A stretch of DNA of 64,000 nucleotides from contig NZ_FOAX01000002.1 of the NCBI RefSeq assembly GCF_900109775.1, forward strand, positions 1 through 64,000, given 5' to 3'. This DNA comes from Pseudoxanthomonas sp. GM95. GTDB taxonomy: Bacteria; Pseudomonadota; Gammaproteobacteria; Xanthomonadales; Xanthomonadaceae. The notes beneath the pieces were generated by a model. It had not been told where the DNA came from. It saw only the letters and a program-made list of their open reading frames with translations, and did no database searches. Below are positions 1-64,000 of the stretch, in pieces. The translations under genes were made by a program, and so were the position numbers. How positions within the stretch are numbered: position 1 is the first letter of the stretch; each line of letters begins with the position of its first letter.

Positions 1-717
1 CAGATGGAGAACGGCTGCGACGGTTACCACGTCAGCTCCGTGCACTGGAATTACTCGGCCACCATGGGCCGCCGCAAGGAAACCGGCACCAAGGCGGTGG
101 ACGCCAACGGCTGGAGCAAGAGCGTCGGCGGCGTGTACGGCTTCGAGCACGGCCACATCCTACTGTGGACCAACTCGCTCAACCCGGAAGTGCGCCCGGT
201 GTGGAACCGCCGTGCCGAGATCGCCGCGCGCGTGGGCGAGGACAAGGCGGACTTCATCACCCGCCAGACTCGCAACCTGTGCCTGTACCCGAACGTGTAC
301 CTGATGGATCAGTTCTCCACCCAGATCCGCGTGACCCGCCCGATCGACGTGGACAAGACCGAGATCACCATCTACTGCTTCGGCATCAAGGGTGAGAGCG
401 CCGAAGACCGCGCGACGCGCATCCGCCAGTACGAGGATTTCTTCAATGTCTCGGGCATGGGCACCGCCGATGACCTGGAGGAATTCCGCGCCTGCCAGCA
501 GGGCTACGCCGGCACCTCTGCCGCGTGGAACGACCTCAGCCGCGGCGCGCCGCTGTGGGTGGAAGGCGCGGACGAAAACGCACAGAAGATGGGCATCAAG
601 CCGCTGCTCAGCGGCGGCCGCAGCGAGGACGAAGGCCTGTTCGTGCGCCAGCACGAATACTGGGCCAAGGCCATGCGCGATGCGTTGGCCCGCGAACAGG
701 CCGGAGACGCTGCGTGA
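1..717 (+). CDS. benA: Benzoate 1,2-dioxygenase large (alpha) subunit, C-terminal part
   Basis: The reading frame is already open at base 1, so the N-terminal half with the Rieske [2Fe-2S] domain lies outside the window. What remains is the catalytic domain of a ring-hydroxylating oxygenase alpha subunit: the text begins at the mononuclear-iron site, with the H-x4-H ligand pair in GCDGYHVSSVH, and runs on through the FYCFGIKGE-like barrel to an alpha-helical tail. The family converts benzoate plus O2 and NADH to the cis-diol 1,2-dihydroxycyclohexadiene carboxylate in the cytoplasm. The stop overlaps the GTG start of the beta subunit (GTGA), as expected for translationally coupled subunits of one heteromultimer. 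Assignment to benzoate rather than toluate or anthranilate dioxygenase is by resemblance and by the benBCD, benK and benE neighbours; substrate range cannot be read from sequence. Confidence 0.93.
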   Translation, partial: QMENGCDGYHVSSVHWNYSATMGRRKETGTKAVDANGWSKSVGGVYGFEHGHILLWTNSLNPEVRPVWNRRAEIAARVGEDKADFITRQTRNLCLYPNVYLMDQFSTQIRVTRPIDVDKTEITIYCFGIKGESAEDRATRIRQYEDFFNVSGMGTADDLEEFRACQQGYAGTSAAWNDLSRGAPLWVEGADENAQKMGIKPLLSGGRSEDEGLFVRQHEYWAKAMRDALAREQAGDAA

Positions 718-1202
718 GCCACGACCTGCCCTCGATTGCCGCGTTTCTGTATCGCGAAGCCCGCCTGCTGGATGACCGCCAGTGGGACGAATGGCTGGAG
801 CTGTACGCCACCGATGTCACTTACTGGATGCCGGCCTGGGACGACGACGACCAGCTCACCGAAGACCCGCATTCGCAGATCTCGCTGATCTATTACCCCA
901 GCCGCGACGGGCTGGAAGACCGCGTGTTCCGGATCAAGACCGAGCGCTCCGGTGCGTCCACGCCCGAGCCGCGTACCAGCCACAACGTCAATAACATCGA
1001 GGTGGTGGAGACGCGCGGCGAAGAGCTCGACGTCCGATACAACTTCCACACGCTCAACCATCGCTACAAGACCACAGACCACTTCTTCGGCACGTGCCTT
1101 GTGACCCTGCGCCGCGACGACGCCGGCTACCTGATCAGCCACAAGAAGATCGTGCTGAAGAACGACTACATCCGCCAGGTCATCGACGTCTACCACATCT
1201 GA
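714..1202 (+). CDS. benB: Benzoate 1,2-dioxygenase small (beta) subunit
   Basis: A 162-residue protein of the ring-hydroxylating dioxygenase beta family (cystatin-like alpha+beta fold). The N-terminal stretch AAFLYREARLLDDRQWDEW and the central SLIYYPSRDGLEDRVFRI region are typical. It has no cofactor and stabilises the alpha3beta3 oxygenase. I chose the GTG at 714, which overlaps the benA stop by four bases and gives the usual length for the family; an upstream extension in the same frame would only be a shadow of benA. benC follows 22 bases later with its own strong ribosome binding site. Confidence 0.92.
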   Translation: MSHDLPSIAAFLYREARLLDDRQWDEWLELYATDVTYWMPAWDDDDQLTEDPHSQISLIYYPSRDGLEDRVFRIKTERSGASTPEPRTSHNVNNIEVVETRGEELDVRYNFHTLNHRYKTTDHFFGTCLVTLRRDDAGYLISHKKIVLKNDYIRQVIDVYHI

Positions 1203-1224
1203 TCTGCGCGAGAGGAGGACCGCC

Positions 1225-2259
1225 ATGAGCTATCGCATCGCCCTGAATTTCGAAGACGGCGTCACCCGCTTCATCGACTGCAACGCAGGCGAGAAGGTGC
1301 TGGACGCCGCCTACCGCAACAAGGTCAACCTGCCGATGGACTGTTCCGACGGCGTGTGCGGCACCTGCAAGTGCCGCGCCGAAGCCGGTGCCTACGACCT
1401 GGGCGACGAATACATCGACGACGCACTGACCGAGGACGAGGCGCAGGCTGGCCTGGTGCTGACCTGCCAGATGGTGCCCTCCAGCGATTGCACCCTGGCC
1501 GTGCCGGTCACCTCCACCGCCTGCAAGACCGGCAGCACCAGATTCAAGGCCGCGGTGGTGGACGTGGTCCCGCACGAGGACGCCGCATTGGAACTCAAGC
1601 TGGAAGTCACCGGCGATGCGCCGGGGTTCCTGCCGGGCCAGTACGTCAACATCGCGGTGCCGGGCAGCGGCCAGACGCGCTCGTATTCCTTCAGTTCCAA
1701 GCCCGGCTCACACGAGCCGACCTTCCTGATCAAGCGCGTGCCCGGCGGCCTGATGAGCGGGTATTTGGATAGCGCCAGCCCCGGCCAGGTGCTGGACATG
1801 ACCGGCCCACTGGGCAGCTTCTACCTGCGCGAAGTGAAGCGTCCGGTGCTGATGCTCGCCGGCGGGACTGGCCTGGCGCCGTTCCTGTCGATGCTCGCGT
1901 GGCTGGAAGAACACGGCAGCGAGCATCCGGTGTACCTGATGTACGGCGTCACCCGTGGCGCGGACCTGGTGCTGGTGGATGAACTGCAGAAGTTCGCCGA
2001 GCGCCTGGACTTCTTCAGCTTCGATACCTGCGTGGTCGAGCCCGCCTCGCGCCACCCGAAGATCGGCTACGTCACCCAGCACCTGATGCCCGAGGCGCTG
2101 CACGACGGCAAGGTGGACGTGTACCTGTGCGGCCCGCCGCCGATGGTCGATGCAGTGCGCAACCACTTCACCGAAACCAGGGTGACCCCGGCCAGCTTCT
2201 ACTACGAGAAGTTCACGCCCAATGCGCCGGCCAGCACCCCGCAGGACCTGGCCGCGTGA
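1225..2259 (+). CDS. benC: Benzoate dioxygenase electron-transfer component (ferredoxin-NADH reductase)
   Basis: A 344-residue one-component reductase that passes electrons from NADH through FAD and a plant-type [2Fe-2S] cluster to BenAB. The ferredoxin domain is N-terminal, with cluster cysteines at about 40, 45, 48 and 81 (CSDGVCGTC then LTC). The FAD-binding barrel follows, with RSYSFSS near residue 153, and the NAD domain carries GGTGLAPFLSMLAWL. The order ferredoxin-FAD-NAD is that of BenC and XylZ rather than of three-component systems. The start is preceded by AGAGGAGG at ideal distance. Its stop overlaps the GTG of benD by four bases. Confidence 0.95.
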   Translation: MSYRIALNFEDGVTRFIDCNAGEKVLDAAYRNKVNLPMDCSDGVCGTCKCRAEAGAYDLGDEYIDDALTEDEAQAGLVLTCQMVPSSDCTLAVPVTSTACKTGSTRFKAAVVDVVPHEDAALELKLEVTGDAPGFLPGQYVNIAVPGSGQTRSYSFSSKPGSHEPTFLIKRVPGGLMSGYLDSASPGQVLDMTGPLGSFYLREVKRPVLMLAGGTGLAPFLSMLAWLEEHGSEHPVYLMYGVTRGADLVLVDELQKFAERLDFFSFDTCVVEPASRHPKIGYVTQHLMPEALHDGKVDVYLCGPPPMVDAVRNHFTETRVTPASFYYEKFTPNAPASTPQDLAA

Positions 2260-3026
2260 GTCCTCGCTTCGCCGGCAAGGTGATCGTGGTGACCGGCGCC
2301 GCCCAGGGCATCGGCCGCAGCGTCGCGCTGCGGGCCGCGGCCGAGGGAGGTCAGGTTGTACTGGTGGACCGCGCCGAGTTCGTCGGCGACGTGGCCGATG
2401 AAGCCGATGGTGTGGCCGCGTCCTTTGTTGCGGATCTTGAAACCCATGCCGGCGCGCACGCAGCCATGGAGTTCGCCGCGAAGACCTTCGGTGGCATCGA
2501 CATCCTCATCAACAACGTGGGTGGCGCGATCCGGATGCGGCCGTTCGCCGAGTTCGAGCCGGCGCAGATCGACGCCGAGATCCGTCGCTCACTGATGCCC
2601 ACGCTGTACAGCTGCCACGCGGTGCTGCCGCACCTGATCGCGCGCGGCGGCGGCACCATCGTCAACGTTTCGTCCAATGCCACGCGCGGTATCTACCGCG
2701 TGCCGTATTCGGCGGCCAAGGGCGGCGTCAACGCGATCACGCAGTCGCTGGCGATGGAATACGCCGACCGCAACATCCGCGTGGTCGCCACCGCGCCGGG
2801 CGGCACGGCCGCGCCGCCGCGCCGCGTGGCCCGCAATGCCGATGGCGACACCGCGCAGGAGCAGGCGTGGATGGCCGAGGTGGTCGAACAGGTCACCACG
2901 TCCACCTTCCTCAAGCGCTACGGAACCATCGACGAGCAGGTCGCACCGATCCTGTTCCTGGCCTCGGACGAGGCGGCCTACATCACCGGTTCGATCCTGC
3001 CCGTGGCCGGAGGCGACACCGGCTGA
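2256..3026 (+). CDS. benD: 1,2-dihydroxycyclohexa-3,5-diene-1-carboxylate dehydrogenase
   Basis: A 256-residue classical short-chain dehydrogenase. Visible motifs are the NAD-binding TGAAQGIG close to the N terminus, NNVGG, the catalytic Ser in NVSSN and the catalytic Y-x3-K in PYSAAKGG. BenD oxidises and decarboxylates the benzoate cis-diol to catechol with NAD+, ending the ben pathway. The GTG at 2256 overlaps the benC stop and puts the Rossmann glycine loop at the expected place; longer in-frame starts lie inside benC and are rejected. No cat gene follows, so catechol must be used by enzymes encoded elsewhere. Confidence 0.93.
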   Translation: MSPRFAGKVIVVTGAAQGIGRSVALRAAAEGGQVVLVDRAEFVGDVADEADGVAASFVADLETHAGAHAAMEFAAKTFGGIDILINNVGGAIRMRPFAEFEPAQIDAEIRRSLMPTLYSCHAVLPHLIARGGGTIVNVSSNATRGIYRVPYSAAKGGVNAITQSLAMEYADRNIRVVATAPGGTAAPPRRVARNADGDTAQEQAWMAEVVEQVTTSTFLKRYGTIDEQVAPILFLASDEAAYITGSILPVAGGDTG

Positions 3027-3102
3027 ACCACCAACATTGAACGAGGCCCGCGCGGTGCGCGGCGTCCTTGCATTCCACGTCGCGCGGCTCCTGGGAGGGA
3101 CT

Positions 3103-3165
3103 ATGCAACACACTGACATCACATCGATCGCCTCGTCCGGGCAGCGCCTGGAGCGCCGTCCATGA
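3103..3165 (+). CDS. Possible 20-residue leader peptide before the flavin monooxygenase
   Basis: A short open frame starts with ATG behind a strong ribosome binding site (CTGGGAGGGACT) and ends in a TGA that overlaps the ATG of the next gene (ATGA). The encoded peptide, beginning MQHTDITSIASS, resembles nothing I recognise. The same upstream string CCTGGGAGGGA precedes the real starts at 4569 and 7247, which supports ribosome entry here. The monooxygenase start at 3162 has no comparable site of its own, so it may be translated by coupling to this peptide. It may equally be the remnant of a deleted gene. Confidence 0.4.
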   Translation: MQHTDITSIASSGQRLERRP

Positions 3166-4445
3166 GCCGCGCGCCATTGCGCATCGGCATCGTCGGTGGC
3201 GGCATCGCCGGTGTTGGCCTGGCGCTAGGCCTGAGCCGTCATCGCCACCTGGACGTGCAGCTGTTCGAATCGGCGCCGGCCTTCGGCGAGATCGGCGCGG
3301 GCGTGTCGTTCGGTCCCAACGCGGTGCGCGCGCTGGCCGGCCTGGGCATGGGCGAGGCCTATGCCGAGCTGGCCGATCGCACGCCGGCGCCGTGGCAGGA
3401 CGTGTGGTTCCAGTGGCGGCGTGGCGAAGATGCGCGCCTGCTGGGCGAAACCCTCGCGCCGGGCGTGGGCCAGTCCTCGGTGCATCGCGCCGATTTCCTC
3501 GATGCGCTGGCGCGTCGGCTGCCGTTCGGCCTGGCCCGCTTCGGCAAGCGCGCGGTCGGCGTTGAGCAGCGCGACGATGGCATCCGCGTCGACTTCACCG
3601 ATGGCACTTCGTACGAAGGCGACGTGCTGATCGCTGCCGACGGCATCAAGTCTGCGCTGCGCGGTGACGTACTCGCCGGCCTGGGCCTGCCGCAGGCCGC
3701 GCCGCGTTTCACCGGCACCTGCGCCTATCGCGGCCTGATCGACAGCGACCGGCTGCGCGCGGCGCTCATCGCACGCGGCGTGGACATGGCTCTGATCGAC
3801 GTGCCGCAGATGCTGCTGGGCCTGGACGCGCACATCCTCACCTTCCCGGTGAAGCAGGGCCGCCTGATCAACGTGGTGGCCTTCGTCTCCGACCGCAGCG
3901 AGGCCGATCCGCAGTGGCATCCGCAGCAGCCGTGGGTGCGCGAGGCCAGTTGGCGCGAAATGCTCAATGCCTACGCCGACTGGGGCGTGGCCGCGCAGAC
4001 CCTGCTGGAATGTATCGACACGCCAACGCACTGGGCGCTGCACGACCTGGCGCAGTTGCCTGGTTACGTGTATGGCCGGCTGGGCCTGATCGGCGATGCC
4101 GCGCACGCGACGCTGCCGCATCAAGGCGCCGGCGCCGGCCAGGGGCTGGAAGACGCGTACCTGCTCGCCCAGCTGCTGGCCGAACCCGGCCTCACCGCCG
4201 CCCAGATTCCCGAAGTGCTGCAGGTCTACGACCGGCTGCGCCGCCCGCGTGCCTGCGGCGTGCAGCAGACCTCGTGGGAAGCGGGCGAACTCTACGAACT
4301 GCGCGATCCGCTTGCCGGTGATGACGACGCGCGCCTGAAGGTGACGCTGGCCACGCGCTTCGACTGGATCTGGAACTACGACCTGGAAGACGAAGTGGCG
4401 CGCGCGCGTCAGGCGCTCGGCTGGGCGACTTCCGTGACGGCCTGA
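3162..4445 (+). CDS. FAD-dependent aromatic monooxygenase, salicylate 1-hydroxylase-like
   Basis: A 427-residue group A flavoprotein monooxygenase. The N-terminal GIVGGGIAGVGLALGLSR is the FAD-ADP loop, a DG-type motif is seen in VLIAADGIKSALR, and GLIGDAAHATLPHQGAGAGQ is the C-terminal FAD ribityl motif. Family members hydroxylate monocyclic aromatics with NAD(P)H and O2; the closest pattern is salicylate hydroxylase (NahG type), which decarboxylates salicylate to catechol. 3-hydroxybenzoate 6-hydroxylase and 6-hydroxynicotinate monooxygenase are close relatives and cannot be excluded. Placement right after benD, whose product is also catechol, favours salicylate. The start overlaps a small upstream frame (ATGA) rather than having its own strong ribosome site. 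Confidence 0.72.
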   Translation: MSRAPLRIGIVGGGIAGVGLALGLSRHRHLDVQLFESAPAFGEIGAGVSFGPNAVRALAGLGMGEAYAELADRTPAPWQDVWFQWRRGEDARLLGETLAPGVGQSSVHRADFLDALARRLPFGLARFGKRAVGVEQRDDGIRVDFTDGTSYEGDVLIAADGIKSALRGDVLAGLGLPQAAPRFTGTCAYRGLIDSDRLRAALIARGVDMALIDVPQMLLGLDAHILTFPVKQGRLINVVAFVSDRSEADPQWHPQQPWVREASWREMLNAYADWGVAAQTLLECIDTPTHWALHDLAQLPGYVYGRLGLIGDAAHATLPHQGAGAGQGLEDAYLLAQLLAEPGLTAAQIPEVLQVYDRLRRPRACGVQQTSWEAGELYELRDPLAGDDDARLKVTLATRFDWIWNYDLEDEVARARQALGWATSVTA

Positions 4446-4510
4446 CGATTCAACGCGTCTCTCCACCGCGCTGAAGCCACGGCGCGACGGAGAGGCAGGC
4501 AATACCAACG

Positions 4511-4530
4511 CGGCCGTCGCCGACGGCCGT
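4511..4530 (+). terminator. Weak hairpin between monooxygenase gene and benK
   Basis: CGGCCGTC-GCC-GACGGCCG forms an 8-bp perfect stem followed by TTTCATT. This is compatible with a partial terminator or attenuator ahead of benK. The T tract is interrupted, so efficiency is doubtful. Confidence 0.35.
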
Positions 4531-4568
4531 TTCATTCAACGCAGTGCACATCCTGGGAGGGAGAGGTC

Positions 4569-5912
4569 ATGCGCAGCATCGATGTCAGTGAGGCGATCGA
4601 CCAAGGTCGATTCAGTGGGTTCCAGTGGGCGGTGGTGATCATGTGCGGGCTGCTGCTAATCGTGGACGGCTACGACGTCTTCGTCGCAGGCACGGTGCTG
4701 CCCACGCTGATCAAGGAGTGGGGCCTGACCAAGCCGGAGGCCGGCATCCTGCAGGCCTGGGCGCTGTTCGGGATGATGTTCGGCGCGCTGGTGCTGGGGC
4801 CGCTGGCCGACAAGATCGGCCGCAAGAAGGGCGTGACCATCAGCTTCCTGCTGTTCACCGTGGCCACGCTGTGTACCGGCTTTGCCAGCAACCCCGAGCA
4901 GTTCAAGGCGCTGCGCTTCATCGCCGGCCTGGGCTGCGGCGGGCTGATGCCCAACGCCGTTGCGCTGGTCAACGAATACGCGCCCAAGCGCATGCGCGGC
5001 ACGATGGTGGCGCTGATGTTCAGCGGCTACTCGGTCGGTGGCATGGTCGCGGCGATGCTGGCCATCTGGATCATCCCGGCAATGGGCTGGCAGCCGATGT
5101 TCTGGGCCGCCGCGGTGCCGCTGCTGGCGCTGCCACTGATCCTGTGGAAGCTGCCTGAGTCGCTGGGCTTCCTGATCCGCCAGGGACGACAGGACGAAGC
5201 CCGCGCGATCTACGCCAAGCTCGATACCGCATCCAAGCTTGACGCGCAGGACGTGCTGGTCTGCTCCGAAGCCAAGGGCCCGGCCTCGTCGGTGGTGGAA
5301 CTGTTCCGCCACCACCGCGCGCTGCGCACGCTGATGCTGTGGGTGTCGTTCTTCTGCTGCCTGCTGCTGGTGTTCCTGCTCAGCTCGTGGCTGCCCAAGG
5401 TCATGCAGGAGGCCGGCTACGCGCAGAAGGCCAGCATGCTGACCCTGTTCTCGCTCAACTTTGGCGGCATGGCCGGCGCGATCGCCGGTGGCTGGCTGGG
5501 GGATCGCTTCGGCCTGCCCAAGGTGGTGGTGGCGTTCTTCGTCGCGGCCATGGTGTCGATCGCGGCGATCGGCTACATCCCGGCGGTGCCGGTGCTGTTC
5601 ACCCTGGTGTTCATCGCCGGTGCGGCGACCATCGGCACGCAGATCCTGCTCTACGCCAGCGTCGCCCAGCTCTACACCATGTCGGTGCGCTCCACCGGCC
5701 TGGGCTGGGCCTCGGGCGTGGGCCGCGTCGGTGCCATCGTCGGGCCGACCCTGGGCGGCGTGCTGCTGGCAAAGGAGATGCCGCTGCAGCAGAGCTTCCT
5801 GATCTTCGCGATCCCGGCGGCGGTCTCGGCGGTGGCGATGCTGGTCTTCGCCATCTCCCAGCAACGCGCCAATGCGCCGGCGCCGCTGGTCACCGCGACC
5901 CAGGCGCCCTGA
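4569..5912 (+). CDS. benK: Benzoate:H+ symporter, MFS (AAHS family)
   Basis: A 447-residue, 12-helix major facilitator. Helix 1 carries the aromatic-acid family signature VDGYDVFVAG, and the loop between helices 2 and 3 carries GPLADKIGRKKG; a PESLGFLI motif closes helix 6. AAHS members import benzoate or related aromatic acids with protons. Gene position inside the ben cluster makes benzoate the most likely substrate; 4-hydroxybenzoate or vanillate carriers look alike. The start has the cluster-typical leader CCTGGGAGGGAGAGGTC. benE follows after three bases, so the two carriers are one transcript. Confidence 0.85.
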   Translation: MRSIDVSEAIDQGRFSGFQWAVVIMCGLLLIVDGYDVFVAGTVLPTLIKEWGLTKPEAGILQAWALFGMMFGALVLGPLADKIGRKKGVTISFLLFTVATLCTGFASNPEQFKALRFIAGLGCGGLMPNAVALVNEYAPKRMRGTMVALMFSGYSVGGMVAAMLAIWIIPAMGWQPMFWAAAVPLLALPLILWKLPESLGFLIRQGRQDEARAIYAKLDTASKLDAQDVLVCSEAKGPASSVVELFRHHRALRTLMLWVSFFCCLLLVFLLSSWLPKVMQEAGYAQKASMLTLFSLNFGGMAGAIAGGWLGDRFGLPKVVVAFFVAAMVSIAAIGYIPAVPVLFTLVFIAGAATIGTQILLYASVAQLYTMSVRSTGLGWASGVGRVGAIVGPTLGGVLLAKEMPLQQSFLIFAIPAAVSAVAMLVFAISQQRANAPAPLVTATQAP

Positions 5913-5915
5913 ACC

Positions 5916-7124
5916 ATGGCGTTGGCCCGCCAGCTGCTTCGCGACGTGTCACTGCCGGCCATCCTGGCCGGCGTGATCGCCACGCTGATCTCGTTCGCCG
6001 GGCCGCTGGTGATCGTGTTCCAGGCCGCGTCCGGCTTGCCGGCGCCGCTGCTGGCGTCGTGGGTGTGGGCGATCTCGATCGGCAGCGGCGTGCTGGGCGT
6101 GGGCCTGAGCCTGTACTACCGCGCGCCGACGGTGATCGCCTGGTCGATCCCCGGCTCGGTGCTGCTGGTGAGCCTGCTGCCGACGGTGGCATTCCCCGTC
6201 GCGGTCGGCGCGTACATCGTGGCCAGCGTGGTGCTGCTGGTGGTGGGGGTGTCCGGTGCGTTTGATCGCATCGTGGCGCGCCTGCCGCCGGCGATCACCG
6301 CGGCGATGCTGGCCGGCATCCTGTTCGGCTTTGCGACCAAGCTGTTCGTCGGCATGGCCGCGCAGCTGTGGCTGGTGCTGGCGATGTTCGCGGCGTTCTT
6401 CGTCGGGCGCCGCTGGTTTCCGCGCTATGCGGTCGTGGCGGTGCTGTTGACCGGCGTCGGCGTCGCGCTGGCGAGCGGGCAGGTGCGCGGGCCGTTGCCG
6501 GCGCTGGCGTTGACCACGCCGGTGTGGGTGACGCCGCAGTTCGACTGGCAGGCCATCGTCAGCATCAGCATCCCGCTGGTGGTGGTCGCGTTGACCGGGC
6601 AATTCGTGCCCGGCATGGCGGTGCTGCGCACCAGCGGCTACCTGCGCCCTGCGGCCGGTCCGCTGCTGGTGTGGTCGGCGGCGGGGTCTGCATTGCTGGC
6701 GCCGTTCGGCTGCCACGGGTTGAATCCGGGCGCGGTCACCGCCGCGATCTGCACCGGGCCCGAAGCGCATCCCGATGTCAGCCGGCGCTACGTGGCCGGC
6801 GTCGCCGGCGGCGTGGCCTATCTGGTGCTGGGCTGCTTCGCCGGCACGGTGCTGGCGTTGTTCTCGACCCTGCCGAAGGAACTGATCGCCACCCTGGCCG
6901 GGCTGGCGCTGTTCCCCAGCATCGCCGGCGCGCTGACCACGGCGGTAGCCGACGCGCGCGATCGCGATGCGGCACTGGTGACCTTCATCGTCTGCGCCTC
7001 GGGGATGTCGCTGTTCGGGGTGGGCGCGGCGTTCTGGAGTCTGTTGTTCGGTGTGGCCACGCACCTGCTGCTGCAGTGGCGTCGCGGGCACGCCGCGGTG
7101 CCGGCGGAGCAGGCCTCGCGCTAG
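5916..7124 (+). CDS. benE: Benzoate/H+ symporter, BenE family
   Basis: A 402-residue, highly hydrophobic protein of the BenE family, with 11-12 predicted helices. Recognisable blocks are SFAGPLVIVFQAASG near the N terminus, TVIAWSIPGSVLL, AITAAMLAGILFGF and the polar segment GCHGLNPGAVTAAICTGPEAHPD reported here only in part. The family imports benzoate. It is unrelated in sequence to the MFS carrier just upstream, so the cluster encodes two independent inner-membrane uptake routes. Its ATG is three bases after the benK stop. Confidence 0.87.
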   Translation: MALARQLLRDVSLPAILAGVIATLISFAGPLVIVFQAASGLPAPLLASWVWAISIGSGVLGVGLSLYYRAPTVIAWSIPGSVLLVSLLPTVAFPVAVGAYIVASVVLLVVGVSGAFDRIVARLPPAITAAMLAGILFGFATKLFVGMAAQLWLVLAMFAAFFVGRRWFPRYAVVAVLLTGVGVALASGQVRGPLPALALTTPVWVTPQFDWQAIVSISIPLVVVALTGQFVPGMAVLRTSGYLRPAAGPLLVWSAAGSALLAPFGCHGLNPGAVTAAICTGPEAHPDVSRRYVAGVAGGVAYLVLGCFAGTVLALFSTLPKELIATLAGLALFPSIAGALTTAVADARDRDAALVTFIVCASGMSLFGVGAAFWSLLFGVATHLLLQWRRGHAAVPAEQASR

Positions 7125-7246
7125 CAAAAGTGGTTGCGAGGGGAGGGGCGCGTGGCCACCGCGCGCCTGGGGTTCAAGACATACACGCCACTGCGCGGCC
7201 ACCGGGCCGCGCATCACATCACCACGGGTTTTCCTGGGAGGGAAGC

Positions 7247-8680
7247 ATGGATTCATTCGTCATCGCCACCCGGCGCGCGTCACTCGCGTGCGCCATCTCC
7301 GTCGCCCTGTTTGCCCCGGGCGCCGCCTTCGCGCAGGCGTCCAACGATGCCGAGCAGGACAAGCGCATTGCCCAGCTGGAAAGCGAGGTGCAGGCCCTCA
7401 AGGAGATGGTCCAGTCGCAGCAGACGCAACTGGTCGATGCGCGCACCCAGCTGCAGGCCGTCAGCCAGCCGGGCAACACGCCGCTGAAGGGGCCGGGCGT
7501 GCAGGGCAGTGGTGCGATCGTCAGCGCGCCGCCGCAGCAGGCCTCGCCCGCACTGGGCGCAGGCGCACCGCCGCGCGCGCCGATCCAGAACACCGCCATC
7601 GTCGCCGGCGGCGACAGTCACTTCAGCTACGGCGGCTTCATCAAGCTGGACATGATGTCCACCTACACCAGCGACGGCGCCATCGCCGACAGCACGCCGG
7701 GCCGCCTGTTCTACTTCCCGGCCGCCACGCCGGTCGATGCCGGCCCGGGCAAGAGCTATACCGACTTCCACGCGCAGTTCTCGCGCATCTGGTTCGGCGT
7801 GGACCGCGTCACCGATACCGGCGACAAGCTCAAGGGTTACGTGGAGTTCGATTTCTTCGGCGGCGGCAACAGCAACGTCGGCAACGAAAAATTCTCCAAC
7901 GGCTATCCGCCCACGCTGCGCCACGCCTACGTGCAGTGGAACCACTGGCTGGCCGGCCAGACCTGGACCAATGCGATGGACCTGGGCTCGCTGCCCGAAA
8001 CGGTGGACTTCGTCGGCATCGTCGACGGCACGCTCTTCGCGCGCCAGGCGCAGATCCGCTACAGCACCGGCAACTGGTCGTTCTCGCTGGAGAATCCGCA
8101 GACCTGGTACCAGGCCGGCACGCCCACGCAGGTCAGCTCGGGTGAGAACAACATCCCCGACGTGACCGCGCGCTGGACGACCAAGGGCAATTGGGGCCAC
8201 TTCAGCGTGTCGGGCCTGGCCCGCCAGCTGCGTACCGCCGACGACAGCACCGCCGGCTATGCGCTCAGCGTGGCCGGTTCGTTCAAGCTCAGCGACACCG
8301 ACCTGCTGCAGTACACCGTCAGCGGTGGCCCGGGCCTGGGGCGCTACATCGGCTTCGGCCTGATTCCCGATGCCTACCTAGAACGCGACGGCGCGCTCAA
8401 GGCGCAGGACGGCTACGCGGGCTTCGCCGCGTGGCGCCACAACTGGACCGGCAGCTTGCGCAGCACGCTGGCGTACTCGACCGCGTACATCTCGGTGGAC
8501 GAAGCCGCGGTGGGCCAGCTGGCCACCGAGCGCACCCAGTCCTGGCGCCTGAACCTGATCTACTCGCCGTTCCCGCGCCTGGACGTGGGCGCCGAGTTGA
8601 GCTGGGCCAAGCGCCAGTTGGCCAACGATGCCGAGGGCGAGTTGAACCGCCTGCAGACCACGATCAAGTACACGTTCTGA
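7247..8680 (+). CDS. Outer-membrane porin, DcaP-like
   Basis: A 477-residue exported protein. A signal peptide (cleavage after AAFAQA) is followed by a coiled-coil stretch, DKRIAQLESEVQALKEMV, a Pro/Ala-rich linker, and from about residue 120 a beta-barrel with alternating patterns ending in TIKYTF, a C-terminal phenylalanine as in outer-membrane barrels. This layout is that of DcaP-type trimeric porins, which in Acinetobacter take up negatively charged small molecules such as dicarboxylates. In this context it is the likely outer-membrane channel for benzoate-type acids. The ATG at 7247 was chosen for its signal peptide and the leader CCTGGGAGGGAAGC. Confidence 0.8.
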   Translation: MDSFVIATRRASLACAISVALFAPGAAFAQASNDAEQDKRIAQLESEVQALKEMVQSQQTQLVDARTQLQAVSQPGNTPLKGPGVQGSGAIVSAPPQQASPALGAGAPPRAPIQNTAIVAGGDSHFSYGGFIKLDMMSTYTSDGAIADSTPGRLFYFPAATPVDAGPGKSYTDFHAQFSRIWFGVDRVTDTGDKLKGYVEFDFFGGGNSNVGNEKFSNGYPPTLRHAYVQWNHWLAGQTWTNAMDLGSLPETVDFVGIVDGTLFARQAQIRYSTGNWSFSLENPQTWYQAGTPTQVSSGENNIPDVTARWTTKGNWGHFSVSGLARQLRTADDSTAGYALSVAGSFKLSDTDLLQYTVSGGPGLGRYIGFGLIPDAYLERDGALKAQDGYAGFAAWRHNWTGSLRSTLAYSTAYISVDEAAVGQLATERTQSWRLNLIYSPFPRLDVGAELSWAKRQLANDAEGELNRLQTTIKYTF

Positions 8681-8697
8681 GCGGTGGTACGAAGTGC

Positions 8698-8724
8698 GGC
8701 ACTGTCCAGTTTCTGGACAGTGCC
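8698..8724. promoter_or_regulatory. 27-base perfect palindrome (12-bp arms, TTT centre)
   Basis: Left arm GGCACTGTCCAG, spacer TTT, right arm CTGGACAGTGCC, lying 18 bases after the porin stop and about 110 bases before the aldehyde dehydrogenase start. There is no T tract after it, so it is not a good terminator. Its symmetry and position suit an operator for the downstream alcohol/aldehyde dehydrogenase genes; the Fis-type regulator encoded at 11565 is the obvious candidate to bind it. The role is inferred. Confidence 0.55.
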
Positions 8725-8836
8725 TGCCGCGTGGCCACGCAACGACGCGGGTTTGCGCGATTGATCCAAAGGTGGATGGCCCATGCGCGCGGTCGCGCGC
8801 ACGCTGCGGCCACGGTTTTCCATCGAGGTCCCTGTC

Positions 8837-10300
8837 ATGACACAAGACGATTTCCTGCCGGCCGCGCTCTGGTGCGACAAGGTGTTCACTGGCCAGTGGA
8901 GCGCGACCGGCGCGCAGCAGCCCGTGATCGAGCCGGCCACCGGCGACACCCTGGGCAGCATCGGCATGGCCAACGCTGCCCAGGTGGCCACCAGTGCAGC
9001 CGCCGCGCGCGCCGCGCAGCAGGCCTGGGCCGCAGCGCCATACGAAGACCGCGCGCAGGTGCTGCGCAAGGCCGCGCAGCTGGCCGAGCAGTACACGCCG
9101 CAGATCATCGACTGGATCGTGCGCGAAAGCGGCTCGACCCAGCCCAAGGCCGGCTTTGAAGCGTCGATCAACGTCAAGGCGCTGCATGAGGCGGCCGCGC
9201 TGCCATCGCGCGCGACTGGTGAAGTGCTGCCTTCGGTGCCCGGCCGTTTGAGCCTGGCGCGCCGTCGTCCGCTGGGCGTGGTCGGGGTGATCTCGCCGTT
9301 CAACTTTCCGCTGTACCTGGCCATGCGCGCGGTCGCCCCGGCGCTGGCGCTGGGTAATGCGGTGGTGCTCAAGCCCGATCCGCGCACTGCGGTGTGCGGC
9401 GGCTTCGTGATCGCGCGCTTGTTCGAACTCGCGGGCTTACCTGCCGGTCTGCTGCACGTGCTGCCAGGCGATGGCGCGGCGGGTGCGGCGCTGACCGCCG
9501 ATCCGAACGTGGCGATGATCCAGTTCACCGGCTCGACCGGTGCCGGTCGCAAGGTCGGCGAAGCGGCGGGCAAGCACCTGAAGAAAGTCTCGTTGGAACT
9601 GGGTGGCAAGAACTCGCTGATCGTGCTGGACGACGCCGATCTCGCTCTTGCGATCGCCAACACCACCTGGGGTGTGTACCTGCACCAGGGCCAGATCTGC
9701 ATGTCGTCGGGCCGCGTGCTGGTCCAGCGCGGCATCTATGACGCCTTCCTGGCCAAGCTCACCGCAAAAGCCAAGTCGATGGTGGTTGGTGATCCGTCCA
9801 AGGGCCAGGTGCATCTGGGGCCGTTGATCAATGTTGCCCAGCGCGACCACGCGGCAAAGATCGTGGCAGACGCGGCGGCGGCAGGTGCGAAAGTGGAGGC
9901 CGGCGGCGCCTACGAAGGCCTGTTCTTCCAGCCCACCGTGCTCAGCGGCGTGACCCGCGACAACCCGGCGTTCAACGAAGAGATCTTCGGGCCGGTGGCG
10001 GTGGTGGTGCCGTTCGACACCGATGCCGATGCGATCGCGCTGGCCAACGACACCGAGTACGGCCTGTCGATGGCGGTGCTGTCGTCCAATGTTGGCCGCG
10101 CGCTCAAGCTCGGCGAGCAGCTGCGCACCGGCCTGCTCCACATCAACGACCAGACCGTCAATGACGAGGTCATCAATCCGTTCGGCGGCGTCGGCGCCTC
10201 CGGCAACGGCACCAGCATCGGCGGGCCGGCCAACTGGGAGGAATTCACCCAGTGGCAGTGGCTGACCGTCAAGGGCGACGCGCCCGCCTATCCGCTCTGA
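8837..10300 (+). CDS. Benzaldehyde dehydrogenase (NAD+)
   Basis: A 487-residue aldehyde dehydrogenase. Motifs in order are PFNFPLYLAMRAV, the coenzyme loop FTGSTGAGRKVGEAAG, the general base Glu in LELGGKNS, the catalytic Cys in GQICMSSGR and EEIFGPVAVV. Overall it resembles XylC/AreC benzaldehyde dehydrogenases, oxidising benzaldehyde to benzoate, the substrate of the neighbouring ben genes. The ATG at 8837 (MTQDDF) has GAGG eight bases upstream; an in-frame ATG at 8783 would add a basic 18-residue tail and lacks a good site. The next gene encodes the preceding step of the route. Confidence 0.82.
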   Translation: MTQDDFLPAALWCDKVFTGQWSATGAQQPVIEPATGDTLGSIGMANAAQVATSAAAARAAQQAWAAAPYEDRAQVLRKAAQLAEQYTPQIIDWIVRESGSTQPKAGFEASINVKALHEAAALPSRATGEVLPSVPGRLSLARRRPLGVVGVISPFNFPLYLAMRAVAPALALGNAVVLKPDPRTAVCGGFVIARLFELAGLPAGLLHVLPGDGAAGAALTADPNVAMIQFTGSTGAGRKVGEAAGKHLKKVSLELGGKNSLIVLDDADLALAIANTTWGVYLHQGQICMSSGRVLVQRGIYDAFLAKLTAKAKSMVVGDPSKGQVHLGPLINVAQRDHAAKIVADAAAAGAKVEAGGAYEGLFFQPTVLSGVTRDNPAFNEEIFGPVAVVVPFDTDADAIALANDTEYGLSMAVLSSNVGRALKLGEQLRTGLLHINDQTVNDEVINPFGGVGASGNGTSIGGPANWEEFTQWQWLTVKGDAPAYPL

Positions 10301-10318
10301 TTCGAAGGAACCATGTCC

Positions 10319-11443
10319 ATGAATGCAGCTGTCGAAATTCGCGAGATCACCGCCGCGGTCACCCGTTCGCAGGGCGCGCCCTTCACCATCGAATCGGCCC
10401 GCCTGCGCGCGCCGCAGGGTGATGAAGTCCTGGTGCGCGTGGTTGCCACCGGCCTGTGCCACACCGACCTGATCGTGCGCGACCAGTACTACCCCGTGCC
10501 GCTACCCGCCGTGCTGGGCCACGAAGGCGCCGGCGTGGTCGAAGCGCTGGGCCCCAACGTCAAGGATCTGAAAGTCGGCGACCATGTCGTGCTGACCTAC
10601 GGCGCCTGCGGCCACTGCCACCAGTGCGACAGCGGCCACGGTGCGTACTGCAAGGATTTCTTCGGTTTGAATTTCGGTGGCAGTGATCTGCAGGGCAACA
10701 CCGCGATCACCGATCCGGCGGGCGCGCCGCTGCACGATCATTTTTTTGCACAGTCCTCGTTCGCCAGCTACGCGCTGAGCCGCGAGAACAACGCGATCAA
10801 AGTGCCTGCCGATGCCCCGCTGGAACTGCTCGGTCCGCTGGGTTGTGGCATCCAGACCGGCGCCGGGGCGGTGATCAATTCGCTCAAAGTCCGTCCGGGC
10901 AGCAGCTTCGTCAGCTTCGGCGCCGGCGCGGTGGGCCTGAGCGCGGTGATGGCCGCGCGCGTGGCTGGCGCGACCACGATCATCGCCGTGGACGTCGTGC
11001 CCTCGCGCCTGGAGCTGGCGTTGGAACTGGGCGCCACACACGTCATCAACAGCCGCGAGCAGGACATCGTCGAGACCGTGCGTGCGATCTGCGGCGGCGC
11101 CGATTTCGCACTGGAATCCACCGGTCGCCCGGAAGTGCTGGCGCAGGGCATCGAAGCGCTGGGCTCGCTGGGCAACATCGGCGTGGTCGGCGCGCCCAGG
11201 CTGGGCACCAAGGCCGAGTTTGACGTCAACAACCTGTTGCTGGGCGGGCGCAGCATCCGCGGCATCGTCGAAGGAGACAGCGTGCCGCAGGTGTTCATCC
11301 CGCAGCTGGTGCAGCTGTTCCAGCAGGGGCGGTTCCCGTTCGACAAGCTGGTCAAGTTCTACGCGCTGGACCAGATCAACCAGGCGGCCGAAGATAGCAC
11401 CAAGGGCATCACGCTCAAGCCTGTGTTGCGGATGCCGCAGTAA
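10319..11443 (+). CDS. Zn-dependent aryl (benzyl) alcohol dehydrogenase
   Basis: A 374-residue medium-chain dehydrogenase. Catalytic zinc ligands are in GLCHTDL and GHEGAGVV; structural-zinc cysteines are in GACGHCHQCDSGHGAYC; the NAD loop is GAGAVGLSAVMAAR. It resembles XylB/AreB, which reversibly oxidise benzyl alcohols to aldehydes for the dehydrogenase encoded just upstream. Two in-frame ATGs exist, at 10313 and 10319. The AAGGA at 10305-10309 sits nine bases before 10319 but only three before 10313, so I prefer 10319. Confidence 0.8.
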   Translation: MNAAVEIREITAAVTRSQGAPFTIESARLRAPQGDEVLVRVVATGLCHTDLIVRDQYYPVPLPAVLGHEGAGVVEALGPNVKDLKVGDHVVLTYGACGHCHQCDSGHGAYCKDFFGLNFGGSDLQGNTAITDPAGAPLHDHFFAQSSFASYALSRENNAIKVPADAPLELLGPLGCGIQTGAGAVINSLKVRPGSSFVSFGAGAVGLSAVMAARVAGATTIIAVDVVPSRLELALELGATHVINSREQDIVETVRAICGGADFALESTGRPEVLAQGIEALGSLGNIGVVGAPRLGTKAEFDVNNLLLGGRSIRGIVEGDSVPQVFIPQLVQLFQQGRFPFDKLVKFYALDQINQAAEDSTKGITLKPVLRMPQ

Positions 11444-11467
11444 GGCCGTTCTCAAGTAAATCGCAAC

Positions 11468-11494
11468 GGACCGTCGCGCGCTGCGCGGCGGTCC
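11468..11494 (+). terminator. GC-rich hairpin after the alcohol dehydrogenase gene
   Basis: GGACCG and CGGTCC bracket a 12-bp stem with one G-T pair and a three-base loop. There is no uridine run behind it. It may be a transcript-end hairpin or part of the regulator gene's leader. Confidence 0.35.
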
Positions 11495-11564
11495 TGCAGC
11501 GGTTTCTAAAGGCCCCGCGGCGTATCCTTGGCAGTCGGTGAAGCGGCGTAAGGAGCCGGTGCCG

Positions 11565-12728
11565 ATGTCGATGTTTCCGGCGATGCAGCAACAGCAGCTC
11601 GATGTGGCCCGCAGCCGGTTCGCCCAAGGCGAGCCGTTGCCGGAGGCCCTGCTTCCCGACGGGTTGGCCCGCTCCTGGGAGCGCTCGCGCCAGGCTGGCG
11701 TGCAGCCAGGGCAGGTGCCGCAATACGACGCGGCCCAGCGCGCCCGCAACATGCGTGAGCAGCCCGACGATCGACGCCTGTACCAATGTGTGCACGAGGA
11801 GATCGAGCAGCTCTGGAGCGCGTTCGGCGGACCGGACTGGACCATCTTCTGCGCCAACCCGCAGGGCGTGATCGTGCATGCGCGGCATAGCCCGAACTGC
11901 GACGATCCGGTGCTGCTGCCGATCGCCGCCGGGCGGCGCATGGCCGAGTGCGATATCGGCACCACCGCGCCCAGCTGCGTGCTCAGCGATGGCCGCGAGG
12001 CGATCGTGCAGGGCAACCAGCATTACCTGCGCGCGTTCGAGCAGATCTTCTGCCTGTCCGTGCCACTTTGGGGCACCGAAGGCCGGGTGATCGGCGCGCT
12101 GGACATCACCGGCCGCGGCACGCGGGATGCGGGGCTGCTGCAGGAGCATTTCCGCCAGGCCGCGCTCTCGGCCGAGCATCGGCTGTTCGCCACGCTGCGT
12201 CATTGCCATCTGCTGGCGATCCAGCACGATCCGCGCTGGCTGGACACACCGCTCGCCGGCCTGCTGGCCATCGATGAAGACGGCGGCCTGCGCGCGGCTA
12301 GCCGGCTCGCGCGGCGCATGCTGGGCCTGCCGGTCCAGTGCCCGGTGACGTCATGGACGCTGGAGGCGCTGTTCGCGCACGCCTTGCCCGCGCAGCAGCG
12401 GCGCCTACTGCAGCCGGCCCATCACGCGCAGCGTCTGGCGCGCGCCGACGGTAGCCATCTGTGGGTGCAACACCTACGCGGACCGCTGCGCGGCGTGACC
12501 GCGGGCGCACGCCTGCAGGCGCATCCAGGGGTGCCTGTGGTCCCTGCATCGGGAGATGCGCTGGCCGGGGATGGCGACCTGCAGGATCACACCTTGCGTG
12601 CCATCGCCCAGGCCTTGGGCGAACACGACGGCAATGTCGCCGCCACCGCGCGTCAGCTGGGCATCTCACGCACCACGCTGTACGCCAAGCTGCGCCAGGC
12701 GCGCGCGACCGGACTGCTGCCCGGCTGA
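11565..12728 (+). CDS. AcoR-type (GAF - Fis HTH) transcriptional regulator without AAA+ domain
   Basis: A 387-residue regulator. The N-terminal LARSWERSRQAGV and the GAF-like sensor (about residues 75-200) match the front half of AcoR-type activators; a PAS-like section with ADGSHLWVQHLRG follows; the last 50 residues are a Fis-type helix-turn-helix (HDGNVAATARQLGISRTTLY). The sigma-54-interacting AAA+ ATPase normally found between sensor and HTH is absent: there is no Walker A and no GAFTGA. It therefore cannot remodel sigma-54 holoenzyme and probably acts as a conventional activator or repressor. AAGGAG lies nine bases before the chosen ATG. Its place after the benzyl-alcohol genes suggests it controls them. 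Confidence 0.72.
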   Translation: MSMFPAMQQQQLDVARSRFAQGEPLPEALLPDGLARSWERSRQAGVQPGQVPQYDAAQRARNMREQPDDRRLYQCVHEEIEQLWSAFGGPDWTIFCANPQGVIVHARHSPNCDDPVLLPIAAGRRMAECDIGTTAPSCVLSDGREAIVQGNQHYLRAFEQIFCLSVPLWGTEGRVIGALDITGRGTRDAGLLQEHFRQAALSAEHRLFATLRHCHLLAIQHDPRWLDTPLAGLLAIDEDGGLRAASRLARRMLGLPVQCPVTSWTLEALFAHALPAQQRRLLQPAHHAQRLARADGSHLWVQHLRGPLRGVTAGARLQAHPGVPVVPASGDALAGDGDLQDHTLRAIAQALGEHDGNVAATARQLGISRTTLYAKLRQARATGLLPG

Positions 12729-12747
12729 CGCGCGCGGCTGGTCGCGA

Positions 12748-13230
12748 TCAGTCGCGGAAGTTGTCGTACTGCAGGGGCTGTTCGAATTCCTGCTTCTTCA
12801 GCAGCGCGATGGCGTCCTGCAGGTCGTCGCGCTTCTTGCCGTTGACGCGCAGCTTGTCGCCGTTGATCTGGGTGTCGACCTTGAGCTTGGCTTCCTTGAT
12901 CTTAGCCGCAATCTGCTTGGCCAGCTTCTGCTCGATGCCCTGCTTGACGGTGATTTTTTGGCGCGCGCCGGCCAGATTGGTTTCCACCTCACCGAACTCC
13001 AGGCAGCGCGCATCGATGCCGCGGGCGATCAGGCGCGCGCGCAGGATGTCTTCCATCTGCTTGAGCTGGAAATCGCTGGGTGCGGACTGGCTGATGGTGC
13101 TGTCTTCCAGCACGAACTTGGCATCCACGCCCTTGAAGTCGAAGCGGTTGGACAGCTCGCGGTTGGCCTGGTCCACCGCATTGGTGAGCTCGTGGGTGTT
13201 GACTTCGGAAACGACGTCGAAGGAAGGCAT
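12748..13230 (-). CDS. yajQ: YajQ-family nucleotide-binding protein
   Basis: A 160-residue protein beginning MPSFDVVSEVNTHELTNAVD, typical of the YajQ/DUF520 family (160-163 residues, two RRM-like halves). In Xanthomonas a YajQ homologue binds cyclic di-GMP and influences virulence gene expression by contacting a transcription factor; nucleotide binding in this particular protein is not proven by the sequence. The start at 13230 was chosen because the frame upstream of it overlaps the divergent transporter gene and has no family resemblance. It ends 19 bases from the convergent end of the regulator gene. Confidence 0.9.
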   Translation of the reverse strand: MPSFDVVSEVNTHELTNAVDQANRELSNRFDFKGVDAKFVLEDSTISQSAPSDFQLKQMEDILRARLIARGIDARCLEFGEVETNLAGARQKITVKQGIEQKLAKQIAAKIKEAKLKVDTQINGDKLRVNGKKRDDLQDAIALLKKQEFEQPLQYDNFRD

Positions 13231-13308
13231 GGCAGTCGGGGCAGATCGAAAAGGTGGCGCATAGGGTAGCGCAGGCCTCCTGTGCGGACCGCGACCCACG
13301 CACTGCGG

Positions 13309-13314
13309 GATAAT
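13309..13314 (+). promoter_or_regulatory. -10 hexamer GATAAT implying a leaderless transcript
   Basis: GATAAT ends six bases before the ATG at 13321. A start of transcription at the normal distance would fall on or next to the A of the start codon, and no ribosome binding site is visible in this gap. Confidence 0.45.
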
Positions 13315-13320
13315 CGCGGC

Positions 13321-14217
13321 ATGACCCATGCGCCTCCACACCGCAGCTCCGCCGCCTTGTTCATGCTGGGCGCGGTGGCGCTGTTCGCGATGATGGATGC
13401 GGGCCTGAAATCGCTGTCGGCGCACTATCCGCCGCTACAGGTGGGCGCGATCCGCGGGCTGGCGTCATTCCCGCTTGTGCTGGTCTGGGCGCTGTCCACC
13501 GCTTCGGTGCGCAGCCTGGTTCGCGTGCATTGGCCGATGCACCTGCTGCGCGGAGCCTTGAGCGTGTTGATGATGGCCGGCTTCGTCTATGGCGTGGCGC
13601 GCCTGCCGTTGACCACCGCCTATGCGATCACCTTCGCCGCGCCGTTGCTGGTGACTGCGCTGGCCGGCCCGGTGCTGGGCGAACACGTCGGCCCGCGGCG
13701 CTGGGCGGCCGTCGGCATCGGCCTGCTGGGCGTGCTGGTGGTCCTGCGCCCGACCGGCGCCGGGATGATGACGCTGGCCGGCGGCGCGGTGCTGGTGGCC
13801 GCGTGCTGCTACGCGGCCAGCTTCCTCACCACGCGCCTGCTGGCACGACGCGACAGCACCCAGGCGATGGTGCTGTGGATGGTCGCGTTGCTGGGTGTGG
13901 CCGCGGGCCTGCTGGCCTGGCCGCGCTGGGTGCCGCTGCAATCGGCGCATTGGCTGCAGATCGCCATCGTCGGCGTGGCTGGCGCCGGCGCGCAGGTGTT
14001 GCTGACCGAGGCCTTTCGCCGCGGTGAAGCCTCGATGATCGCGCCGCTGGAATACTCGGCGCTGCTGTGGGGCGTGTTGCTGGATGTGGCGCTGTGGGGC
14101 GTGCTGCCCGATGGCATCACCTGGCTCGGCGCGGGCATCATCGTCGGCAGCGGCCTGTACGTGCTATATCGCGAACGCGTCGTCGCCCGCGCCGCCGCGG
14201 CCACGCCACCGCCGTGA
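13321..14217 (+). CDS. EamA/RhaT-family DMT transporter
   Basis: A 298-residue inner-membrane protein with about ten hydrophobic helices in two repeats of five, the layout of EamA drug/metabolite transporters. Helix-capping segments such as RLPLTTAYAITFAAPLLVTALA and EAFRRGEASMIAPLEY mark the end of each repeat. Substrates of this family are mostly unknown (amino acids, nucleosides, amines). Its promoter seems to start transcription at the start codon. The following membrane-protein gene begins ten bases after its stop, so the two are probably co-transcribed. Confidence 0.82.
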   Translation: MTHAPPHRSSAALFMLGAVALFAMMDAGLKSLSAHYPPLQVGAIRGLASFPLVLVWALSTASVRSLVRVHWPMHLLRGALSVLMMAGFVYGVARLPLTTAYAITFAAPLLVTALAGPVLGEHVGPRRWAAVGIGLLGVLVVLRPTGAGMMTLAGGAVLVAACCYAASFLTTRLLARRDSTQAMVLWMVALLGVAAGLLAWPRWVPLQSAHWLQIAIVGVAGAGAQVLLTEAFRRGEASMIAPLEYSALLWGVLLDVALWGVLPDGITWLGAGIIVGSGLYVLYRERVVARAAAATPPP

Positions 14218-14227
14218 GGGCGCCGCC

Positions 14228-14758
14228 ATGCCGCTGCTGATCGTGCTGGTGGTCGTGTTGCTGGTGCTGGCGGCCTGGGTGCTGCTGATGCCGCTGTGGC
14301 TGTACCTGCGCTTCCGCCAGGGCAAGGCGCGTCGCCGGCTGGTGCCGTGGATGGTGCGCTTCAATGGCTGGCTGATGCTGATTTCCACCGCGCTGTTTTT
14401 CGTCAGCGTGGCGATCGCCGGACATTGGTGGCCGGGCGCGCTGGGCCATGCAGGTCTCGGGCTGGCAGCAGGCGTGTGCACGGGCGCGCTGGCCGTGGTG
14501 TTGGGCAAGGTTGAACACGATCCGTCGCGCAGCTATCTCACGCCCAATGCGTGGGTCGCGGCGTTGCTGCTGGTCGTGGTGATGCTGCGGCTCGCGGCCG
14601 GGCTGGTCGAAGCCTGGCGTCGCCTGGCTGGCCACGGCGCCTTGGCCTGGTTGCCGGCGTTCGACCACACCACGCTGTTCGCGCTGGGCGGTTTGCTGCT
14701 GGGCCATGGCCTGGCCACGGCGTGGGGCCTGCGCTGGCGGCTGCCGCGCAGGCGATGA
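14228..14758 (+). CDS. Uncharacterised integral membrane protein
   Basis: A 176-residue protein with five likely membrane segments: a very hydrophobic N-terminal helix (MPLLIVLVVVLLVLAAWVLL), then LMLISTALFFVSVAIA, AGLGLAAGVCTGALAVVLG, WVAALLLVVVMLRLAAGL and a final helix before a basic RLPRRR tail. I recognise no catalytic motif. It sits ten bases after the DMT transporter stop. The arginine-rich loop after the first helix (RFRQGKARRRL) points to the cytoplasm under the positive-inside rule. Confidence 0.65.
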   Translation: MPLLIVLVVVLLVLAAWVLLMPLWLYLRFRQGKARRRLVPWMVRFNGWLMLISTALFFVSVAIAGHWWPGALGHAGLGLAAGVCTGALAVVLGKVEHDPSRSYLTPNAWVAALLLVVVMLRLAAGLVEAWRRLAGHGALAWLPAFDHTTLFALGGLLLGHGLATAWGLRWRLPRRR

Positions 14759-14764
14759 CACCGC

Positions 14765-15067
14765 TCAGATCTCGTCGTCTTCGTCGTTGAGGATCTCGAT
14801 GGCCGCACCGGTGGCCTGCGCCACGCGCTCGACCACGGCATGCACGCGACGTACGCCTTCATCGTTGGGCGCTTCGACCTCGATCACCGAATACCCCGGC
14901 GCCGCATCGTCGCTGAGGCCCGCCGAGCTGGAATCGTCATCATCCATGTGCGGCATCAGGTCCTCGATCTCCTCGACATGCTCGATGCCCTCGATGGCTT
15001 CCAGCGCATGGGTCAGGGTCAAAGTGGCGTCATCATCGCCGGTGACGCGCAAGCGGACGGTGGGCAT
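14765..15067 (-). CDS. Small acidic protein of unknown function
   Basis: A 100-residue protein that starts MPTVRLRVTGDDDATLTL and is unusually rich in Asp and Glu, including DDDDSSS in the middle and EDDEI at the end. The pattern of short beta strands separated by helices (VRLRV, YSVIEVEAP, AAIEIL) suggests a ferredoxin-like alpha/beta fold. No motif of known function is visible. It converges on the membrane protein gene with six bases between stops. Confidence 0.6.
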   Translation of the reverse strand: MPTVRLRVTGDDDATLTLTHALEAIEGIEHVEEIEDLMPHMDDDDSSSAGLSDDAAPGYSVIEVEAPNDEGVRRVHAVVERVAQATGAAIEILNDEDDEI

Positions 15068-15166
15068 CGCAGGACTCCTCGTAGAACGTGGCCCACGATG
15101 CTGACCATGCCCGTGCGAAGGCGCGGTGAGTGCACCGTTATCCAACGCGCGCGGCGTGGCGGCATG

Positions 15167-15201
15167 AAAAAAAGGCGACGGACCGTGAGGTCCGCCGCCT
15201 T
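15167..15201 (-). terminator. Rho-independent terminator of ompW
   Basis: Read on the minus strand, a 13-bp stem (AAGGCGgCGGACC type, one mismatch) with a four-base loop is followed by seven T. It lies 51 bases after the OmpW gene stop. Confidence 0.82.
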
Positions 15202-15251
15202 CGATGGCACCGTCCGCGCGTCGGGGGCCGCGCGGCGCAAGGGCACTTGGC

Positions 15252-15944
15252 TTAGAAGCGCGCGCCGATGCCCACGCCGACCGTCCAAGGATTCAGGTCG
15301 AGCTCTTCACCGGTGCGGCTGCCGTTAACCGTCAGGTCCGGCGAACCATCCATGTAGCGCGCATCGACACGGGCGAACCAGTTCGGGTTGATGTTCATGT
15401 CCAGGCCCACGGTGCCGATGGCGCCCTTGGCATCCTTCACCCCGACATGCGCACCCGGCACGCTGGCCAGGTTTTCATTACTGAAGTTGGACTGGTAGTA
15501 GCCCACGCCGACGAACGGACGGAACACCTTGTCGGCCGTGCCGAAGTGGTACTGGCCACTGATGGCCAGCGGCAGCTGGTCGACGCTGCCGATCTTGCCG
15601 GCGTTGTCGCTCACGTCGTGCTTGAACTTGTCAGCCGCGCCCCACAGCTCCACCGCGATGTTCGGCGTGGCGTAGTAGCTGGCGCTGATGGTCGGAGCGG
15701 TATCGCCATCGACATCGACGCTGGTGCCGCGCAACGGACGCGAGGACGGCTGCATCATGGTGGCGCTGCCGACCACGGCCCAGCGCTTGTAGGCGGCATC
15801 GGCATCACCGCTGGTGGTGCTGTTGGTGGCCACGCCATGCGGCGTGCCATCGTTGTCGGTCGCCGCACTCACGGCGTCCTGTGCAAACACGGGGGGAGCA
15901 GCAAGCAGCGGCACCAGGGCCAAACCAAGCAGGCGAATCTTCAT
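15252..15944 (-). CDS. ompW: OmpW-family outer-membrane protein
   Basis: A 230-residue exported protein: signal peptide MKIRLLGLALVPLLAAPPVFA, then a barrel with the OmpW features TISASYYATPNIAVELWGA, PFVGVGYYQSNFSNEN and a C-terminal PWTVGVGIGARF ending in Phe. OmpW proteins are eight-stranded barrels with a hydrophobic channel for small molecules. An insertion relative to shorter family members follows the signal peptide (about residues 22-55). AGAGG lies ahead of the ATG, and a strong terminator follows, so it is a monocistronic unit. Confidence 0.85.
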   Translation of the reverse strand: MKIRLLGLALVPLLAAPPVFAQDAVSAATDNDGTPHGVATNSTTSGDADAAYKRWAVVGSATMMQPSSRPLRGTSVDVDGDTAPTISASYYATPNIAVELWGAADKFKHDVSDNAGKIGSVDQLPLAISGQYHFGTADKVFRPFVGVGYYQSNFSNENLASVPGAHVGVKDAKGAIGTVGLDMNINPNWFARVDARYMDGSPDLTVNGSRTGEELDLNPWTVGVGIGARF

Positions 15945-16242
15945 GGGGTGAACCTCTTCTTCGTTCTTGTGATGTGGCCCGCAACGGGGCGGGACGGCGC
16001 ACACCGTAGGAATGTGCAGATGAACGAATGCCGGCGTGCCGCACGCGATTCAGGCTGGTGCACAGCAGCGCTTCATCTTGTTGGAGAAGGCGCCACGCGC
16101 ATCGCCAAGCGCCGTGTAGAAAAACGTTAAATTCCGGCGCTTTTCTTCACGGTTGCGTGCTTGGCTAAGTCGCTTGCTGATTCAGCCTGTGGGCTGTCGC
16201 GTGGGTCAGTTTGCGCAGGTGCGCTGCAAGGCTGACGCTTGC

Positions 16243-16290
16243 TTTCGCCTTTCGCCTTTCGCCTTTCGCCTTTCGCCTTTCGCCTTTCGC
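16243..16290 (+). repeat. Heptamer tandem repeat, TTTCGCC x 6.9
   Basis: Six full copies of TTTCGCC from 16243 to 16284 and a partial seventh to 16290, without a single mismatch. Perfect arrays of this kind vary in copy number by slipped-strand replication. Confidence 0.95.
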
Positions 16291-16314
16291 TGTGGCTGTG
16301 GCTGTGGCTGTGGC
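16291..16314 (+). repeat. Hexamer tandem repeat, TGTGGC x 4
   Basis: Four perfect copies of TGTGGC directly abut the heptamer array. Confidence 0.93.
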
Positions 16315-16339
16315 TCTGCTGTTGATCTGATCGAGCCGT

Positions 16340-16811
16340 AAAGCGAGCCGAGCACCGCAGGCTGAAATGGCCGAAGAGGCGCGGATGTCTGAGCGTAGCG
16401 AGTTCCCGCGCCGTGCCATTTCAGCTGAGGAGCGCAGGCCACCGCCGCAACGCGGCGGCGAGTGTCCGGCGAAGGCGGTTTTGCTTCCTTTTGCCGCGAC
16501 AAAAGGGAGTCGTGCCGCGAAGCGGCGCGAAAGCTCTGCACTTGATCTTGTCTTGCCCTTGTTTCGGGTTTTCCGTCAGCAAAGCGAAGCAGGTGCAGGT
16601 GCGAGAGCGAAAGCAGAGCTTTCACGTCGCTTCGCGACGCGAGCCACTTTTGTCTTGGCAAAAGTGGCCAAAACCGTCAGCGCCTGACACTCGCCGATGC
16701 TGTGCATCGGTGCCCTGTGCTCCTCGTCTGCTCGGGCACGGCGCCCAAACTCGCTTCGCTCAAACAGGGCGCCTCTTCGGCCCGATCAGCCTGCGGTGCT
16801 CGGCTCGCTTT
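16340..16811. repeat. Large imperfect inverted repeat with arms of about 200 bp
   Basis: The left arm (16340-16540) and right arm (16614-16811) are imperfect reverse complements around a 73-base centre. Matching landmarks from outside to inside are AAGCGAGCCGAGCACCGCAG / CTGCGGTGCTCGGCTCGCTT, CCGAAGAGGCG / CGCCTCTTCGG, GGCGAGTGTC / GACACTCGCC, GACAAAAG / CTTTTGTC and GAAAGCTCTGC / GCAGAGCTTTC. The transcript would fold into one very long hairpin. I recognise this as a type of dispersed intergenic repeat seen in related genomes; it encodes no transposase. Confidence 0.85.
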
Positions 16812-16905
16812 GAAGGCGCTGAACATCAGGAGCCAGGCAAAAGCCACGACCAGATCAAAATCTCAAGCAACGGCAACGGCAACACAGATGCCCGGGATGG
16901 CTAAC

Positions 16906-18270
16906 TCAAGCCGCTTCCAGCGCCTGCAGATACGCCTTGCGCCAGGCGTTGATGTCGTTGTGCTGCAGCTTGTCCATCATCGCGCGCCAGCGTTCGATGC
17001 GCCTGGGTTTGGGCATCGTGGAGGCCGTGGCGATGGCGTCGGCAACACCGTCCAGGTCGTGGGGATTGACGATCAGGGCTTCGGTCAGTTCATCGGCGGC
17101 GCCGGCCAGGATCGACAGTACCAGCACGCCGGGATCTTCCGGGTCCTGGGCGGCGATGTATTCCTTGGCGACCAGGTTCATGCCATCGCGCAGCGGGGTG
17201 ACCAGGCCCACGCGCGCGGCGCGATAGAACCCGGTCAGGGTGGCGTGGGTGTAGTTCTGGTTGACGTAGCGGATCGGGGTCCAGTCCGCTTCAGCATAGG
17301 TGCCGTTGACGTGCCCGGCGATCTGTTCCAGCTGGCTGCGCAGCACTTTGTATTCGGCGACCTCGCCCCGCGACACCGGCGCGATCTGCAGGTAGGTCAG
17401 GCTGCCGCGCTGCTCCTTGTGGCGCTTGAGGTAGCGCTCGAAGCCGCTGAAGCGCTCGGGCAGGCCCTTGGAATAATCCAGCCGGTCCACACCGATCGCC
17501 AGTTGGCGCCCGCGCAGGCTGTTGCGCAGGTCGCGCACCGCAGTCTTGTTGGCCGAGGTCCGCGCCTGTTGGGCGATCAGGCCGGTGTCGATGCTGATCG
17601 GGAAGGCGCCGGTCTGGAAGCGACGGCCGCCGGGGGCTTCCAGCGTGTCGCCGTCCAGCGCCTTGCCGCCGCCGAACAGGCGCACATAGGCCTTGAAGCG
17701 GTCCACGTCGCGCTGGGTGTGGAAGCCGACCAGGTCGTACGAATACAGCGTGCTGAAGAAGCGCTGGTGATCGGGCAGTGCCGCGATCAGGTCGGCCGAG
17801 GGCATCGGCGTATGCAGGAAGAACCCGATCTTGCAGCCGATGCCGCGCTCGCGCAGCAGTGCGCCGAGCGGGATCAGGTGATAGTCGTGGATCCAGACGG
17901 TGTCGTCTTCCTTCAACAACGGCGCGAGCTTGTCGGCGAACAGCGCATTGACCCGGCGATAGCCTTCGCGCTTGCTGCGGTCGTAGTCGACCAGATCCAG
18001 GCGGAAGTGCAGCAGCGGCCACAACGCGCCGTTGGAAAAGCCGAGGTAATACGCGTCGTGGTCGGCCTTGGACAGATCCATGGTCACGTAACGCGTGTTG
18101 CCCTCGCTGACTTCATGCAGGCCGCCACTGTCGCGCGCCGTCTTGCCGCTCCAGCCGAACCACAGGCCGCCGCGTTCGGCCAGCGCGGCAGTCAGGCCGG
18201 TCGCCAATCCGCCGGTCTGCGACTGGCCGGGCAGGGCGACGCGGTTTGACACGACGACGAGTCGACTCAC
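16906..18270 (-). CDS. otsA: Trehalose-6-phosphate synthase
   Basis: A 454-residue GT20 glycosyltransferase that joins UDP-glucose and glucose-6-phosphate. Visible motifs are the N-terminal [40 protein letters not shown], the phosphate-binding [15 protein letters not shown] and the donor-site [14 protein letters not shown]. The GTG at 18270 overlaps the stop of the glycosidase gene by four bases, so translation is coupled. The same frame stays open far upstream through the glycosidase gene, but that part has no family resemblance. It is the last gene of the otsB-GH15-otsA unit. Confidence 0.92.
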
Positions 18271-20048
18271 GAAGCTTCCTGCCAGGAGCGCGACAGGCGC
18301 ATGGCGGCGATGATCAGGCCCACGTGCGAATAGGTCTGCGGGAAGTTGCCCCAGGCCTCGCCGTTGTCGAAGGCCAGGTCTTCCGACAGCAGGCCCAGGT
18401 GGTTGCGGCGGGCCAGGATGCGTTCGAACATCTCGCGCGCCTCGTCCTTGCGGCCGATCGCGGCCAGCGCGTCGATGTACCAGAAGGTGCAGATGGTGAA
18501 GCTGGTCTCCGGCTCGCCGAAATCGTCCGGCGCCACATAGCGGAACAGCGCATCTCCCTTCTTGAGCGTGTTGCCGATCGCCTCGACCGTGGCGATGAAC
18601 TTGGGATCGTCGGCGGGAATGAAGCCGATGTCGGCCAGCAACAGCAGCGAGGCATCCAGGTAGTCGCTCTGGAACGAGGCGCTGAAGTAGCCCAGGTCCT
18701 CGCGCCAGGCCCGTTCGATGGTGTTGGTGCGGATGGTGTCGGCACGCGCGCGCCAGTGATCGGCGCGCTCGGGCAGGTCCAAACGCGCGGCGATCTTGGC
18801 CAGGCGGTCGCAGGCGGCAAAACACATCGCCGCGGTGTAGGTGTGGACCTCGGCGCGGCCGCGGAATTCCCACAGGCCCGCGTCGGGCACGTCGTACATG
18901 GCGAACGCACGTTCGCCGAGCGGTTCGAGCCGCTGGAAGGTGTGCACGTCGCCGGGATCGGCCAGGCGTTGGTCGAAGAACAGCTGCGTGGAGGCCAGCA
19001 CCACCGAGCCGTACACATCGTGTTGCTTCTGGATCCAGGCCAGGTTGCCGCGACGCACCGGGCCCATGCCGCGATAGCCGGCCAGGCTGGTGACTTCGTC
19101 CTCGTGCAGCTCCACCTCGAAGTTGATGCCGTACATCGGCTGCAGCGTGCCGTCGTGGGTGGCGATGTTGAAGATGTAGCCCAGGAACTGCTCCATCGTG
19201 CGGGTCGCGCCCAGGCGGTTGAGCGCGCGCACCACGAACGCCGCATCGCGCAACCAGCAATAGCGATAGTCCCAGTTGCGCGGCGTATCGGCGGCTTCCG
19301 GGATGGAGGTGGTCATCGCGGCGATGATCCCGCCGCTGTCCTCGTACTGGCACAGCTTGAGCGTGATCGCGCTGCGGATCACCGCTTCCTGCCAGTCCAG
19401 CGGAATGGACAGGTAGCGCACCCACTCGGTCCAGTACAGGCGCGTGTTTTCTTCGGCCTCGCGCACGTAGCCGGCCAGCGAGCGACGCAGCGATTCGTCC
19501 ACGCCCAGCACCAGGTGCAGCGGATGGCTGAGGACGAACGGCGTCTCCTCGCGGATGAAACGCACCGGCACATCGGTGGTCAGGCGCAGGGTGAACTCGG
19601 GCAGCAGCCAGCGCACGTGGTTGCTGCCCCAGGTGGAATCGGGCTTGCGCGCGCCCCAGTCGGCCAGCGGCCGGGCGCGGATGCGGATGCGCGGATTGCC
19701 GGTGAGCGGGCGGATCTGGCGGATGATGCTGACCGGCCGGTAAAAGCGCTGGTTCTCGCGCCAGCGCGGCGCGAAGTCGATCACTTCCAGGGAATTGCCG
19801 TGCGCGTCGCGCAGCACGGTGCGCAGGATCGCGGTGTTGGTGAGGTAGTGCTGTTCGCTGGATTCGAAATCCTCCAGCTCCACCGCGAAGTCGCCGCCCA
19901 CCTGGTCCTTGGGCGAGAGCAGGTTGCAGAAGGCCGGGTCGCCGTCGAAGGCGGGCATGCAACTCCAGACCACGCGTGCCTGCTTGTCGATGAGGGCACC
20001 AAAACTGCCGTTGCCGATGACGCCCATATCCAGGTTCGGGTGGCTCAT
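18267..20048 (-). CDS. Glycoside hydrolase family 15 (glucoamylase/trehalase-like)
   Basis: A 593-residue cytoplasmic protein without signal peptide. The N-terminal third is the beta-sandwich domain (GVIGNGSFGALIDKQARVVW), and the rest is an (alpha/alpha)6 barrel with NWDYRYCWLRDAAF and the acid region SEDLAFDNGEAWGNFPQTYSH typical of bacterial GH15. Family members split alpha-1,4-glucans, and some GH15 proteins encoded next to trehalose genes are trehalases. Between otsB and otsA, with a four-base overlap to the latter, a role in trehalose turnover is the best guess. Confidence 0.85.
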   Translation of the reverse strand: MSHPNLDMGVIGNGSFGALIDKQARVVWSCMPAFDGDPAFCNLLSPKDQVGGDFAVELEDFESSEQHYLTNTAILRTVLRDAHGNSLEVIDFAPRWRENQRFYRPVSIIRQIRPLTGNPRIRIRARPLADWGARKPDSTWGSNHVRWLLPEFTLRLTTDVPVRFIREETPFVLSHPLHLVLGVDESLRRSLAGYVREAEENTRLYWTEWVRYLSIPLDWQEAVIRSAITLKLCQYEDSGGIIAAMTTSIPEAADTPRNWDYRYCWLRDAAFVVRALNRLGATRTMEQFLGYIFNIATHDGTLQPMYGINFEVELHEDEVTSLAGYRGMGPVRRGNLAWIQKQHDVYGSVVLASTQLFFDQRLADPGDVHTFQRLEPLGERAFAMYDVPDAGLWEFRGRAEVHTYTAAMCFAACDRLAKIAARLDLPERADHWRARADTIRTNTIERAWREDLGYFSASFQSDYLDASLLLLADIGFIPADDPKFIATVEAIGNTLKKGDALFRYVAPDDFGEPETSFTICTFWYIDALAAIGRKDEAREMFERILARRNHLGLLSEDLAFDNGEAWGNFPQTYSHVGLIIAAMRLSRSWQEAS

Positions 20049-20087
20049 GCGTGCTCCATTAAGTTGTCGCGGTGGGGGACCGGGGAA

Positions 20088-20828
20088 CTACAGGTTGGAC
20101 CGCAGCCAGGCGTGCACGGCGGTCACATCGGGAAGGGCATACATCGCGTGGCTGTTGGGGCGACGGCCGACCAGCACGCTCCAGCCGCCCAGGGAATTGG
20201 CGGCCTCGAAGCCGTACTCATCGGTCAGGTCATCGCCCACGAACACCGGCACGCGGCCGGCGAACGGAGGCTGTCCCAGCAATCTACGCACCGCGCGGCC
20301 CTTGTCCACATCGGCCGGCACCAGTTCCAGCACCTGGTCGCCCGGTTGCAGGCGATAACCGCCCAGTTGCGGGATGAAGCGCCCGGCCAGCGCCTGCAGC
20401 GCGGCGGCGGCCTGCGGCGCGGCGCGCCAGTGCAGGGCAATCGCGCCGCCCTTGTCTTCCACGCGGACGCCCGGATAGCGGTGGGACAGCACGGTGGCCT
20501 CACGGCGCAGTTCGGCCAGGGCACCGGGCACCGCACGGGTGGTCTCCGGCGCGCCACGCAGCTGCTGGCCGTGCATGCCGGCGGCGGGCAGCGACAGTGG
20601 CGCGAAGACCTGGTCCAGTTCTGCCAGCGGCCGGCCGCTGACCAGGGCCAGGGCACCGTCGAGCTTCTGCGACAGCCGGGTCACCGTGTCCAGCCCGCCG
20701 TCGGGCAGGCCGACCGCGCCGGGATCGTCGTTGAACTCCAGCAGGGTGCCGTCCACGTCCAGGAACAGCGCGCAGCGGTCTGCCAGCGCCGGGGGCGGCG
20801 GGAAGCGGTTGGGGGGACTGACAGGCAT
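20088..20828 (-). CDS. otsB: Trehalose-6-phosphate phosphatase
   Basis: A 246-residue HAD-superfamily phosphatase. Motif I is LFLDVDGTLLEF, the lysine motif lies around VEDKGGAIALHW, and the last acidic motif is VFVGDDLTDEYGFEAA. It dephosphorylates the OtsA product. Start choice is uncertain: I take the ATG at 20828 (MPVSPPNRF); ATG 20873 and GTG 20882 extend the protein by 15-18 residues, and none has a convincing ribosome site. It leads the operon, 39 bases before the GH15 gene, and faces aceF across a region with two dyads. Confidence 0.88.
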   Translation of the reverse strand: MPVSPPNRFPPPPALADRCALFLDVDGTLLEFNDDPGAVGLPDGGLDTVTRLSQKLDGALALVSGRPLAELDQVFAPLSLPAAGMHGQQLRGAPETTRAVPGALAELRREATVLSHRYPGVRVEDKGGAIALHWRAAPQAAAALQALAGRFIPQLGGYRLQPGDQVLELVPADVDKGRAVRRLLGQPPFAGRVPVFVGDDLTDEYGFEAANSLGGWSVLVGRRPNSHAMYALPDVTAVHAWLRSNL

Positions 20829-20888
20829 GGCCGGTGGGGAAAGCGTCTTCGGCGTGCAAACGTTGGGACGCATTCTTCGCACACGACG

Positions 20889-20907
20889 GTGAACACTTGG
20901 TGTTCAC
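20889..20907. promoter_or_regulatory. Dyad GTGAACAC-TTG-GTGTTCAC
   Basis: A perfect 8-bp inverted repeat with a three-base spacer in the divergent otsB/aceF gap, close to the possible otsB starts. Size and symmetry suit a dimeric repressor; the binding protein is unknown. Confidence 0.5.
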
Positions 20908-20934
20908 GATCGAATGCAAGTCCAAATTCAGTGC

Positions 20935-20954
20935 GAAGACGAAATTTCGTCTTC
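20935..20954. promoter_or_regulatory. 20-base perfect palindrome in the otsB/aceF gap
   Basis: GAAGACGAAATTTCGTCTTC is its own reverse complement and lies about 37 bases upstream of the probable aceF -35 box. A diverged half-copy (GCAATTTCGCCTTC) follows it. It is a likely operator for one or both divergent operons. Confidence 0.5.
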
Positions 20955-20990
20955 ATTTGACGCAATTTCGCCTTCGACCATCCGCCAAGG

Positions 20991-21018
20991 TTGGCGGGAG
21001 GCCTTGCGGTCGTACAAT
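20991..21018 (+). promoter_or_regulatory. Probable sigma-70 promoter of aceF-lpd
   Basis: TTGGCG (-35, 20991-20996), 16-base spacer, TACAAT (-10, 21013-21018). Transcription would begin near 21025, giving a leader of about 35 bases with CCGGAG before the aceF ATG. Confidence 0.6.
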
Positions 21019-21060
21019 GGCCAGCCCGACCTACCCGCAATCCAACCGGAGTTCCCCAAG

Positions 21061-22488
21061 ATGGCCCAAGCCCAGGAATCACGCGTACCCGATATCGGTG
21101 ACTACAGCGACGTGCCCGTGATCGAGGTGCTGGTCTCCGTCGGGGATACGGTCAAGAAGGACCAGGGCCTGATCACCCTGGAGTCCGACAAGGCCACCCT
21201 GGAAGTGCCAGCGGCCTTCAGCGGCGTGGTCAAGGAAATCAAGGTCAAGATCGGCGACAACCTTTCGGAAGGCGCGGTCGTCGCCCTGATCGAAGCCGAA
21301 GGCGAGGCGGCGGCCCCGGCCGCCGAGGCCAAGCCGGCCGAAGCCGCCAAGGCGCCCGCACCCGAAGCGGCCAAGCCCGCCGCCCCGGTCGCCGCCGAAC
21401 CGGCCCCGACCCCCGACAAGCTGACCCAGCGCGAGATCGCGCTGTCGCAGTCGCGCACCGCCTCGGGCGCCACCTCCGGCCAGGCCGAGCCGCCGTCGCC
21501 GCCCACCAGCACCCCGCCGGTGACCTTCGACGCCTCGCGCGTGATGCCCGACAAGGTGCCGCACGCCAGCCCGGCCGTGCGCCTGTTCGCCCGCGAACTG
21601 GGCGTGGACCTGCTGCAGGTCGGCGGCAGTGCCCGCAAGGGCCGCATCACCAAGGAAGACGTGCAGGGCTTCGTCAAGAAGGCCCTGGCCGGCGGCGGCG
21701 CGACCGCTTCCGCACCGGCAGCCGTCGCAGGCGGTGGCAACGGCCTGAGCCTGCTGCCCTGGCCGAAGGTGGACTTCGCCAAGTTCGGTCTGACCGAGGT
21801 CAAGCCGCTCTCGCGCATCCAGAAGATCTCCGGCGCCAACCTGGCCCGCAACTGGGCGATGATCCCGCACGTCACCCAGTTCGATTCGGCCGACATCACC
21901 GACCTGGAAGACCTGCGCGTCCTGCTCAACAAGGAAGCGGAGAAGTCCAAGTCCGGCGTCAAACTGACCATGCTGGCGTTCCTGATCAAGGCCAGCGCCG
22001 CGCTGCTGAAGAAGTACCCGACCTTCAACGCCTCGCTCGACGCGGCTGGTGAGAACCTCACCCTGAAGCAGTATTTCAACATCGGCTTCGCCGCCGACAC
22101 GCCCAGCGGCCTGGTCGTGCCGGTGATCCGCGACGTGGACAAGAAGGGCGTCAACGACATCGCCGCCGAAACCGGCGAGCTGGCCAAGAAGGCCCGCGAC
22201 GGCAAGCTCGGCCCGGCCGACATGAGCGGCGGCTGCTTCTCGATCTCCTCGCTGGGCGGCATCGGCGGCACGGCGTTCACGCCGATCGTCAACGCGCCGG
22301 AAGTGGCGATCCTGGGCGTGTCCAAGTCGTCCATCCAGCCGGTGTGGGACGGCAAGGCCTTCCAGCCGCGCCTGATGCTGCCGCTGTCGCTGAGCTACGA
22401 CCACCGCGTCATCGATGGTGCGCTCGCTGCGCGCTTCACCGCCGATCTGGCCAAGGTACTCGGCGACATGCGCCGGGTCCTGCTGTAA
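21061..22488 (+). CDS. aceF: Pyruvate dehydrogenase E2, dihydrolipoyl acetyltransferase
   Basis: A 475-residue E2 protein with one N-terminal lipoyl domain (attachment Lys44 in ESDKATLEV), an Ala/Pro-rich swinging linker, a peripheral-subunit-binding domain (ASPAVRLFARELGVDLLQV) and the catalytic core ending in the active-site SYDHRVIDGALAARF. It transfers acetyl groups to CoA in the pyruvate dehydrogenase core. E. coli E2 has three lipoyl domains; here there is one, while two more are on the E3 encoded next. The E1 gene aceE is not adjacent. The ATG at 21061 follows CCGGAGTTCCCCAAG. Confidence 0.94.
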   Translation: MAQAQESRVPDIGDYSDVPVIEVLVSVGDTVKKDQGLITLESDKATLEVPAAFSGVVKEIKVKIGDNLSEGAVVALIEAEGEAAAPAAEAKPAEAAKAPAPEAAKPAAPVAAEPAPTPDKLTQREIALSQSRTASGATSGQAEPPSPPTSTPPVTFDASRVMPDKVPHASPAVRLFARELGVDLLQVGGSARKGRITKEDVQGFVKKALAGGGATASAPAAVAGGGNGLSLLPWPKVDFAKFGLTEVKPLSRIQKISGANLARNWAMIPHVTQFDSADITDLEDLRVLLNKEAEKSKSGVKLTMLAFLIKASAALLKKYPTFNASLDAAGENLTLKQYFNIGFAADTPSGLVVPVIRDVDKKGVNDIAAETGELAKKARDGKLGPADMSGGCFSISSLGGIGGTAFTPIVNAPEVAILGVSKSSIQPVWDGKAFQPRLMLPLSLSYDHRVIDGALAARFTADLAKVLGDMRRVLL

Positions 22489-22503
22489 CCGGGAGCCTTA
22501 CGC

Positions 22504-24663
22504 ATGGCAAACACCATTGAAGTGAAGGTCCCGGACATCGGCGATTTCTCCGACGTGCCGGTGATCGAAATCCTCGTCTCCGTCGGCGACACCGTCGCCA
22601 AGGAACAGGGCCTGGTCACGCTGGAATCGGACAAGGCCACGCTGGAAGTGCCGTCTTCGGCCGCCGGCGTCGTCAAGGAAATCAAGGTCAAGATCGGCGA
22701 CACGCTGAGCCAGGGCGACCTGGTGATCGTGCTCGAAGGCGAAGGTGAAGCCACGGCCGAAGCGCCGAAGGCCGCCGCCCCCGCCAAGGCCGAAGCCCCG
22801 AAGGCCGAGACCAAGGCCGAAGCGCCCAAGCCGGAAAGCCCCAAGCCGGCCCCGGCCAAGGCGGCCAGCGGCCCGATCGAAGTGAAGGTGCCCGACATCG
22901 GCGACTTCTCCGACGTGCCGGTGATCGAAGTGCTGGTGTCCGTCGGCGATACCGTCGCCAAGGAACAGGGCCTGGTCACGCTGGAATCGGACAAGGCCAC
23001 CCTGGAAGTGCCGTCCTCGGCCGCTGGCGTGATCAAGGAAATCAAGGTCAAGGTCGGCGATTCGCTGAGCCAGGGCGACCTGGTCGTGATCCTGGAAGGC
23101 GAGGGTGGCGATGACGCCGCATCCGCGCCGGCCGCGGCCGAAGCCCCGCGCGCTGCCCCGCCGGTGACCCCATCGGCCGCGCATCCCGATGCTGCCGCCG
23201 CGCCCAAGGCTGCCGCTGGCACCGGCAAGCCGGCCGATATCGAATGCCGCATGGTCGTGCTCGGCTCCGGTCCCGGTGGTTACACCGCCGCGTTCCGCGC
23301 CGCCGACCTGGGTCTGGATACGGTGCTGATCGAGCGCTACGCCAGCCTGGGCGGCGTGTGCCTCAACGTGGGTTGCATCCCGTCCAAGGCGCTGCTGCAT
23401 TCGGCCAACGTCATCGACGAAGCCGCGCACGCCGAAGAGTGCGGCATCGAGTTCGCCAAGCCCAAGATCCACCTGGACAAGCTGCGCGCCTATAAAGAGA
23501 AGGTGGTCGGTACGCTGACCAAGGGCCTGGCCGGCATGGCCAAGCAGCGCAAGGTCCGCACCGTGCAGGGCACCGGCGTGTTCGTCTCGGCCAACGAAAT
23601 CGAGATCACCGGCGACGACGGCAAGACCCAGCTGCTGCGCTTCGAGCAGTGCATCATCGCCGCCGGTTCGCAGGCGGTGAAGCTGCCGAACTTCCCGTGG
23701 GACGACAAGCGCGTGATGGATTCCACCGACGCGCTGGAGCTGCAGGAAGTCCCGAAGAAGCTGCTGGTCGTCGGTGGCGGCATCATCGGCCTGGAAATGG
23801 CCACCGTTTACAGCGCGCTGGGCAGCGAAGTGACCGTGGTCGAGTTCCTCGACCAGCTGATGCCGGGCGCCGACAAGGACCTGGTCAAGCCACTGGCCGA
23901 TCGCCTGAAGAAGCAGGGCGTCATCGTCCACCTCAAGACCAAGGCCGCCGGCGTCAAGGCCGAGAAGAAGGGCATTACCGTCACCTTCGAATCGGCGACC
24001 GAAGGCGAAAAGCCGGCGCTGGAATCGGGCACCTGGGATCGCGTGCTGGTCGCCGTGGGCCGCTCGCCCAACGGCAAGAAGATCGGTGCCGACAAGGCCG
24101 GCGTGCAGGTCACCGACCGCGGCTTCATCCCGGCCGACAACCAGATGCGCACCAACGTGCCGCACATCTTCGCCATCGGCGACATCGTCGGGAACCCGAT
24201 GCTGGCCCACAAGGCCACGCACGAAGGCAAGCTCGCCGCCGAAGTCGCCTCGGGCGAGAAGAAGGAATGGGTCGCCCGCGTCGTGCCGTCGGTGGCCTAC
24301 ACCAACCCGGAAATCGCCTGGGTTGGCGTCACCGAGACCGAAGCCAAGGCCAAGGGGCTGAAGGTCGGCGTGGCCAAGTTCCCGTGGGCGGCCAGCGGTC
24401 GCGCCATTGGCATCGGCCGCACCGAAGGCTTCACCAAGTTGATCTTCGACGAAGCCACGCACCGCGTGGTCGGCGGCGGCATCGTCGGCGTGCATGCCGG
24501 TGACCTGCTGGCCGAGATCGGCCTGGCCATCGAGATGGGCGCCGAAGCCGAGGACATCGGCCACACCATCCACGCCCACCCGACCCTGAGCGAGTCGGTC
24601 GGCATGGCCGCAGAGGTGTACGACGGCACGATCACCGACCTGTACATCCCGAAGAAGAAGTAA
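22504..24663 (+). CDS. lpdA: Dihydrolipoamide dehydrogenase with two N-terminal lipoyl domains
   Basis: A 719-residue E3 protein, about 240 residues longer than a plain E3. Two nearly identical lipoyl domains (about residues 1-81 and 121-201) carry attachment lysines at 44 and 164 in ESDKATLEV, joined by Ala/Lys/Pro-rich linkers. The flavoenzyme starts near residue 245, with [17 protein letters not shown], the redox disulfide [13 protein letters not shown], the NAD loop [11 protein letters not shown] and the C-terminal HAHPTLSE base. It reoxidises dihydrolipoamide. One lipoyl domain on E3 is known in several proteobacteria; two in tandem is less usual. It begins 15 bases after aceF. Confidence 0.94.
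22516..23100 (+). repeat. In-frame tandem duplication of the lipoyl-domain coding sequence
   Basis: The two copies start at 22516 and 22876, exactly 360 bases apart. Comparing 22561-22680 with 22921-23040 by eye gives 10 differences in 120 bases, mostly silent or I/V changes. Confidence 0.88.
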
Positions 24664-24712
24664 GCCGCGCGCGTCGCGCTTGCCAGCGCGGCGTGGCGTG
24701 GATTAAACAAGG

Positions 24713-24751
24713 AGGCGGCCTTTCGCGAGAGAGGCCGCCTTTCTTGTTTTT
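24713..24751 (+). terminator. Rho-independent terminator of aceF-lpdA
   Basis: AGGCGGCC and GGCCGCCT form an 8-bp stem with a 12-base loop, followed by a T-rich tract (TTCTTGTTTTT). It lies 50 bases after the lpdA stop. Confidence 0.8.
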
Positions 24752-24764
24752 CGGGGAATCATCG

Positions 24765-26057
24765 ATGCGTCGTTTTGCTGCCTGCACGCTGGGTCTGGCC
24801 CTGGCTGCGCCGTTGTCCGTCTTTGCGCAGTCCGCGCCCGCACCGCAGACCTTGGTGGTCACCGCCGCGCATCTGATCGATGTGCTCAAGGGCACCGTCG
24901 TCGATGATCCGCAGGTGGTCATCACCGAAGGGCGCATCGCCAGCGTCGGCCTCAAGGGCGATGCCGCGCCGGCCGATGCCAAGCGCATCGATCTGGGCAA
25001 CCGCACGCTGCTGCCGGGCCTGATCGACCTGCACGTGCACCTGACCTCCGATCCGACCATCAGCGGCTATCGCGGGCTGGAGTTCACCGACAACTTCTGG
25101 ACGATTGTCGGCGTGGCCAACGCGAAGAAGACGCTGCAGGCCGGTTTCACCACCGTGCGCAATGTCGGCTCGGCCAATTACGACGACGTGGCGCTGAAGC
25201 AGGCCATCGGCGCCGGTTACATCAGCGGCCCGCGCATCGTGCCGGCCACCTATGCCATCGGCGCGACTGGTGGGCATTGCGACACCACCGAGTTCCCGCC
25301 CTCGGTCAGCGCGCCGTCGCCGGCCGTGGCCAACGGGCCGGAAGAAATCCGCAAGGTCGTGCGCACCCTGCGCAAGTACGGCGCGGAAGTGATCAAGTTC
25401 TGCGGCACCGGCGGCGTGCTGTCCAAGACCGACAGCGTCGGCGCGCAGCAGTATTCGCTCGAGGAAATGCAGGCCCTGGTCGAGGCCGCGCACATGCTGG
25501 ACATGAAGGTCGCCGTGCACGCGCACGGCAAGGCCGGCATCGATGCCGCCATCCGCGCCGGTGCCGACACCATCGAGCACGCCAGCCTGGCCGATGCCGA
25601 GTCGTTCAAGCTGGCCAAGCAGCACGGCACGGTGTTCGACATGGACATCTACAACGACGACTACATCCTGGCCGAAGGCGCCAGGAACGGCGTGTTCGCC
25701 GAGTCGCTGGAGAAGGAGCGCCAGGTGGGCCTGAAGCAGCGCCAGACGTTCCAGGCCGCGCATGCGGCGGGCGTGACGCTGGGCTTCGGCAGCGACGGCG
25801 GCGTGTATCCCAACGGCGACAACGCGCGCCAGTTCGCCAAGATGGTGGAGTGGGGCATGCGCCCGATGGAGGCGATCCAGGCCGCGACGGTCACCGCCGG
25901 CAAGGTGCTGGGCAAGGAGCACGACGTCGGCGCGATCGAGGCCGGCCGCTATGGCGACCTGATCGCAGTCTCGGGCGATCCGCTGGCCGATGTCACCGTG
26001 TTGCAGACCGTGGATTTCGTGATGAAGGGCGGCGTGGTGGAAAAGTCCGCGGACTGA
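24765..26057 (+). CDS. Exported amidohydrolase (imidazolonepropionase/prolidase-like)
   Basis: A 430-residue metal-dependent amidohydrolase with a signal peptide (MRRFAACTLGLALAAPLSVFAQ). The HxH metal motif is in LIDLHVHLTSD, further ligand histidines are in VAVHAHGKAG and ADTIEHAS, and the terminal Asp is in LGFGSDGGVYP. The carboxylated-lysine region is VIKFCGTGG. Relatives include Xaa-Pro dipeptidases, carboxypeptidases and amide hydrolases; substrate is unknown. The export signal points to the periplasm. GGGGAA precedes the ATG at 24765, just after the lpdA terminator; an in-frame ATG at 24693 lies before that terminator and is rejected. Confidence 0.82.
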   Translation: MRRFAACTLGLALAAPLSVFAQSAPAPQTLVVTAAHLIDVLKGTVVDDPQVVITEGRIASVGLKGDAAPADAKRIDLGNRTLLPGLIDLHVHLTSDPTISGYRGLEFTDNFWTIVGVANAKKTLQAGFTTVRNVGSANYDDVALKQAIGAGYISGPRIVPATYAIGATGGHCDTTEFPPSVSAPSPAVANGPEEIRKVVRTLRKYGAEVIKFCGTGGVLSKTDSVGAQQYSLEEMQALVEAAHMLDMKVAVHAHGKAGIDAAIRAGADTIEHASLADAESFKLAKQHGTVFDMDIYNDDYILAEGARNGVFAESLEKERQVGLKQRQTFQAAHAAGVTLGFGSDGGVYPNGDNARQFAKMVEWGMRPMEAIQAATVTAGKVLGKEHDVGAIEAGRYGDLIAVSGDPLADVTVLQTVDFVMKGGVVEKSAD

Positions 26058-26074
26058 CCGCTTGTTCAAACAGT

Positions 26075-26108
26075 AAAAACGACGAGGCCGCGATGATCGC
26101 GGCCTCGT
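26075..26108 (-). terminator. Bidirectional terminator, T tract on the minus strand
   Basis: A perfect 12-bp stem, ACGAGGCCGCGA / TCGCGGCCTCGT, with a three-base loop, flanked on the minus strand by TTTTT. It separates the convergent amidohydrolase and barrel-protein genes. Confidence 0.82.
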
Positions 26109-26133
26109 GCGTATCCGGCATTGCGTACTTCGC

Positions 26134-26955
26134 TTAGAACGCGAAGGTCACGCCGGCCATCGGGCCCTTGAACTCCAGGTCGATGCCGCCGGAAGCGTCG
26201 CGGCCGGACTCGTTGTAGTTGATCTTGAACCAGTCGTAGCCGGCGAACACACCGAAGTTCTGGGTCACGCGGTACTCGACGATGGCGTTGGCGCGCTTGA
26301 TCTTGCCGTCGTAGTCGAAGCTGCCCCAGCTGGCATCCAGGTACTGGCCCTGCAGGTTGATCAGCCAGCGGTCGCCCGGGGTGAAGCTCAGGCGTGTGCC
26401 GACCACGGGCGCGACGCCGTCTTCCTTGGCCGAACCATAGAAGCTGCCCACGTCCGGGCCCGCATCGGCGCGAACCTTGCCGTCCAGCTTGGCCCACTCG
26501 GCGCCCAGCTGCAGGCCCCAGGAGAACTGCTCGCTGTCCACCACCGAGAAGTCATAGATCAGGCTGGCCAGCTGGAAGCGCGTGTCCAGCTTGGCGAAGC
26601 TGCCTTCGGGCACCGTGGTGTCCTGGTAGCTGATGTCCTGGCCCAGGGTCTGGGTGTTGTTCTTGTCGAAGCGGAAGTAATCGAAGATCACGCGGTTGCG
26701 CGGGGTGATGCGCCAGACGCCGTCAATGCGCGGCGAGATCTCGTTGCTGCCGAAGTCGAAGTCCTCGTCGAAGTCGACCGGATTGCCGGCGATGTCGCCG
26801 CTGCCCTTGAGCTTGCCGCTGCCGTCGGCGTCCATCGCGCCCAGGCGCAGGGTGAAGCGGTCGTAGTCCTGGTCCTGCGCATGGGCGGGAGCGGCGAAGG
26901 TGGCCAGGACGGCGGCGGTCAGGCCCGCCAGGGCCAGGAACGGAAGGGCTTTCAT
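26134..26955 (-). CDS. Outer-membrane beta-barrel protein of unknown function
   Basis: A 273-residue exported protein with signal peptide MKALPFLALAGLTAAVLATF (cleavage near AHA-QD) and a series of amphipathic strands such as RLSFTPGDRWLINLQGQYLDA and NFGVFAGYDWFKINYN, ending in GPMAGVTFAF with the terminal Phe of barrel proteins. I do not recognise a named family; it is not OmpW and lacks an OmpA domain. AGGAG stands before the ATG, and the untranslated leader can form a GCCGGCG-ATA-CGCCGGC hairpin. It is divergent from the TonB receptor gene across 487 bases. Confidence 0.72.
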   Translation of the reverse strand: MKALPFLALAGLTAAVLATFAAPAHAQDQDYDRFTLRLGAMDADGSGKLKGSGDIAGNPVDFDEDFDFGSNEISPRIDGVWRITPRNRVIFDYFRFDKNNTQTLGQDISYQDTTVPEGSFAKLDTRFQLASLIYDFSVVDSEQFSWGLQLGAEWAKLDGKVRADAGPDVGSFYGSAKEDGVAPVVGTRLSFTPGDRWLINLQGQYLDASWGSFDYDGKIKRANAIVEYRVTQNFGVFAGYDWFKINYNESGRDASGGIDLEFKGPMAGVTFAF

Positions 26956-27442
26956 CGAGGGTGCTCCTGCAAGCGGAAATACGCCGGCGTATCGCCGGCT
27001 CGGGGGCGCCAAAGTTGCACCCGCCCAAGTGCAGGAGGGGTGAAAAAATGGGACTCGGAGGTTCACATATGTGAGATCCCGTGAAGCACGGCGCGCTGGC
27101 TGACATCGCGGTCCGTGTCGGCGCATGGCAATTGACGTCGCAATGTGGCCGATGCTATTCCGTGGGTCGGGAGGGGCCGGATCCTGTCGCATCGTCACTG
27201 CGCAAGGTTCCCGGCCCGGGGCTTGAGGGAGCCCTGGAGCGCCGTCGTTGCGGGCTTTGCAGCCGATCCGGGTGCAGGGCGCGTCGTCGTCGCGCGTATT
27301 CCAGGCGGCCATGCGGGTGGGGAATCGAAAGGCAGTACGGGGCAGGCCGGTCGTCGTGCCGCGTTTCCCCTTGGCTGTGCGATCCGGTCTGTGGCCGGCG
27401 CATGGACGCCCGCCTGTTCGCCCGCCCCATGGAGTTGTCCGC
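26956..27442. other. 487-base divergent intergenic region
   Basis: The space between the barrel-protein gene and the TonB-receptor gene holds a small hairpin (26983-26999) and the dyad TCACATATGTGA (27063-27074). I find no clear sigma-70 promoter pair and no gene; the frames that cross it on either strand are extensions of the flanking genes without family resemblance. Confidence 0.6.
27063..27074. promoter_or_regulatory. Dyad TCACATATGTGA
   Basis: A perfect 12-base palindrome in the divergent barrel/TonB-receptor gap. It contains the half-sites of CRP-family proteins (TGTGA, TCACA), but they are back to back without the usual six-base spacer, so a CRP/Clp site is only a weak possibility. 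Confidence 0.35.
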
Positions 27443-29836
27443 ATGTCCCGATCGCGTTCCCGCCTGCGTCGCCATCCGCTGGCCCTGGCCACCCATCTCT
27501 TGCTCGCCGGCCTGGCCGTACCCGGCCTGGCCCAGCAGGCCGATTCCGAGGCGACTAAGCCTGCGTCGGCCAAGGAGCTGGATACGGTCACTGTCACGGC
27601 CACCCGCCGCGCGGCCACCGTGCAGGACGTGCCGTTGAACCTGACCGCCACCACCGGGCTGGATATCGAGCAGCAGAACCTCACCGACCTGGCCGACCTG
27701 GTGAAGACCGTGCCCGGCCTGTTCCTGGTCGACCAGGGCGGGCGCGACGCCAACCTGCTCACCGTGCGCGGGCTCAACACCAATTCGCTCAGCAGCAGCG
27801 AGGGCGTGGGCAGCGATGGCGGCGGCGTGGTGGCCCAGTACCTGGGCGACATCCCGCTGTACCTGGACCTGCGGCTGACCGACATCGAGCGCGTGGAAAC
27901 CCTGCTCGGTCCGCAGGGCACGCTGTACGGCGCCGGCACCCTGGGCGGCGCGATCCGCTACCTGCCGGTGCGCCCGCAGCTGGGCGAAACCAGCGTGCAG
28001 GCCACCACCGGCCTATCCAGCAGCAGCCACAGCGGCGATACCGGCATGGAGATCAGCTCCATCCTCAATCTACCCATCGGCCAGCATGGCGCGCTGCGTG
28101 CCTCGTTCGGCAAGTACCACGATCCGGGCTGGGTGGATTACGACTTCCTGGTGCGCGAGCCGGGCGTGTCGAACCCACAGCCGGACTTCAGCGATCCCGA
28201 GGACGTGGCCGCCAATCTGTATCGCAAGCGCGACGCCAACGACCTCACCACCAGTACCGCACGCGTGGGCCTGCGCTGGATGTTCGGCGATGCGGTCGAT
28301 GCCAACCTCACCTACTACTACCAGCGCCAGGAATCGGGCGGACGTACCACCAACCAGATGGACTCCTTCGGCACCGGCCAGTACGTGTCGGCCTATCGCT
28401 TCCTGGAGCCCAACGACCGCAAGAGCCAGCTGCTGGCGCTGGAGGTCAGCGCCGACCTGGGCTTTGCCACGCTGACCTCGGCCAGTGGCTATTCCGAATA
28501 CGACGAGTTGGGCCAGCGCGACCAGACCGACCTGTTGCTCGGCTTCGAATACGGCTACGAGGACTTCCCCAGCTTCGCCGCCTACACGCGCGAGGAGCAG
28601 GACACGCGCCGCTTCACCCAGGAGCTGCGTCTGGTGTCCAACAGCAGCGGCCCGTTCACCTGGATCGTCGGCGGCTTCTACGACCGCAGCGACCTGACCG
28701 CCTATAGCAGCGAGTTCGTGCCGGGCATCCCCGAGTTCTGGGGCATCGATCGCCCGGACAACCTGGAGTACTTCCAGGCCACTTTCGACAAGCCTGAGGA
28801 GAAGGCGATCTTCGGTGAAGTGGGTTACGACTTCACCGAAAAGTGGAACGTCACCGTCGGCGGGCGCTGGTTCAAATACGACGATGCGCAGAAGGTGGGT
28901 TTCGCCCTGCCGCTGGTCGATGGCTCGGCGCCGGACGAAGTCGCCATCACCTACGACCCAGTCAACGTGTCGGACAAGGACTCCATTTTCAAGTTCAACA
29001 CCAGCTACAAGCTCACCGACGACGTGCTGCTGTACGCCACGGTCAGTGAAGGCTATCGCTCGGGCGGCGCCAACGCAGTGCCGGCCTGTCTCGATCCGCT
29101 GCCGGCCGGGCAGAACGTCTGCGCGCTGCCCAACGAGCGCCTGATCCAGCCCGACAAGACCACCAACCACGAGCTGGGCGTGCGCAGCAGCTGGCTGGAC
29201 AATCGCCTGGTGCTCAACGGCGCGCTGTATTCCATCGACTGGGATGACGTGCAGGTGGCCGGCACCACGGTCAACGGCGCGATCCCGATCACGGTCAACG
29301 GGGCCAAGGCCAAGAGCCAGGGCGTGGAACTCAGTGCACAGGCGCGCCTGCTGCCGGATCTGCGCCTGACCGCGTCCTACACCTACAACAACGCCGAGCT
29401 GACCGAGGACGCGCCGGGCATCGTCTCGGGCGACGACGCCTTCGACGGCGATCGCCTCCCGGGCTCGCCCGAGCATATGGGCAACGTGTCGCTGCAGTAC
29501 ACCCATTCGCTGGCCGGCGGCTTGATCTTCGATGCCAATTATTCGGTTGCGGCGCAGAGCGATGTGTATTCGCGCGTCGGCCTGCGCAACGGCGGCGAAG
29601 TGCTGCCGGGCTTCGCGGTGCACAACACCTCGGTGAGCCTGTCCGGTTCAGCGTGGAAGTTCACCCTGTACGCGAAGAACCTGTTCGACCGCTATGCCGA
29701 GACTGCGGTGCGCAACACGCCAGCGTCGATCGCCAACATCGAAGGCGATGGCACCTCGTTCGCGTTGCGCAACTACAGCAAGGCGATGATCGCGCCGCTG
29801 CGGGTCGGCGCCAGCTTCACCTACTACTTCCAGTAG
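27443..29836 (+). CDS. TonB-dependent outer-membrane receptor
   Basis: A 797-residue receptor: basic start and signal peptide (cleavage near GLAQQ), TonB-box-like DTVTVTATRR, plug domain (VKTVPGLFLVDQGG, ERVETLLGPQGTLYGAGTLGGAIRY) and a 22-stranded barrel ending in GASFTYYFQ. In this bacterial family such receptors import iron chelates, vitamin B12 or plant carbohydrates; nothing in the sequence tells which, and no FecIR-type or enzyme partner gene is adjacent. The ATG at 27443 has GGAG eight bases upstream; the frame stays open for 65 codons before it, but that part is unlike the family. Confidence 0.88.
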   Translation: MSRSRSRLRRHPLALATHLLLAGLAVPGLAQQADSEATKPASAKELDTVTVTATRRAATVQDVPLNLTATTGLDIEQQNLTDLADLVKTVPGLFLVDQGGRDANLLTVRGLNTNSLSSSEGVGSDGGGVVAQYLGDIPLYLDLRLTDIERVETLLGPQGTLYGAGTLGGAIRYLPVRPQLGETSVQATTGLSSSSHSGDTGMEISSILNLPIGQHGALRASFGKYHDPGWVDYDFLVREPGVSNPQPDFSDPEDVAANLYRKRDANDLTTSTARVGLRWMFGDAVDANLTYYYQRQESGGRTTNQMDSFGTGQYVSAYRFLEPNDRKSQLLALEVSADLGFATLTSASGYSEYDELGQRDQTDLLLGFEYGYEDFPSFAAYTREEQDTRRFTQELRLVSNSSGPFTWIVGGFYDRSDLTAYSSEFVPGIPEFWGIDRPDNLEYFQATFDKPEEKAIFGEVGYDFTEKWNVTVGGRWFKYDDAQKVGFALPLVDGSAPDEVAITYDPVNVSDKDSIFKFNTSYKLTDDVLLYATVSEGYRSGGANAVPACLDPLPAGQNVCALPNERLIQPDKTTNHELGVRSSWLDNRLVLNGALYSIDWDDVQVAGTTVNGAIPITVNGAKAKSQGVELSAQARLLPDLRLTASYTYNNAELTEDAPGIVSGDDAFDGDRLPGSPEHMGNVSLQYTHSLAGGLIFDANYSVAAQSDVYSRVGLRNGGEVLPGFAVHNTSVSLSGSAWKFTLYAKNLFDRYAETAVRNTPASIANIEGDGTSFALRNYSKAMIAPLRVGASFTYYFQ

Positions 29837-29901
29837 CAGGTGAGGGCGTCGCTATACTCGAACGCGCGGCCATGAGGCCACGCCTTCGCGTTTGAAGTGG
29901 C

Positions 29902-31479
29902 ATGCAGGCTTTGATTCCTCCATCGTCGGATGCGTTCGCGCAACAGGCCCGTGCGCTGGCCGCGCGTGGGCACTGGCCACAGCTGGCGGATCTTTGTGCG
30001 CGCTGGTTGCAGGCGTCTCCTGGCCAGGCGCAGGCGCATCTGCTGGCCGGCATCGCCGCGCTGGAACAACGCCAGCTTGCATCCTCGCTGCGTCATCTCG
30101 CGCAAGCGACCACGCTTGCACCCGGCGATGGCGAAGCCGCGGCAGAACATGCACGCGCGCTGTCGCTGGCCCAGCATCAGGCATCGTCGCTCGTCGAGGC
30201 GCGCCGCGGGCTGCCGCTATGTGCGGGCGACGCCCGTGCGCTGGGGCTGCTGGGCGTGGTGTTCAGTCGTGCTAGCGATCATGTCGCGGCGTCGGCGGCG
30301 TTCGCGCAGGCCTGCGCGCTGCGTCCTGACGATGCGGGCCTGCAATACAACCTCGCGGCCAGTCGCAAGTTTCTTGGCGAGTTCGATGGCGCACGCGCTG
30401 CGTACGAGGCCTGTGTCGCCCTGCAGCCGACGCACTGGCGCGCGCAATCCGCGCTGTCGCTGCTCGGCAAGCCCACGACCGAGCGCAATCGCATTGCGAC
30501 GTTGAAGGCTTTGCTTCCGCAAGCCGAACGCGACACGCTGGGCTCACTGCACGTACACCACGCGCTGTCGCGCCAATACGAAGGCCTCGGCGACTTCGAT
30601 GCCGCCTGGCAGCACCTACTGGAAAGCAAGCGCGTGCATCGTGCACAGCTCGGCGACGTGGCCGCCCGCGATGCAGCGCTGTTCGACGCGCTGATCGCTG
30701 CTTTCCCGACGCCGCTACCGGCGTCGTCGCCCGATGCGCCCATACAGGCGCCGATCTTCATCATCGGCATGCCGCGCAGCGGCACCACGCTGGTCGATCG
30801 CATCCTCTCCAGCCATCCGCAGTTGGAGTCGGCCGGCGAGCTGCAGAATTTTGGCGTGGCGCTCAAGCGCGCCAGCGGCAGCGCCACGCGCCACCTGCTT
30901 GATGCGGACACCCTCGCACGCACCGCGCAGATGGACTGGCCACGGCTGGGGCGCGATTACCTCGCCGGCGTGCAGCCGCTGCTGCAAGACGGCGCGCCAC
31001 GGTTCACCGACAAGCTCCCGCACAACTTCCTCTACGCCGGACACATCGCGCGCGCGTTGCCGGGCGCGCGCATCGTCTGCCTGCGCCGCGATCCGTTGGA
31101 TGTGTGCATCGGCAACCTGCGCACACTGTTCGCGGTCAACACGCCGTACTTCCACTACGCCAGCGATCCGCTTGATACCGCGCGCTACGTGCTGCAGTTC
31201 CAGCGCCTGATGGCGCACTGGCAGCGCGTGCTGCCAGATCGCATCCTGGAACTGGATTACGAAGCCCTGGTGGACGATCAGGAAGGCCAGACCCGCAAGC
31301 TGCTGGCGTTCTGTGGCCTGCCGTGGGATCCGGCCTGCCTGGCGTTCGAACACAACCCTGCGCCGGTGGCCACGGCCAGCGCCACCCAGGTGCGCGAGCC
31401 GCTGCATCGGCAGGGCATTGGCCGCTGGCGGCGCTATGCCGCGCATCTGGGGCCAATGCGCGCCGTGCTCGGCGTGTAG
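29902..31479 (+). CDS. TPR-sulfotransferase fusion protein
   Basis: A 525-residue protein in two parts. Residues 1-200 are helical TPR-like repeats (ARALAARGHWPQLADLC, AAFAQACALRPDDAGLQYNL, ARAAYEACVALQPTHWRAQ). From about 280 it is a sulfotransferase with the PAPS 5'-phosphosulfate loop PIFIIGMPRSGTTLVDRIL and the 3'-phosphate region ARIVCLRRDPLDVC. TPR-linked sulfotransferases of this sort are widespread in Xanthomonadaceae; some modify tyrosines, but acceptor is unknown here. There is no signal peptide. A GC-rich hairpin follows the stop. Confidence 0.82.
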   Translation: MQALIPPSSDAFAQQARALAARGHWPQLADLCARWLQASPGQAQAHLLAGIAALEQRQLASSLRHLAQATTLAPGDGEAAAEHARALSLAQHQASSLVEARRGLPLCAGDARALGLLGVVFSRASDHVAASAAFAQACALRPDDAGLQYNLAASRKFLGEFDGARAAYEACVALQPTHWRAQSALSLLGKPTTERNRIATLKALLPQAERDTLGSLHVHHALSRQYEGLGDFDAAWQHLLESKRVHRAQLGDVAARDAALFDALIAAFPTPLPASSPDAPIQAPIFIIGMPRSGTTLVDRILSSHPQLESAGELQNFGVALKRASGSATRHLLDADTLARTAQMDWPRLGRDYLAGVQPLLQDGAPRFTDKLPHNFLYAGHIARALPGARIVCLRRDPLDVCIGNLRTLFAVNTPYFHYASDPLDTARYVLQFQRLMAHWQRVLPDRILELDYEALVDDQEGQTRKLLAFCGLPWDPACLAFEHNPAPVATASATQVREPLHRQGIGRWRRYAAHLGPMRAVLGV

Positions 31480-31518
31480 CGACGCCGCAATACGGTGCCA
31501 TCCCGATGCCCAAGAAGA

Positions 31519-31542
31519 AGCCCCGGCGCAGGGGCCGGGGCT
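31519..31542 (+). terminator. GC hairpin after the sulfotransferase gene
   Basis: AGCCCCGGC / GCCGGGGCT, 9-bp stem and six-base loop, 40 bases after the stop. The following bases (GTTGGGTC) are a poor T tract. Confidence 0.5.
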
Positions 31543-31591
31543 GTTGGGTCTGGACGAAGCCCCGACGAGAAGGTGCGCGCAGACCTCATGA

Positions 31592-33363
<1,772 letters not shown>

Positions 33364-33459
33364 TAGCCGTCGCGTGCGGCCTGCTTGATGCGGGCCGCCT
33401 GGCAATGCCCGTCATGCACTTACGCATGGCGGGTTGAACGAACCCGTTGAGGACACGTC

Positions 33460-33930
33460 ATGAACGTCAACATGACCTTCTTCGGCCAGATGCTCTCCTT
33501 CGTGATCCTGATTGTGTTCACGATGAAGTTCATTTGGCCGCCGCTGAACGCGGCGCTTGAAGAACGGCAGAAGAAGATCGCCGAAGGCCTGGCTGCTGCC
33601 GACCGCAGCCAGAAGGATCTGGCGCAGGCACAGGAGAAGGCCAACGAGGCCCTCAAGGATGCCCGCGTCAAGGCCAACGAGATCATCGACCAGGCCCACG
33701 CCCGCGCCAATCAGATCGTGGAGGCTGCCCGCAATGAAGCGGTCGCCGAAGCGAACCGGCAGAAGGAGCTGGCCCAGGAAGAGATCGCCGCCGCCGCCAA
33801 CCGTGCCCGCGAGGATCTGCGCAAGCAGGTGTCGTCGCTGGCCGTGAGTGGTGCCGAGAAGCTGCTGCACCGCGAGATCGACCCGGCCGCCCACAAGGCG
33901 CTGCTGGACGAGCTGGCGGCGCAGATCTGA
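33460..33930 (+). CDS. atpF: F0 ATP synthase subunit b
   Basis: A 156-residue peripheral stalk protein: one N-terminal membrane helix ([21 protein letters not shown]) and a long charged right-handed coiled coil (about residues 30-140). It works as a dimer holding F1 to subunit a. A CATGC/GCATG hairpin lies in the 96-base gap after atpE; GAGGA stands before the ATG. Confidence 0.95.
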
Positions 33931-33946
33931 ACCGGATGATCCACGC

Positions 33947-34474
33947 ATGAGCCAGTCCATCACGCTTGCCCGCCCCTACGCCCGCGCTGCTTTCGGCGCG
34001 GCGCAGGACGAACGGCAGCTGCCGGCGTGGTCGCAGGCCCTGGGCTTTTCCGCCCAGGTCGCCAGCGACCCGCAGGTCGCCGCGCTGCTGCTCAACCCGC
34101 AGCTGGTCCGCGAGCAGGCCCTGACGCTGCTTTCGCCCGACGGCGCCAGTGAAGCGTTCTCGCGCTTCCTGGCGGTGCTGGCCGATGCGCGTCGCCTGAC
34201 CCTGCTGCCGGAAATCGCCGCGCTGTTCGAGCAGCTGCGCGCCGAAGCCGAGCGCGTCGTGCTGGCCACGGTGACCTCCGCTTCTGAGCTTCCCGAAGGC
34301 GAGCTGGACGTGATCAAGGCAGCGCTGGCCAAGCGGTTCGGTCGCGAGGTCCAGGTCACCACGGCGGTGGATGCATCGCTGATCGGTGGTGCTGTGATCG
34401 ACGCGGGCGATGTGGTTATCGACGGTTCGCTCAAGGGCAAGCTGGCGCGCCTGCAGACGGCGCTGGCCGGTTAA
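33947..34474 (+). CDS. atpH: F1 ATP synthase subunit delta
   Basis: A 175-residue protein with the all-helical N domain ([14 protein letters not shown]) and the C-terminal signature [20 protein letters not shown]. It ties subunit b to the top of F1. The ATG lies 16 bases after the atpF stop; the frame's in-phase extension into atpF is ignored. Confidence 0.95.
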
Positions 34475-34575
34475 TTCCGGTCACGCCACGCACGCTGCGC
34501 CGCGCCCACGCGCGAACGGCAACGCAAGTATTCATCTATCCGTAGCCGCACCCCGGCTGCACAAGGGAAACCATC

Positions 34576-36123
<1,548 letters not shown>

Positions 36124-36136
36124 GCCGCTGCGGTTT

Positions 36137-36197
36137 GTAGGGTGGGGCTTGCCCCACTGACGTTGTCGAACACCACGCGGGGCACGCCCCGCGCTAC
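36137..36197 (+). repeat. Intergenic inverted-repeat element between atpA and atpG
   Basis: GTAGGGTGGGGCTTGCCCCAC and GCGGGGCACGCCCCGCGCTAC are two hairpins in mirrored order, with GTAG/CTAC ends. The pattern is that of a dispersed GTAGxGxGGGGC repeat of Xanthomonadaceae. It lies inside the atp transcript. Confidence 0.75.
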
Positions 36198-36209
36198 GGG
36201 AAGAAGAGC

Positions 36210-37073
36210 ATGGCCGGCGGTCGCGAAATCAAAACCAAGATCAAGAGTGTGCAGAACACCCGCAAGGTGACGCGCGCGCTGGAGATGGTGTCGGCTGCCA
36301 AGATCCGCCGCGCGCAGGAACGCATGAAGATCTCGCGTCCCTACGCCCGCGCGATGCGCCAGGTCATCGGTCACCTGGCCCAGGCCAATACCGATTTCCA
36401 GCACCCTTACCTGGTGGAGCGCGAGAAGGTCGAGCGCGTCGGCTACATCATCGTCTCGTCTGACCGCGGCCTGGCCGGCGGCCTGAACAACAACCTGTTC
36501 CGCAAGACCCTGGGCGAGATGCGCAAGCATCAGGAGCAGGGCGCCGAGATCGACGTGGTCACCATCGGCCAGAAGGCCTCGGTGTTCTTCCGCCGGATCA
36601 AGGTCAACATGGTCGGCAGCGTCAGCCACCTGGGCGATGCGCCGCACGTGGAGCAGCTGATCGGCGTGGTCAAGGTCATGCTGGAGGCTTACGAGTCCGG
36701 CAAGGTCGACCGCGTGGTGCTGGTCTACAACCACTTCGTCAACACCATGTCGCAGAAGGCGGCCTTCGACCAGCTGCTGCCGCTGCCGCCGGCCGAGCAC
36801 GAAGTCGCCAAGCATGACTGGGACTACATCTACGAACCCGATGCGCAGGCCGTGCTGGAGCACGTGCTGGTGCGCTACGTGGAATCGCTGGTGTACCAGG
36901 CGGTGCTGGAGAACGTGGCGTCCGAGCATGCCGCGCGCATGGTGGCGATGAAGTCGGCCAGCGACAACGCCAGCAAGATGATCGGCACGTTGCAGCTGTC
37001 GTACAACAAGGCGCGCCAGGCGGCGATCACCCAGGAAATCTCCGAAATCGTCGGCGGCGCGGCAGCGGTCTAA
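36210..37073 (+). CDS. atpG: F1 ATP synthase subunit gamma
   Basis: A 287-residue rotor shaft. The N-terminal helix has [24 protein letters not shown] in part, the middle is the alpha/beta domain ([20 protein letters not shown]), and the C-terminal helix carries the signature [17 protein letters not shown]. It follows the intergenic repeat by 12 bases, with GGGAAGAAGAGC before the ATG. Confidence 0.96.
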
Positions 37074-38519
<1,446 letters not shown>

Positions 38520-38573
38520 TCCGCACAGCGTCGGGGCGCGTTACGCGCGCCCTGATGCGGCAAGGGGAATCCC

Positions 38574-38996
38574 ATGAGCACCATCCGTTGCGACATCGTC
38601 AGCGCCGAGCAGGAGATCTACCACGGTGAAGCCACCCTGGTGGTCGCCACCGGTGAGCTTGGCGAACTGGGCATTGCCCCCAAGCACGCCCCGCTGATCA
38701 CCCGCCTCAAGCCGGGCAAGGTCGTGGTGACCCTGCCGTCGGGCGAGCACCTGGACTTCGCCATCTCCGGCGGCATCCTGGAAGTGCAGCCGCAGGTCGT
38801 GACCGTGCTGGCCGACACCGCCATCCGCGCGCAGGACATCGACGAGGCCGCCGTCAAGGCTGCCAAGGAAGAAGCTGAGCGCGTGCTGGCCAACCGCGGT
38901 GAGACCGAAGACCTGGCCGAAGCCCAGCGCAAGCTGATGGAAGCCGTCGTCCAGCTGCAGGCCCTCGAACGCCTGCGCAAGACGCTCAAGCACTAA
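38574..38996 (+). CDS. atpC: F1 ATP synthase subunit epsilon
   Basis: A 140-residue protein with the N-terminal beta sandwich ([34 protein letters not shown]) and C-terminal helix hairpin. It couples rotor to c-ring and can inhibit hydrolysis. The operon ends at the terminator 40 bases later. Confidence 0.95.
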
Positions 38997-39037
38997 GCCA
39001 TCGTCCGACGGTCGCATCGCGACCGACAGACACGAAG

Positions 39038-39061
39038 ACGCCGGCGCAAGCCGGCGTTTTT
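39038..39061 (+). terminator. Rho-independent terminator of the atp operon
   Basis: ACGCCGGC-GCAA-GCCGGCGT, an 8-bp perfect stem with a tetraloop, followed by a run of five T. Confidence 0.9.
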
Positions 39062-39137
39062 CGTTGGTGCCCAGAGTCGGAGGTTGCCGCTGATTTACAG
39101 CCTCTTTCTCGCCGCTGTGCTTGCGCGCTTTGCTGTT

Positions 39138-39204
39138 GTGGGAGCCGCTTCAGCGGTGATCGCGCTTCAAGCTGGAGCCTCGCCGCCGAAGCAGCTTCCA
39201 CCCA
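39138..39204. repeat. REP-like inverted pair
   Basis: GTGGGAGCCGCTTCAGCGG and a degenerate inverted partner (CCGAAGCAGCTTCCAC) face each other between the atp terminator and the gtrA stop. The unit is of the dispersed GTGGGAGC type; a single half-copy recurs near 41138-41162 after glmU. Confidence 0.7.
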
Positions 39205-39206
39205 AA

Positions 39207-39593
39207 TCAGCGATAGATCAGATACCGCCCCGCCAGGAACGTCAGCACCGCCAACCCGCCTTCCACCAGCGGCTTGGCCAGCCATGCCAACTGCAGGCCC
39301 AGATGATGCTCGACCAGCACGATCAACCAAGTGCTGAGGAACGTCGCGGGAATCCACACCGCCAGGAACTTCCAGAACCGTGCCCAGCCCAGCCGCGCGC
39401 CGTCATCCTGCGACGCAAAGGTGTAGCGGCCGTTGAGCCAGAACCCCAGCATCGCCCCCGCCACGCGCCCGCACAGGTTGGCCGGTACCGCATCGACGCC
39501 AATGGCGCTGAGCGCGACGAAGACGCTCCAGTCCACTAGGAGCTGCAGTACGCCGACGACGATAAAGGCGCGGCTTTGCCGGATTAAAGACAT
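39207..39593 (-). CDS. GtrA-family membrane protein
   Basis: A 128-residue protein with four transmembrane helices: AFIVVGVLQLLVDWSVFVAL, a second with LCGRVAGAMLGFWLNGRYTF (the family hallmark N-x-x-Y-T-F), WKFLAVWIPATFLSTWLIVLV and LVEGGLAVLTFLAGRYLIYR. GtrA-like proteins help move lipid-linked sugars across the inner membrane for cell-surface polysaccharides. No glycosyltransferase partner is adjacent. The gene is divergent from glmU and lacks a clear ribosome binding site. Confidence 0.8.
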   Translation of the reverse strand: MSLIRQSRAFIVVGVLQLLVDWSVFVALSAIGVDAVPANLCGRVAGAMLGFWLNGRYTFASQDDGARLGWARFWKFLAVWIPATFLSTWLIVLVEHHLGLQLAWLAKPLVEGGLAVLTFLAGRYLIYR

Positions 39594-39709
39594 GGGGAAG
39601 TCGAGGAGAGGCGCATGACGCCATGCTAACGGTCGCGGTAAGTGCATGACGAGACGCTGGCGCTGTGTGCTCTAAACTTCTTCCACCGTTACGCATCGAG
39701 TCGTCCCCC

Positions 39710-41080
39710 ATGACCCTGCCCCTGCACGTGATCATCCTCGCCGCTGGCGAAGGCAAGCGGATGAAGTCCGCGCGGCCCAAGGTGCTGCAGCCCATTGCCG
39801 GGCAGCCGATGCTGGCGCATGTGATCCAGGCGGCGCGTGCTTTGCAGCCGGCGGCGATCCACGTGGTCTATGGCCACGGCGGCGAAGACGTGCGCGATGC
39901 CTTCGCTGACCAGCCCGACCTGATCTGGGCCGAGCAGGCCCAGCGCCTGGGCACCGGCCACGCGGTGCAGCAGGCGATGGACAACGTGCCGGATGCGGCC
40001 ACCGTGCTGGTGCTGTACGGCGATGTGCCACTGATCCGTTCGGAAACCCTGCTGCGCCTGCTGCACGCGCCTGGCCGCCTTGCGGTGCTGGTGGCCGAGC
40101 CCGATGACCCGACCGGCTATGGCCGCATCGTGCGCGATACCAATGGCAAGGTCGGCGCGATCGTCGAGCACAAGGACGCCGACGACGAGCAGCGCCGCAT
40201 CCACACCATCAACACCGGCATCGTCACCGCCGAATCGACCGCGCTGCATCGCTGGCTGGCGCAGCTGTCCAACGACAATGTGCAGGGCGAGTACTACCTG
40301 ACCGATATCTTCGGCATGGCCGCGGCCGAGTTCAGTCCGGCCGAGATGGTGCTGGTGGCCGATCCGCTGGAAGCCGAAGGCGCGAACGATCCGTGGCAGC
40401 TGGCCCAGCTGGAGCGCACCTGGCAGCTACGCCAGGCCAAGGCGCTGTGCGTGGCTGGTGCGCGCCTGATCGACCCGGCGCGCGTGGACCAGCGCGGCAC
40501 CGTGCGCGTGGGCCAGGACGTGCAGATCGACGTCAACGTGGTGCTGGAAGGGGACGTGGAGCTGGGCGACGGCGTGCAGATCGGTCCGTTCGTGAAGCTC
40601 AAGAACGTCAAGCTCGGCCCCGGCACCGAAGTGCGCGCGCACTGCGACCTGGAAGGCGTGGTGACCGAAGGCGCGGTGCAGATCGGCCCGTTCGCGCGCC
40701 TGCGCCCGGGCACGGTGCTGGCCGATGGCGTGCACGTGGGCAACTTCGTCGAGACCAAGAACGCGGTACTCGGCGTGGGCACCAAGGCCAATCACCTGAC
40801 CTATCTGGGCGATACGGTGATCGGCAGCCGTACCAACGTCGGCGCCGGCACCATCACCTGCAACTACGACGGGGTGAACAAGTTCACCACCACCATCGGC
40901 GACAACGTGTTCGTCGGCAGTAACTCCGCGCTGATCGCGCCAATCACCATCGGCGACGGCGCGACGCTGGCGGCCGGTTCGGTGATCACCCGGGATGCGC
41001 CGGCCGGCGAGCTGACCATCGCGCGTGCGCGCCAGGTCACGCTGGAAGGCTGGCAGCGTCCGGTGAAGAAGCCGAAGTAA
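39710..41080 (+). CDS. glmU: GlmU, N-acetylglucosamine-1-phosphate uridyl/acetyltransferase
   Basis: A 456-residue bifunctional enzyme that acetylates glucosamine-1-phosphate and makes UDP-GlcNAc, the precursor of peptidoglycan and lipid A. The N-terminal uridyltransferase has [19 protein letters not shown]; the C-terminal half is a left-handed beta helix of hexapeptides with the acetyl-CoA site around [20 protein letters not shown]. The length is exactly that of the E. coli enzyme. Its usual neighbour glmS is 21 kb away in this window. Confidence 0.96.
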
Positions 41081-41082
41081 AT

Positions 41083-41137
41083 AAGAGCCGAGGGGAAGAG
41101 CCTGAGCGGCGATCTGGCGTCCTCTGCCGGCTCTTTC
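41083..41137 (+). terminator. Possible terminator of glmU
   Basis: AAGAGCCG (41083-41090) pairs perfectly with CGGCTCTT (41128-41135), which runs into a short T-rich tail. The loop is long (37 bases) and can form an inner GAGGxxxxCCTC fold. Confidence 0.5.
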
Positions 41138-41373
41138 CATCGCCGCTGAAGCGGCTCGCACAGGTGGGCTGCTGCTAGTGGCATGCAGCTCCCCGCGGCA
41201 GCGCTCGATTAGAAAAATCAGCCAAAGCTGTTCGTGCGGCGCTAACGCAGGTAAGTTCAGTCCTGCGTCCAGCGTGGGAGGCGTTGTGCGCGCGTGGTGA
41301 GGGATTGGGCCGTCGTCATCGGACAGCGGCGCGAAGCTTCGCTGCGATCTCCCACCTGACTGGAGTTCGACGC

Positions 41374-41826
41374 ATGACGTGTTCCCGTTCCATCCTGCGC
41401 GCCGCGGGCCTGTTGAGCCTGTGTGTCGTTGCCACCGCGGCCAGCGCCGCCGATCTGCAGTATTTCAGCCCAGCAGGCAGCAAGGCGCCCTATTCGGCGG
41501 CCGTGCGCGCGGGCGACACCTTATACGTGTCGGGCCAGCTGGGCGTCGGCGCCGACGGCAAGCTGCCGGAGGACTTCGACACCCAGGCGAGCAACACGAT
41601 GGCCAACGTCGGCACCGCGCTGGGCCGCGCAGGATTGTCGATGGACGATGTCGCGCAATGCACGGTCATGATCGTGGATATGGCGCACTGGGCCGCGTTC
41701 AACAAGGCCTATACGGCGGCCTTCAAGCCGGAAAAGCTGCCCGCACGCAGCGCGATGGCCGTGACTGCCTTGCCGATGGGCGCGTTGCTGGAAGTGGATT
41801 GCAAGGCCTACGCAGGCACGCGCTGA
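41374..41826 (+). CDS. Exported RidA-family protein
   Basis: A 150-residue protein with a signal peptide (ILRAAGLLSLCVVATAASAA) followed by a complete RidA (YjgF/YER057c) domain: GSKAPYSAAVRAGDTLYVSGQLG, the TVMIVDMAHW segment, and the active-site arginine in KLPARSAMAVTALPMGALLEVDC. RidA enzymes hydrolyse reactive enamines and imines, normally in the cytoplasm; the signal peptide places this one in the periplasm, where the substrate is unknown. GGAG precedes the ATG at 41374. Confidence 0.8.
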   Translation: MTCSRSILRAAGLLSLCVVATAASAADLQYFSPAGSKAPYSAAVRAGDTLYVSGQLGVGADGKLPEDFDTQASNTMANVGTALGRAGLSMDDVAQCTVMIVDMAHWAAFNKAYTAAFKPEKLPARSAMAVTALPMGALLEVDCKAYAGTR

Positions 41827-42101
41827 TCGCGCACTGATACAGCGCGTTTGCTTCGACGGCCGATTCGCACGGATCGGCCGTCTTGCGTTGCGCCGAACGC
41901 GCGCAGCGCTGCTGCAGCGCAATGCTTATATCGTCTCTCTTCGCCGGACGCGCGTGCGCGTGTGATGTTGCGCGCTGGTCGACCAGTGCGCGCGGTTTCA
42001 TAACCGGTGATTGCCTTGTCCGATGCATCGCGTGCGCTCCTTGTTCGCCTAGCGTCGCTGCCATCGAAGCAGGGAGCTCTTCCCTGCATGGGGAGGGCGG
42101 C

Positions 42102-43097
42102 ATGCAGGGACGATGGAGGTTGAGGGTGTTGTGCGGTGGATTGCTGTTGGTGCCAATGCTGGCGCAGGCGACGACGCTGTATCTCTCGCCCAGCGGCAGC
42201 GACAGCAATACCGGCGCCACTGCCGCCACTGCGTTGAAGACGCTCAAGGGCGTGTTGACCCGGGTGAAGGCAGCAGCGCCCACCGATGCCATCGACATCG
42301 TGGTGGCCGAAGGCACGTACGTGGGCCAGTCGGTCCTGTGGACGTACTTCAACGGCCAGCCCATCACCTTCGCGCCGCCGGCGGGCGCGACTACCAAGCC
42401 GGTGTTCGATGGCGGTGGAGCGGACCTGAGCTGGTTCGTCATGGAAGACAGCGCCGATGCGGCCATCGCGACCAACCTGCATTTCATCGGATTGACCGTT
42501 ACCAATTACTGGCTGGGGCTGGATCTAGGGCGGGAAAAGGCCGCAGGAAATCGCGGCAACGAGGTGCGCGACATGCTGTTCGAACGCATTGGAGGCGCTT
42601 ACAGCAGCGGCCCGCCGATGGGCTATGCCGCGCTGCGGCTGCGCAATTCCAGCGGCAACTCGATCACGGGCAACCGCTTCCACGGCGTCAAGAACTCGGC
42701 CAGCGCCGATAGCGACGGCGACGGCGTCAACGAAGACCTCACCGGCTACATCCACGCCATCTATGCCGCGCATAACGCGCACGACAACGTCATTGCCGAC
42801 AACGACTTCAGCCAGGTCAGCGGCGATGCGATCCGCACCCGCAATGGCTCGGACGACAACCTGATCGAAGGCAATCGCTTCATCGCCGCGGGCAAGTATT
42901 CGGCGTACTCGGACTGGATCGCCGAGACGGGTGATGAATGCGCCTCGCAAGGCAACCAGTTCAAGGACAACACCGTGGGCGACGGGTACTTCGGCCCCTT
43001 CGATGATGGCTACGTTACCCATAGCTATGGACCGGATGATCGCTGCGGTACCTTGACCGCGCCACGCATCACCGAAAGCGGGACGATCATGCAGTAG
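42102..43097 (+). CDS. Exported right-handed beta-helix protein
   Basis: A 331-residue protein with signal peptide MQGRWRLRVLCGGLLLVPML (cleavage near AQA-TT). The mature part begins LYLSPSGSDSNTG, a start common to parallel beta-helix polysaccharide lyases and NosD-like proteins, and shows repeated N-x-I/V-x-x-N rungs (NSITGNRFHGVK, DNVIADNDFSQV, DNLIEGNRFIAA). A polysaccharide-binding or cleaving role is possible; no lyase catalytic triad is evident. GGGAGGG lies before the ATG. Confidence 0.7.
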   Translation: MQGRWRLRVLCGGLLLVPMLAQATTLYLSPSGSDSNTGATAATALKTLKGVLTRVKAAAPTDAIDIVVAEGTYVGQSVLWTYFNGQPITFAPPAGATTKPVFDGGGADLSWFVMEDSADAAIATNLHFIGLTVTNYWLGLDLGREKAAGNRGNEVRDMLFERIGGAYSSGPPMGYAALRLRNSSGNSITGNRFHGVKNSASADSDGDGVNEDLTGYIHAIYAAHNAHDNVIADNDFSQVSGDAIRTRNGSDDNLIEGNRFIAAGKYSAYSDWIAETGDECASQGNQFKDNTVGDGYFGPFDDGYVTHSYGPDDRCGTLTAPRITESGTIMQ

Positions 43098-43326
43098 CGC
43101 GATGCGGGCCAAGGCGCGGCGCTGTCCGTGTCCGCACGACGCACGTCCGCGGACAGATGCCGCATGAACCGCGCCTGCGCAAGTCGTTGAACTAACGGAG
43201 AAACGCGCGGTCGGAGCGCTGGCACGCCGTGTGCTCGCTACATGGCGTGCTTCCCCCGATGTGTGAGTGTGCCGTGCCCAAGTTCGTTGAATCTCCGTGT
43301 TGCCGCGCCCGTGGGGCGCATCGCTG

Positions 43327-43674
43327 ATGTCCGTCATCCGCTATTCGGCCGAAGCCAAGGCCGATGCCTTGCAGCGTGTCCATCTCCTGCAGGCACAGGG
43401 CTATTCGCGGCGCAACGCCGCGCAGCTGGTGTCGGCGCAGGTGGGGTGTCGCTGCGAGACGCTCAACGCGTGGTTGCGGCGCGATGCCAGCCAGCAGCGC
43501 AACCCGCATCCGGCGGTGCATGACGCGCGCCTGCAACGACTCGAACGCGAGGTGCGCCAGCTACAGCGGATCAATGCCGATCTGCGGCAGGAGCTGCAGC
43601 AGTTGGAGCGCCGGCTATCGGATGCGGATCAGGCGGTTGAGATCACGCCTGCGCGGCAACGCCGTCGCGCCTGA
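43327..43674 (+). CDS. Orphan HTH - coiled-coil protein resembling IS3 OrfA
   Basis: A 115-residue protein. Residues 1-50 (IRYSAEAKADALQRVHLLQ, then TLNAWLRRD) resemble the helix-turn-helix of transposase OrfA proteins of the IS3/IS911 type; residues 65-100 form a leucine-zipper-like coil (LQRLEREVRQLQRINADLRQ). No OrfB integrase frame follows and no terminal inverted repeats are seen, so it is either a degenerate insertion sequence or a domesticated DNA-binding protein. Its stop nearly meets that of the kinase gene, with a shared hairpin. Confidence 0.55.
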   Translation: MSVIRYSAEAKADALQRVHLLQAQGYSRRNAAQLVSAQVGCRCETLNAWLRRDASQQRNPHPAVHDARLQRLEREVRQLQRINADLRQELQQLERRLSDADQAVEITPARQRRRA

Positions 43675-43691
43675 GCATTGCGGCCTCAGGC
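43669..43691. terminator. Hairpin at the convergent HTH/kinase gene ends
   Basis: GCCTGAG and CTCAGGC pair over a nine-base loop and overlap both stop codons. No T tract is present on either strand. Confidence 0.3.
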
Positions 43692-45007
43692 CGAAGGCAG
43701 GTGCAGGGTGACGCACAGCCCGCCGCCCTCGCGGTTGTGCAAGGCGATGCGGCCGTCGTGGGCCTCGATGATCTCGCGGGTCAATGCCAGCCCAAGACCG
43801 GTGCCGTTGCGCTTGGTCGAATAAAACGGCACCAGCGCGTTCTGCAGCACCGCCTCGTTCATGCCGCCGCCGCGATCCAGCACTTCGATGCGCACCTGTC
43901 CGTGTAGCGGCAGCACGCGCACCGTGACCTGTGTTGGATCGCCGCCGGATTCGTGCGCGTTCTTGACCAGGTTCAATAGCGCCTGGCCGAATTGCGCCGG
44001 ATCGATGCGGCTGTGCGTGTCCTGCGCATGGCCTTCAATCGTGAAGCCGATCTGCTGCTGCAGCCCGCGCAGGAACGCCGCCCATTCGATCGCCTGCTTG
44101 TTGGGCTGCGGCAATTTGGCGAAGCGCGCATAGCCGCGGATGAATTCCTCCAGGTGGCGCGCGCGTTCCTCGATGGTGGCAAACACATGCTCCAGCTGGT
44201 CGTAGCGGCCGCGCCGCACCAGCTCGCCGCCGGAGTGCGCCAGCGAGGCCACCGGCGCCAGCGAGTTGTTGAGCTCGTGGCTGATCACGCGGATGACCTT
44301 CTTCCAGGTCTGCACTTCCTGCCGGCGCAGCTCGGTGGTCAAGCGCCACAGCTGCAGCAATTCCTGCTGGCGACCGTTGAGCTGGAAGCGCCGCCGCGCC
44401 AGGTGGTAGATCTGTTCCTCGCCGCCTTCTTCGGTGGACGGCACGGCGAACAGGCTGTCGCCGCCGCGCCCCAGCGCTTCGACCAGTTCCGGCTGCGCCT
44501 GTTGCAACAGCGGATCGAACGGCTGGCCCTCCATGCGCCGGCCGCCGTAGAGCAGCGTGCGCGCGGCGAGGTTGGCGAACACCACGCGCATCCCGCCATC
44601 GCCGCCGGGCGCAAGCAGCAGCATCGCCACCGGCGAATGCTGGACCATGCTGTCCAGCAGCAGCTCGCGCTGGGCCAGGCCCTGGCGCTGGTCGCGCAGC
44701 ACCTGGCCGAGTTCCTCGTGCGACGCGACCAGGCCCGCCAGCTCGTCATGGCCCTGCCAGTGGATGCCGAAGTTGAACTCGCCGTCGCGATAGCTGTTGA
44801 CCGAGCCGGACAGCGCACGGAACAGCGAGTTCACTGGCGCCAGCGCCTGGCGGATCACCCACGCCGCCAGCGGCAGCAGGATCGCCGCGCTGATCACGCC
44901 GACCAGCCAGTCGTCGTCCAGCCACTGCTGCAGCGCCAGCGGCAGCGCAATGGCCGCCACGCCCAGCGGCATCAGCCACAACAGCAGGCGGCCGGCGAGC
45001 GAGCGCT

Positions 45008-45011
<4 letters not shown>
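43686..45011 (-). CDS. NtrY-like sensor histidine kinase
   Basis: A 441-residue membrane kinase with two N-terminal helices (LLLWLMPLGVAAIALPLAL and VGVISAAILLPLAAWVI) and almost no periplasmic loop, a HAMP-like linker, a PAS domain (SMVQHSPVAMLLLAP), the phosphoacceptor His245 in RVISHELNNSLAP, an N box LLNLVKNAHESGGD and G boxes DRGGGM and GTGLGLAL. With so short a loop it probably senses a signal in the membrane or cytoplasm. Its ATG overlaps the stop of the regulator gene (ATGA), so the pair is a two-component system. Confidence 0.88.
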
Positions 45012-46348
<1,337 letters not shown>

Positions 46349-46364
46349 GGGGTCGATCGTGCGG

Positions 46365-46730
46365 TTACTGGTGGAGCGCCTTGACGGTCGCGCCGCCTTG
46401 GGTGAGCAGCAGGTGGCTGATGCGATCGGACGCGTCGAAGACGAATTCCACGCGCGCGTCCATGCCGCTGACGCGGAAGGTGGTTTCCGAATCCGGGATC
46501 AGTGCGGACGCCGTGCCGCCTTCGGGCTGCAGCTTCAAGGTGGGGCCTTCGCGCCAGACCTTCAGCGCGATACCGGTGGCGGTGACGTAGCGGCCGCTGT
46601 AGCCATCCAGCGTGCCTTCGGAGACCAGCACGCCGTCGGGCGCCGGCGCGGCCTGCGGTGCGAAGGCGGGCAGACTGCAGCTGGCGGTCAACAGTAACGC
46701 CGCGCAGAAGAAACTCAGGTGTCGTGGCAT
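46365..46730 (-). CDS. Small exported DUF3471-like protein
   Basis: A 121-residue protein with signal peptide (HLSFFCAALLLTASCSLPAFA). The mature part, LDGYSGRYVTATGIALKVW...TLKLQPEGG...FVFDASDRISHLLLTQGG, follows the pattern of DUF3471 domains found at the C terminus of penicillin-binding-protein-like hydrolases. A cysteine lies near the end of the signal (TASC), but the -3 residue is a poor lipobox fit, so lipoprotein status is open. It sits between the last permease and the regulator in the same operon; its role there is unknown. Confidence 0.65.
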   Translation of the reverse strand: MPRHLSFFCAALLLTASCSLPAFAPQAAPAPDGVLVSEGTLDGYSGRYVTATGIALKVWREGPTLKLQPEGGTASALIPDSETTFRVSGMDARVEFVFDASDRISHLLLTQGGATVKALHQ

Positions 46731-46788
46731 GGCAGGCAGCCTCTCGCTTGCGGGAAACGGTGCACAGGATAGCCTTCGTGCGCCATGC

Positions 46789-48033
46789 TCAACCGGCCCG
46801 TGTCGCAATGGCCGGCGGCACGCGCGTGGCGCGCAGGGCAGGGCCAAGCACGGCAATCTGTCCGAGCAGCCACAGCAGCCCTGCGCCCAACGGCAGGTAG
46901 AACAGCGGCAGCCGATCCAGCTCGTACTGGCGCATCAGCAGCAGGTTCAGCGCATACGCCAGGACCATGCCCAGTACCACACCCGCGCCGACGATCATGA
47001 AGTTCTCAGCCTGGAAATGCCGCAGGATGTCCCCGCGCGTGGCCCCGATCGCCCGCCGAATCCCGATCTGCCGCGTGCGCTGCCCCACCCAGAAGTTCGC
47101 CAGCCCGGCGATCCCCAGCGCGGTGACGAAGAGCAGGGCCAGGGAGGAGGCGATGAGCAGGCCAAGCATCGTGACATCGCTCTGAAAGTAGTTGCGTCGA
47201 ACCTGCGTGTAGGTGAGCTGTTGCTCCTCGGCGATTAAGCGCACAGGCCCGGCTTTATCCAGCACTTGTGCAGCCTTATGCAAGATGCGCTGTCTATCAT
47301 GCGGGAGGGTACGCAGGAGGTAGGTAGCAGAGATCCTGGGCGAGCTCTTGGACGTCAGCATTACCAGGGTGTCGTCAGGTCCACCCGAGAGCATCGGTGC
47401 AAGGATGTCATCAATCATGCCTACAACGGGCTGCGGTCCGTTGAATCCGTAGAGCAACTTGCCGACGGGATTCTGTCCCGGCCAGAGGCGCTGCGCCATG
47501 CGACGCGTCACGATGACCGCCTCACCTGCCTTATCCGTGCCGCGCTCTGCTGCAGTAAAGTCCCGTCCGGAGAGCAGATGCAAACCCATAGCGGCGATGA
47601 GATCTGCGGAGCCGGAATATTGGGGCATCGAAACGCAGGAATTAATGCCTTTGATACCATGCGCAGCCTTCGCGCGGTCAAAGTCAGCCTGCGTTGTGCA
47701 CGCGCCCGTGCTTGAGGAATTCCGGGATAGCGGGAGGCTTCCGTTGTCCAAGGCCGTGACTGCTTGAACACCCTGGATCGCAGCCAATAGCGTCAGATCC
47801 GTCTTTCGTTGCGCCTCCGCGTTGGCTCTTTCATCCAATCCGCTGGCCGAGATCAACGACAGCTGATCCTCCGGAAGGCCGGAAGGTATCGTGATGCGTT
47901 CGATACGGCCGACCAGCATGAAGCCCGCATTGATCACGATGGCGCAGGTCAGTGCCACTTGGAGCGTCAGCAGGAATGCGGTCAGCCGATGATGGCGCAG
48001 TGCTGAAAGGATGGGCTTGATAGGCGTCGCCAT
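46789..48033 (-). CDS. FtsX/MacB-type ABC permease B5
   Basis: A 414-residue type-B permease, last of the array. One helix near the N terminus (FLLTLQVALTCAIVINAGFML), a periplasmic MacB_PCD domain of about 230 residues, then three helices of the FtsX domain starting at SDVTMLGLLIASSLALLFV, with the conserved QRTRQIGIRRAIGATRGDILRHF in part after helix 2. Unlike other B members it has a cysteine pair (112 and 133) in the periplasmic domain. Bases here are visibly less GC-rich than in A1-A4. GGAG precedes the ATG, two bases after the A5 stop. Confidence 0.85.
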   Translation of the reverse strand: MATPIKPILSALRHHRLTAFLLTLQVALTCAIVINAGFMLVGRIERITIPSGLPEDQLSLISASGLDERANAEAQRKTDLTLLAAIQGVQAVTALDNGSLPLSRNSSSTGACTTQADFDRAKAAHGIKGINSCVSMPQYSGSADLIAAMGLHLLSGRDFTAAERGTDKAGEAVIVTRRMAQRLWPGQNPVGKLLYGFNGPQPVVGMIDDILAPMLSGGPDDTLVMLTSKSSPRISATYLLRTLPHDRQRILHKAAQVLDKAGPVRLIAEEQQLTYTQVRRNYFQSDVTMLGLLIASSLALLFVTALGIAGLANFWVGQRTRQIGIRRAIGATRGDILRHFQAENFMIVGAGVVLGMVLAYALNLLLMRQYELDRLPLFYLPLGAGLLWLLGQIAVLGPALRATRVPPAIATRAG

Positions 48034-48035
48034 GA

Positions 48036-49349
48036 TCAGACTCCTTTGATCTGAATGGCAGGCGAGATGCGACTGGCACGCCACGCGGGGACCAGTCCGG
48101 CCAGCAGAGTGGCCAGCATGGCGAGCGCGACGGTAGACAGCAGCATCGTCGCGTCCATCTGCGCGATACGCGCATAGTCATCCGGCCGCTGGCGAATGCT
48201 CCACAGACCAAGTTGAGCAAGTCCAATGCCGAGCAGGCCGCCGCTCAGACCGATCAACGCTGCCTCGCAGCCAAGCTGCAACAGGATGTCCTGACTACGT
48301 GCCCCCAGCGCACGACGTACTCCAATCTCCCCACCACGGCGTAGGAACTTTGCGAGCAGCAGCGCCACGATATTGACCAGACAGACTACGAGAAAGCCCA
48401 TTGCGAGCCACAGCTGCAGTTGTATTTCGGAGGGCACTAGTTTGCGATATGCCAGCCAGTCCATTAGGGAATAGAGACGGGTGGCGTCCGGGGCTCGCTC
48501 GAAGCGTCCAATGTCGTGCTGCTGGGCTGCGTAATCGTGCAGGAATCGACGATAGTCTGAGAGCTGCTGCGGCGTATCCAGCTGCACCCAGAACTGCAGC
48601 CAACTTGATACTGGAGACTTCATTAGATCTTTTTCATCCGAGTCAGCCCAGCTCGACTGGCTTCCGGAAATGCCAAGGTGAAGTTCAATGGCAAGTGATA
48701 GCGGAAAGAAGAACTCGTCGGTATCTCCGAAAGACTGTGAGCTGAGGTCGGCATAGAAGCGCGGCTGTGGCGCCCACGGCGAAATGACGCCGATGACACG
48801 GAATATGGTGTCCTTCAGGCGCACGCTTCTGCCAACGACATCGGTCGTCCCGAAGATCTTCATGGCGAGGTCGCGTCGCAATACCACCACACGGGCATGA
48901 TCCGCGTCATCGCGCGGTGTCCAGCCCTGCCCGTGTTCGAAGGGGACGTTGAACATCGCGAAAAAATCAGAGGTCGTAAAACGCCCCGAATGAAATGCGG
49001 GACGCCCCGTGTTCTCCAACGGCCAAACCAGGAGGTAACCGCCGGCCATTGCTGCCTGATGCACAGCTTTTCCATGAGCCATGAGCGCCATTGCATCAGG
49101 CCAAGTCAGGTTATCTGCGGGATTGCCCCAGCGGTTGTCGACCGGATACTTCAACGGCAGCGGATCGATACGCGGATAGAACAGCACGCCGCTCTTCTCC
49201 GGAATCGGATCCTGAGTCATGACATGCAGCACGGTGAGCATCGTCATGCTCGCGCCGATCCCTAAGCCGATGGCGCAGACCATCAAGGCGGTCATCACCG
49301 GCGTGCGGCGCAAGCTGCGCAGGGCCAGGCGGACGTAGTAGCCGATCAA
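48036..49349 (-). CDS. FtsX/MacB-type ABC permease A5
   Basis: A 437-residue type-A permease (LIGYYVRLALRSLRRTPV at the start; GGEIGVRRALGARSQDILLQ in the FtsX domain). I place the start at the TTG 49349, since AAAGGA lies seven bases before it and the sequence then aligns with the MFAYY starts of A1-A3. An in-frame ATG at 49385 overlapping the B4 stop (TGATG) is the alternative. It lacks the two periplasmic cysteines present in A1-A4 (Ser and Trp stand around those sites). Lower GC than the rest of the array marks A5-B5 as a distinct pair. Confidence 0.83.
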   Translation of the reverse strand: MIGYYVRLALRSLRRTPVMTALMVCAIGLGIGASMTMLTVLHVMTQDPIPEKSGVLFYPRIDPLPLKYPVDNRWGNPADNLTWPDAMALMAHGKAVHQAAMAGGYLLVWPLENTGRPAFHSGRFTTSDFFAMFNVPFEHGQGWTPRDDADHARVVVLRRDLAMKIFGTTDVVGRSVRLKDTIFRVIGVISPWAPQPRFYADLSSQSFGDTDEFFFPLSLAIELHLGISGSQSSWADSDEKDLMKSPVSSWLQFWVQLDTPQQLSDYRRFLHDYAAQQHDIGRFERAPDATRLYSLMDWLAYRKLVPSEIQLQLWLAMGFLVVCLVNIVALLLAKFLRRGGEIGVRRALGARSQDILLQLGCEAALIGLSGGLLGIGLAQLGLWSIRQRPDDYARIAQMDATMLLSTVALAMLATLLAGLVPAWRASRISPAIQIKGV

Positions 49350-49384
49350 GATGCAATCCTTTGGCGAAGGTTGGTTGGAAGCCA

Positions 49385-50641
49385 TCACGCGGACCGCGTG
49401 GCGATGGCAGGTGCGATGGCGGCCGCGCGGCGGGCTGGCCCTAGCACGGCGCATTGGCCGAGCGCCCATAGCAGCGTCGCGCCAACAGGCAGATACATCA
49501 GCGGCAGGCGAGGGAGTTCGTAGTACTGCATCAAGCACTGGTTGACCGCGTAGGCCAGTGGCAGGCCGAGGACCAGGCCCAGCGTGGTGAGCAGCAAGTT
49601 CTCGATCTGAAAATGGCGCAGCACCTGCGCACGCGAAGCGCCCAACGCACGGCGGATGCCGATCTGGCGGGTGCGCTGTTCAATCCAGTAGCCGGTCAGG
49701 CTGGCGATGCCAATCAGGGTGATGAGAGTTACGACGGCGCAAACCGAGCCGAGCAGCCAGGCGGCGGCTCGACGCTGCTTGAAGCTGAAATTCCGTACCT
49801 TCTCGTAGGTTTCAACCACCACGGGAATGTCACGCATCAGCTGCGGGCCGAATTCGCGCTGGATGACGCCGGGGATCGCGGCCTTGACGGCTTCGCGCTG
49901 CGCCGGTTCGGTGCGTACCGAGTAAGCCATGCGCGGCATGCGGGTCATGTCGCGCATGGGATAGACCAGTGACTCCTCGGCGTGTCCGTCGTCGAGCTCC
50001 GCCAATTCGTAGCGCAGCAAGTGGCGGACGATCCCCACAACCACGTACTGGCTCTTCTCGTCGCCGCCATCCAGGCGCCCGCCAAGCGCGTGTCCATCCG
50101 GGAAGAATTTGTCGGCCAGCGCCTGGGTGACGATCACCGGGACGATGCCCTGCGCGCCCCGGTTGAACATCCCGCCGCCAGTGACGTAATCGTCCGCATT
50201 GAAGTCGCGGCCCTGGGCCAGTTCCAGGCCCAGCGCCTGGACCAGCCCGTCGCCGGCAAAGCCGGTCGGCGTGATCTCCACGCCCGCCGGACTCCTGAGC
50301 GTCATGGAGAACGACATGGTCTGCCGCATCGGCAGGCCCATGGTGGGGGCGACAGCGCGGACGCCGGGGATGGCCTGCAATGCACGCTGCAGGGCCTGGC
50401 TCTGGGCCGTGGTCCAGCGCGCGTTCTGCAGCATCAGCTGGTCGACCAACAGGATCTCGTTTCTGACGATGCCATCGTCAACCAGCATCGGCCCCAGCTG
50501 CCGCTGTAGCAGGAAAGCGACATTGGTCAGGATGGCGCAGGCCAGCACGATCTGGCCCAGCACCAATAGCGGCATCAGGCGATGGCGCAGCAGGCTGGAA
50601 ACCATCGGCCGCAGCGCGGGCAGGGACAGGATGGCGCTCAT
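49385..50641 (-). CDS. FtsX/MacB-type ABC permease B4
   Basis: A 418-residue type-B permease. The first helix (LMPLLVLGQIVLACAILTNVAFLL) is longer than in its relatives, and the N terminus has an extra SAILSLPALRPMVSSLLRHR. The FtsX part carries IEQRTRQIGIRRALGASRAQ and ends in PAIATRSA like the other B subunits. Its ATG overlaps the A4 stop by four bases (ATGA), the tightest join in the array, which supports an A4-B4 heterodimer. Confidence 0.85.
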   Translation of the reverse strand: MSAILSLPALRPMVSSLLRHRLMPLLVLGQIVLACAILTNVAFLLQRQLGPMLVDDGIVRNEILLVDQLMLQNARWTTAQSQALQRALQAIPGVRAVAPTMGLPMRQTMSFSMTLRSPAGVEITPTGFAGDGLVQALGLELAQGRDFNADDYVTGGGMFNRGAQGIVPVIVTQALADKFFPDGHALGGRLDGGDEKSQYVVVGIVRHLLRYELAELDDGHAEESLVYPMRDMTRMPRMAYSVRTEPAQREAVKAAIPGVIQREFGPQLMRDIPVVVETYEKVRNFSFKQRRAAAWLLGSVCAVVTLITLIGIASLTGYWIEQRTRQIGIRRALGASRAQVLRHFQIENLLLTTLGLVLGLPLAYAVNQCLMQYYELPRLPLMYLPVGATLLWALGQCAVLGPARRAAAIAPAIATRSA

Positions 50642-51963
50642 TGGCTTTTCACCTGTAGCGCGGGCTCAAGCCGTGCTGCGCGCCAGGAGGGGATCACCCC
50701 GACCAGCAGGCCGGTCAATGCGGCGAGCAGCAACAGCGCCAGGAACAGCGCAGGATTCAGGTGTGCCTGTTCGGTGTAGCCCTGGTCCTGCTGGCGGATG
50801 AGCCACAGGCCCAGCAGGGTCAGCGGCAGGGCCAGCACGCCGCCGATCACGCCCGCCGCGCCGGCCTCCACCAGGCAGGGAATGACGATGGCCCGGCGCG
50901 TCGCGCCCAGCACGCGGCGCACGCCCAGTTCGCCCGAGCGGCGCAGGAAGCGCGCGGCCAGCAAGCCGGCGACGTTGACCATGCACAGCGCCAGCAGGCC
51001 CGCGGCCAGCCACAGGTGGAGGCGCACGTTGTCCGGCACCACGCGGTTGGCGGTCAGCCATTGCGGCACGCTGTAGAGACGGGAAGAAGCTGCGCGCGGG
51101 AACGCACCTGCGGCATGGCGATCCTGCGCGTAGGTCTGCAAAGCATCACCAAAGGCTGCGATGGCCGATGGCGTCGTCAACTCGGCCCAGACCTGAAGGA
51201 AGCGGCAGTTCTTTTCGTCGAGCGCATCAAAGCGGTAGCCGCCCCCGCCGTGATCGCAATCCTGGCTGCTCATCGGAGGCACGCCGGCGTCGATGGCGGC
51301 ATGCAATGGGAGAAAGGCCTTCACCGCGAAGCGATCCCCCCATGCGGGTTCACCGTCCTGCAGGGCGTAGACGTGCGGCTGCGGATCCCACTCCCGGCTG
51401 ATCCCGATGACGCGAAACATCGCCTTGCCGATGCGGACGCTCTGCCCGGTGCCATCGGGTGTGCCCAGCAACTGCTGGCTGACCGAGCTTGCGAGGATCA
51501 CCACGGGCGCGCGTTCGCGTTCTTCCTGCGGGGTCCATTGGCGACCGTGCAGCAGCGGCACGCCAAACATCGACAGCATTGGTCCGCTGGCCAGCACCGC
51601 GCGCGGGTTGGTGCGCTTGCCGGCGGGGGTGTGAATCTCCAGCTCGGTGGGGACCAGCGCGGTCTGCCGGACCTGCGGTTGCGCGGCGGCGATGGCGTCG
51701 GCGTCTTCCAGCTTCCACAGGCGCGGCGGATTGCTGATGTCGTCGCTGCGACCGTCGCCGGTGCTGTCCCGGCTGCGCGAATCCACCCACCCCAGGTATA
51801 GCTGCTGGCTCAGCCCTGGCAGCGGATCGACCGACAACATTGCCAGCAAACTCAGCATCGTCATCACCGAGGCCAGCCCCAGCCCGAGGGTGAGGATGGC
51901 CAGCAGCATCGTGCGCGGGTGGCGGCGCAGGCCGCGCAGTCCGGTTTCGATGGCGTAGTTCAT
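50638..51963 (-). CDS. FtsX/MacB-type ABC permease A4
   Basis: A 441-residue type-A permease and the most divergent A member at its N terminus (MNYAIETGLRGLRRHPRTML). The periplasmic domain keeps a cysteine pair (236 and 253) but with a longer Gly-rich loop between them (CDHGGGGYRF). The FtsX domain has RRSGELGVRRVLGATRRAIV and ends in PALQVKSQ. The gap to B3 upstream is 39 bases. Confidence 0.85.
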   Translation of the reverse strand: MNYAIETGLRGLRRHPRTMLLAILTLGLGLASVMTMLSLLAMLSVDPLPGLSQQLYLGWVDSRSRDSTGDGRSDDISNPPRLWKLEDADAIAAAQPQVRQTALVPTELEIHTPAGKRTNPRAVLASGPMLSMFGVPLLHGRQWTPQEERERAPVVILASSVSQQLLGTPDGTGQSVRIGKAMFRVIGISREWDPQPHVYALQDGEPAWGDRFAVKAFLPLHAAIDAGVPPMSSQDCDHGGGGYRFDALDEKNCRFLQVWAELTTPSAIAAFGDALQTYAQDRHAAGAFPRAASSRLYSVPQWLTANRVVPDNVRLHLWLAAGLLALCMVNVAGLLAARFLRRSGELGVRRVLGATRRAIVIPCLVEAGAAGVIGGVLALPLTLLGLWLIRQQDQGYTEQAHLNPALFLALLLLAALTGLLVGVIPSWRAARLEPALQVKSQ

Positions 51964-52002
51964 CGTGTGGGCGATCCTTCGCGTGGTGCTTCCATGAAGT
52001 GC

Positions 52003-53226
52003 TTACGCCGCGCGCGTCGCAATCGCCGGCGGTACGGCGGCGGCCTTGCGGGCAGGCCAGAACACGGCGATCTGCCCCAGTAGCCACAGCAGCACCGCGC
52101 CGACGGGCAGGTACATCAGCGGCAAGCGTGGCAGTTCGTACTTGCTCATGAGCAGCTGGTTGATGCCGAAGGCCAGCAGCATGCCCAGGACGATGCCGGC
52201 GCTGACCAGCAGCAGGTTCTCGGCCTGGAAGTAGCGCAGGATCTGTCCGCGCGTGGCGCCCAGGGCGCGCCGCACGCCGATCTGGCGCGTGCGTTGCTGC
52301 ACCCAGAAGCTGGTCAGCCCGACGATGCCGCCTGCGGTGACCAGCAGCAGCACCAGGCACACGCTCACCAGCAGCCAGGCCATCGTGCGGTCGTTGTTGT
52401 AATAGGTCTGGCGCGCCTGCTCGGCGGTGCGTGCTTCCTCGCGCGACACCAGTCGCGTCGGGCCGCGTTTGGACAGTGTATCCAGCGCGGCAGTAAGCAC
52501 CGCGGCGCGCTGGCCTGGGTCGGCCACGCGCAGCAGGTAAGTGCCGCGCGTGTAGGGCACGTTGGTCGGAAGCAGCACGGCGTATACGTACTGGGCCGAA
52601 CGCCCGTTGTCGCGTGGCTGCACCAACCGGTCGACCACGCCCACCACCGGATTAGTGCCATCGATGTAGAGCGTCTTGCCCACGGCGTTCTGCCCGGGGA
52701 ACAGCTGCTGGGCCAGTGCCTGACTCAGGATCACCGGCGTGTTGCTACCGGCTTCTGACGCGGGGTTGGAGCGGTAGTCGCGGTACTCGTCGCCATTGAA
52801 GTCGCGTCCCGACACCACCTTCAACCCAAGCGTCTGCAGGATCTGGCCGCCGCCCAGGTAGACCGTCTCGGTCGCCGTCGGTTTGGCCTGGTCGGGCTGC
52901 AGGTTGATGCTGGTGACGCCAAACGACGAACCGAACACGGTCTGGTTGATGATCGAGGCCGAAGTGACGCCGGGGATCGCGCGCAAGCCGGCTAGATCGT
53001 CGCGAGTGACCGCCAATGGATCGCTGTCCTGGGCGATACCGCTGACGCTGACCTCGACCAGATGCGTTTCGTCCAGGCCGGTGGGTCGCTGCATGCGTTC
53101 CAGTCGCTGGCCGATAAGGAACAGCGCGTTGCACACCACCGCGCAGCTGAAGGCGATCTCCAGCACGATCAACGCGGTGGCGATCTTGTGCCGGCGCAAC
53201 GTGGACAGGATGGGGCGCAGTTCCAT
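52003..53226 (-). CDS. FtsX/MacB-type ABC permease B3
   Basis: A 407-residue type-B permease: helix 1 in TALIVLEIAFSCAVVCNALFLI, periplasmic domain without cysteine pair, and a three-helix FtsX domain with VQQRTRQIGVRRALGATRGQ. Its last 38 codons are almost identical at DNA level to those of B2 (52052-52165 against 54611-54724, one difference in 114 bases), while the periplasmic domains of B2 and B3 differ strongly. It begins nine bases after the A3 stop. Confidence 0.86.
   Translation of the reverse strand: MELRPILSTLRRHKIATALIVLEIAFSCAVVCNALFLIGQRLERMQRPTGLDETHLVEVSVSGIAQDSDPLAVTRDDLAGLRAIPGVTSASIINQTVFGSSFGVTSINLQPDQAKPTATETVYLGGGQILQTLGLKVVSGRDFNGDEYRDYRSNPASEAGSNTPVILSQALAQQLFPGQNAVGKTLYIDGTNPVVGVVDRLVQPRDNGRSAQYVYAVLLPTNVPYTRGTYLLRVADPGQRAAVLTAALDTLSKRGPTRLVSREEARTAEQARQTYYNNDRTMAWLLVSVCLVLLLVTAGGIVGLTSFWVQQRTRQIGVRRALGATRGQILRYFQAENLLLVSAGIVLGMLLAFGINQLLMSKYELPRLPLMYLPVGAVLLWLLGQIAVFWPARKAAAVPPAIATRAA
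52052..52165 (-). repeat. 114-base tract nearly identical to 54611-54724
   Basis: The 3' part of B3 matches the 3' part of B2 with one difference (A/G) in 114 bases, counted directly. Flanking sequence diverges abruptly, as after gene conversion or recent unequal exchange. Confidence 0.93.
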
Positions 53227-53235
53227 GGGATCTCC

Positions 53236-54540
53236 TTACTGCGACTTGAGCTGGATGGCGGGCGTGACCTGCATGGCGCGCCACGCGGGCAGCGCCCCGG
53301 CTACCAGGCTGCTCAGCAGCGCCAGGACGAACGTCGTCAGCAGCATGGTCGTGTCCATGTGTGCCAGCGACGCGTAATCGGCCGGCTGCCGGCGCACCAC
53401 GGCCAGTCCCAGCAGCGCCAGGAGTAGGCCCAGCGCGCCGCCGCTCAGGCCGACGATGCCGGACTCGACCAGGTATTGCGCGAACACCGTGAGCCGGCTG
53501 GCGCCAAGTGCGCGGCGCACGCCGATCTCGCTACTGCGGCGCAGGAACTTGGCCAGCAGCAGTCCGATGGTGTTGAGCAGGCAGATCAGCAGAAAGCCCA
53601 GTGCCAGCCACAGTTGCAGGCGCACGTCCGATGGCACGACGCGGTTGTGGTCCAGCCACTGCATCACGTCGCGCAGCTGCACCTCACCCGCATGACGGAA
53701 GCGGCCCAGGTCGTGCTGGCGGGCGATGTAGTTGTCCAGGTAGCGGCGATAGCCGGCGGCATCCGAGGCACTGCCCAGCTCGGTCCAGTACTGCAGGAAA
53801 GCACAGGGGGCCGAAAGCGCGGTGCGGCCCTCCGGCGCGTCGCCCCAGCACCACATCGAACCACTCAGCGCCAGCTTCAGGTCCACCGCGGTGGAAAAGG
53901 GGATGAAGATGTTCTCGCTGTCGCCGAACTCGTTGTTGGTCAGGTCGTAGAAGCGCGGATTGACCGCCCAGGTATCGAGTACGCCGATCACGCGCAGCCC
54001 TTGGCCATCGAGCTGGATCATGCGGCCGGTGCTGTCGGCACCGCCGAACAGGGTCTGGTTGAGCTTGGAAGAAATCACCGCCACCCTCGCGTGGTCACCA
54101 TCGTCGCGCGTCGACCATGGCCGCCCATAGCGCAGCGGCACGTCGAACATCGGGAAGAAGTCGGCTGTGGTGTAGCGAGATTCGACCCGGAACGCCGATT
54201 GCCCGGCCGTGGTCGGCGTGATCACCGCGCGCCCGGCGGACATCATCGCCTGGCGCTTGCCGTGCGCTTCCTTGAGCAGTGTCTCGGCGTCGATGCGGGT
54301 CATCTGCAGCGATTCGCCTGACTCGTCGGGTTCGTACTGGCTGTCGGGCAGCACGTTCATCTGCACTGTGAACAGACGGGCGCTCTTGCCCGGGATCGGA
54401 TCGCCGGAGATGACATGGAACACCGTCAGCGTGGTCATCGACGCGCCGATGCCCAGCGCGATGGTCAGCACCATCAGCGCGGTCAACGCCTTGTTGCGGC
54501 CGAAGCTGCGCAGGGCCAGGTTGAGGTAGTAGGCGAACAT
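53236..54540 (-). CDS. FtsX/MacB-type ABC permease A3
   Basis: A 434-residue type-A permease. N-terminal MFAYYLNLALRSFGRNKALT leads into helix 1, the periplasmic domain has cysteines 231 and 246 (MWCWGDAPEG...SAPC), and the FtsX domain shows RRSSEIGVRRALGASRLT. The last codons and the junction to B3 (53229-53283) are identical over 55 bases to the A2-B2 junction (55780-55834), showing that an A-B unit was duplicated. Confidence 0.86.
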   Translation of the reverse strand: MFAYYLNLALRSFGRNKALTALMVLTIALGIGASMTTLTVFHVISGDPIPGKSARLFTVQMNVLPDSQYEPDESGESLQMTRIDAETLLKEAHGKRQAMMSAGRAVITPTTAGQSAFRVESRYTTADFFPMFDVPLRYGRPWSTRDDGDHARVAVISSKLNQTLFGGADSTGRMIQLDGQGLRVIGVLDTWAVNPRFYDLTNNEFGDSENIFIPFSTAVDLKLALSGSMWCWGDAPEGRTALSAPCAFLQYWTELGSASDAAGYRRYLDNYIARQHDLGRFRHAGEVQLRDVMQWLDHNRVVPSDVRLQLWLALGFLLICLLNTIGLLLAKFLRRSSEIGVRRALGASRLTVFAQYLVESGIVGLSGGALGLLLALLGLAVVRRQPADYASLAHMDTTMLLTTFVLALLSSLVAGALPAWRAMQVTPAIQLKSQ

Positions 54541-54561
54541 GTGCAGCTCCTGCGCGGGCGC

Positions 54562-55776
54562 TTACGCGCTGCGCGTGGCGATGGCCGGCGGCACCGACGC
54601 GGCGCGACGTGCAGGCCAGAACACGGCGATCTGCCCCAGTAGCCACAGCAGCACCGCGCCGACGGGCAGGTACATCAGCGGCAGGCGTGGCAGTTCGTAC
54701 TTGCTCATGAGCAGCTGGTTGATGGCATAGGCCAGGACCATGCCCAGCACGATGCCGACCGTGGCCAGCAGGAAGTTCTCGGTCTGGAAGTAGCGCAGAA
54801 TCTGTGTCCTGGTCGCACCCAAGGCGCGGCGCACGCCGATCTGGCGCGTGCGTTGGGCCACCCAGAAGCTGGCCAGGCCGATGATGCCCAGCGCGGTCAC
54901 CACCAGCAGCGCGACGCTCACGGCGACCAGCATCCAGGCCATCGCGCGGTCGTTGCGGTAGAACTTGGCGCGCATGTCTTCCAGCGTGCCGGTGGCGTTC
55001 TTGCTGACGATGCGGGTCGGGCCGTACGTGGCCAGCACTTTCTTCGCCTGCTCAAGGATGGCCTGGCGCTGGCTGGCATCGGTCACGCGGACCGCGTACA
55101 CGCCGCCATCCATGTAGCTGAAGCGCGAGGGGAACAGCATCGACATGTCGTATTCCGCCGATGGGCCGGCATCGCGCGGCTTGGGCAGGTGTTCGATGAT
55201 GCCGACCACACGATGCGGCTGTTTGCCGAAGACATACATCGACTTGCCGATGGCCGACTGGTCCGGGAACAACCGCTGCGCCAGCGCGCGCGTCAGGATG
55301 ACGGCGGAGTACTCGTTGGTGTCCGAATCGACGTACTCGGATGCGTTGAAGTCGCGGCCTTCGAGCAGCTTCAGGCCCAGGGTCTTGATGCCATCCTCGG
55401 CCACCATGTAGTTGGTGGTGGTCATGGTGGCGTCGTCCTGGTCCGGGCGCAGCTTGATGCTGCTCATCCACACCGAGTTGCCGAAGGGCGCCTGGTTGAC
55501 CGTGGTGGCCGACGCCACGCCGGGGATGGCGCGCAGGCTGTCCAGGTCGGCGCGGGTGACGGCCTTCGCGTCGGCGTCCTCGCTGATGCCATTGGTGCGC
55601 ACGAACAGCAGGTGCGCTTCGTCCATGCCGCTGGGGCGATGCATGTGGTCCAGGCGGTTGCCGATCAGGAACAGCGCATTGCAGACGATCGCGCAGCTCA
55701 GGGCGATCTCCAGCACGATCAACAGCGCGGCGGTCTTGTGGCGCAACAGCGTGGACAGGATGGGGCGCAGTTCCAT
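54562..55776 (-). CDS. FtsX/MacB-type ABC permease B2
   Basis: A 404-residue type-B permease starting MELRPILSTLLRHKTAALLI, with helix 1 in LIVLEIALSCAIVCNALFLI and a FtsX domain with VAQRTRQIGVRRALGATRTQ. N-terminal and C-terminal ends are close to B3, whereas the middle, which faces the periplasm, is its own. It starts ten bases after the A2 stop. Confidence 0.86.
   Translation of the reverse strand: MELRPILSTLLRHKTAALLIVLEIALSCAIVCNALFLIGNRLDHMHRPSGMDEAHLLFVRTNGISEDADAKAVTRADLDSLRAIPGVASATTVNQAPFGNSVWMSSIKLRPDQDDATMTTTNYMVAEDGIKTLGLKLLEGRDFNASEYVDSDTNEYSAVILTRALAQRLFPDQSAIGKSMYVFGKQPHRVVGIIEHLPKPRDAGPSAEYDMSMLFPSRFSYMDGGVYAVRVTDASQRQAILEQAKKVLATYGPTRIVSKNATGTLEDMRAKFYRNDRAMAWMLVAVSVALLVVTALGIIGLASFWVAQRTRQIGVRRALGATRTQILRYFQTENFLLATVGIVLGMVLAYAINQLLMSKYELPRLPLMYLPVGAVLLWLLGQIAVFWPARRAASVPPAIATRSA
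54611..54724 (-). repeat. 114-base tract nearly identical to 52052-52165
   Basis: Partner of the B3 tract described at 52052; it encodes the last two helices' turn (MSKYELPRLPLMYLPVGAVL) shared by B2 and B3. Confidence 0.93.
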
Positions 55777-55786
55777 GATGATCTCC

Positions 55787-57091
55787 TTACTGCGACTTGA
55801 GCTGGATGGCGGGCGTGACCTGCATGGCGCGCCAGGCGGGCACCATGCCGGCCAGCAGGCTGCTGGCGATGGCCAGCACGAAGGTCCCCAGCAGCATCGC
55901 GGTATCCAGGTGGGCCAGCGCGGCGTACTCGGTGGGCTGGTGGCGCACGGCCCACAGGCCGAGCAGGGCGATGCCCAGACCCAGTACGCCGCCGGCCAGG
56001 CCGACCGTGCCGGCTTCCACCAGGCATTGCTTGAAGATGTCCGCGCGCGAGGCGCCTAGTGCGCGGCGCACGCCGATCTCGCCGCCACGCCGCAGGAACT
56101 TGGCCAGCAGCAGGCCCACGGTGTTGAGCAGGCACACCGCCAGGAAGCCCAGCGCCAGCCAGGCCTGCAGGCGCACGTCGCTAGGTACCACCTGGTTGAA
56201 ATCCAGCCAGGTCATCACGTCGCTCAGGCGCACGTTGCTCGGCCGCTGGAAGCGCCCGGCGGCACGCTGCTGGTCCGAATAGTTGGACAGGTACGCACGA
56301 TAGTCGGCCGCCTTCTGCGCCGAATCCAGCTGCGCCCAGTACTGCACCCAGATGCACGGCGCATTGAGGTCGGTGCTGTCGCCATCGCTGTCGCTCCAGC
56401 AGTTCATGTTGCCGCTGTTGCTCCACTTCAGGTCCATTGCCGCGGAGAAGGGCACGTAGATCTCTTCCGGATCGCCGCTGTAGCGGTTGTTGGTCAGGTC
56501 GTAGAAGCGCGGGTTGGGGTTCCAGTCGCCCAGCACGCCGATCACGCGGAACGCGACCTTGCCCAGCCGCAGCGTGCGGCCGGTGGGATCGGCATCGCCG
56601 AACAGCTTCTGGCTGAGCTCGCTGCTGATCACCGCCACGCGCGCGCGGGCGGCGTCATCGCTCGCGCTCCAGGCCTGGCCGTGTGCGAACGGCGCGTCGA
56701 ACATCGGGAAGAAATCGGCGGTGGTGTAGCGCGCCTGCAGGATGAAAGGCGCCAGCCCCGAGGTCTCCGGCTCCACGGCGGCGCTGCCGGCGGACATCAT
56801 CGCCTGGCGGTCGGCGCGCTTTTCGCGCAACAGGGTTTCGGCATCGAAGCGCGTCAGCTGCGGCGCCGGATCGCCGCCCGGCGTGTAGCCATTCATCGGG
56901 AACGGATCCAGCTGCACGTAGAACAGCTTGTCGCTCTTGGCCGGGATCGGATCGCCGGACAGCACGTGGAACACGGTCAGCGTGGTCATCGAGGCGCCGA
57001 TGCCCAGCGCCACGGCCAGCACCATCAGCGCGGTCAGCACCTTGTTGCGCTTGAAGCTGCGCACCGCCAGATTGAAGTAGTAGGCAAGCAT
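55787..57091 (-). CDS. FtsX/MacB-type ABC permease A2
   Basis: A 434-residue type-A permease (MLAYYFNLAVRSFKRNKVLT). Periplasmic cysteines are at 231 and 246 (NCWSDSDGDS...APC), inside an acidic loop. The FtsX domain has RRGGEIGVRRALGASRADIF, and its end reads AMQVTPAIQLKSQ as in A3. The true start is the ATG at 57091; the frame's extension further upstream lies inside B1. The gap to B1 is 26 bases. Confidence 0.86.
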   Translation of the reverse strand: MLAYYFNLAVRSFKRNKVLTALMVLAVALGIGASMTTLTVFHVLSGDPIPAKSDKLFYVQLDPFPMNGYTPGGDPAPQLTRFDAETLLREKRADRQAMMSAGSAAVEPETSGLAPFILQARYTTADFFPMFDAPFAHGQAWSASDDAARARVAVISSELSQKLFGDADPTGRTLRLGKVAFRVIGVLGDWNPNPRFYDLTNNRYSGDPEEIYVPFSAAMDLKWSNSGNMNCWSDSDGDSTDLNAPCIWVQYWAQLDSAQKAADYRAYLSNYSDQQRAAGRFQRPSNVRLSDVMTWLDFNQVVPSDVRLQAWLALGFLAVCLLNTVGLLLAKFLRRGGEIGVRRALGASRADIFKQCLVEAGTVGLAGGVLGLGIALLGLWAVRHQPTEYAALAHLDTAMLLGTFVLAIASSLLAGMVPAWRAMQVTPAIQLKSQ

Positions 57092-57117
57092 GGTCGACTC
57101 CGGATGCAGTGGGCGCC

Positions 57118-58353
57118 TCAGGCGCTGCGCGTGGCGATGGCTGGCGGGACCGCGGCGGCGCGGCGCGCGGGCCACAGCACCGAGGCCTGGCCCAGCAGCC
57201 ACAGCACCAGCGCGCCGATCGGCAGGTACAGCAGCGGCAGCCGCGGCAGTTCGTACTGGCGCATGAGCAGCTGGTTGAGCGCGTAGGCCAGGCCCATGCC
57301 CAGCGCGATGCCCAGCGTCACCAGCAGGAAATTCTCGGTCTGGAAGTAACGCAGGATCTGGCCCTTGGTCGCGCCCAGCGCGCGGCGCACGCCGATCTGG
57401 CGCGTGCGTTGGGCCACCCAGAAGCTGGCTAGGCCGATGATGCCCAGCGCGGTCACCAGCAGCAGCGCCACGCACAGGGTGATCAGCAGCCCCATCATGT
57501 CGCGGTCATCGCTGAAGTAATCGGTGCGCCATTCGTCAAAGGTCTTCTGCTGCATCACCAGGCGGTTGGGATTGACGCGATTGATCGCATCGACCGCGTC
57601 ATGCAGCACCTGCGCGCGCTGGGCCGGGTCCTTCACCCGCAACACGTAGTAACCGCCGCTGGTGTAGTTCTGGCGCAGCGGCATCAGCATCGAATAGCTG
57701 GTGTTGTTGGCCATCAGGTTGGGGCGGCGCAGGCGCTCGACCACGCCCACGATCATCAGCGGGATGTTGGCCATGTAGACCTGCTTGCCCACGGCCGATT
57801 CGCCGGGGAACAGCTTCTCGGCCGCCTCGCGACTGACGATCAGCGACAGGGTGCGCGCGGGCACGCCGCTGCTGGTGCCCAGCTGGGTCATCAGCTCGGA
57901 CCAGTCGAGATATTCGTCGGGGTTGAAATCGCGCCCGGCGATCACGTTCAGGCCCAGCGTGCGCACGGCGCCTTCGTCGCCGGTGTACATGGCCGCGCTC
58001 AGTGTCGGGATCTGTTGATCGGGCTTGACCGCCAGCGAGGAGTTGTTGGAGCCACGCCGGAACGGCAGCTGGTTGACGATGGCCACCTGGGTCACGCCTG
58101 GCACGGCGCGCAGGGCGGCCAGGTCTTCCTGGCTGATCGCGTTGGGGTTGGCATGTTTGCCCACGCCAGTGAGATACAGGGTGACCAGCTCGTGCTCGGC
58201 GACGCCGCTGGTTTCCCGCAGGCTTTCCCAGCGCTGGGACACGATGAACAACGCGTTGCAGATGATCGCGCAAGCCAGGGCGATCTCCACCACGATCAAC
58301 GCGGCAGCGGTCTTGTGGCGTCGCAGGGTCGAAAGGATCGGGCGGATTTCCAT
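57118..58353 (-). CDS. FtsX/MacB-type ABC permease B1
   Basis: A 411-residue type-B permease: MEIRPILSTLRRHKTAAALI, helix 1 in IVVEIALACAIICNALFIV, a periplasmic domain without cysteines, and FtsX helices beginning at DMMGLLITLCVALLLV, with VAQRTRQIGVRRALGATKGQ. It is separated from A1 by 151 bases that hold a REP-like repeat, the widest gap among the permeases. Confidence 0.86.
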   Translation of the reverse strand: MEIRPILSTLRRHKTAAALIVVEIALACAIICNALFIVSQRWESLRETSGVAEHELVTLYLTGVGKHANPNAISQEDLAALRAVPGVTQVAIVNQLPFRRGSNNSSLAVKPDQQIPTLSAAMYTGDEGAVRTLGLNVIAGRDFNPDEYLDWSELMTQLGTSSGVPARTLSLIVSREAAEKLFPGESAVGKQVYMANIPLMIVGVVERLRRPNLMANNTSYSMLMPLRQNYTSGGYYVLRVKDPAQRAQVLHDAVDAINRVNPNRLVMQQKTFDEWRTDYFSDDRDMMGLLITLCVALLLVTALGIIGLASFWVAQRTRQIGVRRALGATKGQILRYFQTENFLLVTLGIALGMGLAYALNQLLMRQYELPRLPLLYLPIGALVLWLLGQASVLWPARRAAAVPPAIATRSA

Positions 58354-58376
58354 GGGTCTCTCCGTGAAACTTGGCG

Positions 58377-58498
58377 CCCCTCTCCCCTCGGGAGAGGGGT
58401 TGGGGTGAGGGTTGGTGAAGGATGTGGTGGCTCGGACGTCTTTGATTCCGCCGAACCCTCATTCACCCTTCGGGCACCTTCTCCCAAAGGGAGAAGGA
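58377..58498. repeat. REP-type inverted pair inside the permease operon
   Basis: CCCCTCTCCC-TC-GGGAGAGGGG with a TTGGGGTGAGGGT tail is mirrored by AACCCTCATTCACCC and CTTCTCCC-aaa-GGGAGAAG. This is the familiar dispersed double-hairpin of many high-GC proteobacteria. It separates A1 from B1 and would fold in the mRNA. Confidence 0.8.
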
Positions 58499-58504
58499 TT
58501 CAAC

Positions 58505-59809
58505 TCACTGCGTCTTCAACTGCACCGCTGGCGTGATCTGCATCGCGCGCCACGCCGGCAGCAATCCCGCCACCAGGCTCGCGCACACCGCCAGCACGAA
58601 GGTCATCAGCAGCATCGACAGGTCCAGCTGCGCCAGCGCCGCATAGCCGGTCGGGCGGTGGCGCACGGCCCATAGCCCCAGCTCGGCCAGGCCTAAGCCG
58701 AGTACGCCGCCGGCCAGGCCGATGCTGCCGGCTTCCACCAGGCACTGCTTGAAGATCTCGGTGCGGCTGGCGCCCAGCGCACGGCGCACGCCGATCTCGC
58801 CGCTGCGGCGCAGGAACTTCGCCAGCAGCAGGCCCACGGTGTTGACCAGGCAGACCAGCAGGAAGCCCATCGCCAGCCACAGCTGCAGGCGCACATCGCC
58901 CGGCACCGCGCCGTTGTAGTCCAGCCAGTCCATGACGTTGCGCAGGCGGGTGTTCGGCGGGCGCTGGAAACGGCCGCTCTCATGCTGCTGCTGCGAATAG
59001 CGATCCAGGTAGGCCTTGAAGTCATCCGCCTTCGAAGCGCTGTCCAGTTCCACCCAGTACTGGGCGAACGCGCACGGCGCGCCACGCGCGGTGCCGTCGA
59101 TGGTGGCCTCCGGGCCGTAGCAGTTCATGCTGCCGCTGCGCGACTGGCCCAGGCCGATCGCCGTCTGGAACGGCTCGAACACCTGCTCGTCGGTGTTGTA
59201 GGTGCCCACGTTCAAGTCGTAGAACAGCGGCTTGGGCGCCCAGTCGTCGATAACCCCGACGATCTGGAAATCATGGCCGTCGATGCGCAGCGTCTTGCCG
59301 GTGCTGTCGGCGCCATTGAACAACTTGTCGTTGAGCACCTTGGCGATCACCACCACGCGCGCCTGCCCATCGTCGTCGCTGGCCGACCACGCGCGGCCGA
59401 ACAGGAACGGCACGTCGAACATCGTGAAGAAATCCGGCGTGGTGTAGCGCCCGTCCAGCATGAAGGGCTTGAGCGCGCCACCTGCAGGTTCGACCGTGAT
59501 ACTGCCGCCGGTCATCAGCACCTGGCGCTTGGCCTGCTTCTGTTGCAGCAGCGTCTCGCCGTCGTAGCGGCTGATGTCCGACTGCGGCTCGTCGCCGGGC
59601 GTGTAGCCGGCCAGCATTTCCGGATCCACCTGCACATGGAAGAGCCGCTCGCTCTTCTGCGGGATCGGATCGCCCGACAGTACATGGAACACCGTCAGCG
59701 TGGTCATCGACGCCCCGATGCCCAGCGCGATCGCCAGCACCATCAGCGCGGTCAACACCTTGTTGCGGCCGAAGCTGCGCAAGGCCAGGTTGCAGTAGTA
59801 GGCGAACAT
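58505..59809 (-). CDS. FtsX/MacB-type ABC permease A1
   Basis: A 434-residue type-A permease, first of the array, 29 bases after the ATPase gene. MFAYYCNLALRSFGRNKVLT precedes helix 1 (VLAIALGIGASMTTLTVFHV), the periplasmic domain carries Cys230 and Cys246 (NCYGPEA...GAPC), and the FtsX domain has RRSGEIGVRRALGASRTEIF. Proteins of this family form dimers on a MacB/LolD-type ATPase and work as mechanotransmitters rather than as channels. Confidence 0.87.
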   Translation of the reverse strand: MFAYYCNLALRSFGRNKVLTALMVLAIALGIGASMTTLTVFHVLSGDPIPQKSERLFHVQVDPEMLAGYTPGDEPQSDISRYDGETLLQQKQAKRQVLMTGGSITVEPAGGALKPFMLDGRYTTPDFFTMFDVPFLFGRAWSASDDDGQARVVVIAKVLNDKLFNGADSTGKTLRIDGHDFQIVGVIDDWAPKPLFYDLNVGTYNTDEQVFEPFQTAIGLGQSRSGSMNCYGPEATIDGTARGAPCAFAQYWVELDSASKADDFKAYLDRYSQQQHESGRFQRPPNTRLRNVMDWLDYNGAVPGDVRLQLWLAMGFLLVCLVNTVGLLLAKFLRRSGEIGVRRALGASRTEIFKQCLVEAGSIGLAGGVLGLGLAELGLWAVRHRPTGYAALAQLDLSMLLMTFVLAVCASLVAGLLPAWRAMQITPAVQLKTQ

Positions 59810-59838
59810 GCGTGGGCTCCGGGATGGCGGGGTGGAGC

Positions 59839-60558
59839 TCAGGCTTGCGTGGACAGTGCGGGTTCGGCCGCGGCCATCAGCGCCGCTTCGCGCACCAGGT
59901 CGGTGGCCTGGCCGTCGACGATGTGCACGTTGCGCTGGGCGCGGGCGGCCAGTTCGGGGTCGTGGGTCACCATCACGATGGTGCTGCCCTGGGCGTTGAT
60001 CTCTTCCAACAGTTCCATCACGCCGCGGGCCATCTGCGAGTCGAGGTTGCCGGTCGGTTCGTCGGCCAGCAGCAGGCGCGGGCTGCCGGCCAGGGCGCGG
60101 GCGATGGCAGCGCGCTGCTGCTGGCCGCCGGAGAGTTCGGCCGGGTAGTGCTTCATGCGCGAACCCAGGCCCACGCGCTCCAGCGACTCGGTGATGCGCT
60201 GCTTGCGCTCGGCCGCGGCCATGCCGCGATAGCGCAGCGGCACGTCGACGTTGTCGAACAGGTTGAGATCGGGGATCAGGTTGAAGCTCTGGAAGATGAA
60301 GCCGATCTTCTGGTTGCGCAGCTTGCTGCGCGCGTTGTCCGACAGGTTGGACACGTCTTCGCCATCGAGCTTGTAGGTGCCCGAGGTGAAGGTCTCCAGC
60401 AGGCCGGCGATGTTGAGGAAGGTGGTCTTGCCCGAGCCGGAAGGACCGGTGACGGCGACGAATTCGCCTTCCTTCACGTGCAGGTCCAGCGTGCGCAGAG
60501 CGTGTGTCTGCACCTGCTCGGTGCGGAAGACCTTGGAGACGGCGTGCATGTCGAGCAT
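59839..60558 (-). CDS. MacB/LolD-type ABC transporter ATPase
   Basis: A 239-residue ATPase with Walker A GPSGSGKTTFLNIAG, Q loop FIFQSFNLIPDL, signature LSGGQQQRAAIARALA, Walker B LLLADEPTGNLD and switch VTHDPE. FQSFNLIPDLNLFDNV is typical of the LolD/MacB/FtsE subgroup that drives FtsX-like permeases. A 20-residue Ala-rich tail follows the core. It is the only ATPase gene in an operon with ten permease genes, so all pairs presumably share it. AAGGA stands before the ATG. Confidence 0.93.
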   Translation of the reverse strand: MLDMHAVSKVFRTEQVQTHALRTLDLHVKEGEFVAVTGPSGSGKTTFLNIAGLLETFTSGTYKLDGEDVSNLSDNARSKLRNQKIGFIFQSFNLIPDLNLFDNVDVPLRYRGMAAAERKQRITESLERVGLGSRMKHYPAELSGGQQQRAAIARALAGSPRLLLADEPTGNLDSQMARGVMELLEEINAQGSTIVMVTHDPELAARAQRNVHIVDGQATDLVREAALMAAAEPALSTQA

Positions 60559-60600
60559 GGGAATGTCCTTGTCAGTGGAGCGGGTCTGTGGAACGTGGTG

Positions 60601-60667
60601 GTGTGAGCTGCTGCAGCGGCGATGGGACTTGTCGGGAAAGCCTCATCGCCGATCGATCGGCTCCCAC
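60601..60667. repeat. REP-like inverted pair between adaptor and ATPase genes
   Basis: GTGTGAGCTGCTGCAGCGG is faced by CCGATCGATCGGCTCCCAC with a short GGGACTTGTCGGGAAAGCC centre. It is of the same GTGGGAGC class as the element at 39138. It may adjust the ratio of adaptor to ATPase through mRNA processing. Confidence 0.7.
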
Positions 60668-60682
60668 GAAAGCGGGGATGGA

Positions 60683-61975
60683 TCAGTGCACGGTCACGCG
60701 TGGCGCATCGCCGAACTGGTCGGCGCCGGAGACGACCACGCGGTCGCCTTCCTTCAGGCCGGACAGCACTTCGGTTTCGGACAGGCTCGACACGCCCAAC
60801 TGCACTGGCTGGCGCTGGGCGCTGGAGCCGGCCATGACGTAGGCGTAGCGGCCGCCGGACTGTTCGACGAACGGGCCGCGCTCGACCTTCAGGACGTTCT
60901 TGCGCGTGTCCAGCAGGATGCGCGCGCTCATGCGCTGGCTCTGGCGCAGGCCGGGCGGCTGCTTGCCGTCGAAGCGCACGCGCGCGGTGACTTCACCGGC
61001 GACGACCTCAGGCGAGACGGCGGAAATCTTGCCGGGGAAAGGTTCGCCACTGCCGCTGGTGAGCTGCGCCGGTACGCCGATCGCGAGATCGCGGGCGAAG
61101 CTCTCCGGCACCTTGATCTCGACCTCGAACTTGGACAGATCCACCACCGACAGGATCGGGGCGTTGATCGCCACGTTGGTGCCCTGCGCGATCTGCACCT
61201 GGCCGACTTGGCCATCGAACGGCGCGCGCAGGGTCAGCGCGTCGACCTGGCGCTGCAGTTCTTCCACGACCGCGTCCTGGCGCTGGGCCAGCAGCGCCTT
61301 GTTGCGCGCGTCCAGCTGCGCGCCCTGCTGCTTGAGCGCGGCGTCCTGCTGGGCGTGCTGCAGTTCGATCTCGGCCTTCTTCAGCGTGTCCTGGGCCTTG
61401 GCCAGGTCCACCTGCGGCAGGGCGCCGGCGTCGTAGGCGCGCTGGTAACGCTCGACATCGCGTTCGGCGGCCTGGCGGTCGATCTTGCCCTGGTCGATCA
61501 GCTTGCTGGCTTCCGAGCGCGCCTGGGAGACATCCAGCGTCGCGCGGCTGGCCTCGGCCTGCAGGCCAGCCAGAGTGGATTCTTCCTGGGCCAGCTTGCT
61601 GCGCAGCGCCGGGCTGTCGATCACGGCCAGCGGATCGTCCTTCTTGACCACGTCGCCGGCCACGACCTTGAGCGTGACCGTCCCGCCGTCGATGGCGTAC
61701 AGGGTCGGGCTGTTGGCGGTGATGACGCGGCCATCGGCGGCCAGGTCGCGGACCAGATCGCCGCGGGTCACCGTGGCGATGCGCACGCGGCTGGCGTCGA
61801 ACGAGCGTCCACCCGCGGCCCAGCCCATCACCACCCACACCAGCGCGGCGGCCAGCACGGCCACGCCGCCGCCGATCAGGCCCCAGCGCTTCCAGCGGGC
61901 GCCGCTGCCGGTCTCGACCACGATGTCCTGGGCGGCGGTGTCGCGGATGCGGAAGGGGTTGTCGGTCTGCTGCAT
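60683..61975 (-). CDS. Periplasmic adaptor (HlyD/MacA-type membrane fusion protein)
   Basis: A 430-residue adaptor with one N-terminal membrane helix (RWGLIGGGVAVLAAALVWVVM), a lipoyl-like half motif at VVAGDVVKKDDPLAVIDSPAL, a long alpha-helical hairpin (about residues 115-225, rich in Ala, Gln, Lys), the second lipoyl half (LRAPFDGQVGQVQIAQGTNV) and beta-barrel and proximal domains. Such adaptors link an inner-membrane ABC unit to a TolC-type duct; no TolC gene is in the window. It is the first gene of the operon, about 30 bases from the predicted sigma-54 start site. No clear ribosome site is seen. Confidence 0.88.
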   Translation of the reverse strand: MQQTDNPFRIRDTAAQDIVVETGSGARWKRWGLIGGGVAVLAAALVWVVMGWAAGGRSFDASRVRIATVTRGDLVRDLAADGRVITANSPTLYAIDGGTVTLKVVAGDVVKKDDPLAVIDSPALRSKLAQEESTLAGLQAEASRATLDVSQARSEASKLIDQGKIDRQAAERDVERYQRAYDAGALPQVDLAKAQDTLKKAEIELQHAQQDAALKQQGAQLDARNKALLAQRQDAVVEELQRQVDALTLRAPFDGQVGQVQIAQGTNVAINAPILSVVDLSKFEVEIKVPESFARDLAIGVPAQLTSGSGEPFPGKISAVSPEVVAGEVTARVRFDGKQPPGLRQSQRMSARILLDTRKNVLKVERGPFVEQSGGRYAYVMAGSSAQRQPVQLGVSSLSETEVLSGLKEGDRVVVSGADQFGDAPRVTVH

Positions 61976-62015
61976 GGCCGGCGCAATTCACGAAAGAGGA
62001 AGCTCGGCGTTGCAA

Positions 62016-62031
62016 CGCAGGCGGCGTGCCA
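62016..62031 (-). promoter_or_regulatory. Sigma-54 (-24/-12) promoter for the adaptor-ATPase-permease operon
   Basis: On the minus strand TGGCACGCCGCCTGCG matches the consensus TGGCACG-N4-TTGCW with GG and GC at exactly the required ten-base separation and only two mismatches, both outside the essential doublets. Transcription would start near 62005, 30 bases before the adaptor ATG. The operon itself encodes an NtrC-type activator. Confidence 0.75.
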
Positions 62032-62072
62032 ACTGCAAGTGCTTGAATGCAAAGGCGCATGCGGGGCGGACA

Positions 62073-62109
62073 GTGTCCGGTCGGACACTTGTCCTGTCCG
62101 GCCGGACAG
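62073..62109. promoter_or_regulatory. Two tandem dyads, probable NtrC-type enhancer sites
   Basis: GTGTCCGGTCGGACAC (62073-62088) and CTGTCCGGCCGGACAG (62094-62109) share TGTCCG-N2-CGGACA. Their centres are 21 bases, two helical turns, apart and lie about 76 and 97 bases upstream of the predicted sigma-54 start. An extra half site (CGGACA, 62067-62072) abuts the first. They also lie about 70 bases upstream of glmS on the other strand. Confidence 0.72.
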
Positions 62110-62169
62110 CGGCCATGAATACGTCAAGTCATTACACTATTCCGGCATTTTTCGTCCAAGGATTTACCT

Positions 62170-63999
<1,830 letters not shown>

Positions 64000-64000
64000 G

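Follow-up and report, generated by a model that had tools for sequence, protein, structure and literature searches.

One ATPase gene, one adaptor gene and five A-B permease pairs in a putative MacAB-type export operon of Pseudoxanthomonas

How might a single ATPase gene serve ten permease genes? The question arises from the window, that is, the whole stretch of 64,000 nucleotides analyzed here, from a relative of Xanthomonas, in which the sequence-only reading had placed one ATPase and ten FtsX-type permeases of strictly alternating types, A and B, within a unit at 46789-60558. The type VII ABC machines described in the available portions of reviews combine each ATPase pair with a single pair of permeases. 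All eleven genes are intact and follow one another in this alternating order on the minus strand, and the permease lengths are as claimed (in transcription order, 434, 434, 434, 441 and 437 residues for A, and 411, 404, 407, 418 and 414 for B). The unit as drawn proved too small: because the order adaptor-ATPase-pairs-regulator-kinase recurs in other genomes, we assign to it also an adaptor, a promoter-like site, a DUF3471-like gene, a sigma-54 regulator and a kinase, giving an operon that runs from 62031 to 43686 in the following order:

62016..62031, minus strand: sigma-54 (-24/-12) promoter-like site TGGCACGCCGCCTGCG, 40 nt upstream of the adaptor start
60683..61975, minus strand: periplasmic adaptor (membrane fusion protein) of the MacA/RND-MFP type; TIGR01730, PF16576, PF13437
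59839..60558, minus strand: ATPase of the LolD/MacB/DarD type, motifs intact; PF00005
58505..59809, minus strand: permease A1; PF12704 and PF02687; ADOP first half
57118..58353, minus strand: permease B1; PF12704 and PF02687; ADOP second half
55787..57091, minus strand: permease A2; PF12704 and PF02687; model mean pLDDT 83.2
54562..55776, minus strand: permease B2; PF12704 and PF02687; model mean pLDDT 86.6
53236..54540, minus strand: permease A3; PF12704 and PF02687
52003..53226, minus strand: permease B3; PF12704 and PF02687
50638..51963, minus strand: permease A4, the most divergent A; PF12704 and PF02687; 4-nt overlap with B4
49385..50641, minus strand: permease B4; PF12704 and PF02687
48036..49349, minus strand: permease A5, TTG start; PF12704 and PF02687
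46789..48033, minus strand: permease B5; PF02687 only; ADOP second half
46365..46730, minus strand: small DUF3471-like protein with a signal-like start; PF11954 at 22.7 bits, below the cut-off of 29.3
45008..46348, minus strand: sigma-54 response regulator; PF00072, PF00158, PF02954
43686..45011, minus strand: histidine kinase whose two membrane helices are joined by a very short loop; PF02518

Intergenic gaps range from -4 to 58 nt, except between A1 and B1 (151) and between adaptor and ATPase (124). Some relatives carry a counterpart of the DUF3471-like gene at the same place. Rfam returned nothing above the gathering score within 43000-62500.

The best explanation of this arrangement is, in our assessment, a tripartite exporter of the MacAB type (type VII ABC) whose set of permeases has been expanded. 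We consider it probable that a single ATPase dimer and a single adaptor work in turn with five alternative heterodimeric permeases, whose heads serve different cargo. One A-B heterodimer at a time would be bound by the ATPase dimer through a conserved motif on the cytoplasmic side, and the common adaptor, with a TolC-type outer-membrane channel encoded elsewhere, would complete the machine. Most of the difference among the five heterodimers lies in the periplasmic heads, and they would therefore handle different cargo from the periplasm, probably amphiphilic peptides or molecules like them.

A1 shares 35-65% identity with the four remaining A permeases and 21-24% with the five B permeases. The C-terminal motifs that had been proposed hold throughout (Q-x-K in 5/5 A, PAIATR in 5/5 B); of the N-terminal ones, F/L-A-Y-Y applies to A1-A3, A4 starting with MNYAIE and A5 with LIGYY from the TTG codon, and M-E-x-R-P-I-L-S-T-L applies to B1-B3 only, not to B4 and B5. 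The Pfam FtsX domain (PF02687) matched all ten permeases and MacB_PCD (PF12704) all but B5, and all pairs have their membrane parts and a cytoplasmic motif in common. By profile and predicted fold, the best solved-structure match for both types is MacB (5gko for the A2 and B2 models alike, with modest TM-scores over the query of 0.58 and 0.64, respectively). The permeases had been described as LolC/E-like; we dropped this description, since profile, fold and the adjoining adaptor all point more closely to MacB, the LolC/LolE equivalog TIGR02212 scoring at most 27.7 bits against a cut-off of 362.45 in the six of ten permeases scanned. LolCDE shares the heterodimeric permease and the separate ATPase but has one pair, compared with five pairs, a MacA-type adaptor and a fold and sequence nearer to MacB here.

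Given this proximity to MacB and the MacA-type adaptor alongside, the system may work like MacAB with a heterodimeric permease. MacAB-TolC likewise combines an adaptor, an ATPase and an FtsX permease with a MacB-type periplasmic core. In MacB the ATPase is fused to the permease, whereas here it is a separate gene (59839-60558) accompanied by five sets of a two-protein permease. MacB is a homodimer, and its wider family includes separate ATPases, according to the available part of PMC5985334. There is also a likeness to the ADOP permeases (TIGR03434), single fused chains whose first half was matched by the three A scanned and whose second half by the three B scanned, although at 137-202 bits against a cut-off of 622.3 (six of ten permeases scanned). 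Four members of the genus (G001, G002, G016 and G023) carry a fused permease beside an ATPase, adaptor and regulator. The B profile scores 82-87 bits against the second half of these proteins and 9-17 against the other, whereas the A profile scores about equally against both (12-33 bits), so that the assignment of A to the first half rests on the ADOP model. ADOP genes are not known to have ATPases as neighbours. For Dyadobacter, ADOP copy numbers of 28 and 33 per genome are given in the accessible text of PMC11573002.

The ATPase has all the motifs looked for (GPSGSGKT, LSGGQ, LLLADEPT, GNLD and THD), and its best NCBIfam score was to DarD (267 bits), followed by LolD (227) and MacB (223), none above its cut-off. 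The resemblance to the darobactin exporter DarBCD lies in this ATPase and, weakly, in DarC and the adaptor, but all three components stay below their cut-offs (DarD 267/375, DarC 55/450 and DarB 28/700 bits). The adaptor scored 132.5 bits with TIGR01730 (RND_mfp), above the cut-off of 94.9, and matched PF16576 and PF13437. The outer-membrane channel family (OEP, PF02321) had no match within the locus and 25 elsewhere in the genome, 24 of them above cut-off.

The operon combines a single motor gene and a single adaptor gene with five alternative two-part gates, so that several cargo heads may run on the same engine; ATPase and adaptor would then be common to all pairs. One ATPase, MsmK, serves several transporters (PMC4519317, in the part available); unlike this locus, MsmK-type systems import sugars and have separate sets of permeases. 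Some pairs could instead be powered by ATPases encoded elsewhere and merely be co-transcribed here, and the genome does hold six others that score above 120 bits against the operon ATPase (40 matches below 120 bits were assumed, by score, to belong to other ABC classes). Each of the six, however, has its own nearby FtsX permease, and the most similar of the six is 52% identical to the operon ATPase; the genome's other FtsX permeases have ATPases at their own places, and single-pair relatives keep the same ATPase next to the pair. Dedicated ATPases elsewhere, which the sequence-only reading had named as evidence against its model, were not found among the genome's matches above 120 bits, and we regard powering from elsewhere as most unlikely.

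Pair number was expected to vary between species, and locus counts in related genomes gave 1 to 6 pairs per locus. The module is found across Lysobacteraceae, mostly as one pair, and pair types are shared among several genera. Since single-pair loci are widespread in the family, the five-pair array appears to be an expansion of a common module. In 37 multi-pair loci comprising 135 pairs, A and B named the same partner pair in 1484 of 1484 close comparisons, which are not mutually independent, against 397 expected by chance. Agreement over all comparisons, true counterpart or not, was 3928/4860, and A and B tree distances correlated at 0.894, compared with at most 0.284 in 1000 within-locus shuffles. 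The concordance set consisted of 121 loci, the count leaving out L109, L143, L114, L117, L108 and L144, and the trees leaving out weak B (<250 bits) and unpaired B genes. A preliminary count that scored no more than six candidates per genome served only for choosing some of the loci. Single-pair duplicates are possible in this set and in the head comparison below and are absent from the multi-pair counts. At the level of sequence, these comparisons show A and B to be inherited as one unit, and we infer that they form heterodimers.

The proposed diversification of the periplasmic heads was borne out, head divergence exceeding that of the membrane parts. Among same-genome paralogs at 70-80% membrane-part identity, heads were 49% (A) and 36% (B) identical, compared with 58% and 47% for single-pair loci in the same range, a trend rather than a formally tested difference, with less excess at 80-90% membrane identity. 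Gene conversion was rejected as an explanation for the conservation of the membrane parts, as 0 of 135 pairs had the nearest relative in their own genome (A and B, membrane part and head) in a check that is blind to short tracts. In the close relatives G034 and G035, A1 and B1 are 74% and 75% identical, and the other operon genes 91-98% (ATPase 97.5%, adaptor 95.8%). The divergent tract covers A1 and the B1 head and stops near the B1 head/membrane boundary, which looks as if heads had been swapped in nature while the motor stayed the same. Two points on this pair of genomes weigh against the main reading: the adaptor-ATPase spacer differs as well, and the dN/dS values of the replaced pair 1 were 0.50 and 0.58. 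Values below 1 in 20/20 ortholog comparisons show that the ortholog pairs compared are under purifying selection.

These data bear on two further possibilities. If the duplicated pairs had one function and served gene dosage, a common operon and a common fold would be expected, but the divergence of heads beyond membrane parts, the recurrence of pair types across several genera and the purifying selection on the ortholog pairs compared make such redundancy highly unlikely. Free mixing, in which each A could join each B and the ten genes could yield as many as 25 permeases, would fit the shared membrane parts and cytoplasmic motif, and pairing is indeed not absolute elsewhere: a full-scoring unpaired extra B breaks the strict alternation in G216 (= L117) and G312, and among the 28 single-pair loci of the genus, 19 carry a third permease, 'C' (two C genes were checked against Pfam). 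That A and B are inherited together is compatible with such mixing yet unneeded under it, and A1 and the B1 head are covered jointly by the tract that differs between G034 and G035; we therefore judge free mixing improbable. A weak B-like last gene (216-239 bits) was also present in 7/23 loci of one surveyed set. SmaCDEF of Stenotrophomonas maltophilia was considered as a studied member and rejected, as its published qPCR primers fall outside this locus: the best match of the first primer, with two mismatches, is at 4369826, outside L149 (4118265-4139563), with none in a second genome, and the second has no match in L149. In the stretches around the first-primer matches (L187 and L188), none of the module's gene types (A, B, C, ATPase, adaptor, regulator, kinase) was matched.

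Regulator and kinase come after the pairs in the complete loci examined in the family. The kinase has membrane helices at 9-25 and 37-53 (hydropathy) and almost no periplasmic part; among 110 distinct kinases of such loci, the interhelix loop had a median of 10 residues and a maximum of 16 in a simple hydropathy scan, some lengths being negative (to -8) because predicted segments overlapped. A kinase nearly without a periplasmic part allows a reading in which transport and sensing are coupled: the pairs may be mainly sensors for it, in the style of BceAB-BceRS, with export secondary. BceS, which lacks a sensing domain, requires BceAB for activation (PMC10314905, PMC7828314, in the parts available). 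Both arrangements have a type VII transporter adjoining a two-component system with a kinase devoid of a sensing domain (here by hydropathy only), but BceAB-BceRS is Gram-positive with a single fused permease. BceAB-BceRS is not known to have an adaptor or sigma-54 control. Other observations weaken a primarily sensory role: a cytosolic PAS domain (PF13188, 21.9 bits against a cut-off of 21.8) may be what the kinase senses with, the adaptor speaks for real export, the helices come from a simple scan with its negative loops, and in two single-pair loci of other families, in G456 and G483, neither a regulator nor a kinase of this kind is present within the stretch covered. Taken together, we find this role conceivable, though we lean against it. 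More doubtful is a sensing-and-export hub of up to six interchangeable A-B heads with one ATPase, one adaptor and one kinase devoid of a sensor domain, in which the kinase would read ATPase cycling driven by whichever head had met its ligand and would switch on the entire operon from the sigma-54 promoter. A-B cassettes would be gained, lost and exchanged, and since heads would move as cassettes, the repertoire of recognised compounds would change while motor and signalling stayed constant.

Returning to the heterodimers that would alternate on one motor, a single ATPase and adaptor facing up to six heterodimeric permeases would allow cargo recognition to be separated directly from energy coupling, cargo choice presumably residing in the heads, and the locus offers a Gram-negative test case for transporter-coupled sensing. 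One sigma-54 promoter would yield all parts together, under the linked two-component system, whose regulator probably controls the operon. The candidate site scores 20/22 and is the sole site of at least 20 on the operon strand of 43500-62300. Such sites lie within 250 nt of the adaptor gene in 99/100 relatives, compared with 0/100 for the ATPase, 0/95 for the kinase, 2/98 for the regulator, 5/152 for B and 15/152 for A, and in 7/2000 shuffled adaptor stretches. Internal sigma-54 promoters before A genes were discarded: all 15 sites are 204-249 nt upstream, and 14 of them have an identical sequence, which, judged by position, we take to be ATPase coding sequence. Sigma-70 promoters and terminators were likewise set aside, with 1 and 2 sites, under the shuffled means of 2.4 and 8.4. 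The opposite strand of 43500-62300 has one sigma-54 site of at least 20, at 52283.

On the minus strand of the window, a single ATPase gene is followed by ten permease genes of two alternating types, A and B, numbered here by pair in transcription order. The features are arranged as follows:

62031-62016, minus strand: -24/-12 promoter-like site, 40 nt upstream of the adaptor start
61975-60683, minus strand: adaptor
60558-59839, minus strand: ATPase
59809-46789, minus strand: ten permeases, alternating as A1 B1 A2 B2 A3 B3 A4 B4 A5 B5
ending at 43686, minus strand: small DUF3471-like gene, then sigma-54 response regulator, then histidine kinase

All reading frames of the operon are intact, and in the ATPase the Walker A, signature, Walker B, D-loop and H-loop motifs are preserved. 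Gene content, frames and Pfam matches bear out the array of one ATPase and ten permeases described in the sequence-only reading. Intergenic gaps range from -4 to 58 nt, except for those between adaptor and ATPase (124 nt) and between A1 and B1 (151 nt). The operon is flanked by what we take to be glmU-like and glmS-like genes (39665-41080 and 62170-63999). By eye, the A1-B1 gap (58354-58504) has the look of an interspersed repeat, with a frame across it reading SPQPLSRGERG, and a small frame just past the kinase gene (43297-43674) resembles an IS3-type transposase subunit.

The array proves genuine and is conserved, while its number of pairs varies. The locus is present in 37 of 38 genomes of the genus, counting that of the window; in the remaining genome (G025, 2.0 Mb), where the locus was not found, a search with the fused permease model ADOP (TIGR03434) returned just two weak matches. 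The earlier prediction that pair number varies between species was confirmed by counting: within the genus, loci carry one pair (28 loci), two (3), four (1), five (2, including the window's) or six (3), the counts for G014 and G015 being minima because these loci reach contig ends. In an A-profile scan of named genomes, 15 of 79 loci (the best 79 of 531 relatives) had more than one A gene, in Luteimonas, Lysobacter, Stenotrophomonas, Pseudoxanthomonas and Xanthomonas; the most outside Pseudoxanthomonas among these 79 was five, in Xanthomonas sp. F10, and the complete loci keep the order adaptor-ATPase-(A-B)n-regulator-kinase. Across the family Lysobacteraceae, 259 of 297 genomes gave a strong B match. 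At the class level the match was strong in 7 of 274 genomes; four of these seven belong to other families and carry a single pair apiece. We examined 23 further loci, four from other families and 19 picked because the family search pointed to multiple B genes or to a complete array; the largest, in G312, has six A and seven B genes, and regulator and kinase were not found in the examined stretch of two outside-family loci (G456, G483).

Unpaired permeases were also observed. In 19 of the genus's single-pair loci (at 7512-8735 in L069), a third permease of about 400 aa, 'C', weakly B-like (120-180 bits) and lacking a partner A, lies between B and the regulator; both 'C' genes checked match Pfam FtsX and MacB_PCD. 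G312 and G216 (L117) contain additional B genes that reach full scores but have no A to go with them; in G216 two B genes are consecutive, with no space for an A between them.

To the extent that sequences can tell, A-B pairs are units. Separate A and B trees were built for 219 pairs from 121 loci, of which 37 loci (135 pairs) are multi-pair. For these 37, all 1484 of 1484 close comparisons (397 expected by chance) named one and the same pair of another locus as closest by A and by B; relatedness of the loci makes the comparisons non-independent. Across all comparisons, including cases without a true counterpart, 3928 of 4860 agreed. Tree distances of A and B correlated at 0.894, a value that never exceeded 0.284 in 1000 within-locus shuffles of B labels. 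In a joined A+B tree, pairs cluster by type across genera, with several deeper forks weakly supported.

Two relatives, G034 and G035, share 74% identity in A1 and 75% in B1, against 91-98% in adaptor, ATPase, pairs 2-6, regulator and kinase. The divergent tract begins at about the end of the ATPase and reaches roughly 800 nt into B1, close to where the periplasmic head meets the membrane part; the adaptor-ATPase spacer likewise differs. The two first pairs are of one type and occupy different positions in the joined tree. On the simplest reading, A1 together with the head of B1 would have been replaced on a constant motor. At 70-80% membrane-part identity, head identity between same-genome paralogs was 49.3% for A (n=19) and 35.7% for B (n=25), versus 58.2% (n=1130) and 47.3% (n=1141) between single-pair loci; at 80-90% the gap was smaller (A 56.1 vs 60.7, B 42.9 vs 49.6). 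No sign of gene conversion was detected among the 135 pairs of multi-pair loci, and dN/dS was below 1 in all 20 comparisons (0.08 to 0.58).

The rest of the genome contains eight FtsX matches at six places, and every place includes an ATPase that scores above 120 bits. One is a fused MacB-like frame, one has a single permease adjoining an ATPase, and one has two permeases; a fourth is a frame of 857 residues in which FtsX matches twice, the fifth has a short FtsX-like match, and at the sixth an ATPase and a permease are separated by ~3 kb that includes adaptor-like genes. The nearest other ATPase is 52% identical to that of the locus. ATPase matches above 120 bits were inspected individually; 40 further ones score at most 114.5 bits. 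In our best reading, the locus quite probably encodes five alternative putative heterodimers served by one motor. Among the matches listed, we found no report of a multi-pair FtsX array in the open-access literature.

The operon may be controlled from the -24/-12 site. Scanning 250 nt for scores of at least 20 of 22, with eleven duplicate loci left out, recovered such a site by 99 of 100 adaptor genes of relatives, and by other genes far less often (ATPase 0/100, kinase 0/95, regulator 2/98, B 5/152, A 15/152); shuffled adaptor stretches gave 7 of 2000. A one-mismatch pattern search of the whole window gave no more sites than chance (7 against 8.39 expected), and the weight of the site therefore rests on its position and conservation. 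Two RpoN matches occur in the genome. The linked regulator presumably acts on the site. A 2025 survey connects the FtsX-like permease family with sigma-54 (PMC12316311). In the window's kinase, hydropathy predicts one helix at residues 9-25 and another at 37-53. Among 110 distinct kinases from such loci, the first 130 residues contain two segments of this kind in 99 and three in 11, the loop between the first two having a median of 10 and a maximum of 16 residues (with some negative values where segments overlap). This topology class is shared with partner-sensing kinases such as BceS, which senses through BceAB according to two papers (PMC10314905, PMC7828314), and is at most suggestive of sensing via a partner.

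All ten permeases match Pfam FtsX and nine match MacB_PCD. The permeases divide the 803 positions of ADOP: of the six scanned against NCBIfam, three A cover 5-401 and three B 410-802, all under the model cut-off, and A-like and B-like genes from the genus search split likewise among the matches listed. MacB is the best solved-structure match of both profiles and the first match (5gko) of the predicted A2 and B2 models (mean pLDDT 83.2 and 86.6), with TM-scores over the query of just 0.58 and 0.64. The pairs had been read as LolC/E-like, which was not supported, LolC and LolE ranking under MacB. Because profiles and models match MacB best and A and B match ADOP halves, the permeases are assigned to a MacB-like, split, putatively heterodimeric type; homodimers, heterodimers and fused forms are all named in a MacB review (PMC5985334).

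Four genomes of the genus, G023, G001, G016 and G002, carry a second system (L039, L040, L041, L042) that is paralogous to the first and comprises an adaptor, an ATPase, a single fused permease (812-862 aa) and a regulator of sigma-54 type. The A profile scores 12-33 bits in either half of the fused permease, not telling the halves apart, while the B profile gives 82-87 bits for the second half and 9-17 for the first.
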